NCBI GenBank assembly: GCA_027422505.1
Contig: JAPQWV010001371.1
Span: 1-64,000, forward strand
DNA: 64,000 nucleotides
Source of the DNA: Craterostigma plantagineum
Lineage: Eukaryota; Streptophyta; Magnoliopsida; Lamiales; Linderniaceae
Direction: 5' to 3'
Part shown: positions 1-64,000 of the stretch, in pieces
Numbering within the stretch: position 1 is the first letter of the stretch
Layout: every line of letters begins with the position of its first letter
Program-made: the position numbers and the translations under genes
The notes under the pieces: model-generated
Told to the model about the DNA's origin: nothing
Seen by the model: only the letters and a program-made list of their open reading frames with translations
Databases searched by the model: none

Positions 1-1122
1 TTCTATAAACGAGCATATAATCGTTGGTACCCTGTAAGTATCGCATAACCTTTTTGGCATTCTTCCAGTGATTCATTCCCGGGTTAATCTGGTAACGTCC
101 AAGCATGCCAACAATATAGGCGATATCTGGGCACGTACAAACTTGAGCATACATAAGGCTCCCTACAGCAGAGGCATAAGGGATTTTATCCATTTATGCT
201 AGCGCCGATTGAGTTCTGGGACACTATGATAAACTGAATTTTTCGCCTTTAGAGACCGGTGCAACTGTGGAAGAGCAATTATGCATATTGTATCTTTTAA
301 GGACCTTTTCAATATAAGCTTTCTGAGAAAGGCCTAACATGCCACGAGTTCGATCTCCGTGAATTTCTATGCCAATAACATAAGAGGCTTCACCAAGATC
401 TTTCATATTGAATTTACTCGATAAAAATTCTTTAGTCTCGTGTAACATGCATAAATCATTACAGGCAAGTAATATGTCATCCACATAAAGTACAAGGATG
501 ATAAATTTGCTCCCACAGATTTTCATAAATATGCATTGGTCGACCAAATTTTCTTTGAAATCGAATTCACTGATCACCTTTAAAATTTTAAATACCACTG
601 TCGAGATGACTGTTTAAGACCATAAATGGACTTTTTAAGCTTGCATACCATGTGTTCCTTGCCCTCAACCAGAAAACCTTCTAGTTGCATCATATAAACA
701 TTCTCATGCAAGTCACCGTTCAAGAATGCTTTTTTAACGTCCACTTGATGCAGCTCTAAATCATAATGAGCTACAAGGGCCATAACAATGCGGAATGAAT
801 CCTTTTTAGAAACGGGTGAGAAGGTTTCATTATAATCAATACCTTCTCTTTGCGTAAACCCTTTAGCGACCAACCGGGCCTTGTATCGTTCGACATCACC
901 TTGAGGATTCATATTGGTTTTGAATACCCATTTACAACATATTGGTTTGAATCCTTTAGGCAAGTCTACAAGGTCCCAAACCTCATTCAACTTCATTGAG
1001 TTTAACTCTTCGTTCATGGCTTCAAGCCATTGAGTTCTTTGGTCGCGCGTCATAGCATCATCAAATGATGCAAGATCATTCCCAATAGAATTGTCACAGT
1101 CATTAATAGACATAATCGTCAT
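1..1122 (-). pseudogene. copia reverse transcriptase and partial RNase H
   Basis: The reading runs from 1122 down in at least two frames, with a break near 590. Visible motifs are [26 protein letters not shown], a KKAFLNGDLHE block, SIYGLKQ, and the catalytic LYVDDILLA near 470-500. The last 200 bases still read as the segment after the RT palm (CPDIAYIVG, YLQGTNDY). The protein would reverse-transcribe element RNA inside the virus-like particle. The frameshift and the window edge mean no complete enzyme is seen. The link between integrase and RT (about 1181-1408) is also preserved as an acidic stretch. Confidence 0.9.
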
Positions 1123-1467
1123 GAAAAGTCGGCCTTCTCACTCGTTCAGACCTCCGTGAAGATGGTTCTAAAACAACTGATCAAGAAGGTTCATTATCTT
1201 GATCTGATATATTAGGCATATTCTCATTATTTAGCGATCCTCCTACATATTCGGGGATTGCTAAATCTCTTGACATAATGGGAACATTTAAGAATTTAGG
1301 TTCCTCTTCAAGAGTTACTTTACGAGATATGCTATGATCACAAGTACCGACATTTTCTAAAAATACGGCATGTCGAGTTTCGACATTCTTGTGGTATGAG
1401 ATGGGCAATAAAATCGAAAACCCTTAGATCGTTCTGGGTAACCGATAAAATAACAACTTATGGTTTT

Positions 1468-2810
1468 TTAATCAAGCTTTCGTAAGTTTGGGTTGAAAAT
1501 TTTAGCTTCAGCAGGACAGCCCCATACATGCAAATAATAAATACTCGGTTTCCCATTTGCCCATAATTCATAAGGGGTTTTAGGCATCGCTTTAGTAGGA
1601 ACCCGTTTAAGTATATGCATGGCTGTTTTAAGTGCCTCAACCCAAAGATATTCAGGTAAAGATGTTTGGCATATCATACTCCGTACCATATCCATAAGGG
1701 TATGGTTTCGCCTTTCAGCAACACCGATCTGCTGAGGCGTCCCAGCATGGAAACCTGATGGACTATGCCGCACTCTTGTAAGAACAAGGCAAAAGCTCCA
1801 AGATTGTGAACCGAGTCGGAGAATTTCCCGTAATATTCTCCTCCTCTATCAGATCTCACAACTTTGATTTTGCAATCGAGTTGGATCTCGACTTCGGCTT
1901 TATAAGTCTTGAAAACCTGGAGCGCTTCGGATTTTTCATGAAGGAGATAAATATATCCATAACGAGAGTGGTCATCAATAAACGTAATGTAGTATCGGTG
2001 GCCATTAATTCCAGCAGTATATGGACCACTGATATCTGTGTGAATCAGTTCGAATAGTCCATTACTTCTGGTGGCACTACGTTTCTTTCCTTTTGTAAAT
2101 TTTCCTTTAATACACTTAATACAGGTGTCAAAATTAGAGATATCTAATTGATGAAGAATTCCATCTTTAATGAGACGTTCCATTCTGTCTCGTGATATAT
2201 GGCCTAAACGTTCATGCCACAATATCGTAGAATTCTCATCGATTATCTTTCTTTTGCCACTAGTTTGACTTGTACTAATTTCATATGCGGATTCCGTTAA
2301 ATAAGTGGAAGAAGCATTTAAACGCAATTTATAGAGGTTTCCCTCCAAATTTCCGGAGCCACGAACGTGAGAGTTTAACGAAATGGTAAAACCTTTATTC
2401 TCAAACTTAAACGAGAAGCCATAAGCGTCAAGTTGAGATACAGAAATAAGGTTTCTTGTAATACCAGGTACATAAGCAGTATTAAATAAGTCCAATATGA
2501 AACCACTCTCCAAAATTAATCGGAGAGTTCCCGCGGCTTCAATCGGAACATTATTTCCATTTCCAACCACAATGTTGCGTTCTCCTTTATTTAGCTTCCT
2601 CACGGAACGGAATCCCTGCAATGAACAAGTTATACGCATAGAAGCACCAGTGTCAATCCACCACGTATCAGTAGAAACATTAGCAAGGAAAGATTCATAA
2701 CAAACGTAGTTAGATATTTTACCCTTCTTAGCCAACCACTCCTTGAATTTTGGACATTCCTTCTGAACATGATTAGTCTCGCGGCAAAACATACATTTGC
2801 AAGACTTTCA
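1468..2810 (-). pseudogene. copia zinc knuckle, protease and integrase
   Basis: From about 2805 downward the reading gives a CX2CX4HX4C zinc knuckle, then a protease motif WWIDTGAS. This has DTG where plant copia elements usually have DSG. Next come the GAG-pre-integrase segment LWHERLGH with the CIKC pair, and the integrase core with HTDISGPY (first Asp) and [11 protein letters not shown] (second Asp). The frame is lost near 1760, and the integrase continues in another frame with a GVAERRN block that holds the catalytic Glu. Leading residues of that block (expected PQQNG) read PQQIG. The enzyme would insert element cDNA into the genome; this copy is broken. Confidence 0.88.
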
Positions 2811-2996
2811 GCCCGAAGGACTAGCCTTGTTCACATCATTAATTTTCTTTACCTGCAGTTTCTTTTTACCCTGCCATTTACGTTTCTTGCCCTGACCTTG
2901 AGTAGTGAAATAGGCACGTTCATGAGCCTCCGCCTTAAGTCTTTCTTCTTCCTGATCACACATACTGATCAATTTGCTTATTTTTCATTTCTCCTT

Positions 2997-3545
2997 CTAG
3001 GTATTATAATTGATCTTAAATGGACCAAACGCAGAAGGGAGAGATGTCATAATGAAATGAACGAGAAAGCCCTCAGAGATTTCCATATCCATAGCCTTAA
3101 GCTGATTCATTTTGAGAATGTGCCCACGAACACCACCAACGCCATTATATTTAAGAGTAACCATTTTGGTGATCAGTGTAGTAGCAAGAGCTTTGGAAGA
3201 ACACTGAAATTGCTCCTCAATTAAGCCGAGGAAGGTTTTGGCATTATCGAAATCAGGAACGCCTCCTCGTATGTCCGAAGATATGGTACGTTTCATAGCC
3301 ATTAGTGATAAACGGTTAGACCTCTCCCACTTTTCATAAGCAGACCGCTCTTTATTAGTGATGTCGTCTGAAAGTGGGTTAGGCATTTCAGTCCGCAAGG
3401 CATAATCGTCCATAATTCCAAGGACGAGGAGAACTTGTTCTTTCCATTTCTTGAAGTTGCTACCCGTCAGCGTTTCAATTGATGCAATTTGGCTCATAAT
3501 CGTGGCTGTAATCACAGAATCAATTAAGCTCATCAGGAAAAGCAC
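2997..3545 (-). pseudogene. copia Gag (UBN2-type) N-terminal region
   Basis: An open reading of 182 residues contains the LTGSNFKKWKEQVLLVLGIMD block typical of plant copia Gag, followed by the helical capsid region with KTFLGLIEEQF and MNQLKAMDMEISEGF. It lies just upstream, in element sense, of the zinc knuckle. The more natural start is probably the internal Met before SQIASIE, since the first 15 residues look like leader read-through. It would form the particle shell. The frame closes at 2997, before the zinc knuckle, so Gag is split. Confidence 0.82.
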
Positions 3546-3639
3546 AAATCATAATTTTGAACTCAACCACTTAAGAAGTACACTTTAATTCGGAAAGTAA
3601 ATACGTAAGCTTTCCATTGAGAAAAGAAATATAAATGCA

Positions 3640-3980
3640 AACTTCCGTTGGGCCGTTTACAAAAATATAAATAAGCTTTTCTCCTCTAAACATAAGTGCT
3701 AAAGTATGGAAAATAATCATAAATTTCCATTAAGAAATAGCATATTATTATAACCTTCCGTTGGGCCGATTATAACAAAAGCACATTCATTTCTCCGTTT
3801 TAAATCCACATCACCGTTGGGAAGAAGATGAATCCAAACTATAATTAAATAAATTCAATTTTATGAATCGCCAAAATTTTCGTTAGCTTAATATGGCTTG
3901 ATTCAATGAATATAAAACATAAGTGTGGTTTCATATTTCTTATGTATTCAATTGGCAATCTTCCGTTGGGCCGATATGCC
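3640..3980 (-). repeat. Leader repeat with word TTCCGTTGGGCCG
   Basis: In the untranslated leader between gag and the primer binding site, TTCCGTTGGGCCG occurs near 3643, 3758 and 3962, with a partial copy (CCGTTGGGAAG) near 3812. They are spaced by about 115 and 205 bases and interleaved with AT-rich sequence containing further partial relatives such as TTTCCATTGAG. The remaining leader, 3980-5000, holds no gene that I can see. Confidence 0.75.
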
Positions 3981-4999
3981 GAAAGAATAAATAAGAACCA
4001 CTTGACGTTAATCATGTATATATTTTACGCTTAACGCATTCGTTAGTATATACATAATATATTATTGTCACGTTAATGCCTACATAAGATCCTTATACTA
4101 ATTAAGACATTATTTAGTAGATACAGATCAAGTAATAAAGGCATTTAACTAATTGACGTCATGGTCATCTACTTACTAATCGACACCCAAATTTTATTTT
4201 AATTATGTCACTTTGCAAAACATTATTAAAGTGTTAAAAGATGACATCAAGCTATTAATCTTCACATAAATTCAAGTGATGGGTCATGCCTTACAACAAA
4301 CGAGAAATCAATAATGGAGCACTATAACATAATGCGTAACATGTCATTGCAATGTTTTCTAATAATATTCCCTATGCAAACTTGGCTTTATTGTAAGAAC
4401 ATAAGCTTTAGTGCATGGAAACGTGACCCACACATGTCATCAACACAAATAATGTCATTCTTTAATCATTTTATGAAACATCTACAATAATGAACCAATT
4501 CGGTGTTGGTAACGAGAACTGTGTTTCTATACAGAAACATTTTCTCACATGGTCCCAAGGGTTTTTGCATGTAAAAAGCTTCATTATCGTTGCAACAATA
4601 AGCTATGTGCCATCATCATCATCATCATAAACCATTTGAAGTGACTCGTAAGATCGCATGCTTCTTTAACAAGATCAACGAAGCTTTATAGATCTTACGA
4701 AGTTGATGTTCATGATATTCATTATACACGTATGTGTATCATGATCATAAGCTACGTATTATTGCAATCGCTCGAAGTTCGTGAGGAGTCGACCGATGAA
4801 AAACGTGACATCTCATAATATCACAGAAACGGTGCTAATGGTCTTAGATTGACCCTCAACCGGAAGATCGTGAGATGATCCGATGAGGTAACCATAAGAG
4901 ACACATACTACGACGAACAAGGCGAGATCATTATGCGACTACGTCGATCTTAAAGGTAATTACGAAACTCATTCGATCCATGCATCATATAGACCTAGG

Positions 5000-5011
5000 G
5001 CTCTGATACCA
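5000..5011 (-). promoter_or_regulatory. Primer binding site (tRNA initiator Met type)
   Basis: The minus strand reads TGGTATCAGAGC, the standard plant copia primer site complementary to the 3' end of initiator methionine tRNA. It lies two bases inside the LTR end. It fixes both the element orientation and the LTR boundary. Confidence 0.92.
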
Positions 5012-5013
5012 AA

Positions 5014-5645
5014 TGTTAGATCTGACGGATCACGGTCGATAGTCGTTACGTAATCTCGATTCCATAGTCGAGTTACCAACGTAACCGTTAGATCCTTAAG
5101 CATAGGGTCTTAAGGTAATCTCGTTTTCATAAGCGAGATTATGGCCACGTGTGCGGAAGCGCACGGTGATTATAACGTGATCTCATTATTCGTAAGCGAG
5201 ATCACCACCGTGAAGTTGATCTTCTTTAATACACGATCGAAATGAGTTTATACTAATGAATACCTGTGTTGATCGTAGACATCGTTGATGGCCGTCAGGA
5301 CGCGATCTTCTCCTCTTTCGCTCTACGGAGGTTGATGGAGACCCGTGTACTTCTTTAAGGGCTCCCACGTTATAGTGACAACGTACCATTCGATCGTTAG
5401 GAACGTTTGTAATATATGCTATAGTGTGTGTTTTGTGTTTTTAAGGTGTACGTTGAAAGGCTCATATGATAGCCTATATATAGAGTCACTAGGGAGTCCA
5501 GTTTAATTAATGTAGAGCAAGAGAAGGGACCGACCCAATAAGTGTAGTGGTTATTAATCCGTCCATCAAAGCTTAATAACCGGGCAATAAATAATAAATT
5601 ATTAAGGAACAAAGTATCCCAACTAATTATATCTGTAGGCCAACA
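5014..5645 (-). repeat. 5' LTR of the copia element
   Basis: The block begins TGTTAG and ends CCAACA on the plus strand, giving the TG...CA ends of an LTR. It starts two bases after the primer site. It contains short inverted words built on GTAATCTCG/CGAGATTA near 5050-5210. Length is 632 bases. The next five bases, ATAAC, would be the target duplication, but the partner lies outside the window. Confidence 0.85.
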
Positions 5646-7092
5646 ATAACGGGAATGGATCTAAATCATTCCAACAATTTTATGATAGTTTAGTTGTTAA
5701 TACATCCGTAAACTATTTGAAGAACAAGGAACTGGGTCTTCTGTCCAAGGTGAACGACGAACAAACCATGATTGCACCCAACGAGGGTATTGACGATGTT
5801 CATCAAAATGATAACATTTGTATGTTTAGATATCTATTTGCACCCTGCTACGATTTCATTTGGCTTATAACTAATGCTTCTCATATATAATGTATTTTCT
5901 AACATGCTTCATAATGGTTTATATATGCACTATGACTAGAACATGGCTCGCAAGAAGATCACACCAATGATATCAGCATTGGCTCTCATCCTAACCAAGC
6001 TTTGATTGATAACAGGGGCCAAGGTATGTGATTACAGTAATTATAATATGTGGTGCAGTTAATTTCTAAACATTCACACACATGATATACTAGTTGTATT
6101 AACAAATACGTAAATTATAACAAAAATGGAGTAGAATGGCCAATAATAAACTATGTGGATCGATGCTATGTCATGGAGATATTTCGTGCATGTCGGCTAG
6201 CCAACCTGCAGAGCCCTATTTTGTGTGATGCAATTTAGGACAGCCAAAGTCAAACTGGTAATAATGAACTCTTATCAAATAACTGTGCTCTTGATATATT
6301 GCTATTTGTAACAATGAGATGGGGTTGTGTGATACTATTTTTTCTTTTCACTTGTTTTTTTTTTTTTTTAAATATATATCATAAAGATCATTCCCAAGGC
6401 ATTTATTAGATATCATGACAATATTAATTTCACGAAAGCGGTGACGTTCGTGGACCCCAGCGGGAGACAATACCGAGCAAAGTGGAGGAAATATCCGCCG
6501 GGGCATAACGAGCGAATATCGATCGCCGGCGGTGCATGGAGATGTTTGTGTAAGTCTAACAACGTTCAAATTGAAGACAAGTGTATTTGCGAGTTCATTG
6601 AGGAACATGACCGTGTCGTAATTCGTGTTACCTTTGTTTGTCGTCAGCAGTCGATTGATTATTGCACTGATTGTTCAATGTCTTAATCAAATGCTTGGTG
6701 TGCTGAAACTCGGTCAAAATCTGAATTTTTTAGGATGGAATTTGTTAGGGTTTATTTCATGCTGTCCCGTGATACAAAATTCTTAGGAGGTTTTCTTTCG
6801 TCTTTTAACATTAAAAATCCATATTTCATATCCTTATGTATGTTAGAATCGATATCAAACTCTTGGGTCATAATATACTTCAGTCGTCATGAACTAAAAT
6901 GACAATCAGCAAATGATATCGTTGATAGTTTATTTGCTGCACATTGGATATGGACCTAATTCATACTGAAGTGATGTGTACACACTTAGAATGAACTAGT
7001 TAAATTTGACGTATCGATTATCTTTTCAGTTGGTCATAACATCAGACGAGGAACCAACTAATGTTAAAAACCTTGATAATCAGAAAAGATAG
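5646..7092 (+). pseudogene. B3-domain transcription factor (REM-like), interrupted by the LTR
   Basis: The clearest part is an exon at about 6387-6635 that reads as most of a B3 DNA-binding domain: IPKAFIRY, then VTFVDPSGRQYRAKW, GGAWRCL, and a CEFIEEHDRVVIRVTF end. A donor-like GTTTGT at 6636 joins in phase 0 to a final exon 7030-7092 after TTTTCAG, ending in TAG. Upstream, 5646-5829 is open from the first base after the LTR and begins with NGNGSKSF...FYDS, which resembles the end of another B3 domain; it runs to a GTATGT donor. A small exon from about 5961 to 6034 is possible. The strand between PYF (near 6207) and IPK is not convincingly recovered. I infer a two-B3 REM-type gene that the copia insertion broke inside its first B3 domain. 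Confidence 0.72.
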
Positions 7093-7148
7093 AGAGCAGT
7101 TATTACAGAAGATTGCTTCCCTCGACAACCTACGTACAGAACTTCGAC

Positions 7149-9201
7149 TCACTCAAGACGCTCCATCTGCAAATTCAGTACATTGCGTCATTCTTTATAG
7201 AGAACAAAAAAAAAAACCCAACTAAATTCAAAGACACAAGCTATCGGTATATGGATAAGTTGTTTCGCAACAGCGAAAAAGAAACTACCTTCCAAAGACC
7301 ATCATTAAGATAATGCATGTTATCAACACCAATCCCTTTGTTGATTGTTTTTCTGCATTTCACAAAAATAGCATATTCTCATTAAGAATAAGAGGGAAGG
7401 GCATGTAATTTGAGTTTCAGTAGTCTCTTCAGTTGTGAAACTAAAACCCGAGAATTCCAACATTAGACCATTTCAGTTAATAATCTGTTTCCAGATAAAG
7501 GGAACTTTGTTTCCTTGCCATGATATGAGGCTCAAAAAAATTAATATCCATGACATATCAAGATGGAGTTGCTAGTTACTGAAGGAGCCTAACAGGGAGT
7601 TAGATCACCACTGCTCAGTTAAAATATTAGTCTTAGAAGAAACCTCAATTGAAAGTTATTTTGACGGAGGAGGATATAAGGGAAGAAGGAAGATATTATC
7701 TTACATATCCTTAGCAGGCATTTTGGTGAATCCAATTGCAAGAGCATGTTCCTTTCCTTCAGCCATTATAGCCTGACAGATCATGTAAAAATTTCCAAGT
7801 AAATTGGAGATAGCCACCACATTTCAATCATTCAACGAACAACAAAATAATACATGATTATCCAACCAAGTCTAAAGTATCAGGGACTTAGAAAGTTAAG
7901 TAGATAAGATTCGTACCACAGGAGTTTCAGCATCTACTTCCTCGTCAAGCACACCACCAGGTGAGGTCAAACCTGGGCACATAATATTTGCCCCAGAAAG
8001 TACAAACTTTATCGCTCCTCTGTCCACTTGAAATTTCTTCATTATGTTTGGGTCTGCAAGAGGAGCGTAGAACCAAATTAAGTTCATAAATTCACAAAAT
8101 ATGGATAATTAAACAACGATTCCCTAAATGCCCCCACAATACAACAAAAGCCTAGAGTCAGATTTTTAGAGCCTGAAATGGGAAAATTATTGCTGCATAT
8201 AATGTGCCAGGATTAGCCACAAAACACTAACACTGATGAAGAAGGCGTAATGTTGGCATATAGGGCCCATCACGGATGTTAAAGAATAGCGGCACATTGT
8301 TCACCAGGACCAAGTTCAGATGATTTTGGCTACAGAAGATCAACAGGTGACAAGACATTTCATGTAAGCAAAAGAAATAATAGAGACAACCAGAAAAATT
8401 CTATAGAGAATATAGTCTTTGAGCAAACGGAAAACCATTTTGCAACAATAAGTGGGGCCTTCTTAGGCAGCAAATCATCGATAACTGGTTCAAGTCCTGG
8501 GTACTGCAACCAAAACGTTAGTAACGACGCCGTTAAATATGCTCATGATTCAAAACAAAATCGTAAAAATTCAGCAAAAACAGTAAAGAGAGGTAAACCT
8601 CTTCCATGATACTCTGCCTGATTTTCCTCTGCACAGATGCCTTCACTTGATTCTGGGCGGAAACTTCCTCTGATGAGAACCTAAAGATACCACGTTTTGA
8701 TCAGTAGTGAGTGAAAGTGAACCGAGAAAATGCAGCGGTGTTAGAAACAAGTAAAAGACATAACATCTCAGTTGAATGAGACAATATCATCAGAGAAGCG
8801 AGCTGCAATTTGATATAAAAGGAAGAAAAATAGCATTACGTTAACACGGACAAGCAGTGAAACAATCAGCATATTCAATCGCCACCAGAATCATATCTTG
8901 ATCCTCTATCAAATTTGTTCAACCAAAGCAACATTTCAATAATTTCCATTGTAATTGGTTATTTCGAAACTTCTGACAGCAGCAAATCACGGGAACAAAA
9001 ATGGAGTATATATTCAAATCAATATAGTAAAGATACTTCCAATCAATATAGATGAACACAAACATAGCTACTATACATCCGATCCTCCTATGCAGCAACA
9101 CGAATATAGCGAAAGCTCACGCATCAGTTAATCTTATACCACCACATCGAAAATCACAATCGCGTGGAGAAAACGTCAGGTAACTCTTACTTCTTGAACA
9201 T
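7149..9201 (-). CDS. MCTS1: MCT-1/Tma20 family translation factor, complete eight-exon gene
   Basis: Joined exons are 9201-9191, 8680-8599, 8503-8436, 8329-8232, 8053-7917, 7772-7705, 7352-7289 and 7166-7149. Every junction has GT/AG and the phases fit, giving 546 bases and 181 codons plus TGA. The protein starts MFKKFSSEE and has an N-terminal MCT/DUF1947 segment with [15 protein letters not shown]. Then come [19 protein letters not shown] and a PUA domain around [34 protein letters not shown] and a tail [23 protein letters not shown]. The length matches animal MCT-1 exactly. Family members bind the 40S ribosome with a DENR partner and help remove tRNA and reinitiate after short ORFs. The stop lies 56 bases from the stop of the convergent B3 gene. 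The gene looks intact. Confidence 0.95.
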
Positions 9202-9462
9202 TGTGTCACTGCCGAGATGAGTAAGCACGTAGGTTTTAGCTACTTTTTGAATGAGCTCCGTTCCGTTCAGTATATGATTGATTGATTACCTCTCGAATCT
9301 AATTAAGGAACGAGTGAAGTACGAGTACGAGAATGGTAGCGTTGCTACGCGAGAAACTGTAAAATGCAATTTGAACCCCAAAAATCAACGAAACTCAAAA
9401 TACCACCCCACACATTTAAATTCCACCGAGGGCATGCTCCTAACGAAAATGCACTAAGATTA

Positions 9463-9490
9463 TGGGCCAATCGACTGGCTCTAATGGGCC
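9463..9490. promoter_or_regulatory. Pair of TGGGCC (site II) elements upstream of the MCT-1 gene
   Basis: TGGGCC occurs at 9463-9468 and again at 9485-9490, about 260-290 bases upstream of the MCT-1 start codon. In plants, paired TGGGCY site II elements are bound by TCP factors and are common in promoters of ribosomal and translation genes, which suits this gene. That they act here is inference. Confidence 0.5.
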
Positions 9491-9499
9491 CAACTGAGG

Positions 9500-10177
9500 C
9501 CAATATGATTGTCCAATTATTTTATTTTTATATTCCTTTGTTCCAATTTTTCCATTTTCTATTTGTCCAAGCAAGTCATGCCCAAAAATATCTCTCATTC
9601 ACCATTTATTTATCAATTCCACCATATGCTTATTTGTCCACCCATTAGTATCATGATCGTCTTCATTAAGTGATCGTTTGCTACGGAGAATGAAGTTGTT
9701 GATTTGGTGAATCAATTGAAGATTCATAGTTTCAAGAAGTACTTTTAATTATGGTTTCCACTAGAGATAAGTCTTCAATAACATCAAGATTTGTATGATT
9801 GATTCTAAGGAATTGGAAGAGCTTTGTTATTAGTTTGACCTTATAAAATACTAAAGGTCGTCTTCAATAATTGCAAGTGATGATATGACAATGTAAGAAA
9901 ATGGCGACCGAGTTTAGTAGGACTTTGTCTCCCCTTGACTAGTCACTAGATAAAATATAGCCTCAACTTATGAAGGGATTAAAAGCAAATATTCTAACGT
10001 TCAACTTCAAACAATGTATCCTTCAAATTTTATCCTTATCATAAGACTTTTAATTTCTATTACAAAGACTTTTCTTGACCAATCCAATCCTAGTGGGTTG
10101 AACATAAACCAACTCAAACCTTCTGACTTTCTAAATTTTGGAACTCCAAACAGAAAAAATTGAAAATAGAAATACAT
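9500..10177. other. Intergenic, no gene seen
   Basis: AT-rich sequence with only short chance ORFs. It holds no recognised domain, tRNA or element end, apart from the A-rich 22-base word at 10156-10177 that recurs at the other side of the Athila insertion. Confidence 0.5.
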
Positions 10178-10184
10178 CTATTAT

Positions 10185-12757
10185 ACTACTATTGACTACA
10201 GGAAATTGAATGACGCCACGAGAAATGATCATTTTCCCTTACCAGTTATTGACCAAATGCTAGAAAAATTATCTGGTCATTCATTTTATTGCTTTCTTGA
10301 TGGTTTATCAGGATACCTGCAGATTCCTATTGCGCCTGAAGACCAAGAGAAGACCACATTCACCTGTCCCTTCGGTACGTTTGCATACCGGAGGATGCCA
10401 TTTGTCTATGCAATGCTCCAGCCACTTTCCAGCGATGTATGATGGCTATATTCGACGAATTGGTAGGTGAGGTAATGGAGGTGTTTATGGATGATTTTTC
10501 TGTATTTGGATCGTCGTCTGATGTGTGCCTTGCTAATCTGAAGCTCGTACTCGCACGCTGCGAAGAAACGAACTTGGCACTTAATTGGGAAAAGTGCCAT
10601 TTCATGGTTCGAGAGGGTATAGTTCTGGGCCATAAGATTTCCTCAAAAGGAATCGAAGTGGACCGAGCTAAATTAGAGACAATAGAAAAATTACCTGTCC
10701 CCTCGAACGTGAGATCAATTAGGAGTTTTCTAGGACATGCTGGCTTCTATCGTAGGTTCATTAAGGCTTTTCTAAAATTGCTCGACCCATGTCTAGATTA
10801 CTTGAGAAAGATGCTCCGTTTGATTTTAACGATGAATGCTTGCATGCCTTTAATTTTCTTAAGGAGCGACTGATCGCAGCACCTATTATGGTTGCCCCTG
10901 ATTGGGGGTTACCTTTTGAACTAATGTGCGATGCTAGTGACTACGCAGTGGGGGCTGTATTAGGGCAGCAGAAGGATAAGCATTTTCGACCAATCTATTA
11001 TGTGAGTAAGACGTTGGATGCAGCTCAAGCCAACTACACCACTACCGAGAAGGAACTCCTGGCTGTCGTGTTCGCCTTCGACAAATTCAGGTCATATCTT
11101 ATTTTAACGAAAGTTATTGTTTTTACTGACCATTCTGCACTTAAGTATTTACTAGCGAAGCCAGATGCAAAGCCTCGACTCATTAGATGGATTCTACTCC
11201 TTCAAGAGTTCGACATCGAGATTCGGGACAAGAAAGGTGCAGAGAACGTTGTTGCGGACCATCTCTCTCGACTAGAGGAGCATGAAATACAAGATACCGA
11301 CAGAAGGGCAATCGTTGATACGTTCCCGGATGAGCATTTATACGCCATACGAACAGTAAGCGAAGGAACCCCTTGGTTTGCAGATTTAACTAACTATCTT
11401 GTTGCGAGGATTTTACCTAAAGAGTACACGAGTCAGCAAAAGAAGAAATTCTTTTCTGATTTGAAGTACTACTTTTGGGAAGATCCTTATCTTTTCAGGA
11501 GATGTGCAGACCAAGTAATCCGAAGGTGCGTTGCATTTCCCGAAACAATGAAAATTATTGAGCATTGCCATGGCGGACCAACCGGAGGGCATTATGCAGC
11601 TAATCGAACCGCCCAAAAGGTACTTGAATGTGGCTTCTATTGGCCACGATTTTTAAGGACGCTAATATGTACGTCAACACATGTGACCAATGTCAACGAG
11701 CAGGTAACATTTCTAAACGCGATGAAATGCCTCAGAATTTTATTTTAGTTTGTGAAGTGTTCGGTGTTTGGGGCATAGACTTTATGGGTCCATTTCCAAG
11801 TTCGTACAACAACAAATATATAATTGTGGCCGTTGACTATGTATCCAAGTGGGCGGAAGCGCAAGCTTTACCCACGAATGATGCTAGAGTTGTTGTTAGA
11901 TTTCTACGAGCATTATTTCACGGTTCGGGTCACCTAAATGCATTATTAGTGATAGGGGTACTCATTTTTGCAACACCCAATTCGCACGTACATTAGAAAG
12001 ATATGGTGTTAAGCATAGCATTTCTACTCCTTATCACCCACAATCAAGTGGTCAAGTAGAAGTAGTGAACCGTGAGTTGAAGCGCATTCTAGAGAAAACC
12101 ATAGATGGAAATCGTCGGGAATGGGCGAATAAGCTTAACGACGCACTTTGGGCCTATAGGACTGCATATAAGACACCAATAGGCACCACTCCATATCGAC
12201 TAGTTTACGGAAAAGCATGTCACCTTCCTGTTGAACTAGAACATAAAGCCTACTGGGCGATAAAGCCTTTAAACCTTGATTTGGTGCGAGCCGGTGAAAA
12301 ACGTAAGCTCCAGATCAATGAGGTTGATGAATTGCGATTTTCGGCATACGACAATGCAAAAATGTATAAGGAGCTCTCGAAAGCGTATCACGATAAGAAG
12401 ATCAAGCAACATAGAGAATTTCAAGAGGGGGATCAAGTCCTCCTTTTCAATTCTCGTCTTAGACGTTTTCCCGGAAAGCTAAGATCTCGTTGGTCTGTAC
12501 CTTTTACAGTTACTCGCGTTTTGCCCTATGGTACTGTCGAAATTTCAAATGTTGAGCAGGGAAATTTCAAGGTTAATGGCCATCGACTGAAGCATTATTA
12601 CGGTGGAGGAGAAGACACGGCACAAAGGAGGTCATGTACCTCGATTTCAAGCTACCGTAGAACGAAAAAAAGGGTACGTCCGGCTCACGACGTTAAAGAA
12701 GCGCTTCTTGGGAGGCAACCCAGGTATTTTTATTTATGTTTTAAGCATTATAAATAA
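10185..12757 (+). pseudogene. Athila pol: RT, RNase H and integrase
   Basis: Reading runs through four frames. RT starts at DYRKLNDATRNDHFPLP. The FGLCNAPATF block expected after RRMPF is damaged near 10410. The catalytic motif is present as FMDDFSVFG near 10485-10510. LGHKISSKGIEVDRAK and [13 protein letters not shown] follow. RNase H has [15 protein letters not shown] and [10 protein letters not shown]. Integrase has the [12 protein letters not shown] zinc region with [18 protein letters not shown] (first Asp), a degenerate second-Asp region near 11950, and [18 protein letters not shown] with the Glu. It ends in a GKLRSRW...V chromatin-side tail. Breaks near 10440, 10790, 11640 and 12000 mean no enzyme is made. 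Confidence 0.9.
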
Positions 12758-12889
12758 AAAAATATATAATAATATTAATTAATAATCTAAAACTTATATA
12801 AATTAAATTAAATAAAACAATAATAATACTAATGAATATTTAATTGATAATAAATTTATTGCGAATATTGAGGATGGGTACAACGCAGA

Positions 12890-13060
12890 ATCTAGAGACG
12901 AGATAGGAACGATAGTTTTATTTCATAAAAGATGGTTACAACACCATTACAACGTGTGAAGGTCCAACACAAAAGCAAATTAAAACTGCGAATAACAGAC
13001 AGAACAATAGTTTATTTTGCTTCATAAGGGCGGTTAGACACAGGTGCACCTTGTGATAAC
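12890..13060 (-). repeat. Partial tandem duplication of the 3' end of the antisense unit
   Basis: On the minus strand, the end of the antisense ORF plus its poly(A) word (about 13060-13000) recurs in diverged form at about 12990-12905. GTTTTA(A/C)TTGCTTT, a GTGTTGG block and ATGAA(A/G)(C/T)AAAATAAAAC-like words appear in both. The second copy has no open frame. Confidence 0.6.
13005..13018 (-). terminator. Poly(A)-type signal of the antisense unit
   Basis: The minus strand reads AAAATAAACTATTG, with AATAAA starting 17 bases after the antisense ORF stop. The same 14-mer occurs twice, at 60408-60421 and 60469-60482, downstream of the matching ORF in the SIRE-like element. Confidence 0.6.
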
Positions 13061-13198
13061 CCAACACACGAAAGCAAGTAAAACTCCAAACAAACCCAAA
13101 AGAAGAGCAAGGTAAAGTGATAGCATATCTAAATTACGACGAATCCTTGCATACTCTTCACTCTCATTCTCACGATCTTGTTGTTGTCCCCAAAACAT
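13034..13198 (-). CDS. Antisense micro-ORF, single-pass membrane protein (Athila copy)
   Basis: A 54-codon ORF runs on the strand opposite to pol, 277 bases after the pol stop. The first 22 residues are hydrophilic and charged (MFWGQQQDRE, EE, RRN). Then come LDML and a hydrophobic segment of about 21 residues containing LALLLGLFGVLLAF and CWVI, ending in a short tail TRCTCV with two Cys. I recognise no database family. A second ORF with the same layout sits at 60662-60835 in an unrelated element. The shared blocks are MxWxxQ, EE, RRN, LDML and LLLxLFxVLLA...WV, and the last 28 residues have equal length. A TATA box lies about 90 bases upstream and a poly(A) word just downstream. I infer a real expressed gene of the element. 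Its function is unknown; a membrane or envelope accessory protein is possible. Confidence 0.75.
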   Translation of the reverse strand: MFWGQQQDRENESEEYARIRRNLDMLSLYLALLLGLFGVLLAFVCWVITRCTCV

Positions 13199-13287
13199 CG
13201 TGGCTAGCTAACCTAAATACTGAAAATAAGATTGTTGAAGACGTGGGTTTATGGTAGATGATGCTATTGTGTTGTTCTACCACTGTC

Positions 13288-13366
13288 TATTTATAGGCAT
13301 GAACGGCACAAAAATATCATTGTCATATCAGCAAATCCCATAAATGATACAGACGAATTTTTGACT
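13288..13366 (-). promoter_or_regulatory. Antisense promoter: TATA box and conserved 16-nt box
   Basis: On the minus strand, TATAAATA (13295-13288) lies 89 bases before the antisense ATG. AGTCAAAAATTCGTCT (13366-13351) lies 55 bases further upstream. The same two words in the same order occur at 60915-60908 and 60971-60956 in the SIRE-like element. The TATA context CCTATAAATAG is close to the plant consensus. Confidence 0.72.
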
Positions 13367-13529
13367 TGGATGATCTGACGCCGTGCGAGAAAGTGATATT
13401 TATTTTGTCGATTACCAGATTTTTTCTTGCGCCATCGTCCTCGAAAAAATCGTTGATTGCGTGTCAATCATAGTTAAAATATATATTAAATAATAATAAG
13501 TATCATACAAAAAAAAAAAAAAATTTGCA

Positions 13530-14300
13530 GTCACGGCCAAGAACTCAAGAGTCATGGCCGCGGCTAGCTAGTTCACGGCCTGTACGCTTACAACTCACGG
13601 CCGTGAACGGAAAAACAAGAGGCCACTGTCAAGCTTCACCGCCATTTGTTTAACTACTCACGGCCGTGAGGTATTGAACAACAATCATATCGTTCACTGT
13701 CCAAAGTCACGGCCAGAGGCGTAAATCTCACGGCCGTTACTCCGGCGGGAAATAAAAAAAAAATTATTGAAGTCACGGCCAATGATTCGCTAGTCACGGC
13801 CGCGACTAGGCCCAACCATTGCCACTGCCTACATTCACGGCCTGTGACCTACTGAGTCGCGGCCGTGAACGATACATTACTCATACACTGCCCGTAGTCA
13901 CGGCTTGTGGATACCCATTCACGGCCGTGACTCCGACAGGTTATATATATAAAAAAAAATTAAAAAATAAAAATAATAAATAAAAATAAAAATAAAAATA
14001 AAAATAATAAAAATAAAAATAATAATAAATAAATAAAATAATATATAGTAATAATATAAAAAATTATAATAAAAAAAATAATAAATATATATAAATATTA
14101 TATATATAAAAAAAAAGAAATAATGAAGAGGGTGTCACGGCCCGTTTCACGACACTCACGGCCGTGACTAAGACGGGCTAAACCCACTGCCCGGGGTCAC
14201 GGCCAATGACTCCAACAGTCACGGCCGTGACAACGACGCATAGGTGCACACTGTCCGTCTTCACTGCTTGTGAATTGTCATTCACGGCCGTGAATGTGAC
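13530..14300 (-). repeat. Array of TCACGGCCGTGA palindromes, internal copy
   Basis: The 12-bp palindrome TCACGGCCGTGA, or a one- or two-base variant, recurs about every 60-100 bases. Each is paired with a half-site TCACGGCC lying before it, which is the mirror image of the arrangement in the 3' LTR. The array is interrupted near 13940-14130 by a long A/T-only simple-sequence stretch (AAAAT, AATA and TA runs). It separates the antisense ORF from the post-pol ORF leader. Confidence 0.85.
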
Positions 14301-14489
14301 GATTTTCACCTATTAAAACACCATTCCGTCACTATTCATCTTCTTCACTTCCAAATCAACGCACGATCGAAAATTCCTCATAATTTTCACTCCAAAATCA
14401 CCACATCTCGGGCCCTTTCAGCAGCTCGAATTTTCGGCGACACCGCACAACTCGTTTCACATCTAATTCAACGCGATTAAATCGAAGAG

Positions 14490-15085
14490 GTATGAGCTTT
14501 CATCTCCAAATTCATATTTTGCCAATGCGGGTATTTTTCGAGATGTTGATCAATTTTTCTGTTTACATTGCTCTCTCATTACTACATTCGTGTTTTAAGC
14601 GTGTTGGGCTTGACGGATTTGCAGTTTTCGTGTATGAATTTCGATTTTGCTCGATGAACCCTAATTTTCGAAATTGGGGCTTTTACAATTTGGGTCAAAT
14701 GTGGTGTTTGCATTGCTCTTTATGGTTAGATATATGCTGTGAATGCCTTGGGTGTCATCAATTTCATGATTTCGTCCGTAAATTTTCAATTTGGGACCAT
14801 AAACCCTAATTGCATGATTTGGGGATTTTCGAAAATTATTGACGAAGATGGTTGCTTTACTGTTTTCATTAGCATCGTTCCATTGTTTAACGTCGAAGAG
14901 TGTGCTTGGTTAACCGATTATTGCAATTAGAAAGAGTATTTTAGTACGTCTATTATGTGTTCGACAAAATGCCGCTTTGAGATTGTATATGTTCTTGTTT
15001 TAGAATTGTCAGTTTTGTCGCTACGTTGGTCGAGTCAAGCTGTATTGATTATCTTTTTCTCGCCAACTCACATTTGGATTTCTAG
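14490..15085 (+). other. Probable intron in the leader of the post-pol ORF
   Basis: A donor GAGGTATGA at 14488 onward and an acceptor TTTCTAG ending at 15085 bracket 596 bases of T-rich, stop-rich sequence. ATG of the post-pol ORF follows six bases after the acceptor (15091). The T-rich leader starts after CTATTAAAAC near 14310, a weak TATA-like word. This is inferred from splice signals only. Confidence 0.45.
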
Positions 15086-15090
15086 GTATC

Positions 15091-16451
15091 ATGGGTAAGA
15101 GCCGATCCGCTGCAGGACGTGCTAACGATTCGCGATCAACGAGTCGTCCACGTCGAGGCCAAAGCACGCCGTCACTGCTAGAGTCTATGGGGTAGTTTGA
15201 CGACGAGACGCATCAGGCCCGTTACAACCGGCTAAAGAATACGGAGTTCATTCCGACTGATCAAATTGACCACGACACGCTGGAAAAGTATCACATCGAG
15301 CAGCAAGTGGCCGGCTACACGTCCCTCAGCGGATGGCTCGACTTCTTCCACATTGACGAGCCGGCCTATAAGGAGCTAACCTTGGAGTTCTTATCCACCT
15401 ACTCTTTCAATGAAAATGGGCGTGACGGAATTACGTTCAGGGCTTTTAATACGGAGCACACCGTCCATGAGGACGATATTTGCACGGCGCTTGGATTGAG
15501 TGTACCATACTTTGGAGACCAGGGCCGATTCCCAGACGCATATTACAAGGAGTACCTTAAGTATCCGACGCAGCGCCAGACCTGTTTGGCGGAACTCGCG
15601 CGACCCGGCGAACCTGCCTTTAGTGTGAAGACCTCGAAGGCGTCTTCGCTCAGGAGCCCTGGTTTACGTTACATCCACCGGTTGCTTTCGACCTCGCTCG
15701 CACCAAGGGGCGACTCGCACGGCGCGATTGGACTTCGCGATCTGTACTACTTGGCCAAGATGCAGCGTGGTCAGCTGGTGCACTTAGGATTGGGCATGGC
15801 CTACGCCTTCAGTGCCAGGCTGATGTTCGTAGTCACGGGAAGATCACAGTGGGGCCGTTTATTACGAAGGTTATCAAGGGACTCAACTCCTGGCCAGCAA
15901 ATCCACCAGAGATGGAGATTGTGGGTGGGCGTAATCTGGTCAACGAGGAGATGATGTTGAAGATGAAGATGTTGATCAAAGCCCCCAGCTGGTCCCGCTC
16001 GAACAAGGTTTACGTCTGGCACGAGGTCTACCGTGGGCAGACGGACTTGGGCGACGCATTCCCGGAGCCACTAGAAATTGAGGGCGTGGGGCCATTCCCA
16101 GTTCACCCCGACACTGCCGGCACTTCCCATTCCTCCGGCTACCACGAAGGGGAATCATCAGGGGTCGCTCCTTTTGCCTCATCCGCAGACCTTCACACAC
16201 TACGCGAGGACATGCTACGTTACCATGAGGAGGCCATACGGCGTGACGAGGAGACACGGCGCCACCAGGAAGAATATGAGCGTCGAAACGAGGACGCCCA
16301 CAGATGCTACCGCGAGGAGCAACAGCGATATGAGCTGGCCCTTCAGGCGATGGACGGCGCGATGAAACATACACAGGAGTCAGTTCGACTTGCTCAGGAA
16401 TCGATGGCCCACCTTCGCCCGCGGCCACCATCGCCCCCACCACCACATTAG
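15091..16451 (+). pseudogene. Athila post-pol ORF (ATHILA ORF-1-like)
   Basis: From ATG at 15091 the frame begins MGKSRSAAGR with a basic, Ser/Arg-rich start. It meets TAG at 15193 (LESMG then stop, then FDDETHQARYN) and stays open through YTSLSGWLDFFHIDEPAYKELT and EFLSTYSFNE to HEDDICTALGL, the fold typical of the ATHILA ORF-1 / putative plant transposon protein family. After a frameshift near 15850 it continues to 16451 with an acidic, Glu/Arg-rich helix (YHEEAIRRDEETRRHQEEYE) and a proline-rich end. This ORF lies where Athila relatives carry an envelope-like gene. Its role is not established. The TAG and the frameshift make this copy broken. Confidence 0.75.
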
Positions 16452-18169
16452 TTTCGTTTATGTTATGTTTTTCTATTAGTACTCTTTTGTGTTGGTCTAG
16501 TACTCATGTACTTGTGATGACTATGACATATTTTGTTATCTTTTATTATTTCTTCCGTGCGTTTAATTTTCTTCTGAGTGTTTTCAGGAAACGTGACACG
16601 AATTCAGACTACGACCCAAAATATTTCAAAATCAAGTTCAACTACATCAGATGGTAGAAGACGGACCACGCCATTTTTTTTCAGGGGAGTCACGTTATTT
16701 CAATTTCTGTTACCTTCCTTTTATCTATTTTACACGTTGAGGACAACGTGCATCTTAAGTGTGGGGAGGGAGAATTTTGTTTGGGAATTTTGTTGAAAAT
16801 TTACGTGAAAATTTTTATGACGTGCCGTGGCTATTAAATCAATGAAAATATGGCATGATTATTTGCGTTCATCTCAAAGTGGATTGGATATTAGGGAGTC
16901 TAGTAAGCGATAAAGACATGCATCAGTGATTTAATCTTTTTAGCATGAATAGATATAGTGTTACTTTGAGAGATTCACACACATAACCCATGTTCCGTTG
17001 TGAGAGTTTGAGCTGACGAGCTTTTGCTCATTTTCTTGGTTGTGTGAGTAGTGCATAATTTACGTCTGTCTAGAACTTGCTTGTTTGATACGCATTGAAA
17101 TTTCTTATAGCGTGTTTTGTATGAATATGACGAAGGCATTAGGAAATAAGTCCACGGCCAAAGTTCCCGACCGCGACTGATCACCGTAGTTAGCCACTTT
17201 GAGCCTAAGCCTATTTATTTCTTACACTTCGTATATCATAAGCCACTAACCTAAATCAGCCTTCAGATATCATCTGAACCCGAGTTAAGCAGAAGTGAAA
17301 GTCGAATGTCAAAGTCGAAAAGCGTAGTCGGATGACGCCTCAAGACAACGCCGAAAGCAGTCAAGAACCCCCTCTTCAACAAGTTTTAACTCACAAGGAG
17401 TTGGCGTAAGGGCAGCGCACCGCAATGCAAAAGGGTATTCATATCAAAAAAAAAGAAAAAAGAAAAAAAAAAGAAAGAAAAAAAAAAAAGAGAAGAAAAA
17501 AAAGGGAGAGAGAGAAATGGTGTGGCTGCTGGGAAACTGAAGCAAGAAGAGGATGAACTGTTGTGAAAAAGAAAAAGAAAAAAGAACCTTTCCTTTGATA
17601 ATCTTCCAGTCTCGTGAATACCACAACATTTCTTATTTCGAGATTTGGAAGAAGAAAGGCGTAGTGGAACGCAACAGAAATAAGAGAAATACGAAGACGG
17701 CGTAATCAAAAGGGTTGATCCTGGCGCGCTTTAGACAATGACATGAAGACCGACATGACTGCTACTCATATGTGATCTCATTACCACTTCATTACTTTCT
17801 GAACCTATTTAACCCGAAAAGACCTTCCGATTCATGCTAACTGCTTTAAGTAGTGGACGTGCGATTGACTTGCAAGCATATGGGTTAGACTTTATTATTG
17901 CATGAATTGAGTGATTCACCGATTTATTAGCCTATACACTGAGTGATTTGAGTGAATCCCTGTGAGGTGTGGATCTCGATTGGTAGTGCTAAGGAAATTC
18001 GTGTCGATAAGTGCTGATTATTGTTGCAGTGTCTATAATTGCTTGCTTGATTTCATGTTGTGCTTTCCATCTGCATGATGAATTGTGAATGGTCATGCCA
18101 CTATTTTTGTTATCTTTTCTTGCTTTTAATTTGCTTGAGGACAAGCAAAAGCTTAAGTGTGGGGAGGTT
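16452..18169 (+). other. Post-ORF region of the Athila element with purine tracts
   Basis: No gene is seen. The sequence CTTAAGTGTGGGGAGG occurs twice, near 16752 and at 18152-18167. Only the second abuts the LTR and serves as the polypurine tract. A poly-purine stretch of A/G runs from about 17444 to 17515; its reverse strand gives meaningless Ser/Phe ORFs. Confidence 0.6.
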
Positions 18170-20044
18170 TGATAAACGTATTTTAATACGTTTATTGTTA
18201 TGTTTATTTGGGTTATAATAGGAAAGTTTTGATCATTCTATGCATTTATTGGCTCTATTTACACCCATTTAAATATTGTAGGACCTTCGAATGATTATCG
18301 AGCGAATAGGAACGAAAACGAGGCGAAAACGACGCGAAAATGGCGAAGTTAGAAGCTGCCAGAAACAAGTCACGGCCGTGAACAGGCTTGCAAGAGGCCG
18401 TGAATGTTGGTAGTAAGCTTAAGGAGCCAAAAGTCCAAGGGTCACGGCCGTGAATCTTATAGCACGAAGCCGTGACAGTAGGCAGTGGGTCGACTAATGA
18501 AAGTCACGGCCGTGAATAGCCTCACAATACACCGTGAAACCGGGCAGAACCTCAAGTACTATAAGTCACGGCCGTGAGCTCCATTGTTCAAAGCCGTGAA
18601 TCACGGCAGTAGCTAAAGTATAGCATGTCACGGCCGTGAATAGCCACACACCAAGCCGTGAAGTCGGGCAGTAGCTGAAAATCATGTGTCACGGCCGTGA
18701 GTCAAGATGCACGTGGCCGTGACTGCTCCGGAGAAGTCAATATTTAGGGTTTTAGCCGCCTTCACGGCCGTGAAGCCTATTGTCAGAGGCCGTGACTCAT
18801 GGCAGAAAGTCAAGAAATAGGGTTTAAGCCGCCGTCACGACCGTGAAAGCCCATTAAGAGGCCGTGAACGTGTCAAAATTCAGGGTTTTAGCCCATTTTC
18901 GAAGCATAAAAAGGGGATGCCCCTTAGAACCGAAAACAACTGGAGAGGGACGAAAACTTAGAGCAAAGAAGAGAAGGAAGAACACTAGAAGCAGTCTCGT
19001 GATTCGGAGAAGCTCAAGGGACGATCCAACAACGAAGCTACGCTCATACGATCGAGGAACGAGAGCTCCACCTCGGAAACGCCTTATTCACTTCTTAGGG
19101 AAGTTTTTATGAGTTCTCTATCCTCGTTTCCCTTAAATCTCGTGACGTTCAATATGAGTAGCTAATCCTCTTGTATGTTTGGGAGTAGATGAACGTTGGG
19201 ATATGTCGTAGTTAAGGCGTAGGATAATCGTGAACACTTGTATTCGACTATTTATCGTTCTATGATATTGTTTCTTCGTATCAATATGTCTACGTGTTGA
19301 TATGAATGTGTGGTATATCGTTTAGGGCGACAGCTAAATAACGATCAGGCCGTTCGTAGACGTTAGGATTCGAGTATAGGGCGACAGCAAATACTCGATC
19401 CTCGCCATCTAGTAATCGCTAAACTTAGATTCCCGCGAACGTTTAGGGCGACAGCAAATCCGCGAGTGGGTAGGAAATTACTGCGATTTAGTCGATTTTC
19501 ACGTAGGAACGATATTCCGTAGCTTTAGCCGACAGCACCTAGCGGGATTCGAATCCCGAACACACATTTGTCATCTTAAGTCACTCTTATTACTTCTAGT
19601 TGTGTTCCTTAGTCTTCCGATCCTTTAAGTTGCTCTGTTAAGTTAGTTCATAGTATAAACAAATCCTACTATTTTATTTAGCCTAAATATCGATTCGACA
19701 GGTTAATACTAGTATTCATTTTATTCCTCGTGTTCGATACTCGGATATTCACTATAGCTATATTACAAACGATAGGTACACTGCCTATCGCGCGTGATTC
19801 TAGTTATAATATATTCGTTTTAGTTATTACTTGACGTACTCGCACGATCTTTTATTTAAACATACAAGCACGCGATCATAGACGAATGCGTAGAAAATGG
19901 TTGTACGAGGAGCAGAAGAATATCTATCGACTCTTTTTCTGGGTTAAATATTTCTCCTAGCCGCACATCGTGCGGCAACCCCTATCTAGTTAAATAGAAA
20001 AGTCTAGAAATTCTGTGAGCTTCTAAGCATTATATGGTAATCAT
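18170..20044 (+). repeat. 3' LTR of the Athila element
   Basis: The LTR starts TGATAAACGTATTTTAATACG directly after the purine tract. It contains the palindrome array (18368-18870) and a TATA-like CATAAAAAGG at 18905, followed by repeats of TAGGGCGACAGC (19324, 19379, 19443 and a variant near 19530). A related LTR start occurs at 38531. The 3' boundary is not certain, since there is no partner LTR for comparison. Confidence 0.65.
18368..18870 (+). repeat. Array of TCACGGCCGTGA palindromes in the LTR
   Basis: Eight units of about 60 bases each consist of the full palindrome TCACGGCCGTGA, some 12-15 bases of spacer, a half-site (A)GGCCGTGA, and a longer spacer often holding GGCAG and AGGGTTTTAGCC. 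The last unit lies about 35 bases before the TATA-like CATAAAAAGG. The spacers differ, while the palindromes are nearly invariant. Confidence 0.9.
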
Positions 20045-20071
20045 AAAAATTGAAAATATAAATACATTAAA

Positions 20072-20486
20072 GGCAAAATTATAAAATTACGTCACTAAGT
20101 ATACAAGTTTTCATTTGTGGGTCACTATGTTTGATAATTGTAAAAGTAGGTCACTATCTTTTTTCATGTGAAAACAATTTCGGGTCATTTTTCAATTTTA
20201 GGTCACTAAGAATATATTTTTTCGATTTTGGGTCACTAAGTTTAGATTTTTTCAATTTTGGGTCACTATGTTTGTAACATTAGTACCAAATGAGTGACCC
20301 CAAATTGAAAAAAATGTAAACTTAGTGACCCAAAATCGAAAAATATATTCTTAGTGACCTAAAATTTGAAAATGACCCAAATTTGTTTTCATATGAAAAG
20401 TTAGTGACCTATTTTTGCAATTATCAAACATAGTGAGCCAAAAACGAAAATATGTATACTTAGTTACCTAATTTTATAATTTACCC
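20072..20486. mobile_element. Foldback MITE, Mutator type
   Basis: The 415 bases form one long inverted repeat: the left arm starts GGCAAAATTATAAAATTA and the right arm, reversed, starts GGGTAAATTATAAAATTA. The arms match over about 200 bases around a short centre near 20275-20290. The word GGGTCACTAAG/T recurs within each arm. The flanks are a perfect 10-base repeat ATACATTAAA (20062-20071 and 20487-20496), which fits the 9-10 base duplications of Mutator-like elements. No coding capacity. A transcript would form a near-perfect hairpin and could feed small-RNA production. Confidence 0.88.
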
Positions 20487-20635
20487 ATACATTAAATAAT
20501 TGCTCAGTTATCAAGGCCAGATCAAGACGACCAGTCTCAGCTCAGCAATACACAATTTAAACTAAGAAAAAAGAAAAAAAGAATAGGTATAAGGGTATTA
20601 TAACGTATCAATGCTTATCCAATCTGTCAATCTTT

Positions 20636-21097
20636 TGTTGAATATTTTCGAATAAAGAAAATAAAATATTAAAATAGTATATGACTTAGTCGAAGAGTAG
20701 TATCCCTTCGTAGGAAATAATTAATGAATTGTTATATCACTTCAAGGAAACATTATATCTGTTAAGTTATCTCTTTTGGCGAATAGAAGTACCACAGAAG
20801 GCACCTCTCTGCAACTATCTTTCTTCTGCAGAGAATCAACTCAAGCAATCAAATATGCTCAAACACACCAAAAGAATTCAGTGCATACTTCGCTAAAGCA
20901 AAAGCGCAGTACGTGTTTCTTTGTATCCTGAAGGTATTCGATTATTCTCTCGTTTGCTTTGTAGAGAGCGAAAAACACCTTTAGGAAAGTGGCTTATAGA
21001 TACACGCCTAGAAACAGATTATCTCAAGTTCCTGCAGAATTCCAAACTTGAAAGAGGACGAAGTCTTTTGATCACTACAGCCTTATCCTTCACAACA
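20636..21097 (+). repeat. 5' LTR of the Tork-like element, lacking the TATA segment
   Basis: Aligned to the 3' LTR, it lacks about 16 bases (TATAAATACTTGTGTT region) after CTCTCTGCAA. The 3' copy has TATAAATA there. The loss removes the likely TATA box from the LTR that would drive the element. Confidence 0.88.
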
Positions 21098-21127
21098 ATC
21101 TAAAGGTGATTTTTTGAATCTGTTTTC

Positions 21128-21847
21128 ATGGCGTCACTCAAAGAATTAGCAAGCAATTTAATAAAGCTCGACCGCTTCGATGGTGGGAGCTTTATACGCT
21201 GGCAAAAGAGAATTCATTTTCTCTTAATTTCGCTTCAAGTAAGCTATGTTCTCAACACTCCAAGGCCCGAAGAAAATCCTGAAGAAACTATCGCCGACGC
21301 AAGGAGAAGGCAAAAATGGGATACCGATGACGAGATATGTCGGGGACATATCTTGAATGCTATGAGCGATGCACTCTTCGACGTTTATCATACCGTAGCG
21401 ACGGAAAAAGAATTATGGGAAAGATTAGAGACAAAGTATCTTCAGGAAGACGCTACAAGTAAGAAATTTATTGTCTCACGTTTTAATAATTTTAGGATGG
21501 ATGATAACAGACCAACTATGGAGCAATTCCATGAGATTGAGCGTATGTTGAATAATTTTAATCAACATAAAATGGTCATGGACGAGACAATTATCGTGTC
21601 TAATGTCATCGACAAGTTGCCCCCTTCGTGGAGAGACTTTAAACGAAATCTAAAGCATACGAAGGAAGATATCTCTCTTGAACAGCTTGCAATTTCTCTT
21701 CGAATCGAAGAGGAATTTCGCAAGGAATTGAAAACACAGGAAAATGAGAAGGAACAGATCAACTCGAAAGTGCTCGTAGTTGAGGATGGTAATCGGACCA
21801 AACCTTCAAAGAAAGGCAATTTCAAGGCAAAAATGCACAGAAGTTAA
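21128..21847 (+). pseudogene. copia Gag of the Tork-like element
   Basis: A 239-residue ORF starting MASLKELASNLIKLDRFDG, followed by FIRWQKRIHFLL, the DDEICRGHILNAMSDALFDVY block, KFIVSRFNNFRM and DKLPPSWRDFKRNL. This is the UBN2/retrotran_gag type of plant copia capsid. The zinc knuckle (CYHCGKPGHYKNEC) continues in another frame from about 21866, so a frameshift near 21830 separates capsid from knuckle. It would build the particle shell. The start lies 30 bases after the LTR, so there is almost no leader. Confidence 0.88.
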
Positions 21848-23391
21848 CAAGCAAAAGAAAGGAAGTTGCTATCACTGTGGAAAACCAGGCCATTATAAAA
21901 ATGAATGTCGTCTCTTGAAGAAGCAAAAAGCGAATGGCACATCCTCTAAAGCAATAGATAACCTAGTTGCAGTCATATCAGAAGTAACTACGATCGAAGA
22001 TGACGATGAATGGTGGATCGATTCAGGAGCCACCCGCCATGTTTGCAAGGATAAACAAATGTTCAAAAACATGGAAGCAGTGCCTGAAGGAACCGTCCTC
22101 TACATGGGAAATGCTACGGAAGTCCCTGTTCTTGGAAAAGGGAGCATAGAGATGGAATTTACATCCGGGAAAAGGTTGACACTAAATAATGTGTACTATG
22201 CGCCGGAAGTAAGGAAGAATCTAGTATCGGGTAGTGTTCTGAATAAATTTGACTTCAAACTAGTTTTCGAAGCAAATAATTTTGTACTTTGGAAGGGAGG
22301 ATTGTTTGTAGGGAAGGGTTGTGCAACGGAATGTTCAAGTTGAACATTTCCAATAATATTAAAATCAGTTATGCTTATATCATTGATTCTCCTAACTTAC
22401 GACATAATAGATTAGGACATGTTCATTATGGAAGAATTCGTTGCATGTCAAAACTAAATATGATTCCGCATGTCAAAACTGAAATAACATTTGTCGAACA
22501 TGCATGCTAACAAAAATAACTCGAAGTTCTTTTCCAAAAGTAGAAAAAAAGTTCAAAATTATTAGATTTAATTCATTCAGATGTATGTGATTTGCAGAGT
22601 ACTCCTACAATCGGAAGTAGAAAATATTTTATTACTTTTATAGACGACTGCAATAGATATTGTGTTGTCTATTTATTGCATTCTAAAGACGAAGCTCTTG
22701 AAAAATTTAAGATTTTCAAGAATGAATCGAATTACAATGTGAAATGTTTATAAAACGTTTAAGAACTGACAGAGGTGGAGAATACTACAATCCATCATAT
22801 TTTGAGACAACGGGTATAGTCCATGAGACTACTGCTCCGTATACTCCACAACAAAACGGAGTGGCAGAGCGCAAAAATCGAGTTCTAACGGAGATGATAA
22901 ATTCTATGATGTCAGCATCCGGATTAAATTCTGGGTTTTGGGAAGAAGCATTGCTAACGGCATGTCACATCCTCAATCGAGTCCCTAATAAACGGAACAA
23001 AGTAACTCCTTACAAAATTTGGAACAAAAGAAAACCTAACTTGAGTTATTTCATGGTTTGGGGTTGTCGAGCAATCGTTAAGGTTCCAGGACCCAAAAGA
23101 AAGAAACTGGGTGGTGAAAGAGGTATTGAGTGCATATTTATTGGTTATGCACAAAATAGCAAAGCATATAGATTTTATGTTATGGAACCTAATGACTATA
23201 TATCGGTTAATACCGTAATGGAGTCATGTGATGCCATTTTCGATGAGCAACGGTTTAAGTCAATACCTCAGATTAAGGACATGGATATACATAAAAATAT
23301 CTCACTAGATGACACAATTGAACGAACCGATGGACAACAAGATGTTGAAATTCGTCGAAGCAAACGTGCTCGAAAAGCTCGTGATTTCTGA
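21848..23391 (+). pseudogene. zinc knuckle, protease and integrase of the Tork-like element
   Basis: The zinc knuckle CYHCGKPGHYKNEC is followed by protease WWIDSGATRHVC with the active DSG. The pre-integrase region near 22390 keeps LRHNRLGHV but is broken by stops between 22510 and 22744, where the first catalytic Asp region (LIHSDVCD) can still be read. The integrase continues with LRTDRGGEYY (second Asp) and TPQQNGVAERKN (Glu), then the C-terminal GCRAIVKVP and GYAQNSKAYRF. The ORF ends at 23391 inside the link to RT, which is in another frame. Confidence 0.88.
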
Positions 23392-25021
23392 TTTCTTTAT
23401 GTTTCTTGTGGAAGGAACAAGAGAAAGTGTTACCCAAGAAGTCCCATTCTGTTATAACACAGAAGATGATCCTCAATCATTTGAGGAAGCCATGAAATCA
23501 CGGGATGTCGCTTTCTGGATAGAAGCGATAAATGATGAAATGGATTCAATCATGGGAAATCAAACATGGATTTTGGTTGATCCACCACTGGGCTCGAAAC
23601 TTATTGGGTGCAAATGGATATTCAAAAAGAAAACTAAACTCGATGGTACGATCGAGAAGTTTAAAGCTCGATTAGTAGCTAAGGGTTTCAGTCAGAAATC
23701 AGAAATCGATTACTTTGATACTTATTCTCCAGTGGCGAGAATGACAACAATACGATTGTTAATAGCAATGGCATCCACATATAAACTTATTATTCATCAG
23801 AAGGATGTGAAGACGGCCTTTCTAAACGGAGAGCTAGATGAAGAAGTTTACATGAAACAACCAGAAGGTTTTGTTATGCAAGGCCAAGAGCAAAAAATAT
23901 GTAAACTTATAAAATCGTTATATGGTCTGAAACAAGTGCCAAAACAGTGGCATCAAAAGTTTGACCAAACGGTACTTGCTAATGGTTTCAAAATAAACCA
24001 AGCAGACAAATGTGTCTATAGTAAGTTTAATGGAGATAAAGGAGTTATAATTTGCCTTTATGTTGATGATATTTGGTACTGATTTCAGAGAAACCAAAGA
24101 ATTCCTATCGAATAACTTTGCCATGAAAGATATGTGTGAAGCAGATGTTATTCTTGGGATAAAAATCCTAAGAGGAGATGAAGGGATAACACTTACTCAA
24201 TCTCATTACATTGAGAAAGTATGGAGAAAATTTAATCACTCGGATTGCGTTCCCGCATCTAGTCCATTTGATCCAAATATAAAGTTGATCAAAGATACCG
24301 AAAAACCAGTATCACAGTTGGTGTATTCCAAAGTGATAGGTTGTCTGATGTATGCGATGACATGCACAAGACCAGATATAGCTTTTGCGGTTGGAAAGCT
24401 AAGTAGATACACTAGTAACCATAGTGATGCACATTGGCATGCAATCACGAGAATCTTTAAATATCTAAAGAAAACTAAGGAATATGGCATATGCTATGGT
24501 GGATATCCTTCAGTTGTAGAAGGATATTCTGATGCTAGTTGGATAACTGGCAGCGGTGATCATGCAAGTACTAGCGGTTGGATCTTTATGCTTAGCGGAG
24601 GTGCGATTTCTTGGGGATCTAAGAAACAGATTCAACTATGGCATCTGAATTTGTTGCCCTTGCTTCTGCAAGCAAGGAAGTAGAATGGCTACGCGATTTA
24701 CTATTTGAGTTGCCAATATTGGAAAAACCAATTGCACCTATTTCGATTCATTGTGATAGTGAAGCAACTCTTGCGAGAGCATACAATCATGTTAACAATG
24801 GAAAATCAAGACATATCGGAATACGACATGGTTATGTAAGATATTTAATCTCTACCATCGATTATGTACGATCTAGCGATAATCTCGCAGATCCATTGAC
24901 AAAAGCTTTATCACGAGACGTAGTCAACAAGACGTCTAAGGGATGGGTCTCAAGCTCATTAAATCGAAGTCACCCATGGTGGAACCTCAACCCGACACTT
25001 GATATACCTTCTAAGTCTTGA
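23309..25021 (+). pseudogene. reverse transcriptase and RNase H of the Tork-like element
   Basis: RT reads [64 protein letters not shown], and CLYVDDI near 24054-24074. The frame is lost directly after YVDDI: the expected loop is missing and the next frame starts with FRETKEFLSNNFAMKDM. RNase H has YSDASWITG and the final SIHCDSEATLARAYN and SRHIGIRHGYVR blocks, in yet another frame from 24638. At least two frameshifts and a small deletion are present. Confidence 0.88.
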
Positions 25022-25539
25022 GTTCAATGAGTCAAAGTACATCATCACCGTGATTTGGAGTGCTACAATATATTATGCATCCCAAGTTTAAGTAGCACTT
25101 GTTGCCCGTTAGTAAAAAGGTAGGTTGAGATTTGATCTCTTAATAGGTCTATAGGCTATATTTTAATTTTGTCGGATATCGAACGACGGGGATATCGTGA
25201 TAGGTCTACCTATGTGAGTGTAAAAGTTTGACCGCTTAAAAGAAGTTCAAGAGCTTGACTTCGACACACTCATGAAGGATACTGGACACAAGGTCTATAA
25301 TGTGTCGCTATAAATGAATGTCTGGCGGTGTGAGAAAATCAAATGTGTGACCGACTCTACAGGTTGTCAGTATGAATAATTGGTTCAAGGCTGTATCCAC
25401 CATTTTATTCGGACCTCTTGTATCGAGCCTTCACTAAGTGATGGTTCAAATCTTTTGGAATACCATTATCTATGAATGAGATTTATAGATTTGTTTATCA
25501 TTAAGGAGAGTTTCCTTTATATTGAAAATGGCGGGGGAT

Positions 25540-26017
25540 TGTTGAATATTTTCAAATAAAGAAAATAAAATATTAAAATATTATATGACTTAGTCGAAGA
25601 GTCGTATCCCTTCGTAGGAAATAATTAATGAATTGTTATATCACTTCAATGAAACATTATATCTGTTAAGTTATCTCTTTTGGCGAATAGAAGTACCAAT
25701 TCAGAAGGAACCTCTCTGCAATTATAAATACTTGTGTTCTTTCTTCTGCAGAGAATCAACTCAAGCAATCAAATCTGCTCAAACACACCAAAAGAATTCA
25801 GTGCATACTTCGCTAAAGCAAAAGCGCAGTACGTGTTTCTTTGTATCCTGAAGGTATTCGGTTGTTCTCTCGTTTGCTTTGTAGAGAGCGAAAATCACCT
25901 TTAGGAAAGTGGCTTATAGATACACGCCTAGAAACAGATTATCTCAAGTTCCTGCAGAATTCCAAACTTGAAAGAGGACGAAGTCTTTTGATCACTATAG
26001 CCTCATCCTTCACAACA
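25540..26017 (+). repeat. 3' LTR of the Tork-like element
   Basis: 478 bases, TGTTGAATATTTTC to TTCACAACA, followed by TCTTT. It keeps TATAAATA near 25725, which the 5' copy has lost. Otherwise the two LTRs differ by scattered single changes. Confidence 0.92.
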
Positions 26018-26291
26018 TCTTTCAATCATCATACCAAAGTATGTTGTTTACCAAAGACCAGCTGTATATGGGCCCACTTACCATGTGTTTCGGTCCTCAT
26101 CTTCTACGATCTTCTTCAACCTTTTTGATAACCAACAACAGAAAAAAGAAGCAACTTTTTTTTATTGTCTCAGTCCACTTTCCAAGCATATAGGAACAGG
26201 CAAAAATCTGACTGAAAACCCTCCATTGTCGTTGAGCTTTGAAGCAGTGCTTGAAGATGATGATGAAACATATGGAGACGATGATAGTAAA

Positions 26292-26835
26292 TTAACTTGA
26301 CTTGAACACAAACAAGGCGTGTCCTAAACCTGGACAAAATAGCCAATTATGGGCATCCAAATACACTTCGATCCTCGATTTGTTCAGTTGAATCGACCGA
26401 TTTCCTCTGAACTTCCACTGCAAATGCTTCACATATATGACCTGATAACCATCGATGTAAATCTCCATCTCAGGCTCAACCTTACTATTACTACTAGTGT
26501 TATTATTATTACCACCGCCGCCGCCTTTTGTCCAACACTCGATGATTATGTCGTGAAAGCTGCCCTTTTCTTGAAACTTAACCCTAGTGGAGAACTTTTT
26601 CTTGCCAAAGATGTGTTCCTTTCTCGAAACTAATATAGGGTCTGCAAGAGCTGGCCTGCATCTTGTCTTCCTATAAGCCTCCTTCTTCATGTTCCCCAGG
26701 AGTAAATCGACCTCATTTTTAGACACGATGGCCACGTAATAATCCGAACTAGGTTCTATTTCGCCGTTGAACTCGCAGCCCTAAGATCCCAGAAAACATC
26801 GATGGGCGTTTCGTCTACCAAGAAGCGTTTGGACC
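26292..26835 (-). pseudogene. DUF868 family gene, C-terminal half, cut by a retrotransposon
   Basis: From 26835 downward the reading is SKRFLVDETPIDVFWDLRAA, then a one-base frame change near 26775. It continues EFNGEIEPSSDYYVAIVSKNEVDLLLGN, KKEAYRKTRCRPAL, LVSRKEHIFGKKKFSTRVKF, EMEIYIDGYQVIYVKHLQWKFRGN and LDAHNWLFCPGLGHALFVFK. This is the conserved core of plant DUF868 proteins, whose function is unknown. The frame closes soon after FK; another frame stays open further down to about 26160 with a Ser-rich tail, so a second frameshift is possible. A retrotransposon LTR starts right at the Ser of SKRF, and the N-terminal half is not found on the other side. Dead gene. Confidence 0.85.
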
Positions 26836-27080
26836 TGTTGGAAAAAAACTCACGCTAACACAGTGAAAACACGATATTGATTTGTGAAGTTGAATCGACT
26901 ACTGTTTCCGTAGCCTCTGTACTCCTTAAATAATAGTTTACATGGACGCCATTAAATGCCTTACAATCAGGCGACTAATTTAGCCTACGCTAATAAGGAA
27001 AAGATAATCACTCCCTAAGGAAAATAAAATCATATCCTAAGCTAATTAAGGAAGGTAGATCACAAGGATTATTTCCCACA
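26836..27080 (-). repeat. 3' LTR of the G+C-rich copia element
   Basis: On plus it runs TGTTGGAAAA to ATTTCCCACA, 245 bases. The purine tract, on minus TAGGAGGAGAT, abuts it at 27081-27091. Unlike the coding part, the LTR is AT-rich. Confidence 0.85.
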
Positions 27081-27117
27081 ATCTCCTCCTAAGCCTTGTG
27101 TCCACCGTTGATGTCGA

Positions 27118-28924
27118 TCAGGCCGATCTTGCCTCGTAGCTCATGAAACTTGGTCCTTCCAATTTCGTCAGAATGTCGCCCAGCTGATCCTCGTTTCTGA
27201 TGAACTCTACATCAATTAAGCCTTCTTCTGCAGCCTCCCGAATGAAGTGGTATTTCACTCGGATGTGCTTACTCTGTTCGTGGAGTACTGGATTCTTGAT
27301 CAAAGCAATAGCAGACTTATTGTCCACCCTCAGCATTGGCGCTCTTGCTGTTGTTCCCTGCACCTCAGATAACACACGAGCGAGCCATAATGCCTGACAA
27401 GCAGCATTAGCAGCTGCTATATACTCTGCCTCACAGCTGGACTGAGCCACCACCTTCTGCTTCATGGATTGCCAGGTGATCGGGCTCCCGCTGAGGAAGA
27501 AAATCACGCCAGTTGTGCTTTTACTTGTATCAACATCCCCGGCGTAATCACTGTCACTGAAGCCTGTCAGATAAAGCTCCTCCTTCTCCTTCCTGCCGAA
27601 CCAGAGTCCCCAATCTTGGGTCCCAGCCACATAGCGCAGGATGCGCTTCACAGCTGCAAGGTGATCCTCGCGTGGATCCTCCAGGAACCGACTCACATAG
27701 CCAACCGCAAACGCAAGATCGGGGCGAGTGTTGACCAAGTACCTCAAGCTCCAGACGACACTCCTGTATGCCGTCGCATCGACCGGCGGCTCTGTGCTGA
27801 GCTTGCTCAACTTCAGGCGCGGTTCCATGGGCACGTGATATGGGTTACAACCTGCCATGCCGCTCGTCTCCAGGATCTTGCCGGCGTAGGCGCCCTGGCT
27901 CAGCGAGATAATAGTGAAGCAGGCCGAGGTCACTCATCTTGAATGCGGCCGCCATCTCCTCCTTGAATGACTTGATGTCGCCGCCGTTCGAGCCGGTGAT
28001 CACGAGGTCATCGACATAAACCCCGATCACCAGCTGCTTGCCGCCGTTCCGCCTGATGTAGATGGCGTGTTCGGAAGGGCTCTTCCTGAAGCCGAACGAC
28101 AATAGCGTGCTGTCCAGCTTCGCATTCCATGTGCGCGGCGCTTGATGCAGCCCGTACAGTCCCTTGCGGAGCTTGAGCACCTTGTGCTCCTTGCCGGTGA
28201 TGTCGAACCCCGGCGATTGCTCGACGTAGACCTCCTCCTCCAGGTCTCCGTTCAAGAACGCTGACTTGACGTCCATGTGGTGCACCTCCCATCCTTCATG
28301 CGCCGCGAGGGCGATGATCAGGCGCACCGAGTCCAGCCGCGCCACCGGTGCGAGCACTTCATCGTAGTCGATGCCGTGCCGCTGAGCGTAACCCTTCACC
28401 ACGAGGCGCGCCTTATGTTTGGACACCGCCCCGTGCTCGTCCCTCTTCACCTTGAAGACCCACTTCAAGCCGATCGCCCGACGGCCCGGCGGGAGGTCGG
28501 CGAGAGACCACGTCTGGTTGTCCTCAATCGAGTCAATCTCCTCCATCATCGCCTTCCTCCAGCTGGGGCTGCGTTCCGCCTCGACGAACGATGCAGGTTC
28601 GTCGGAGCTCATGGCGTGGAGCTCCTCTCCCATCAGTGCTCGTGGCACGAAGCCACGAGGCGAAGCCGGCCCGATGATGTTGTCGATCTTTCGAAACTGG
28701 AGAGGGGCGTCGTCGTCGTGGTCGGCGTCCAAGTGCTCGTCGACGTCGTTCGGCGGTGAGGCGAACTCCACCTCATGTGCCCCACCAGATCCTGCTGGTC
28801 CACCACCTTGAGGCGATGTCGGCGGCGTCAGCTTGTCCTCCTGAGTTGTAGTTCCAGGTGCCTGCTCAGTGCTCTCGGCCACCGGATGTCCCTGGTTCGC
28901 GATGGAGTACTCCACCGTGAACAC
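27118..28924 (-). pseudogene. RT and RNase H of the G+C-rich copia element
   Basis: RT starts around MEEIDSIEDNQTW and has KWVFKVKRDEHG, KARLVVKGYAQRHGIDY, DVKSAFLNGDLEEEVY, LYGLHQAPRTW and VYVDDLVITGS. After DLGLLHYYL a small deletion and frame change (near 27860-27900) skip the GIEV segment. RNase H resumes at ISLSQGAYAGKIL and runs through YLVNTRPDLAFAVGYVSRF, GFSDSDYAGD, SCEAEYIAA, RVDNKSAIAL and KHIRVKYHFIRE to a stop at 27118. The upstream link (28924-28700) is proline- and acid-rich. Close resemblance to elements abundant in grasses is my recollection of the family. Confidence 0.88.
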
Positions 28925-28955
28925 ATCGTCGCCGCCTTTCGACTCGCCGTCGGCC

Positions 28956-30032
28956 TCAGTCCCAGTTCCATTGGGCTCCCTCGTCGAACACCACGTCGCG
29001 CGTCACGTGGACACGCTTCGTGACAGGGTCGTAACCGCGATATGCTTTGGAGCCGCGCTCGTAGCCAATGAAGATCATCTTACGGCCATGATCCTCGAGC
29101 TTCTTCAGATGTGGCATCGTATTACGAACGTAGACGATGCAGCCGAACGTCCTCAAATGGTGAACTGCCGGCTTCTTCCCATGCCACGCTTCGAACGGCG
29201 TCACTCCGTCCACGCTCTTCGTTGGGCACCGACTGAGGATGTAAACTGCAGTGATCACGGCCTCGCCCCAGAACCATTCGGGCAGCCCCTTCGCCTTGAG
29301 CATACTCCTCGCTGTCGCCACCACCGCCCCGTTCCTCCGATCGACCACGCCGTTCTACTACGGACTGTATGGTGCGGTGTGTTGGCGATGTATTCTTTCT
29401 TCGGCGCAATACTCCGCGAATTCAATCGATGTGAATTCGCCACCACGATCGGTCCGGAGAGCCCCCAACTTCAGCCCGGATTCCCCTTTGCCCGTGCTTG
29501 GAGTTCCTTGATAGAGGCCGCGGCACGATCCCTCGTAGGAATGGTGGCTACCCACATATAACGGCTAAGGTCATCGATGAGCAACAAGAAGTACCTGTTG
29601 CCGCTTGGGGTTGCTGGTGTGATTGGCCCGCACAGATCGCCATGCACAAGCTCAAGTCGCTGCTTCGCATGATAGTCCGCTTTTGCCGGGAATGGGGTGC
29701 GCTTCTGCTTCCCGGCCAGACATGCATTGCACAGCTGGTCCACCTGTCCGATCTCCGGCAGTCCGCGCACCAGCTCCTCCCGAGCTAGCTTTCAGAGCAC
29801 CGCCATGTTGACATGGCCGAAGCGATCATGCCACCTCGTCGCCGCGCCCGCGCACCGCTAAGCACATCGGCGATGCTATCTTGATCCGAAGAAGGTATAG
29901 ACGGTTCGCCTCGCGCGTCACCCTTGCCAACAGTTGACCGCCGAGCTTCTGAATCCGTATCACGCCATCTTCGACCTCGATCTTGTAGCGGACCTCATCG
30001 AGCTGGCCAAGACTCACGATGTTCGTCGTCAA
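28956..30032 (-). pseudogene. protease end and integrase of the G+C-rich copia element
   Basis: Below 30032 the reading gives NIVSLGQLDE of the protease-to-integrase link, then CNACLAGKQKRTPF of the zinc region and VHGDLCGPI, which holds the first Asp. RTDRGGEFTS holds the second Asp. At HTAPYSP the next two codons, normally two Gln, are TAG TAG. The chain continues NGVVDRRN, where the catalytic Glu is replaced by Asp. It ends with RTFGCIVYVR and GYERGSKAYRGYDP. So integrase is truncated and its third catalytic residue is changed. Confidence 0.87.
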
Positions 30033-30044
30033 TCGTGGAATGAA

Positions 30045-30690
30045 CTAGACGCCGTCGAATGAACGGAGCTCCCCGTTCTTGCACACAAAGATGACGGTTC
30101 CCCGCCCTTCAATGCGTGCCACCGAGTCGTTGCCGAAACGCACGGTGCCTCGTACCGCCACGTCGAGCTTCGAGAAGGCGGTCCTAGACCCGGACATGTG
30201 ATTGGTTGCCCCCGAGTCCAGGATCCACGTCCCCGCCTCCCGTTCCTCTTCTTCTTCCCCGAGCTGCGCGAACACCTTCTCTTCGCGGATCTCGATCTGG
30301 GCCACGGACGACGTCGATGAATTCGCCGTCGATGGTGGCGTCGGTGAGGAGAAAATGGGGGAGCACTTTGCGAGACAAAGTGAGGCCTCTTCCTCTTCGT
30401 GGACTGCATGGGCCTGCACCTTCTTGGGCTTCGACCAGCACTCCCGGGCCCAGTGGCCCAGCTTCCCACAATTTCGGCACTCGTCGCCTGCGTGCTTGTT
30501 CAAAGTAGCCGGCCCACTTGGCAACGCACCAGCTCGCCCACGACCGCGCCCTCGTCGGCCGCCTCCTCTCTTCGCGCCACGACCGCGTGAGTGGTTCTCC
30601 GCCTCTCGCTTCTTTCGTTGCGCGTCCCACTGCTCCTCAGTGAGATACAGCTTGCCCTCGTGCTGTAGTGACGCCGATAACAGTTCATAT
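30045..30690 (-). pseudogene. Gag C-terminus and protease of the G+C-rich copia element
   Basis: Starts in YLTEEQWDARQRK, then an Arg/Gly-rich stretch (SRGRGAKRGG, RRGRGRGRA) that may bind RNA. The zinc knuckle CRNCGKLGHWAREC and, after an acidic link, the protease motif TWILDSGATNHMSG follow. The N-terminal capsid domain is absent because the element is cut at about 30690. Confidence 0.85.
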
Positions 30691-31689
30691 TTAGGTCCTT
30701 ATCTATAAATTGGGTCCTTTAAACTAATGTTTTTTTTGAAAAAGGTCTTAACCCTATTTTAAAACATTTTTGGGGCCTGAAACTTAATATACCCTTAAAA
30801 AATGAAGTGGCATTGAAAAGTTTATCCATTGAAGGTAAGGTACTATTTTGGGCCTTACTTATTTAATGAACTTTGAGTGCGTTCACTTTGATGGATGGAA
30901 TAATCAACACAACTTTGTCTTGAGATTATTAATCGGAAAGGATATTCATTTGGAAAATAAAAAAAGTATGCTCTTTGGCTTTCTAAACATTGGCCCATTG
31001 GACTATAGTTCGGTTTGCAACACGTATCCCTATGTAATGTATGGAAATTACAAAAATATCCTCAGAAAAGCGAAAGGCCACAAAGCAGTTGAACATCCCA
31101 TTATTCGAACCTTCTTCTCGTGCTTTAACAGAAGTGAAGCTGCGACAATATCTCGTGGCCAAAAAAGAGACTGTCCAAACTGCTTTTCAGCGCTTCAAGT
31201 TAATTTCAGTAACATCGAAAGTATCTCCATTTCATAGCTTGTGGTTTAGCGAATGGGTTTATGGTTGCGCTAACATATCTCCATTTACTTGTTTGGTGTT
31301 AACGATTTGATAATCACTGCATTCCTGTCAATGTTTTGCATATCTCATTTGTTAGGTAGGAATTGCATGCTATTTTTTGTAAAGCTGCTTCATCATTATC
31401 TGTAATGAGCGTTTTTCTTTGTTCCATATATTGTTAGATATATGGAGATACTCATTCCTTATCACTTCATTGATAATTTTTATATGTACTTTAGGATGTC
31501 TACCGAACGTGGCTTTTGTCCTGGGCAAATAATGGAGATACGATATCGTTGACAAGTGTTATTGTCCTTACCCGGCACACGCCGGAATTGCAGTTGTGGG
31601 TCCGAATAAGGTTACTGCTTGGAAATTGTATTCCATTTGTCGAAATCGAGCGTGTCAATATTGGAAACGACTAAACCCCAAAAATACAA
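30691..31689. other. Intergenic, no recognised gene
   Basis: AT-rich sequence. An ORF of 129 codons at 30848-31237 overlaps another of 89 codons at 31041. Neither shows a known domain or a convincing exon structure, and I do not call a gene here. A 3' part (31560-31689) is of mixed composition and leads into the palindrome array. Confidence 0.5.
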
Positions 31690-32100
31690 GTTTTCATAAC
31701 GTGACCACGCCATTGCCCAACGTCACGGCTATGACATGCTAGGTGAGAGGCCGTGACCTCCTAGACACGGCCGCGTAAAGACCAACATGTAACCGTGAGC
31801 CTCGACCAGGAGGTGCTGTCGTTACCTCACGGCCGTGAAGGTTGCCAACAACCCTCTGCCGTAGCTCACGACCGACATGCTTACACAAGGCCGTGGCCCG
31901 CGGCAGAGGGCCACTGACAAACTTCACGACCATGAATTAGCCACCATGTGGCCGTAGGTCGTGGCAGAGAGCTGGTGGCGTGCTTCACGGCCGTGAAGAG
32001 GCCAACATGTGACCGTGAGTCACGGTAGAGAGCTGATGCCCTTACCTAACGGCCGTGAAGTGATGAAAATGTGGCCGTGAAGCTGCACCACATTTCACGT
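31690..32100 (+). repeat. Array of TCACGGCCGTGA palindromes, third locus
   Basis: About seven degenerate units follow the same plan as the LTR array: full palindrome, short spacer, then half-site GGCCGTGA. Examples are near 31826, 31986 and 32047. Many palindromes carry one change (TCACGACCGTGA-like). No LTR ends or pol sequence adjoin it, so it is probably a remnant of the same retrotransposon family. Confidence 0.8.
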
Positions 32101-32417
32101 GAAGGAAGGATGCGAGCGGTTCAGAGGCACGAGAAGCTCGTTTGAAGGTCGGTTGATGTTCATTCGAAAGGCAAATTAATGGGCACCTTGGTCGTCAACA
32201 ATAACATTGTTATACAGACCAACTGATGATTAACAAAAGTACATAAATCACTAGGAAACCATTTAGTGTACGTTAAGTATCCGCAAGAAATCAACAAAAT
32301 CCCATAGCAAGCACCAACTTTACATACCTGATATCAAAAGATTAGTCCTCCATCAATGACATAAGAAATAAGTGGTCTAGACTTCGCACCAACAAAATGA
32401 ACATCAATCATCTTATA
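32101..32417. other. No gene seen
   Basis: AT-rich sequence between the array and the Harbinger ORF. I could not find the terminal inverted repeat of the Harbinger element here. Confidence 0.4.
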
Positions 32418-33060
32418 TCACATTAGGTCGGATAATGTGTTAATGACATAACAATATTTCATACTTGGATGCAAGCTGACAAACAATCGAAGTTCGTCCG
32501 AGTGATTAACGAGGAATTTGCATATAACTAACTTTTGATCCGGGCTAAGACCTTCCATGGCGCCGACTTGTTCGAATACTTTATACTTCTTTGGAATTAT
32601 GTCACTTTCGACCTCGACCATGGAAATAAAACGTTGGAGTGCAACACTTGTCTCAGCACAATATTTACCATTAATGTTGGTGAACTCTCTATCCATATCA
32701 TTGGTTTTCCATTTTTCCTCGTCGTTGGCTTGTATTTTGGCCTGCCCCGACATACCCGCTTACAGCCTCATCAGTTGCAGAACCTTGTGCAAACTCGTTA
32801 GTAGAAGAAGTATTATCATGGTCCGATGGAATGCCTTACAAGTCGACCCTATTTAACCAGAAGTATAATACATCCTCTATGTCCTCGGCGTGCTCGCCCG
32901 TAGCACGGTCCTTGGTGGATAAGCAATGATACCATTTTTTCCATTTTTGTAGCCGCGAGGTGATGTGTGGTGTAGCACGGATATCGGTTCCAGGAAATGC
33001 ACTCATCATACGTGATTCTAAGATCTTGAGATCGCCTTGAATTCTTTCTCCTGTCTCCAA
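32418..33060 (-). pseudogene. PIF/Harbinger ORF1-like protein with Myb/SANT-type domain
   Basis: Two consecutive readings on the minus strand are involved. The first (33060-32836) has RIQGDLKILESRMMSAFPGTDI and RLQKWKKWYHCLS, the trihelix-like Myb/SANT-type domain found in plant Harbinger ORF1 and related proteins. The second (32753-32418) is acidic and helical, with ISMVEVESDIIPKKYKVFEQV and GLSPDQKLVICKFLVNH. In the family this protein binds the element ends and carries the transposase into the nucleus. A stop between the two suggests decay, or an intron I cannot define. Confidence 0.7.
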
Positions 33061-33373
33061 CCACCGGCTACGATCTCTTTCATGGCATTAATTAGTGTTT
33101 TTTCATCTTGTTGGTTCCATCCATGCCGACTGCTTTTCTCATTCGATGTTTGTTGCAATGTTCGTATCCCTTGTGTCGTCCATGGCCACATGTAGTTTTC
33201 TCAATTAAATAATATTTCATAAAATTAGAGGAAAAAAAAGCATAGCATGGGATGTTTCTAGTATAAGAAGCATGTAAGAAGCAGAAGCACATTGTATTCA
33301 AATTGAGTAAACATAGTACAAAAAGCATTAAACACACGACAAGTCACAAAAACATATCATTTAGGACAAGTCA

Positions 33374-34514
33374 TTAGCGCATCCTACTATTTCTCCACTC
33401 ATTAAATGAAGTGTTCACTAACATATCTCTCTTATTTTCCATTCTATTGATGCATCCAAGGTGCATATATTTTTTGCATTGTCTATTCGCATTATCCCCC
33501 GGATATGCATCGATATCTGCCTCGGAAGGGTCTCCTGGTATCTCCTTAAGAATGAAGTTGTGTAATATACAACATGCCATCACAATTTTATTTACGCGTG
33601 ACAACTGGAAAGAATGAAGGCGATCTTAGTATCGCCCAACGTTTTTCAATAAGCCAAAGCACCGTTCAAGAACATTTCTAGCCTTGTTATGGATCATGTT
33701 CGGTGCATTTCTACCTTGTCTGAAATCATATAAATGATACCTTATTCCCCTATACGGTGCCATTAAACCTTCTGCATTCATAAACCCACTATCACATAGT
33801 TCCCTGTAAAATAGAGGAGAAAACATTGTTTTATAAGGTTGTACGTGCAGTTGATGCACGTATTTGCGTTGCAAGAAGTTACCTTTTGGGATCTCTAAAA
33901 ACTCTAGCATGTGCCATAGAACCTTCCCAACCACATAACACGTACATAAACATCATACTTGGATCACATGCACCGAGTACGTTGATCGTGACATCACCTT
34001 CTCGATTGCGATACCTAGTTTTGTCAGACTCGGGCATAAGTACCTTAATATGAGTTCCATCTAATGCTCCAAGACAACCCTACATAAATTTATATTAGGA
34101 TTGAAAAAATAAAGAAATAACATAAACTAATTCTAAAATTAACCAAAGTAGTGGGAAGAAATTACCTTAAAATGCTTCCATCGGTAGTCTGTGTTGTCTT
34201 CGGCTGTAGGCTCGGGTGTCACGATTAATAGACGATGCAATCTCAGTACCGCATTTAGAACCTCGTGGAAGTATTTAGAAATAGAGGCCGTATATTTTCT
34301 AAAACTTTTCTGAACTACCCGATTTTTCGTATGGTGAGAAACAATAATGAAAAAACATAGTCACTTTCTCCTTTACTGAGTTAAATTTAGAATCCTTAAG
34401 ATCACTAACATTTTCTAAAAGAGACACGAGCGTAGCAAAAGTTTTTCGATTCATTCTCAAATGATTCTGGCATGTTACGTCGGACATCGAGACTAATTCC
34501 ATAAGATGATCCAT
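33374..34514 (-). pseudogene. PIF/Harbinger transposase (DDE_4 type)
   Basis: From 34514: MDHLMELVSMSDVTCQNHLRMN..FATL. Then, in other frames, GCLGALDGTHIKVLMPESDK near 34080 contains the first catalytic Asp in DGTHI. It continues with INVLGACDPSMMFMYVLCGWEGSMAH, YLVDSGF-like LCDSGFMNAEG and YRGIRYHL, and NKARNVLERCFGLLK with the catalytic Glu. After a stop near 33626 come VNKIVMACCILHNF and an acidic tail. This is the HARBI1-like nuclease fold. The normal KNRW has become KNVGRY, and several stops and frame changes make the gene dead. It lies directly upstream of the Myb/SANT ORF on the same strand. Confidence 0.82.
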
Positions 34515-34576
34515 TTGTTTCGGTATTTTATTCGATGAGGCTGTATTTAGTTGGGTTCCGCTTTCGAAGATTCTAT

Positions 34577-37500
34577 CACTACAAAAAAAGGTTATTTACC
34601 GACTACACATCTTAGTTGCACTGCAGAAAGGTAGTTGCTAAACTGTTTAGTTACTACTATTGCAGTCGCCAAACAGATAGTCACTAAGCTGATGTGGTCG
34701 GTAGTCAGTCGTGTGTTCCGACTACATCCGACCACTGGACGTAGTCGGTAAAGTTCCGACTAGCTCGACTGACGTGGCAGTCGTCAAGTTACGACTAACT
34801 TACGACTGCCTGTTAGTCGCAGTTTAGAGACTACAGTGGCATCTACGATTGTAGTCGATAATACGACTACGACGTAGTCGGCATTTGTCGTCCGCGACCG
34901 ACTACAACATTGGTCGATTAGATGTACTTTCTACAATTGTAGTCGTTATATTATTTTTTTCTTTATTTATTTATTTGTTTATTTATTGTATTACTTAATA
35001 TATATATGAAGCTTATTAGAAATCCAAAATAGCCAAAAATCCACTAAGAATGAAGACATGTAAAAGTCGAATACATATATAAAAAGTCGTCTCAACATAA
35101 AAATTAAACCGACAAAGAGTGCTAGAACTACATGCCGTGGCCAACACCGTTTGGGAAGTCATCGTGGCGACGAACACTTCTATTCAGGGAAGCCGCAACG
35201 GCACATATCTGCGTATCATCGGTATCCAGGTCGACCGCGTCCGAACTACATGACTCTCTAAGAAAACCCAAAAGCTCTAAGAACTGACTGACCTCAGTGT
35301 AGTCCTTCTCGACGCTTCAAGCTGTGCTCGAGTCTCTTTCAACTTCTCTTGCATCTGAACATTCTGGGAAGGCATGTAGCTTTTGAACTCGATAGGGATG
35401 GCTCTGAAGGTGCCTCAAAGAAGAGGTTTGACGCATTACCCATGCCGGGTACATTTTGGAACCTCGTATAACTTCCTGAAACCTCATAGAAAGCTTGAGC
35501 GTCCGACATGGATGGATTAGATGTCTTCTTCGCATTGACATCCGCCTGTTAACAATCAATAACACAAGTAAAAAAACTTTCAAAGGATAATAAATTTCGA
35601 CAGAACCTCCCCTATAATATGACCAACCTAAATTTTTTAAAACCATCATTTGCAGCACCATAACCCAATATACAAATCAACATATTTCATTCCACAACAC
35701 ATAATAACAAGAATAATTTCATTCCAACATATTCATATGAAATTTACTTACTATCCTCTTCTCAGCTTTCTCATTGATGAATGACTTGTCCTTCTTCTTG
35801 GTGTGGCTCTGCAAATAAATCTTCTATGCAGCCTGCCCATGAACATACAATTTGAAAATATAACAATAACGATAAAGAATGAATATTGAAGATTGAAGGG
35901 GTTTTTACAAAAATAATTGAATGAAATCAAAACTTACCATCTTCGCAAGGTAGCTCGTAGGGCACGATCCTTGCGTGGACTTCATGGCTTTACCATCTCG
36001 ACCAAAATGTTTGTCTTCCGAGTTATTGTTGGGGCGAGTGAATTTCAAAATTTTTTCACCGCCGTTACTAAGATCGTGCTCGGTAGAATAAAGAACACGT
36101 GCATGTACGACACATAATAGAGTATAAGGGATGACCCTCGTAGTGAAGATCCCTAGCTCCCGGTTATAGTAAACTGTTCCACGCTTCAACGAGCCGCGCC
36201 GACCGAGACGCATCACAAACCAAGTCCCTCCCAAGGTTGGCTAGAGGGAATGGAGTTGTTTTAACAGATATTTTCCACAAAATTTCCTCTAAGGATGGTA
36301 CTTAATTTTTCTTTCTCGAAAGTGAAAAATGCACATGAAAACTTAAGTTTTTCACTATGAAAAGCTTATGTATTTATAGGCCACGAAAATTACAAAGAAA
36401 ATACCATATTTTCAAGCTTTGAAAATGATTTGTACCATACAAATAAATATGTCAAAACATAATGGCCTACCTTTGACAAAAAAATTCACTAAGGGTTAAT
36501 ACTGCTTAAAAATATTTTTGGCATTCAATACAAAAATTAAAAAGAATAGAAAACAACACTTTGGCATTTTTCATTCCACATGAATCATGCCATAAATATT
36601 TTTTTTATTTATAAATTTCGAAAATTGAAAAATAAAATACCATTTTTACCCTTGTGTTAAAAGTTGGGCCAATAAATTAAGCCCAACATTTAATAAAGGC
36701 TTAATATTATTATTAATAAATTAAGCCCAATATCTATAAAGGCTTAATATTATTTTAGTAGAAAAATAAATTAAGCCCAATATCTAATAAATGCTTAATA
36801 TTATTTTTCAGTCCAAAGCCCATACTTAAATATTTTTTCAAATACTCACGTACCATTATTATGAATGACTCAAAGCTTCTTATATCTCTCTTTGATAGAT
36901 ACTATCTTATTGATCCTTTTAAGCTCGACTCTCTTGGTTCGTCTCAACCCGGCAGGGGAGGAATCCAAGAATTCCGTAAGCACCTAGCCAATCCTACGGT
37001 ACCGAATAGATCTCGTGTTGAGAACGATCTTCATCATTTTCACGAACCGACTATAGATTATCGTAGTACGTATAGACCCTTCACTTATGTCCCGGTTGAG
37101 TGAGAATCATGGTTACGTCAAACTCACTAAATCGACTCTATGATTAATTCGTGAGGGCAAAATTACTAAACTACAGTCCACGTCCACATGAGTTAGTTTA
37201 TTGCTTTGGCCAAAGACTTTGTAATTTCCCGTCATCGAAATACATAGAACATATATCTCGATTACTAACGAGACCATGAATCCCTCACGACTGTCTATGA
37301 CCGGCAGTCATCCTTCGTTGTCAAGACCGCATGTCGCAGCTGACCCATGTTCTACCTCGAACAATGCGGGCCTAGCAAACTAGTGACAAGTTAAGACCCC
37401 TGAAGTCAACTCCGTCAAATACCCTTTGGTCTTAGGTCCACGTACACTACTATAGTCAATCGAATTATCATTGACGCTTCCCAAAGTAATAGGCCATGTG

Positions 37501-38530
37501 ATCATCAATTACGAGTCGTGTCCAAATATAAGTTAATCCCCTATTCGACTTATATCGATGTTATGACCTCCCACATCCCAAGTGAATGGTTGGCACAACC
37601 ATTTTAGAGTCATCAACAAATAAGTCATAATCGACATTCAGTCACCCTACTGAAGTCAAAGACTTATGGACTACTTTAATATCCGAGAATAATACCTCAC
37701 CGGTGCCTCCTCTCTCATCCCATGAGAATCGATAACTAAACTCGTATATATGAGATTTATTTATTTACCATCTTACCGGATGCCAAATAAAAACTAATGG
37801 TAAATAAATAATAAGCCTATATAAAATTATATAAAAACAAATACTCCATAATTAATTATTGGAATACAATATTCATCTACACGGTGAATAATACATCGGG
37901 TGACATAAATGCCCTATTCATTTCATCCTCGAATGGCATACCGAGGGCATATCCCTAACAGATCTTTCTTTAAACCGTTTTAAGTTCTTGAGCGACTGTA
38001 TCGCTCAAGAAAATAGACTTATATGATAGGTCTTTCTCCAATTTAAGTTTTTCAGCTCGCATATTATCTTTAAGCCGCTTACGAAGAACATCGAGAAATT
38101 TGGTGTTTACGACCGCGGCCACAGAAGGATCCCAAGAATACCTCTCCTAAAAATTTTCTAGTTAGTGTAGCACAATGAAATAAAGAATTAAGGTCACTAA
38201 CCCGAAAATAGAACCACCACGCTCTATTACATCATCAGAGACATCGCTATGAGTACATGGTCCTTACATGTAGGTCTTGAAGGCTTGAGTAACCGAACTT
38301 ACCACAAAACTCTTGTCGAACTTAAACCAAACGAAACATAACAAAATGTAAACTTATTATTAAAAATGTATATAGTAGTTTAATTACATACCATTCTAGA
38401 CTATCAGGAATCAACTTAGGCTTTTGTGGCGCTCTGCGTTGATCCGTAACGGGAGTCACAGATGCAGTAGAAGATGATGGTCCACTCGCCGATGTCATGC
38501 GCAATTGTGGAGAAGGCGATGGTGGTTGGG
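34577..38530 (-). mobile_element. CACTA (En/Spm) element, one end and transposase remnants, split by an LTR
   Basis: CACTACAAAAAAAGG at 34577 is a CACTA terminal repeat. It is followed to about 34940 by subterminal repeats of GACTAC/GTAGTCG in both orientations. Protein remnants on minus are a Ser-rich N-terminal part with PKLIPDSLEW near 38400 and a YSWDPSVAAVVNTKFLDVLRKRLKDNMR block near 38150-38050. Near 35530-35300 is SDAQAFYEVSGG...VPGMGN-like sequence, the C-terminal region of plant Transposase_24 proteins. An LTR-like insert separates the halves. The other CACTA end is missing at 38531. Confidence 0.68.
36257..37960 (-). repeat. LTR-like insert within the CACTA element
   Basis: On minus the sequence begins TGTTAGGGATATGCCC at 37960, a common LTR start. 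It carries GGCCTATAAATACATAAG (TATA) near 36380-36363 and ends near ...TTAAAACA at 36257. No primer site or coding region adjoins it and no target duplication was found, so a solo LTR is likely and the left end is uncertain. It contains no credible gene; the 80-codon ORF at 36861 is chance. Confidence 0.45.
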
Positions 38531-39176
38531 TGATTAACGTATATTAATACGTTTATTATAGTAGTTATTCATTATATAATAGAGTATTCTTTATTCGCTT
38601 CTTGCATTTACATGCTCTATTTACATTTATTTGCATATTATTGGACCTTAGACGGCTTTCGGGCGAAAAAGAGCGAAAATGAGGCAAAACGTACAAATGA
38701 TGGCGCTGAAGATCGTCACGGCCGTGAAGACCTTGCACCAAGCCCCGACAATAGGCTGGGAGCAAAACCAAATGTTGCATACGCCAGTCAAGGCCATGAA
38801 GTTCATCAGGCCGTGACAATATGTTGAGACCAATATCAATGTCAGTCACGGCCATGAGGTCCTTACACCTGGACGTGACAGAATGCCGAGAACGAGCTTC
38901 AAGTGAGTGACGGCCGTGAAACCTCTTGTTCCTGGCCGTGACAATGGGCCGAGGCCATTGCGTAGCCATGCTATACATTCACGGCCGTGAATGGTAGTGC
39001 ACCAGGCCGTGACAAGTGTCTGAGAGCGACGCAAAGCAGATTAATGATAGTCACAGCCGTGAATACCTGTGTTCTAGGCCGTGAAGCTTACGAATTTCGT
39101 TATAAAAGCCCATTTTCAACTCAAAAAGAGGGACTTCTTTTCAAAACTCAACCCTAATCACTTAGAGATAAAAAAG
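38531..39176 (+). repeat. Athila-type LTR fragment with palindrome array
   Basis: Starts TGATTAACGTATATTAATACG, close to the LTR at 18170, and shares ATTTACA.TTATTTG and GGACCTT.GA words after it. Six palindrome units (38716-39085) are laid out as in that LTR: full site, spacer, GGCCGTGA half-site. TATAAAAG at 39101 lies about 20 bases after the last unit. It breaks off at 39176, where another LTR starts. Confidence 0.75.
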
Positions 39177-40186
39177 TGTTGGGTAACCCTGGGTGACCTG
39201 AGGCCTTGCCCCGGACGCAGTGGAATTTAAATTTTTTCTCGGGGTTCCCCGTACGATTTCCATAGGATACTCGGTTAAATAAAGAAAAACGCATGTAGAC
39301 ACGTATATGGTATAAGGATCTTACCCTCGTTGCGAAGATCCTTAGCTCCCGTAGCTCACGAACTGCGCCGAAGAGAGTCACGCCGACCCCGTGACGTGCC
39401 GCAGAAGAAGATAGGAAGCCCTAGAAGGTGACTATGAGGCCAACGGGAGATGGTCAGGATGAGATACTCGAGTTTCCAAGAGGGGGAACCATTCGAGTAG
39501 CCCGAGCAGGGAAGCTCCGTAAGAAGTCGGAGGGGAAGATAAAAGGAGAGGATTCGGTCTGGGCAGCCGAGTCTGGGATGTCGTGAGCTGCCCGAATGGA
39601 CCTGCCTAAGAAAGGGGGAAGGGCAGACCGATCGAAGCAAACAGCCAGAGACTGAAGGGACGAACAGACCAAGGTGGGTTGCTCCAGTCGTTCAGGCGAA
39701 GGAGAAGACAAGGCCAGGCGAAGCCGGATTCCTCGAGAAGCCCGAGTAGGGCAATTTCGTGACGAGAAGAAGAAGTCGGAAAGGAAACTGAAGGAAGAAA
39801 GAGGAAAGGAGTGGAAAAGAGAACGTGGGAAAGTGGGGAAGATCACGTCTAACACGAGGTTCGCGAAAAAGGCGGACCAGGGTGAAAGACTAGGTCATCG
39901 CAAGACCAGGCGAGGTTAGTATAAATAATAACGGCCAAATATTTCCAGGTACGCTTTCAAAATAACCAAAACTACTTACAAGCCTAAACACCTATTTCCA
40001 CCCATTTTTCTGACTTAAGCATCGGAGGGGCTATGCCGGCACCAACCCCAACCCCCTTCTGACGTGTTTTTGTTGAGTGTTAGGTTCGACGGAGACAATC
40101 GACAAGATTGAAGAACTCGCGCCGGAGGGAAGAGAAGTTGCACCATTTCGTCGTTACCAGTAGTCGTTTTATGAGATCCACATCAG
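39177..40186 (+). repeat. Probable LTR of a Ty3/gypsy (Tat/Ogre-like) element
   Basis: Begins TGTTGGGTAACCC. It contains two diverged copies of a segment with CGAG(T/A)AGCCCGAG(C/T)AGGG (near 39494 and 39740), AGTATAAATAATAA at 39919 as a TATA box, and CTGACTTAAGCATCGGAGGGG near 40012, a word typical of the transcribed end of Tat-type LTRs. It ends near ATCCACATCA at 40184, where Athila pol sequence starts. No matching target duplication was found, so the boundaries are provisional. Confidence 0.5.
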
Positions 40187-41118
40187 ACACATAATCCACA
40201 GCGACTAGAATGTACTTTTTATTATACGAGCTAGGAAATGGACCCATGAAATCTATACCCCATACGTCAAAAATCTTACATACCAAAATGAAGTTCTAAG
40301 GCATTTCGTCGCGTTTCGAGAGGTTACCCACACGTTGACACTGATCATAAGTGTCAAGATACCTTTGGGTGTCTTTGAAGATTGTAGGCCAGTAGAATCC
40401 GTTTTCTAGTACCTTCTAAGCGGTTCGGTTGGCTGCGGAATGCCCTCCAGTAGGCCCGCTGTGGCAATGCCTAAGAATCTGCGTCGTCTCAGGGAATGAG
40501 GCACATCGACGTATCACCTGGTCCGCACATCGCCTGAAAAGGTACGGACCTTCCCAAAAGTAATACCTCAGGTTATAAAATAATTTCTTCTTTTGCTGAC
40601 TAGTGTACCCCTTTGGTAGGACCCTCACAACAAGATAGTTAGCAAAATCTGCAAACCATGGAGTATCATCACTTACCACATGTATCGAGTACAAGTGCTT
40701 GTCTGGGAATCTATCATGTATCACCCTTCTGTCCTTGTGGTATATCTCGGACTCCTCTAGTCAAGAGAGGTGATCCGCCACTAAATTCTCTGCTTCTTTG
40801 TTGTCTCGGATCTCTATATCGAACTCTTGAAGGAGTTGGATCAATCTGATTAGTCGAGGCTTGACATCCGGCTTTGCTAAATACTTAAGGGCAGAGTGGT
40901 CAGTAAACACAATAATTTTTGATAAGATAAGATATGACCTGAATTTATCGAAGGCGAACACGACGGCTAACAGCTCCTTTTAAGTGGTCGTGTAATTGGC
41001 TTGGGCCGCATCTAACGTCCTACTCACGTAGTAGATCTGTCTAAATTGGTTGTCCTTGCTCTGCCCTAACACGGCTCCGACTGCATAATCACATCGCACA
41101 TTAGTTCAAAAGGTAACC
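40187..41118 (-). pseudogene. Athila pol fragment (RNase H to integrase), inverted
   Basis: From 41118 the reading is LPFELMCD, then [52 protein letters not shown] and EFDIEIRD. It then reaches [28 protein letters not shown] and GPTGGHSAANRTA of integrase, and ends in [26 protein letters not shown]. It matches the pol at 10.9-11.85 kb closely, but on the other strand. A short deletion has removed ASDYAVGA from the first RNase H motif. Both ends are cut by other elements. Confidence 0.88.
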
Positions 41119-42470
41119 ACCAGCCTCACGTGGGGGAGCCAAGGAGCATGTGTCTTCAGATCCACTCCTCTCATTGGCCGATCTAGATCGAGGTGCTTTT
41201 TGGATGACCAGCAGACCAGCTTTTCGCCTAGAAATTGAGCGCCGCCGGACGTGCTTTTCCTGTCCATTCGGAAACCTGCATAGTCAGCATCAGTGTAGCC
41301 GATAAGTTTGAAATTCGTACCCATTGGATACCATAGGCCAAGGGCAGAGGTGCCCTTAAGGTAGCGAAGAATTCTTTTGACCGCGAGCATATGGGATTCT
41401 TTGGGTTCGGCTTGAAAAAGGGCACACAAGCAGGTGGCAAACATGATATCCAGCCGGCTCGAAGTGAGGGAAGAGATCCAATGATACTGCGATATAGTGT
41501 GATGTCGACCGATTTACCAGAGGGATCGGCATCCAACTTGCAGCTTGGTGACATAGGAGTGCTGAGAGGCTTGCTCTGGTCTTGATGAAACTTCTTCATA
41601 ATATCCTTGATGTATTTTGTTTGACTGATGAAAACTCCATCATTGAGCTGCCTGACCTGAAGGCCTAAGAAAAATTGCATCTCTCCCATGTGACTCATTT
41701 CGAATTTGCTCTTCATGAGATCTCCAAACTTCTCGCAGAGCCGAGGATTTGTTGATCCGAATATGATGTCGTCGACATATACTTGGCGACCATCAGATCT
41801 TTTTCATGAAATTTAATGAAGAGGGTTGTGTCTATCGTTCCTCATATGAATCCATACTTCACGAGGAAATTACTCAGGACATCGTACCAAGCACGTGGGG
41901 CTTGTTTAGTCCATAGAGAGCTTTGTCCAAACGATAGACGTGATCGGGATGTTCTTTATCAACGAAACCTTCCGGCTGAGCGACGTAGACTTCTTCTTTT
42001 AACACGCCGTTGAGAAAAGCTGTTTTAACATCCATCTGATAGACTTTGAAGTCTTTGTGAGCCGCATAGGCCAGCAGGAGGGGGATAGCTTCGATACGGG
42101 CAACATGAGCATAAGTCTCGTCGTAGTCGATGCCTTCCTGTTGATTGTATCCCATAGCTACTAGCCTGCTTTGTTCCAGATCACTTCACCATCTTCATTT
42201 TTCTTATTCTTGAAACCCATTTAGTTCCGACCACTACTTGAAGACGTTCGAATTGATTGATTTCCTCTTGCATTGCAATTGTCCAATCCGGGTCTCGAAG
42301 TGCGTCTGCTACTTTGGTAGGCTCATTTTGGCTCAGGAAGCAACCGAAAAGACTGTGTTGACGACGTGTCCTCACACCATCCGAAGGATCGCCAATTATC
42401 TGATCGACCGGGTGACCTCTAGTCCACTTGCGCTCATGAGGCAATGCTGTAGCAGATGCGTCAGCCATCT
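41119..42470 (-). pseudogene. RT and partial RNase H of the minus-strand SIRE-like element
   Basis: The link SATALPHERKWTRGHPVDQIIGDPSDGVRTRRQ leads into [46 protein letters not shown] and LYGLNKP. The YVDDIIFG region near 41770 is read with a frame change. After it come MKSKFEMSHMGEMQFFLGLQV, STPMSPSCKLDADPSGK, RILRYLKGTSALGLWYP and YTDADYAGFRMDRKSTSG. RNase H is then cut. Stops and small deletions near 42180, 41870 and 41820. Confidence 0.88.
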
Positions 42471-42476
42471 GTGGAT

Positions 42477-44203
42477 CTAATTGCCTATAGTCTCCGATTG
42501 ATCATTTGTCCGAGGAAGTTCCAATTCTGTACTTGGATCGATCGTCTTTGATGATACTTCGTCGAGGACCACTGTAGGTTCTTCGGTATTCTGTGGCAAA
42601 TCTGAATCGGGTGGGGTAGAGGTGTGAGATGAACTTGGTACGTCGGTCTCGAACAGAGGAGAATACACTGTATGTGCAGTGGTGCGTGACCGATATACTG
42701 GTTCGAAGAGAGATTCCTAGTCGTCTATTGCAAGTCTCGTTGCTTCGTCTGACATTGACTTTGATGTTGTTGCCATCTTCTGTTGGTTTTGTGCCAACAC
42801 ACCGGTGATTACGGGTTCTGAAATGTTGTCTTCAAAAGCCATCGCGTTGAGCACGGGTCCTGAACTGATTTGAGCAGGAACCATCGGGTTAGGCACGGGT
42901 CCTGGACTGAGTTGACCAGAAGCCATCTCTGCCACTTCGTGAAAAGTGACATTATAGCTTTCCCCAATAGTTCGGTTGGACTTGATGTATACTCGGTACG
43001 CTTTTGAAGTTGAAGAATACCGGACAAATGTAGCTTCGAATGCTTTAGGTCGAACTTTGCACGTTGTTCTCGGTCGTTCGCCACAAAGCACTTGCACCCG
43101 AAGACTTTAAAGAAAGAGATATTGGGCACTCTATTATTCACAATCTCGTACGGAGTCTTGTTGAACCGTTTGTGAACCACCGTCCTGTTCTGAGTAAAAC
43201 AAGCGGTATGACTGCTTCAGCCCATAGAAAGTGTGGAAGTCCTGACTGGATCAGCATTGTACGAGCGCCTTCCACTAGTGTTCGATTTTTCCTTTCGACG
43301 ACCCCATTTTGCTGAGGTGTTTTGGCGGCTGAAATTGTTGACTTATTCCAAGTTTTTGATAAAACTCACTGAGGTGGTTGTTTTTGAACTCAGCCGTTGT
43401 CTGTTCGAACAACTTGAATAGTCTGTTGCAACAGATTTTGAGTTGTGTTCAGAAAATTGATTATCAAGTCACCGGTCTCATCTTTCGTTCGGAGGAACTT
43501 TGTCCATGTGTAGCGAGAATAGTCATCTACAATCACTAGGACATACTTTCTTCCATTGATACTCTGAGTCTGCATCGAACCACAGTGATCCATGTGAATT
43601 AGTTCCATTGGTCGAGAAGTTGACGCAATTTGCTTCACATGATGAGATGCTCGCTTCATTTTTCTTCGGTGACATGCCGAACAATGATGCTCCATTTGTA
43701 GTTGTATAGTTGGAAGATCGTGAACCAACTTTTTCGTAGAAAGACGTTGGAGAGCTTTCATGTTTAGATGAGACAGTCGTTGATGCCAGGCTGTTCCTCT
43801 GTATATCAATCTGAGAAATGAGGCATACAGCTGTCGAGGGCCGCACGGACGTCAGGTTGATCGTGTAAAGATTGGATTTCCGAAGTTCTTGAAGGAGTTC
43901 TGTGTCCTGACTACCCAAAATTCTGCACCGGTCAGCATGGAAGACCACCTGGAAGCCTTTGTCACAGAATTGGCCTATGCTGAACAAGTTATGGCGGAGG
44001 CCTTCGACGTATGAGACATCTTTGATGGTCAGATTCTTCAAAATGATATCCCCAAATCCTAGAATCGGAGCTGAATCGTTGTTCCCAAATCTGACTTTGC
44101 CATTTGGTCGGTCTTTGTAGTTGCTCAGCAGCTCTTGTTTACCAGTCATGTGTGTGGAGCAACCAGAGTCGAGGTACCACACATGATGGATCTGCAAAAA
44201 CAA
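42477..44203 (-). pseudogene. protease and integrase of the minus-strand SIRE-like element
   Basis: Protease: [14 protein letters not shown] near 44180, then NNDSAPILGFGDI and HNLFSIGQFCDKGFQVVF. Zinc region: WHQRLSHLN and CSACHRRKMKRASH. Integrase core: LIHMDHCGSMQ (first Asp), VVRTDNG (second Asp), and the Glu-containing region near 43310, which reads only after a frame change. C-terminal part: [13 protein letters not shown] and then a degenerate GYS region. The link to RT (42720-42480) is acidic and Ser/Pro-rich. At least four frame breaks. Confidence 0.87.
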
Positions 44204-44204
44204 T

Positions 44205-47002
44205 TTAGAGAGCTTTAGGTACCCACTTAAGCATGAGTCCTCTCAGATTAGCAGATTTAATTTTAGGTTCAGATATGACTCCTAAATCTATTTTTGGAAG
44301 AGTCTTAATAACCCATTGCACTTTTGGAGAAGTGAGTTTGGGTTTTGCCTCTGTAGGAGACTTGGCCCTTTTGGCTTTTGTCGTCCTAGGCGGAGATTTA
44401 GGAACCCATTTGGGTTGAACCTTACAGGGAAGGTTAACTTCAGCTCGTACAAATGCCTTGGAAGGTTTGACTGAGGAAAAGATCTTTTCTTGTGATAGTC
44501 TCCTAAGGTGCTTGGGGGATTTAATTTCTACGGGATACCTTAGGTGAGTACAGTCATGTACGGTGCCATAAGCTTTCTTTATGACTGGATCTTGTTTCCT
44601 ACGATTTTTCCTTTTGCCATTTGTCTCAGAATGATTTGTAGTAATTTTCGATGTAGAGCCTATTTCGATATTTTCACTTCTATAGGTGATGGGCTGAATT
44701 GAGCACGTAGAAGCAATTATTTTTAACGTAGAAATGGCTCTTTTATTACTACGAGTGTCTTTTGTTTTGACAGAAGGGATAACATGTTCAGAAACATTTA
44801 AATCTACTCGCTCCTTCTTTATTTTAGGACTAGACACTCTCGCCTTCGTAGTCGGTGCTGGCTCTACGCTCCCTAGGTGGAGTAAAATTAGTCTTAGCAC
44901 TTTTAACAGAATAATTAATGCTCTTTTGATCTTCCGAAGGCAATTTTTCTATTTTCACGCTTTTTATGATAGCGTGTGAGATAGTTTGGGAGGACGAGGA
45001 AGCCTTGAGATTTTCCATCTCCTTATAGAATTTTTTCTATTCAGCTTCGAAATTCTCTCTTTCTTTGTCTAGTTTCGCTTGTGACTCCTCTATCTGTTTT
45101 ATGATAGGGGGTTTGTATAGAGAATTTTGATAATTAACCTTTTTGACTTCCTCGTGGTATTCTTGAGAGTCCGGAGGTAGAACTTGAGCTAATTCGCTGA
45201 CAGGTGTTAGAGTAGGTTTCCTATTTTTGTCCTTTTCAATTAGTTCACCATAGTCAAAGGGGATCTCAGGCCCATGTGAGGCTTGTTTGATAGATGAATC
45301 AAACGCATTTTCATACGTCGATTCCGTAATGTTCCTAAGAGAGGTTGCAGCTAAACCCATGTTCTTAATGTCATACATTTCTTTCTTTTGTAAAATACGT
45401 GGGTTAGTGTGCCTTCTATTGGATTATAAAACACTATATCATTGGGCTTGTTTAAGAATATCGTCTGTTCAGAGTGTCCCCTACGCGTAAGGAGATCATC
45501 TAATTTTTTAATTTTTGCATACAGCTTCCTGCGTTCCTCACTTAGGAGAGCATAATTATTTTCTACCGTCAGTTTGGTGGCTTGACAGGTGTCTAGTTCC
45601 TTACTAAGCTCACTAACCTTAGCGTTAGATATTTCTAATTGAGCTTCTAAGTCAGTGATCTTAGAGGTAGCTTCGGTTATCCTACAATTTAAGGTAGCTT
45701 TGTCATTGAGATTCCTAACCAGACAATTGTAGTTATTTGCTAGCCTGTCTTCTAACTCTTTAATCTTTTCACTATGCTGTCCTAAAGGAGTTTTCGGCGT
45801 CCATTTCGTTGTCGAGACGAGCCATGAGGGCTAAGTTCTCTTCTTCGGAGTTCGACGTGTCCTCGAGCCATTGGTCCTGCTCAGCCATGAGAGCTACTCC
45901 AGCTTCTTTCTGTTTTGTCAATTGAAGCTTCCTGGAGTAGTAGTTTGCATCTCTCTTTTGGGAGAGTGCACTCTCTAGCGAAGTGACCTGCTTTGCCACA
46001 ATTAAAGCATTTGTTAGTCTCTTTGGGGTTCTTGACCTCGGAACTCTCCGGAGCACGTTCTTTGTTCTTGGAACTTGTAGTTCGAAGTCTGTTGGCCGAG
46101 GTTGAAGACTTTTTCTTGAAGTATTTCTTGCTCATCATTTGTCCAATGAGAGCTAACTGCTTTCCAAGGGCTTTCATGTTCGGCTCTATGTCGCAGTCCG
46201 ATTCATCTTCCGACTCCGATGATGAAGGTGGCCTAACAATCTTTTCTTTTCCTGATCTTGTGCTCCTCTTTTCCGAGACTAAGGCAACCGAGTCATCGGT
46301 TTGTTTGCTATTCTGCTCTTTGATAATCTCTCAGATATCATCCTCATGTTGAGCTAGATTATCGAACACGGCATGGACATCCAACTCTTCGAGATCTTTA
46401 TTTTGTCGTATTTGTGTGGATATTTTCTTCCATTCCGTGGGCAGAGAAGATAGAAATCTAATGTTTGTTTCCATGTTTGTCTTTGTTGTTTCTATCTTCC
46501 TCATCTCGTTGAGAAGAGTGAGGTATCGTTGGTAGATTTCATATAGGCTCTCCTCCGGCTTAGCTTTGAAGGAGTCGTATGTAGTGAGAATGTTTGCCTT
46601 CTTGGCCTTTATGCCAACTTCTGTCCTTTGCATCATCCTATGCAGCTCATCCCACATCCCCTTAGCCGATGAAAGGCTGTCGATTTGTCTGTATATATCG
46701 TTGGGGATCCCCTGCATAAGGGTATTCATGGCTACTAGATCATCCTTAGCTCGAGCTCTTTCCTCCAGAGAGTATTCTCTAGGCTCCTTTAGTCGCCTAG
46801 AAGCTGGAATTACTGGAGTAGCTGATTCGTCCCCGTGCACATGAACCCAGAACTGTGCCGGTCCCTCTTCAAGGGACTGCAGTAGATTTTCGGCTTGATC
46901 TTTTAGAGCTATGAAATTCAGGAAGCGGCTTCTCCACACTGTGTATTCGCCTCTTTGCAAGATCGGCGGACGGTTGTCATTTCCGAGTGAGTATGCATCC
47001 AT
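44205..47002 (-). pseudogene. Long Gag of the minus-strand SIRE-like element
   Basis: Starts MDAYSLGNDNRPPILQRGEYTVW at 47002, the same start type as the plus-strand SIRE-like gag. The capsid part ends at a stop near 46331. After frame changes come a basic region and the zinc knuckle CFNCGKAGHFAREC near 46000, HWLEDTSNSE-type acidic sequence (45860), and a coiled coil read in fragments from 45780 to 45037. A basic tail (44900-44205) has two copies of KWVPK. In the related plus-strand copy this is one long chain. Confidence 0.87.
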
Positions 47003-48067
47003 GTTTGTATTGTAGTGTTCGAGTTGTTCAAGGATCTCCGTTGATTGTTTTGAAGGATGAAAATGATGTAAAGTGCTTGATAAGTGACAAAATTAGTTAG
47101 TAGCGCTTGATTCGAAAATTAGATCGACAATTATTTTCGATTCAATCTTTGAAGTTTGATCGAAATTAATTTCGTCGATATAGAATGTATTTAATGTTCT
47201 CGTGCGAGAAATTTTGTCAGCGAGATATTTTACGAGCGAGAAAAATTGCTTAAAATCATTTGCTCAAGAAAAATTTCTTGATCGTGAATTTATTACGATC
47301 GTAAAGAAACAGTACGTTAGTAAGTTTCTCAACAAGTCAAAATAAATCTGTTGACTAGAAAAGTTTCTCGCGTGTAAATGATTTTCGCCTGGTCAGACGT
47401 TAAATGTTTGACCGAAAAAGTTTTTCGAGAGAAAGTTTTCACGCATGCCAAGTCAAAATTAGTCTCTCTCGAAAATGTTTTTCGCTGAATAATGCTCGAG
47501 AAATATTTCTAACTAAAATCGTTTCTGCTAATGACGATTCTAGCGCTGACTTCGTATTCTGACCGAGAAAAATTTTCGCGCCAAGTTTTTCGATCGAGAA
47601 AGTAATCCGATCGCAAACCCTAGCGAGAAAAATTAGGACAATCGAGAAAAATTCACAGAATACGATTAACACGAATTCGAGCAAAAACAAGGAATTAGAC
47701 AGTGAAATTTCATGTAATCGCTCGCAATCAAATACTAATCACGCACGAACAAACAATTAAACACGTTATGAAGCAAAATATATAGAATTTAATCAAAATC
47801 AGAACGTGTTCTTCATGTTCTTCGTCAACAGTAAAATTCCAGAATCAAGTTAATCCTCAATTCGACGTTCAAACAGCTACAGATTTGATCGTAATCAACA
47901 TTTAGCACTTAACTGAGCACAGAAACATCAAATTCAAGTCATAAGCACAGAATTAAGCTATTGGATCGAAAATCTTTTCGCGCCAAATCTGTTCTTCGAT
48001 GGAACAGTGTTCAAAATAAAATTTCGATCCAATTCTAAAAATTTACGATTCAAAACAGAACGAATCC
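47003..48067 (-). repeat. Leader with repeated CGAGAAAAATTTTCGC-type words
   Basis: Between primer site and gag, especially 47190-47670, short words based on CGAGAAA / TTTTTCGC recur in both orientations, for example GAGAAAAATTTTCGCG near 47562 and CGAGAAAAATT at 47640. They resemble, in plan though not in sequence, the TTTGCGAA words in the leader of the other SIRE-like element. No gene is seen. Confidence 0.65.
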
Positions 48068-48431
48068 GCGCTGCTACCAATTGTTAGGTCCTCAGATTAA
48101 CAACTCTACGATCCTAGGCTAGAAACATAGCATTTCGATCGTTTAGATGATCAATTTAATTCGATCAAAAAACTCAAAATAAGAACACGAGAGAGAATTC
48201 AATTAGAGTGAGAAAGTTACTGTTGTTTCTCTCTCTAGAAATCGATTTGGAAGCCCTTCGGATCAATTCTCTAAACTTTGTCTATTCAGCTCAATTCATT
48301 TACAAGTATTTATACCAACAATCTTGGTATAAATATCTAACTAGTCCTTAATCTAAAGACTAATATAAGTAAAGCCCCTAATTACAAGGACAACTAAGGA
48401 AATCAAGCACAATTACAAATGATATTCTACA
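48068..48431 (-). repeat. Primer binding site and 5' LTR of the minus-strand SIRE-like element
   Basis: The primer site reads TGGTAGCAGCGC on minus (48079-48068). It differs at two positions from the TGGTATCAGAGC used by the other copia elements here. The LTR, 48431-48082 on minus, begins TGTAGAATATC and ends CCTAACA, with two bases between it and the primer site. Its length is about 350 bases, with TATACC/TATAAATA words near 48310-48330. Confidence 0.75.
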
Positions 48432-50110
48432 GTACGAGAATATAAGCCAGATGCCATATTCATGGGAATCATCAACCGAATGTTCTCCCTCGGAAAGAAG
48501 GTTCCCGACAGCGAACAAGTCAGAAAGATACTGAGATCACTGCCACGAGAATGGAATGCCAAGGTAACTGCTATCTACGAAGCAAAGGATCTAGAAGCAC
48601 TGAGCATCTCCGAACTGATTGGATCTCTTATCTCATACGAGATGATTCAAACGTCAGTGGACGAGAAGTCGCAGAACGAAAATCAGAAGTCTATTGCGTT
48701 CAGATCCAACCAAGAAGAATCTGATTCTGACGACGAAAAAGAGAGCTTGATGAACGACCTAGCCATGCTTACAAAGAGATTCGAAAGATTCGAAACGAAA
48801 AAGAGATTCAAAGGGAACTCCAACAAATTCCAGAACAAATGTAAGGGAATCTCCACGACTGAGAAGAAATTTCAGAAATGCTTCCGATGCAACAAACCAG
48901 GCCACTATGCACATGAATGCCCAACAATCAACGATGAGAAACCAAGGAAGCAGAAGGCCATGGTGACAGAATCTAACGACTCTGAAATGGAGCAAAGCGA
49001 GGACGAGGATCACGCTTATATGGCTGCGAGGACCAGGTATCTTGTTCCTCCTCCATTGAGAAAATTCATATCCTAAACAGTTTATATAACAATGGTTATG
49101 AAAGTGACTCATCTGTTTCGGATATAGAAGAAAGTAAGGAAGAATTGTGTGGGTTACTTCAAAAATAGGAGAGAAAGATTAAGTCAGTAAATTCCTTGAA
49201 TAAGGAACTGATAAAGCAGCGAGATGACCTAGCTAAGGAAAAACATGAGGTTGAGTTAGAGATTTCACGTTTGAAAGGAGAGTTAGTTACTGCTTAGAAA
49301 GAGAAAATTCCATGTGATTGTGAGAAATTAGATTAGAAAAACAGTGACTTATCTAGAGAATTAGGAATTCCTTCGATAGAGTAAAGCATAAAGTTGATGA
49401 ACTCCTTGAGGGTAAGCAGATGCTAGATATGCTGTTAAGTACTCCTAGGAACAATGGTAGGTAAGGGATAGGTTATTCCACTGAAGAAAAGCATGCTAAA
49501 CATTCTATCCCTAAGCTTAAGTGTTTTTATTGTGGTAGAAATGGTCATTATGCATACAACTGCCCTTTAAAGAAAGTTGATAAAGCTAAGTACGTTTGGA
49601 GACCTAAGAAGTCACCTGTAAATTGTTGTATCTGATAGTGACAGTTGATCACTGTCCTTGCAGAATGATATCCGATACGCTAACAGAAGTTATTTCTCCG
49701 CTAACATGTTAGGACCCAACAGAAATTGGGTACCTCAGAAGAGTACTTTTTTCTATACAAACGAAGAATTCTAGCAAGAAAAGCCGATGGTATCTCGACA
49801 GCGGGTGCTCCCGCCACATGACAGGTGATATAGGTACTTTTGTGTCGTTAAAGGCGGTTGATGGAGGATACGTTTCGTACGCTAACGACGCAAAAGCCAA
49901 AATCATTGGAGTTGGTATGGTTGGTAACAATTTAAATATCACTATAGATAACGTATGGTTTGTTAGGAACTTAGAGCATAATTTAATTAGCATTAGCCAA
50001 TTATGTGACGTTGGACATACCGTAGCTTCCGCCAAAGACAAGTGCTTTGTCAAAAAGGATGATGAGATTGTGTTCAGCGTGTCTAGGCATGGAAATGGAT
50101 AATTGAAAGA
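48432..50110 (+). pseudogene. copia gag and protease relic, both ends missing
   Basis: A 204-codon ORF (48462-49076) reads the second half of a Gag: RKILRSLPREWNAKVTAIYEAKDL, an acidic stretch, then CFRCNKPGHYAHEC. A region full of stops (49080-49500) still reads as coiled coil (SLNKELIKQRDDLAKEKHEVE). A second knuckle CFYCGRNGHYAYNC lies near 49528-49570. Protease follows as [13 protein letters not shown] near 49791 and stays open to 50100 (DNVWFVRNLEHNLISISQLCD). It stops before integrase. The left end is cut by the SIRE-like LTR. Confidence 0.85.
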
Positions 50111-50113
50111 GCT

Positions 50114-50830
50114 ATGCCTCTACAACCAAAGATAAAAAATAATCCTACTCAAATAATACAAACAACAGATGGAACTGTTCAAATACAATTTGAGAAGGAT
50201 AGAAAATCTGTCGATCGAAAAACTCTAAGATCTAGACTTAGATCGAGTTCATCTCATTATCATATATCACCATGTGATTACATGGTAAGATCTCCTTCTA
50301 GAGCTTCGACCTCCCAAATTAGGGAATCAACTTCTAGCGATTATTTGCAAACTAGAGTTGAAGAATTAAGAATTAATTCTGATAATATAGTTCATGGAGT
50401 TTCTAAAAATAAAGACGAGGAAATAACCGAGTCAGAAATGGATTTTTGTGTTTAATGGATTTAAAACAAAAAATCGATTTTAGTTCGGGTTCTCCGGCAA
50501 GAAAAGAAATTCAACAAGAATTAATTTACCCAAATGGGAATTATTTAGAAAATGGTTTTTTTCAAATTTTAATAACGAAGATAAAACTATTATTGAAGAA
50601 AAATTTTATAATGACTTGTCAAAACAGAATAAAAATTACCTTTTATTCCTTGGTTTTTGACAAAATATTTTAAAAATATCATTTTTGTACTTGAAAGAAA
50701 TTATAAACTTTCAACAGGGAAAAATTTAAATTCAATTTATCCTCCTCAAACTAGTTTTCAAATGGAAAAAGAAAATGAAATTAGATATTATATTGCTTAT
50801 CAAAAACTATTGAAAATGACACACTCGCAG
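50114..50830 (+). pseudogene. Endogenous pararetrovirus-like fragment (Caulimoviridae), tentative
   Basis: Two ORFs (50114-50455 and 50446-50673) and a further open stretch in another frame to about 50820 read as a Lys/Ser-rich protein. It has a Ser/Arg-rich segment with SRASTSQIRES and, later, aromatic-rich blocks. The composition and order of blocks resemble the region between movement and coat proteins of endogenous caulimovirids in dicots. This rests on recollection and not on a search. At least two frame changes and internal stops break it. No RT is present and no infectious capacity is suggested. Confidence 0.42.
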
Positions 50831-50858
50831 TAACTATTAATCATATTAATTGCCTAAT

Positions 50859-50913
50859 ATTTATATATATATATATATTATATATATATATAGATATATA
50901 TATATATATATAG
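50859..50913. repeat. (TA)n microsatellite
   Basis: About 55 bases of TA repeats with a few interruptions. Confidence 0.95.
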
Positions 50914-51902
50914 TGTTGTACGTATTCGAACACTTCATTTTCTTATGTATGATCTTGCGTACACAGGAATATAAGTGAGGGGCAACGAGGTTGACGATTG
51001 GGTTTGATAGATAAGGCTCATTGTTTGAACCTGTGATATTATATAGTTTCTACGATGTAATAAAATCGTTCTGTTCGTCTATTTAAGAAATGGGATTCTC
51101 CTTGTCATTCATGTCACTTTTTTTTTCATGTCTTGGTACGTTATTAGATTTCATTGTGACGTTACGAAATTGAATTGGCAATGCGACATATTCATGCTAC
51201 ACAACAATTGAGCTTAATGTTTCATGTATTTAGAAAATAACTATAAACTATCTTGTAGACATTATCAGACAGATACCAATATAAACTTCTTGTGAGAAAA
51301 TCCATTGTTATTAATGGTGTGGTTAATGAAAATAAGAGAAAAAAAGAAAGAAAAATAAAAGCATCATAAGAAACAGTCTCGGCTCACAGGACCACAAATC
51401 CGGCCCAGTGAAAATGGGCCCACAAAATGAAAAATGTGGCCAAGTAAAGACAATTACTTGGGCCAATAGCTGTGGCCCGTTTGACTTAAAAAATTATTGT
51501 AAATTACTTAATGGAAAAAGGGCCCATAAATTAATTAATAGAAAGACCAAAAAGTTTTTAAAGGCCCATAAAGCCAAAGGGACCAGGGTCACCCAAAACG
51601 AAAAACGGCCCTGTGGATTAGCAAATGATAGGAGGAGAGAGATGGGGGGGGGGGAGACCCAAGTTGGAATGTTTTTTCGTTTAACCACACATTTCTGAAG
51701 CAATTTTCACTGGCCATACAACAGGAAGGTGAAGTATTTCAATTGACAAATTGGATAATCTCAACGGAACAAGTATGGTTATAAACACAAACGAATTGAA
51801 TTTGATTTGCAACAAATGGTTCGTGTGTGACAAGCTCACTCAAGGAAATAACATCACCCACGTAATCCTTTGAGGCTCATTGGCTTTGTTAATGGGATTC
51901 GA
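50914..51902. other. Intergenic, no gene seen
   Basis: AT-rich, followed by a segment with many GGCCC words (51400-51610) and a G homopolymer of about ten bases near 51643. An ORF of 96 codons at 51408 shows no known domain. Confidence 0.5.
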
Positions 51903-52960
51903 CACTAGTAGAAGATATAGTATACGCCACGGCACTATGGGCGACGGCTACCAAAAACGCGTCGCCCAAAATGGGCGACGGTTATGATAAAACATGCGTC
52001 GCCTATAATCCCACGTCAATATGGGCGACGGTCGGTTCGCAGAACGCGTCGCCTATAGGTTTAATTTTTTTTTGTTACTCATGGGCGACGGTTACGGGAA
52101 AAATTAGTAGTAACCGTCGCCCATAACCCTTTTATTAAGACCCCTTCATCCTCACTTCATCATTTCGACCGAGACCAAAACAAGAAAACCGAGCGCGGCT
52201 TCGTGGCGATTTTCCGGCGAAATTGAACGTTTTCCGACCTATCCGAGCTTGGGGAGCACGGTAAGAACTCCATTATCAGTTTCCCTCTTCCTATTTTGCG
52301 GTATACGGCTTAAATAGTTCGAATTTGGGGTTTTTTTTGAAATATTAGGTTACGAATTTTTGAGTTTTTGGAGCTTGATTTGTGTGATTTCATAGCTTAT
52401 TGTTGTTTTATAATTGATTTAAGGTTGATATTGAACTTGATCTTTGTGGAAATTAGGTTTTTGGGTGAAGTTTGGACAAGTTGGAATTTTTTGTTGTAAA
52501 TTGGCCGCGGCCTCTCCCCTCTCGGTGAAATTTTCCGGCAACGTCGACTCTTTTCCGACGATTCTGGGCTACTAAAACACGGTAAGCCCTTGTTTTTAGT
52601 GAAGTTTGGAGAATTTTGGGAATTTTGGTTGAATTCGTCGAAAATCGAATTTTTCATATTTCTTTAATTCGATAAGAGAATAATTATGTGCATAATTTTG
52701 AGTCTGATATTGAGCTTATATTTTGCGATGCGTAGTTTTGGGACGAATTTGGAGGATTCTGGTACCTTGTCGACTTTTGGGCGATTTTTGGGTGATATTC
52801 GTGCTTCGGACAGCTATACGTAAGTTTTCAAATCCGTATTTGATTTATATGCCTTCGTCTTTGTGAATTTAAGTTTTTATTTAACCTTAAATAATCTCAC
52901 ATTTCTGAATGTAAATAACATTCAGAAAGGTAAAGTATTTTCACCGGCCGTACAACAGGA
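51903..52960 (+). mobile_element. CACTA (En/Spm) element, 5' end
   Basis: CACTAGTAGAAG at 51903 is a CACTA terminal repeat. To 52130 the word ATGGGCGACGGTTA (and its reverse TAACCGTCGCCCAT) recurs at least six times as subterminal binding sites. A leader follows with two similar exon-like segments, each with TTTTCCGGC(G/A)A...TTTTCCGAC and a CACGGTAAG donor (52260 and 52580). No transposase ORF or second end is seen before 52967, where a retrotransposon starts. Confidence 0.8.
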
Positions 52961-52966
52961 AGGTAA

Positions 52967-53249
52967 TGTTAGGAATATTATAGAAGTGTCCAAAATATTG
53001 TTCTAAGTCTTGTAATTTCTTTACGATGTATTATCTTATGTATTTGGGTTGTGTTTGTAATGGGCTTGTTAGGGGCCCAATAAACTTAAATACCTCTCAA
53101 GGTATTTAAGCTTAAACCCTAACAAGCATTAATCAAGTTTTCAGTCTTGCAAAACTCTCACGTATTCAACACTAAACCTCTATAGCACACTATTCACATA
53201 TTACGAAGGTTTAATCTGGTGAAGTGTTCTTGGATAATCTGGAATTACA
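52967..53249 (+). repeat. 5' LTR of the plus-strand SIRE-like element
   Basis: TGTTAGGAATATT to TGGAATTACA, 283 bases, with two bases to the primer site. A weak TATA-like region is TATTTAAGC near 53103. It is preceded by GGTAA, the candidate target duplication. Confidence 0.75.
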
Positions 53250-53251
53250 AG

Positions 53252-53263
53252 TGGTATCAGAGC
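53252..53263 (+). promoter_or_regulatory. Primer binding site (initiator Met tRNA type)
   Basis: TGGTATCAGAGC, the usual plant copia primer site. Confidence 0.92.
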
Positions 53264-53515
53264 AAGCGTGTAGGTGAGGAAACTTCATTTCAAGCCTTAA
53301 AGATTCTAGCAGGGTGAGTTCTTGTGTGGTAGTTTATCTGTCGCAAAGCTCAGACCCATCTATATCAACTTCTCGAAGATATTATATTTTTGTTAAGGCG
53401 AGTTTGTGGAACTATCAGTTCTGAGCTATCAAATTGGTTTCCGTGAAGGCTGTGTCAGATTTGTTGGATTTCTATCTAAAACACTTGAAGAACAGCCCTG
53501 TTTCTCAGACTGTTC

Positions 53516-54060
53516 TTGAGTTTGCGCACGGAATTTCTTTTGGGAACTAGGTTTGCGAACTCAAGGATTTCTTTCGCTTTGCGGCTCCTTCATTTCACTT
53601 GGTTGTTTTTTTTAAGTTTGCGCATCGACACTTCGCAAAGTTCTACTTTGAGAGTTCAAAGTTCCCGAACCGTTAGATTTTCAAAGATCAACGCATCAGG
53701 TTCTTTCTCACTTCACGAATCCAGTTATCAATTCGCAAAATCAGAACTTTGCGACCTCTTGATTACTTTGCGAACTTGGACCACTTTGCGAACTCATTTG
53801 AACTAGATCACTTTGCGAACTCAGACTACTTTGCGATCTTCGCTCACTTTGCGAACTCCAGTTTACTTCGCGAATTCAACACACTTTGCGATCTCTTGAC
53901 ACTTTGCGAACTCACAACTGCTTTGCGAACTTTACTCACTTTGCGAACCGTGTGAACTTGCTAACATTACTCACTTTGCGAACCTTGTCAACCTTGCGAA
54001 CCCACATATCTATTCGCAAAGTAACACGTCACTTCTTCAATTCGCAAAATTCAATTCCGA
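53516..54060 (+). repeat. Leader array of TTTGCGAA words
   Basis: More than a dozen copies of (A)CTTTGCGAAC(T)C or one-base variants occur between the primer site and the gag start, every 15-40 bases. A few are in reverse (TTCGCAAAG near 53640, 53735 and 54012). The core TTTGCGAA is close to a palindrome. Chance ORFs rich in repeated residues result from the periodicity. Confidence 0.9.
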
Positions 54061-54105
54061 CTTTCCTCACAATACACGTCAACGATCATATCCAAAACAC
54101 AAGCA

Positions 54106-56643
54106 ATGGACTCTTTCAGCATGGGAAATGATGTTAGACCTCCCATCATCCGACATGGAGAGTACGCAGTCTGGAAGAGAAGATTCATCAACTTCATAGA
54201 AAGCAAGGACAATTCTGAGAATCTACTAGAATCTATTTACAATGGACCTACACAGTATTGGACAATAATTCCCGCCACTACTGACACCACCCCTGCAAGA
54301 GAGGAACAAAGAATCTTGAAAACTACTGATCAATGCAATGATGAAGAAAAACTGCGACTAAAGGCAGATAAAGTGGCGAAATCATACATGATGCAAGCCA
54401 TTCCCAATGACATTTTGATGCAACTCGAATGTGGTGAGAGTGCAAAAGAAATGTGGGATGCTCTTCGAATTATGATGCAGGGGACAGAAGTCAATACAAT
54501 GGCAAGAATGGCAAACACACTCATCTCGTATGACCGCTTTCATGCTAACAAAGGGGAAACTCTCCAAGAAACCTTCCATCGATTTCTTGTTCTTTTAAAT
54601 GAGCTAAAGATGAATGGAGTCACAAAAAGTGTAATGGAAATCAATATCAAATTTTTAGGATCACTTCATCCAGAATGGGAGGCTACTACAATTATGATAA
54701 GACAGATGAACGACCTAACTAAAGTTAGCATTCATACATTATTCGACTACCTCAATCAACATTCCAATCATGTGGAGAAACGAAGGGAGGAAATCAAACC
54801 AATAGGAAGCGAATCGCTTGCTCTTATGACTGAACGATCATCAAGAAAACAATTCAAGGACAAAGAAATTATCCAGTCATCACAAGTTAAGGAGGGAGAA
54901 GACTCTGGTTCTGATGACGAATTCAAGGATCTTACCAAACATGCAGACCAGGAAATCACCCTCAAAGATCTTGCTAAGCAACTCGCTCTTGTCTCGAATT
55001 TCGTGCAGAGGAAATATTATAAGAAGACTGGTTCCTCCTCAAATCGTCAAAGAACTTCCTCCAACTCTAAAGGAAAGACTCAGGATGAGGACAACAACTC
55101 TGAAACTCCTCAACAAGGTGGCAAATGCTTCAACTGCGGCAAGAATGGACACTTTGCCAGAGAGTGCAGAATGCCCAAGAAAAAGGATGTTAACTATTAT
55201 CGCAGAAAAGTTCAATTAGCTGAACAGAAAGAAAAGGGGCTGGTCTTAATGGCAGAAGAGGATCATTGGCTTGAAGATACCTCAGACAGCGAGAATGAGA
55301 ACGTGGCACTGATGGCCAAACTAGATGACGAAGAAGATGGAGTTGGAGCTGAAGGTAGCGAGTCAGACAGGGAAACTTCTAACAATTCAGACATCGTGGA
55401 GGTAAGTGAAGCAGATTATGATTCCTTACTTAAGATGAAAAATGAATTTTTATCCTTATATAAATCTAACAAATTTGGGAAAAAGAAAATCAAAGAACTT
55501 GAAACTAACTTAGAGAAAAATTTAGCAGTATTAGATAAGTTTAGATATGATTATGCATGTGAGCAGAATCGTGTAATTGTGGCAAATGAAAAAATTGCTA
55601 AGCTAGAAATACAAGTGCAAAAATCCGAAGCTAAAGCCAAGGATTTAGAAAAGGAAATGAAATCTCATAGAGATCAGGCAATGGATGCTACAATTAAATA
55701 TGACTTACTAAGTAAAGAACGGGAAAGACTGTACTCCAAAATAAAAAAATTGGAGGACATCTTAACCCGACGAGATCAATCAGAACAAACGATCTTCTTG
55801 AACAAACCAGCTAATGTTGATTTTTATAATCCCCATAAAGGACTAGGTTTTGAAAACCCATGTAAGTTAAAACAAGGCATATCAAGTGCACCTTATCTAT
55901 ATGATCTCAAATTCATGCAGACAGGTTGCCTGGCAAATCTCATGTCTTTCGTAAGTAAAGATGAGACACCAACACACAGTAAAACTCAAACATCATTTGA
56001 TTATTCAGAGTTAAATGACAGTAATAAAGATCGAAATTGTCCAGCAATAACAGAATTTGAATCAGATATCCCACGTCCAAAGGAAGTAGAAACACCGATA
56101 GTTACATATACAACAGGATATATGCCTGATTGCATAAAGAAAATCAGTGATCTTCACTCCACTATCGAAAACGAGAGAAAGTCATTTGGAGAAGAAAGGC
56201 AGAAACTTCTTCAGGAAATATACTCACTTAAAGAAAAATTAAGATTACACACAATATCATACACCTTAGTTTCGCATGACAAAATTTCCTGCACTAATAC
56301 ATTGAAATTTTCAGGACCCACAAAAGAGCCATTGAAGGGGCAAGTATGGGTTAAAAAGGAAGATATCTTGAAGAAAACTAGTGATCTCAATACACCTTTT
56401 GTCATTGAGTATTTTTCTCCCAGAACTTTTGTACCATCTTTTCGCCATGTATCAAAAAAATTGTATTCTAAATCAAAAACAAAGCTTTCCATGCATGATC
56501 ATGTCACCAAGCAAACTCACAAAACAATTCATAAAAATAAAAATACAAAGTCAAGACACGAATCAAAATCAAAAGCTACCAAAAAACCTATGACAAATGG
56601 GTTCCAAAGCTTCCGACTTCAGGAACGCAAATCCCAACCCTAG
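54106..56643 (+). CDS. Gag polyprotein of the plus-strand SIRE-like element
   Basis: 845 codons, starting MDSFSMGNDVRPP. Residues 1-230 are the capsid-like UBN2 region (EYAVWKRRFINFIESKDN, AKEMWDALRIMMQGTE). Acidic and basic stretches follow, then the zinc knuckle CFNCGKNGHFAREC at about 341-354 for RNA binding. HWLEDTSDSENE comes next, then a coiled coil at about 460-550 (KIKELETNLEKNLAVL, KLEIQVQKSEAKAKDLEKE). The tail is very basic, rich in Lys, His and Ser. Near 56585 a run of six A marks the point where the family's C-terminal frame (KWVPK, then WVPKTL and TAG at 56757) is lost, so the annotated end at 56643 is probably a frameshift product. Confidence 0.9.
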   Translation: MDSFSMGNDVRPPIIRHGEYAVWKRRFINFIESKDNSENLLESIYNGPTQYWTIIPATTDTTPAREEQRILKTTDQCNDEEKLRLKADKVAKSYMMQAIPNDILMQLECGESAKEMWDALRIMMQGTEVNTMARMANTLISYDRFHANKGETLQETFHRFLVLLNELKMNGVTKSVMEINIKFLGSLHPEWEATTIMIRQMNDLTKVSIHTLFDYLNQHSNHVEKRREEIKPIGSESLALMTERSSRKQFKDKEIIQSSQVKEGEDSGSDDEFKDLTKHADQEITLKDLAKQLALVSNFVQRKYYKKTGSSSNRQRTSSNSKGKTQDEDNNSETPQQGGKCFNCGKNGHFARECRMPKKKDVNYYRRKVQLAEQKEKGLVLMAEEDHWLEDTSDSENENVALMAKLDDEEDGVGAEGSESDRETSNNSDIVEVSEADYDSLLKMKNEFLSLYKSNKFGKKKIKELETNLEKNLAVLDKFRYDYACEQNRVIVANEKIAKLEIQVQKSEAKAKDLEKEMKSHRDQAMDATIKYDLLSKERERLYSKIKKLEDILTRRDQSEQTIFLNKPANVDFYNPHKGLGFENPCKLKQGISSAPYLYDLKFMQTGCLANLMSFVSKDETPTHSKTQTSFDYSELNDSNKDRNCPAITEFESDIPRPKEVETPIVTYTTGYMPDCIKKISDLHSTIENERKSFGEERQKLLQEIYSLKEKLRLHTISYTLVSHDKISCTNTLKFSGPTKEPLKGQVWVKKEDILKKTSDLNTPFVIEYFSPRTFVPSFRHVSKKLYSKSKTKLSMHDHVTKQTHKTIHKNKNTKSRHESKSKATKKPMTNGFQSFRLQERKSQP

Positions 56644-56652
56644 AAATAACTA

Positions 56653-59463
56653 GTGACTCTGCGTCATCCACCAACAAAGGACAATCTAGGGAATCTAATC
56701 GGACTAATATATATAATAGAGGTGGACCCATATTTCAATGGGTACCTAAAACCCTCTAGTTTTATTTTGCAGGCCCTTCATGTGTGGTACTTAGATTCTG
56801 GTTGCTCCACACACATGACTGGGACAAAGGAACTGTTGAGCAACTACGTTGATAGACCAGGAGGACTGGTACGCTTTGGCAATAGCAATGGAGCCAGAAT
56901 CCTTGGTTATGGCGATCTCATATGCAATCGACTCACAATTAAACAAGTCTCGTATGTTGAAGGGCTGACACACAACCTCTTATCAATAGGACAGTTCAGT
57001 GATTTTGGACTCCAAGTTGTGTTCCTAAAGAAAACTTGCAAAATTCTCAATGCCAATGGTGAAGAACTTCTCACTGGAACTCGCAAGACAAATCTCTACA
57101 CCATTGATATTAGAACTGTCAAACCAAAGACTAACATCTGCCTAATCTCCAAAGCAACTTCAACTCAAAATGACTTGTGGCACCAGCGATTATCTCATCT
57201 TAACTTCAAGACCCTCAACAAGCTGTCAACCAACAAATTGGCTATTGGACTACCATCACTGAAATACCAAAAAGAGCATATTTGCTCTGCTTGTGAGAAA
57301 GGAAAAATGAAGAAAGCTTCACATCCTACAAAACACACATCATCCGCTCAACATCCTCTAGAGCTTTTACACATGGATCTGTGTGGCCCGATGCGAACTG
57401 AAAGCATAAGTGGAAAGCGGTATATGCTGGTTATCGTCGACGACTTTTCCCGATTTACTTGGGTACGTTTCTTACGAACTAAATCAGAGACAGTAGAACA
57501 TATTCCAAATCTAATCAGAACAACACAGAACCTACTTCAGAGAAATGTTCAAATAGTTAGATCAGACAATGGAACAGAATTCAAGAATCAACAGCTCAGT
57601 GACTTCTACGAATCCATAGGAATTACTCAACAGTTTTCTGCTATCTACACACCTCAACAAAATGGGGTTGTTGAAAGGCGAAATCGAACACTCGTAGAGG
57701 CTGCCCGAACAATGATCATTCAATCATCACTACCTCATTTCCTTTGGGCGGAAGCAATGAATACTGCTTGCTATACACAGAATCGCACAAACATTCATCT
57801 AAGATTTGGTAAGACGCCCTATGAACTTATAAATGGAAGACTGCCCAACATTGCCCATTTTCGAATTTTTGGATGCAAGTGCTTCGTCGCCAACGACCGT
57901 GAAGACAAGTCCAAGCTCGATCCAAAAGCTACTGAAGGAATCTTCGTAGGCTACTCTGCGCAATCTAAGGCATACAGGATATTTCTCAGAAACAGAAGGA
58001 TGATCATTGAAAGTATAAATGTCACCTTTGATGAGGGACTCGAACCTTCTACTGGACATAGCAGTTTGGAACGAGTAACTAGCACACCACACCTTATTCA
58101 TTCTCATACAGAAAAGGGAGAATGTTCGTCAGATGCATCTGAACGGAACTCTTCAGAACCAGGATCCGACAAAGCAATTGACTATTCTAGACATAGCAAT
58201 CCCACATGCTCCACTCGCCAAACTCAAGAGGAACTGGATCTGGATCTACTTTTTGAACATATCTATATCTCTCAAAATCCGAAAAAACCACCCACAACTT
58301 CCATTCCACATACTGAATCCAGCCCTAGTTCATCAACTCATAATTCAGAACCCACTCCTGACCAGACAATTCCTCCCTCAGATGCAGAAGGCTCGATCCC
58401 AACAACCGCAACAACGACGCAGACAGATACCTCCTCTTCAAACTCACCAGGCAACACTACCGTGTCTGCAATCGACTATCCACTCAGTGAGGAATCCCAA
58501 ATAGGCGAAACGACATTACCCCACGAAAAGAAATGGATCCGACATCATCCTACAGATCAAATAATAGGAGATCCCAATACAGGAGTAACAACTAGAAGAA
58601 CACATTCAAATGAATGTAATTTCACCTGTTTCTTGAGCCAAATGGAACCTAAACGAGTAGTTGATGCACTACAGGATCCCAACTGGATAGTGGCTATGCA
58701 AGAGGAGATTAATCAATTCGAACGTCTCAAAGTATGGAACTTAGTTCCTCGTCCAAAAGGGAAGACTGTGATTGGAACAAAGTGGGTATTTAAAAACAAA
58801 AAGGATGAAGATGGTGTTGTAATTCGAAACAAAGCCAGGCTCGTTGCTAAGGGATATAATCAACAGGAAGGAATTGATTACGATGAAACGTTTGCCCCTG
58901 TAGCCAGAATCGAAGCTATTCGGTTATTCCTTGCATACGCCGCACACAAAGATTTTACAGTCTATCAAATGGACATAAAAACAGCCTTCTTGAACGGAAT
59001 TCTGAAAGAAGAAGTGTATGTGTCACAGCCAGACGGATTTCTCAATGCTGATCATCCCGACTTTGTTTACAAACTCGACAAATCACTGTACGGACTTAAA
59101 CAAGCTCCAAGGGCCTGGTATGAGGTGCTCTCCGACTTTCTTATCTCTTCAGGCTTCACTAAAGGGAAAATTGACGCTACACTGTTCGTAAAGAAAAATG
59201 ATTCTGATATCATGCTTGTGCAAATCTACGTGGATGATATCATTTTTGGCTCTACTAATCCTAAACTTTGTGAAGAATTTAGCATTCTGATGCAATCGCA
59301 ATTTGAAATGAGTATGATGGGAGAAATGTCATTCTTCCTCGGACTACAAATCAAACAACTTCAGGATGGGATCTTCATCAATCAGTCAAAGTACATCCAT
59401 GATATTCTCAGAAAATATGGGATCGACAAGAGCAAATCATCGAGCACACCTATGTCCACCTGA
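56653..59463 (+). CDS. Pol of the plus-strand SIRE-like element: protease, integrase, RT
   Basis: The open frame holds 936 codons; there is no credible ATG, and the functional start is likely the splice-like site at 56772. Protease [13 protein letters not shown] has DSG at residues 48-50. The zinc region WHQRLSHLN...[14 protein letters not shown] lies at about 175-230. Integrase has [18 protein letters not shown] and [10 protein letters not shown], giving the complete D, D, E triad. RT runs from [12 protein letters not shown] through [18 protein letters not shown] and DIKTAFLNG to [10 protein letters not shown]. At STPMST the next codon is TGA (59461), where relatives have a Ser codon; RNase H lies beyond it. 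Integrase and protease look intact. Confidence 0.92.
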
Positions 59464-60172
59464 TGCTCACTGGATGCAGATCACCTTGGTGAACCTGTAG
59501 ATGTTACTCATTATAGAGGGATCATTGGATCACTGCTCTACCTCACTGCCAGTCGACCAGATATCTTATTCTCTACGTGTCTATGTGCTCGATTTCAAGC
59601 TAATCCCAGGGAGTCACACCTTCATGCTGTCAAAAGAATCTTGAAGTATTTAAAAGGAACACCAGACCTTGGACTGTGGTATCCTAGAAACTCAAGTATG
59701 AAACTAATAGGCTATTCTGACGCAGATTTTGCAGGATGCAGACTGGACAGGAAAAGCACCTCTGGACACATGCAATTCCTAGACGATAAACTTGTATGTT
59801 GGGCATCAAAGAAACAAAATTGTGTGTCAACTTCCACGGCGGAAGCAGAATACGTCGCTGCAGCAAGTTGCTGCTCACAAATTTGGTGGATCAGAACAGC
59901 TACGGGACTACGGGTTTGATCTAAATAAAATTCCTATTTACTGTGATTCCAAGAGTGCTATCGCAATTACCTGTAATCCTGTACATCACTCACGCACTAA
60001 GCACATAGATCTTCGCTATCATTTCATAAAGGACCATGTAGAAAGAGGCATAATAGAAATGTACTTTGTCAATACAGAGCTTCAACTAGCCGATTTGCTT
60101 ACAAAAGCATTGGATGAAAAACGCTTCCAATTCTTAGTTGCAAAATTAGGAATGTTGAACCTCAATTTTTAA
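59464..60172 (+). pseudogene. RNase H part of the plus-strand SIRE-like element
   Basis: After the TGA the frame continues CSLDADHLGEPVDVT, SRPDILFSTCLCARFQ, LKYLKGTPDLGLWYPRN, YSDADFAGCRLDRKSTSG and STAEAEYVAAASCCSQIWWIR. A one-base shift near 59890 moves it to the frame reading DYGFDLNKIPIYCDSKSAIAI, HSRTKHIDLRYHFIKDHVE and ADLLTKALDEKRFQFL, ending at TAA (60170). All conserved RNase H blocks are present. Confidence 0.9.
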
Positions 60173-60344
60173 TCTCGATTATGCCTTACTACAATTCAAT
60201 ATTTTTCTATTTGCTATGGTTCACTTCTCTTATTCTGTGTGTGTTTATTATGTTAACCATTTATTTAGGACTTTAGTTTTTAAATTTTGAATTTTCAATA
60301 AATTGTTTCTTGTGTCCAATAAGTCGATGTAGCGCCGATGCTGA

Positions 60345-60660
60345 TGGCGTTACATCGAGGGGGAGAAATGCTATATCTATGCATCGAGGGGGAGTAAGTG
60401 AATTCATCAATAGTTTATTTTTAAGATACTCGATAGGCATTGCATCGATGGGGAGTAAGTGAATTCATCAATAGTTTATTTTTAAGATACTCGATAGGCA
60501 TTGCATCTAGGGGGAGTTTTTCAACAGTTTATTCTTAAGATAACTCTTAAAAAATTCTTCAAAACACGAACAACTCTCTCAAACACATAATACGCAGATA
60601 ACTCTTAAAAATTCTTCAAAACACGAACAACTCTCTCAAACACATAATACGCAGATAACT
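60345..60660 (+). repeat. Post-pol tandem repeats with purine tracts
   Basis: The purine tract (A)TCGAGGGGGAG or a variant occurs four times (near 60354, 60384, 60444, 60508). A segment of about 60 bases containing GTGAATTCATCAATAG and GATACTCGATAGGCATTG is repeated in tandem between 60396 and 60505. A second repeat of about 56 bases (TTCTTCAAAACACGAAC ... CGCAGATAACTC) occurs at about 60550-60605 and 60606-60662. The antisense poly(A) words fall inside the first repeat. Confidence 0.85.
60408..60535 (-). terminator. Poly(A)-type signals of the antisense unit (three copies)
   Basis: Minus-strand AAAATAAACTATTG occurs at 60482-60469 and 60421-60408, and a variant AGAATAAACTGTTG at 60535-60522. 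These lie 125-250 bases beyond the stop of the antisense ORF. The first two are identical to the word at 13018-13005. Confidence 0.55.
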
Positions 60661-60661
60661 C

Positions 60662-60835
60662 TTAAAAACTCATATGCTCGATGAAGACCCAAAGCAGAAC
60701 AGCAAGTAAAACAACGAATAAGCTCAAAAGAAGGAAAATCTCAATAACCAGCATATCCAAATTATGCTCAAAGTTACGTCTTAACTCTGCATGTTCCTCG
60801 AGCTTCTTCTCTTCTTCCTGCTTCTGCCAATTCAT
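60662..60835 (-). CDS. Antisense micro-ORF, single-pass membrane protein (SIRE-like copy)
   Basis: A 57-codon ORF on the strand opposite to pol, beginning 490 bases after the pol stop. It starts MNWQKQEEEKKLEEHAELRR, a charged helical segment, then N, FEHN and LDML. A hydrophobic stretch contains IFLLLSLFVVLLAVLLWVF, and the tail is IEHMSF. Motifs and length match the ORF at 13034-13198, and the last 28 residues align without a gap. The tandem repeats downstream begin at its stop codon. It has its own TATA box and a shared upstream box. No known family is recognised. I infer a conserved small membrane protein made from an antisense transcript. Confidence 0.75.
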   Translation of the reverse strand: MNWQKQEEEKKLEEHAELRRNFEHNLDMLVIEIFLLLSLFVVLLAVLLWVFIEHMSF

Positions 60836-60907
60836 TTGTTAACGCGAAAAATAAGAGATGAGTTAGTTCTTAGATGTAAGGTACTTCAATGAGATTTGAG
60901 ACCTATA

Positions 60908-60971
60908 TATTTATAAACACGAAGGAAACTTGCGTCATTTATTGTCCCGACATTAAGACGAATTTTTGACT
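60908..60971 (-). promoter_or_regulatory. Antisense promoter: TATA box and conserved 16-nt box
   Basis: On minus, TATAAATA (60915-60908, within TTTATAAATATATAGG) lies 72 bases before the antisense ATG. AGTCAAAAATTCGTCT (60971-60956) lies 40 bases further upstream. Both words match the Athila copy exactly. Confidence 0.72.
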
Positions 60972-61179
60972 AAGGCGAAGATTTTTTTCAATAAGGATAT
61001 CGTATCATGAAAATCGATCTTGAAAAACTCATAGATTTGATGTTATCCTTGTGATTGATCGCGCCAAATTGGTCATTTTTGGGTCCTCATTATTTGATGT
61101 CTTTGCTAAGTTGAAAATCTCGTACACTTACATTTTCTTCCTAAGTCATTTTTTTTCAAATCAATTATTAGAATTTAGA

Positions 61180-62170
61180 TTCGCAAACTATAATGAATTT
61201 AGACAACTGTTATTCGCAAACCATCTTCAATTTTGACCAGTCAATGAATTAGATTGCGAACTCATAAATCGCAAACTGATCAATTCGCAAACTACCAATT
61301 CGCGAATCTAAAGTGGGCTTTTTGTTTTCTCAAAAGTTTACAGCCCAGCTCAAACTAAGGTTCATACTTTAGGCCCAAAGTTGTCTTAAAACATCAATTC
61401 GTAAACTGAACCCGCAATACAAAAAAAAATCCCAAATCATAAACTTCTACTTTGCGAATCCCGTTCATCAAACCCTTCATCGTCGCTTGCATTGTCTGTG
61501 GTTTGCCTGCTCAAATCGTTACCTTCACTCACTCGCGAACATCTCTGTGGTATGAATGAAAAGTTGCGTTTACTTTTACTGTTTCTTGTTTAACGATCGA
61601 TTTTCTTAATTGCAGGAGTGATTTCTCGAAGAACAGGTGTTTTGCAGTTGATTCCTGTAGAAATTTCGTTGCTTTTCAGTGATAATACGAGCTTATCTGT
61701 TTGATTTTTGCACTAAATCGAATTTATCTTCTCAAATCTGGTGTTTTTCAAAGCGATGGATTTTTTTTCGGGTTCGAAATCGTTTAAGGGTTCCTTTTGA
61801 TTCTTCAGAGTTAAGCTTTGCGGGTCCAAAAATGTTTTATTTTATCAAACTCGCGAATCACTCACTTTGCGGGTTATCCACTTTGCAGCTTTGACCGTCT
61901 ATTTTGCGAATTCGAGGATCGCGAATCTTGGGATTTGCAAAGTTCATTTTGCGAGCTGATGCTTTGCGATTCCCCGATTGACCTGGTCCATTTGCGAATC
62001 CTGAGGCTGTGATACAGAATTCGCAAAGTTCTTTTCAACCAACCCGCAAACCCCTCAATTCGCAATATAAACGTCACGAAGTTCTTTTTTTACTCAACCC
62101 GCAAACCTTTGAGTTCGCAAAATACGACTTACTAAAATGAAGCTAAGCACTTTGAAGTGAACCCGCAAAC
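61180..62170 (+). repeat. Post-pol array of TTTGCGAA / TTCGCAAA words
   Basis: The words from the leader recur here in both orientations. They are mainly TTCGCAAAC between 61180 and 61310, then TTTGCGAA- and TTGCGGG-type copies at 61450, 61860, 61905 and 61948, and again TTCGCAAA or CCGCAAACC at 62019-62170. The region contains the leader of the following ORF. Confidence 0.8.
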
Positions 62171-62333
62171 CATACTTAAAGAAATTTTTGACAAAATTTT
62201 TCTCGAGTGGGCCAAAGTGTTGGGCTAAGCCTTCTTATCATCAAACGAAATTTTATTCAAACTCATCACTATTCATAATAGCCAAGTCCTCTTATCATGG
62301 CATATCTAATTTTATTTATCTTCTGTGTTGCAG
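61550..62333 (+). other. Possible intron in the leader of the envelope-position ORF
   Basis: Donor GTGGTATGAAT at 61550 and acceptor TTCTGTGTTGCAG ending at 62333 could bracket 784 bases. The ORF ATG follows at 62383. An inner acceptor TTGCAG at 61615 would give an unusually short intron. The donor shares GTATGA with the donor before the Athila post-pol ORF. Confidence 0.4.
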
Positions 62334-62382
62334 TTTCAGCACGAATTCCCGGTGTCATATATATAAAAAAAAAAGGAAAAAT

Positions 62383-64000
62383 ATGACGACACCCACGGAT
62401 CTAGTCTACCCAACTTCGAAATGGATAACAACCAAAGATAATAATTTCCAACTCGACCTGCATACATTCAAGTGCAAGGACGAAATCATCATATCCATTC
62501 TGAGGAATCACCATCTTGGGTATGCCTTCTCCGCCTCGGTCCAAGTTCCTACCGTTTACCTTCAACAATTCTGGGGGACAATGAAGACCAAAATTGCCCA
62601 AGATAATAGCATCTACTACGAGGCCCAAATCGCAACTGAGACTGTCACCATCACAAAGGAACTCATTCGTAGTATTCTAAGAATGCCAAGTCAACCTCAA
62701 TACGAACCTGAGGCTTTCGAAAATGAGCTCCTGGAGGACATGATGAGGATGGGATACTACACGCCGATCAAGTTTGTCTCCCATTTTCAGAATTCCATGA
62801 TCCCGCATCCGTGGCGAACGCTCTTCGCATTTGTCAATAAGTGCTTCTCACCCAAGCACTCAGGATGGGATAGATGCAATATCACAATTCTTCGGATCTT
62901 CCATGGGATCGTGTTTCGAAGAAATTACGACTTTGCCAAACTTATCACCACAGATCTCGACGACCAACTTTACCAACGAACTAAGTCCAAAAAGCCACTG
63001 AATTTGCCATATCTCCGCTGGTTCTCACTTATCATCCACCATTTTCTGACCACAACAACAGGAATACCATCACGACCTGTGGAAGAAAACTTCACTCCAC
63101 CCAAACTGCGCTACCTTCATAAAGGAAAGTCTGATGAGAAATACTCACGCACCGCAATGCCAATCCCTCACGAGTTACTCATTCTTGCAAACCCCGACCA
63201 TATCGATGCCTACTACGAAGACTACAAAGTTCCCAATCCCACGACATAGGATAGCCCACCTGAGTCTAACCCAGGGGTTAGTGAGACTGAGAGAGCTGAA
63301 ACGAGCGAGAGAGAAAGAGAGAGTGAGATGCTGAGAGAAACCACAGAAACTGAATCTATCCCACACACACAACAGACTACATCTCAAGAAGCAATCCCTG
63401 ACCAACCACCACCATCCTCTGAACAAACCATACCTGAACAATCACTCGAGGAACAACCACATGCCGAACAAATTGAACAACCACTAATGGATGTTCCAGA
63501 GATAACTACTACTGCACTACATCAGTCAGAAAAAGCCGGGTCAATCCCTAGGATAGAAGACGTCGTACATGACCTAACGACGCATGAGCGAACCCCACCT
63601 GGCCATTCACTTGTCTCCCAACAGACAAGTGTCTCAACACAACACGAACCACCCCAAGCCTCCAGCAGCTCGGTTCCTGTGTCTGAACCAACTCAAGAAA
63701 TACCCATTCTTGTGACACAGGCCGAGCCTCTGCCTGATCTTCAGGCCTCAACGTTCATAGAAGAGCCCCAAATAGAGGCTCTTCAAGGATTGGACGGAAG
63801 TCTCTCGGATGTTGATGATTTCAGCAGCTCACCATCCGCGAGCCACCGTACAGAACCTAGTTTTGGACGTGTGCTAACGAGACGCCTTGGCGATCTCGGT
63901 GAGAGCTCCACCCAAGCCCGTCACACTGACGTGGCAACAACGACCCGAGCACCATCTCAGAAAGATGTGTCGCAAGGAGAGGTCGGAAGACCCGTGGAAA
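62383..64000 (+). pseudogene. SIRE-type envelope-position ORF, incomplete at window edge
   Basis: ATG at 62383 starts MTTPTDLVYPTSKWITTKDN. It continues with LHTFKCKDEIIISILRNHHLGYAFSAS, VPTVYLQQFWGTMK, MIPHPWRTLFAFVNKCFSPK and LRIFHGIVFRRNYDFAKLI, the conserved globular part of the large extra ORF found after pol in SIRE-type elements of dicots. TAG at 63247 stops it after 288 codons, but the frame stays open to 64000. The downstream part is Pro/Glu/Ser/Thr-rich with many QP, EQ and SSS runs, and probably disordered. Most likely one CAG codon became TAG. I see no clear signal peptide or membrane segment. Its function is unproven; envelope is only the name given for the position. Confidence 0.78.

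Follow-up and report, generated by a model that had tools for sequence, protein, structure and literature searches.

Two LTR retrotransposons of Craterostigma plantagineum that belong to different superfamilies, an Athila element (Ty3/gypsy) and a SIRE-like element (Ty1/copia), carry on the strand opposite to gag-pol a small gene that, judged from its sequence, is conserved, is homologous in the two carriers and moves as a module. Both copies lie in the window, i.e., the 64,000-nt stretch of contig JAPQWV010001371.1 analysed here, and relatives were sought in its own assembly (1.71 Gb, 6262 contigs). We consider it rather probable that Athila and SIRE share a homologous antisense gene with a predicted promoter, that its product is a single-pass membrane protein under selection, and that this gene is passed on as a module by recombination and serves an accessory role. 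The gene is short and can be recognised by its 16-bp box; it is marked by protein-level selection, survives the loss of pol and occurs in two superfamilies.

The original prediction had described a complete-looking antisense unit in the Athila element and the same succession of words in the SIRE copy at 60.4-61.0 kb. Both descriptions proved accurate: every named word is in its place on the minus strand, and the 16-bp box, TATAAATA, the ORF and AAAATAAACTATTG follow one another in identical order in the Athila unit (13005-13366) and in the SIRE unit (60408-60971) (Table 1). In both window copies the first ATG downstream of the TATA word is the start codon of the ORF; where the ORFs are quoted as 13198-13037 (Athila) and 60835-60665 (SIRE), the stop codons are left out. 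The end of the Athila unit is repeated in tandem, in diverged form, at 12906-12990, with the last 11 codons recognisable (6/11 alike). The stretch upstream of the Athila unit (13550-13950) is GC-rich, contains repeated CACGGCCGTGA-like words and is rich in gaps in the alignment of Athila copies. In SIRE-type promoters (e.g., 60908-60971, minus strand) TGACG, which we take to be an as-1/bZIP-like word, lies between box and TATA, and the other strand of the box reads TTGACT, presumably a W-box-like word; a response of these promoters to stress is possible.

Table 1. Features of the two antisense units and of their carrier elements in the window
Feature	Position	Strand	Basis
Athila upstream box AGTCAAAAATTCGTCT, 16 bp	13351..13366	-	word located in window
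Athila TATA word TATAAATA, predicted promoter	13288..13295	-	word located in window
Athila micro-ORF, 54 codons + stop, one predicted membrane helix	13034..13198	-	first ATG after TATA
Athila poly(A)-type word AAAATAAACTATTG	13005..13018	-	word located in window
SIRE 16-bp box	60956..60971	-	word located in window
SIRE TATA word TATAAATA	60908..60915	-	word located in window
SIRE micro-ORF, 57 codons + stop	60662..60835	-	window tblastn match to Athila protein
SIRE AAAATAAACTATTG, two copies 3' of ORF	60469-60482 and 60408-60421	-	word located in window
Athila pol remnants (RNase H, integrase), Ty3/gypsy, upstream of unit	10789..12757	+	Pfam, ORFs
Athila env-side ORFs, ATHILA / Transposase_32-like	15307..16451	+	window copy below Pfam cut-offs
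Athila 3' LTR	18170..19878	+	similarity to another copy's LTR: 90% over 1313 b, plus 73% piece
SIRE gag + pol, Ty1/copia	54106..60172	+	Pfam Retrotran_gag_2, RVT_2, rve; end of RNase H
SIRE env-like ORF	62188..63249	+	ORF list; relatives
SIRE 5' LTR	51703..53252	+	partner 66029-67599, same contig, 95.7-97.9% identical

The two micro-proteins retrieve each other from the 64-kb window by tblastn run without composition adjustment or SEG (E 6e-10 and 7e-10), the next-best matches standing at E 0.22 and 0.026. Aligned globally under BLOSUM62 they score 98, while 5000 shuffles that preserve the composition of each half give 18 +/- 8.4 (maximum 54), and the DNA of the two units scores 193, against 131 +/- 9.8 (maximum 169) in 1000 dinucleotide shuffles. 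For the two proteins by themselves, composition-adjusted BLASTP gives a weak match (E 0.28).

The assignment of the carriers to Athila (Ty3) and SIRE (Ty1) is upheld by gypsy-type and copia-type Pfam domains, respectively. RT_RNaseH and RT_RNaseH_2 are above cut-off and Integrase_H2C2 is below it in the window Athila pol, and another Athila copy (L001) has RT_RNaseH, Integrase_H2C2 and rve above cut-off. Among the four ORFs scanned for the ATHILA family, two (L028, L007) exceed the cut-off, that of L001 falls just below it and the window copy below it. Athila LTR pairs bracket the unit and are 99.6% alike in L001 and 98.5% in L023. The SIRE carrier has RVT_2, a copia gag and a AGGGGGAG polypurine tract adjoining the 3' LTR (octamer at 66021, LTR match from 66029); since its LTR partners flank the unit, the unit lies inside the element. 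The env-like ORF of SIRE has no Pfam match. According to the available part of PMC2829016, AGGGGGAG is the polypurine-tract motif of Sireviruses, and the extra octamers of env-bearing Sireviruses mostly lie after env; in the window, octamers at 60358, 60387 and 60509 are clustered directly after the SIRE pol, beside the antisense gene's 3' end. That the unit is an independent DNA transposon was rejected, no inverted-repeat arms of at least 12 nt bracketing the unit in either window copy. Elsewhere in the window, paired LTR-like repeats at 20635-21101 and 25539-26020 (94% alike) surround a separate copia-type element. In another contig, long ORFs in both orientations stand beside the unit of L030 (L038, C15:10883700-10893600); they match the RNase H query at only 29%, and we take them to resemble an endogenous pararetrovirus.

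The unit is abundant. The 16-bp box occurs 1587 times in exact form genome-wide, and 1370 of these boxes (86%) have TATAAATA 36-62 nt further on, whereas the backward-read box and the backward-read box-N36-62-TATAAATA pattern are each found 0 times. The whole assembly yielded 3375 first-look candidates for the Athila protein and 2938 for the SIRE protein; 149 of the best 150 of the former and 147 of the best 150 of the latter are free of stops, but these lists were chosen by similarity and therefore say nothing about decay. Box and TATA also recur in loci picked by their protein, and are thus kept where they were not selected for. Among the 30 protein-selected Athila loci (L001-L030), the box is exact in 26 and has at most one mismatch in all 30, TATAAATA lies 80-110 nt 5' of the ATG in 29, and AAAATAAACTATTG is exact in every one; box and TATA stand at the same distance in 6/6 protein-selected SIRE loci examined. 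The expectation that other Athila and SIRE copies carry antisense homologues is thereby confirmed for both types in this one genome. Six pairs within L001-L030 are more than 99% alike over 2.7 kb or more and are probably duplicate contigs, so that not all loci are independent insertions. Three units (C1:17675486, 17683275 and 17691081; L066-L068) encode an identical protein at a spacing of about 7.8 kb, perhaps reflecting a tandem duplication of an element.

An ORF-blind sample was formed by the first 100 of the 1370 places with box and TATA (contigs C1-C3, L044-L143). An ORF of 51-62 codons, judged by length, is present at 80 of them, two of which (L056, L118) carry a frameshift and were left out of the rate counts. 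The original prediction had named common stops as evidence against itself; 78 copies are intact, 21 are broken and one place (L062) is without a visible ORF, the intact fraction alone proving little for an ORF so short. The 78 comprise 36 copies of Athila type, 35 of the main SIRE type (S1) and seven others (Sx), these types being classes of protein sequence, with the carrier element checked at a minority of the ORF-blind places. In all 78 the first ATG after TATA is the ORF start.

The slow sites of the Athila type are the protein-changing ones. Its 36 intact copies show 0.72, 0.74 and 1.43 changes per site at codon positions 1, 2 and 3, and 1.49, 1.28 and 1.29 in the 5' UTR, the box-TATA spacer and the 3' flank, respectively. 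S1 shows the same tendency more weakly (0.40, 0.28 and 0.54 at the three codon positions; 5' UTR 0.46, spacer 0.47, 3' flank 1.13). The excess at third positions has a p of 1e-5 in Athila and of 3e-7 overall, and is marginal in S1 (p 0.05). Omega was obtained from parsimony counts on distinct sequences with kappa set to 2 or 3; since the kappa estimated from the counts is 3.2-4.0, the true omegas are somewhat higher than those given here. For all 78 copies (67 distinct) omega is 0.42-0.53 (p at most 2.4e-5), and in Athila it is 0.35-0.38 on internal branches (p 2e-4 to 7e-4) and 0.34-0.37 on terminal ones. The terminal branches of S1 give 0.41-0.46 (p 0.005-0.015); on its internal branches, taken by themselves, omega is 0.63-0.71 and does not differ significantly from neutrality (p 0.16-0.25). 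The micro-ORF thus appears to bear the mark of selection on the protein. For the Athila type this part of the original prediction stands, with the internal branches of S1 falling short of it, and the dN/dS foreseen to be well below 1 is, in this genome, below 1 but moderate, at about 0.35-0.5.

These rates bear directly on the reading that the conserved thing is a short antisense RNA driven by box and TATA, acting through dsRNA or some other regulation of the element, and that the ORF is incidental. Promoter words and a position common to both superfamilies would suit such an RNA, and antisense transcripts of LTR elements have been discussed as possible silencing triggers (PMC7264820, available part). 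However, the non-coding parts of the Athila unit change about as fast as third positions while codon positions 1 and 2 change half as fast, and the frame is kept in 78 of the 100 ORF-blind copies, and we hold this reading to be unlikely. Constraint on every base of the whole unit of about 490 bp was likewise rejected, the non-coding parts in the ORF-blind sample changing like third positions; the high identity among L001-L030 therefore reflects exchange and the way in which these loci were picked. Sense-strand coding was also rejected as the cause of the periodicity: by phases reckoned by hand, the sole frame that could mimic it (+ frame 1) has 9 stops in the Athila stretch.

The single membrane helix that had been claimed for the protein is borne out by prediction. 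An AlphaFold2 model consists of one helix (residues 2-52, mean pLDDT 85.6), the best 19-residue hydropathy is 2.83, from residue 30, and in eight proteins of 54-61 residues the hydropathy maximum begins at residue 28-35. The Leu-Ala of the helix core is invariant in 57/57 distinct proteins, and a Trp near the helix end is found in 56/57. With its hydrophobic stretch near the C-terminus, the predicted micro-protein looks like one of the tail-anchored type (single hydrophobic helix near the C-terminus, short tail). Its Pfam matches are all below cut-offs.

The sequences further indicate that units have been reshuffled relative to pol in Athila and SIRE alike. Compared with the window unit, those of the 29 other protein-selected Athila loci are 93-99% alike in 26 cases and 89-91% in three, an identity that is high partly by choice because the loci were picked by micro-protein similarity. 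The integrase sides of the same loci split into separate groups, 13 of them being about 78% like the window's. For these 13 loci, dS of pol against the window copy is 1.96-3.15 (10 loci) or saturated (three). Unit identity is 95.7-97.5% for 12 loci and 91.2% for the other, and micro-ORF dS is 0.06-0.13 for 12 loci and 0.32 for the other; the micro-ORF dS value of the truncated L011 is an artefact. AU tests on 23 loci (seven of the 30 were dropped, six without comparable pol and one truncated) reject the tree of the other region in 6/6 cross-comparisons of unit, pol and env side. For the unit, the trees of pol and of the env side are both rejected (p 0.0017 each); for pol, those of the unit (p 3e-37) and of the env side (p 2e-4); and for the env side, those of the unit (p 1e-42) and of pol (p 1e-10). 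Among SIRE loci, L149 matches the window copy at 88.5% on its pol side, yet has a type-3 unit about 64% like S1; this unit is 92.6% like that of L055, although the pol sides of L055 and L149 are only 82.9% alike. Within a superfamily, the mismatch between unit and pol would be explained if co-packaged RNAs recombine while being reverse-transcribed.

Pol adjoins the unit in 24/30 protein-selected Athila-type loci. Four others (L007, L018, L023, L028) are pol-less: they retain gag and protease (in L007 gag is matched only at its end), have a 26-27-residue stretch of the integrase ORF end next to the unit and give no match to the RNase H region. L018 and L023 probably represent one insertion, their identity being 99.7% over 6.1 kb, which leaves about three separate pol-less copies. 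L022 groups with the pol-less loci over 3 kb. Gag-protease-only elements of the Athila type keep the antisense gene and the env side, with the well-matched LTRs of L023 mentioned above; they would be non-autonomous and depend on partners for reverse transcriptase and integrase.

The persistence of the unit in pol-less elements and its reshuffling relative to pol and env side could also be read as the behaviour of a hitch-hiker, i.e., a gene derived from the host or from a virus that spreads via retroelements and benefits itself or the host, not the element. The contexts examined are, however, LTR elements: the 24 Athila loci with pol, the four pol-less ones and 6/6 contexts fetched for Sx units (14 of which are in the tree described below), which are SIRE-like (for L148 this is judged solely from the RNase H end). 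Such a hitch-hiker seems improbable to us.

The original prediction had left open whether exchange of a module or repeated capture of one gene brought the unit into both superfamilies. In an unrooted tree of 85 units the Athila types form one clade (36/36, support 96) and so do the S1 units (35/35, support 100), and SIRE-borne units bridge the Athila and SIRE types: the central split (support 92 or 100, the label being ambiguous on rerooting) puts L101 and L135 on the Athila side. Independent capture of the same host gene, once by Athila and once by SIRE, would be in keeping with a unit tree that sets neither root nor direction of transfer, and capture of genes by plant LTR elements is documented (PMC7264820, available part). 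Yet box, TATA and poly(A) word would then need to reach the same antisense place twice, and the position of the SIRE-borne L101 and L135 also argues against it. We therefore see repeated capture as quite unlikely, and the sequences, through the tree conflicts and the bridging SIRE units, favour module exchange. A chance ORF with chance words in AT-rich intergenic DNA, to which the shortness of the ORF would lend itself, is scarcely conceivable, since chance similarity is ruled out by the shuffles, the backward controls (0 against 1370 and 1587) and the codon-position rates, and the one sense frame that might mimic the codon-position pattern has 9 stops in the Athila stretch.

If a gene exchanged as a module is indeed what Athila and SIRE have in common, transcription from box and TATA would yield an antisense mRNA of some 0.3 kb that ends near the AATAAA-type word; an antisense promoter of its own would allow the gene a short message apart from the genomic RNA, which would give mainly gag-pol. 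Translation from the first AUG would produce a membrane microprotein, inserted with its short C-terminus out in the manner of the tail-anchored type and with arginines before the helix. Since the gene is kept where reverse transcriptase and most of integrase are lost and gag and protease are kept, its role may lie with Gag or the element RNA, outside reverse transcription and integration. Our guess, the weakest part of the proposal, is that the microprotein serves at a membrane as a docking site for Gag particles or element RNA, or assists their movement or particle maturation. By analogy with viruses one may go further and tentatively suppose, as a possibility rather than an expectation, that a free-standing antisense membrane-gene cassette circulates across the Ty1/copia-Ty3/gypsy divide, among plant elements that resemble endogenous retroviruses, and works like the small membrane movement or viroporin genes of viruses. 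If true, unrelated retroelements, pol-less ones included, would use one membrane step through a shared accessory.

No relatives outside this genome were found in the protein database, IMG/VR or the PDB. Control queries with the env-like ORF of SIRE against the protein database, and with the pol of both elements against IMG/VR, were likewise unmatched, so that these collections seem to lack plant elements. A full-text search of open-licence papers did not return the letters of the box, and titles, abstract starts and open-licence literature described no antisense ORF of membrane type for either Athila or SIRE; nor was an antisense ORF common to Ty1/copia and Ty3/gypsy described in the available parts of the open-licence literature. 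The main text of PMC2829016, on conserved non-coding motifs of Sireviruses, does not contain the word "antisense". The claim that the unit is undescribed has to be narrowed accordingly: antisense extra ORFs are known from plant LTR elements, and none was found that spans the superfamilies or encodes a membrane microprotein.

Among known systems, the env-like ORFs of Athila and SIRE belong to the same elements and adjoin the unit. However, they are on the sense strand, are longer and, as judged with shallow profiles, have no detectable homology between Athila and SIRE, so that the unit cannot be said to travel with env. A retroviral-type env-like ORF was rejected for the unit itself, which is antisense and not on the sense strand downstream of pol. 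It may be likened to ASP of HIV, an antisense accessory gene of a retrovirus. HBZ of HTLV-1 (PMC11963269, available part) is an antisense accessory gene as well, but its product is nuclear; the likeness drawn here is one of arrangement. In bdelloid rotifers, types of ORF3 are common to LTR and Penelope-like elements, which are very different retroelements, and some ORF3s are small membrane ORFs; their host is an animal, and the available part of the source mentions neither an antisense orientation nor a shared promoter (PMC5408684).

The antisense extra ORFs of plant LTR elements (aORF-3R) comprise Grande gene23, RIRE2, Retand ORF4 and PvRetro13 (PMC7264820, PMC11963269, available parts); their function is stated to be unknown, and so, for most of them, is their origin (PMC7264820, available part). 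Like them, the present unit is antisense to gag-pol, lies between pol and the 3' LTR and is conserved in most copies (78/100 intact among places with box and TATA). In the available parts of the same two sources, the Grande product is nuclear, others have TRP28 or SMC domains, and the Retand antisense ORFs are mostly >600 bp, against 54-57 residues here. A TRP28 antisense ORF of the Retand kind was rejected, Pfam scans of the two window proteins and 32 members giving no TRP28 (PF04195). Compared with aORF-3R as described in those parts, the present unit is set apart by its predicted membrane protein, its shared promoter box and its presence in both Ty1/copia and Ty3/gypsy elements; as a single short gene with a short tag, it makes both the function of antisense ORFs and the trading of parts across superfamilies testable.
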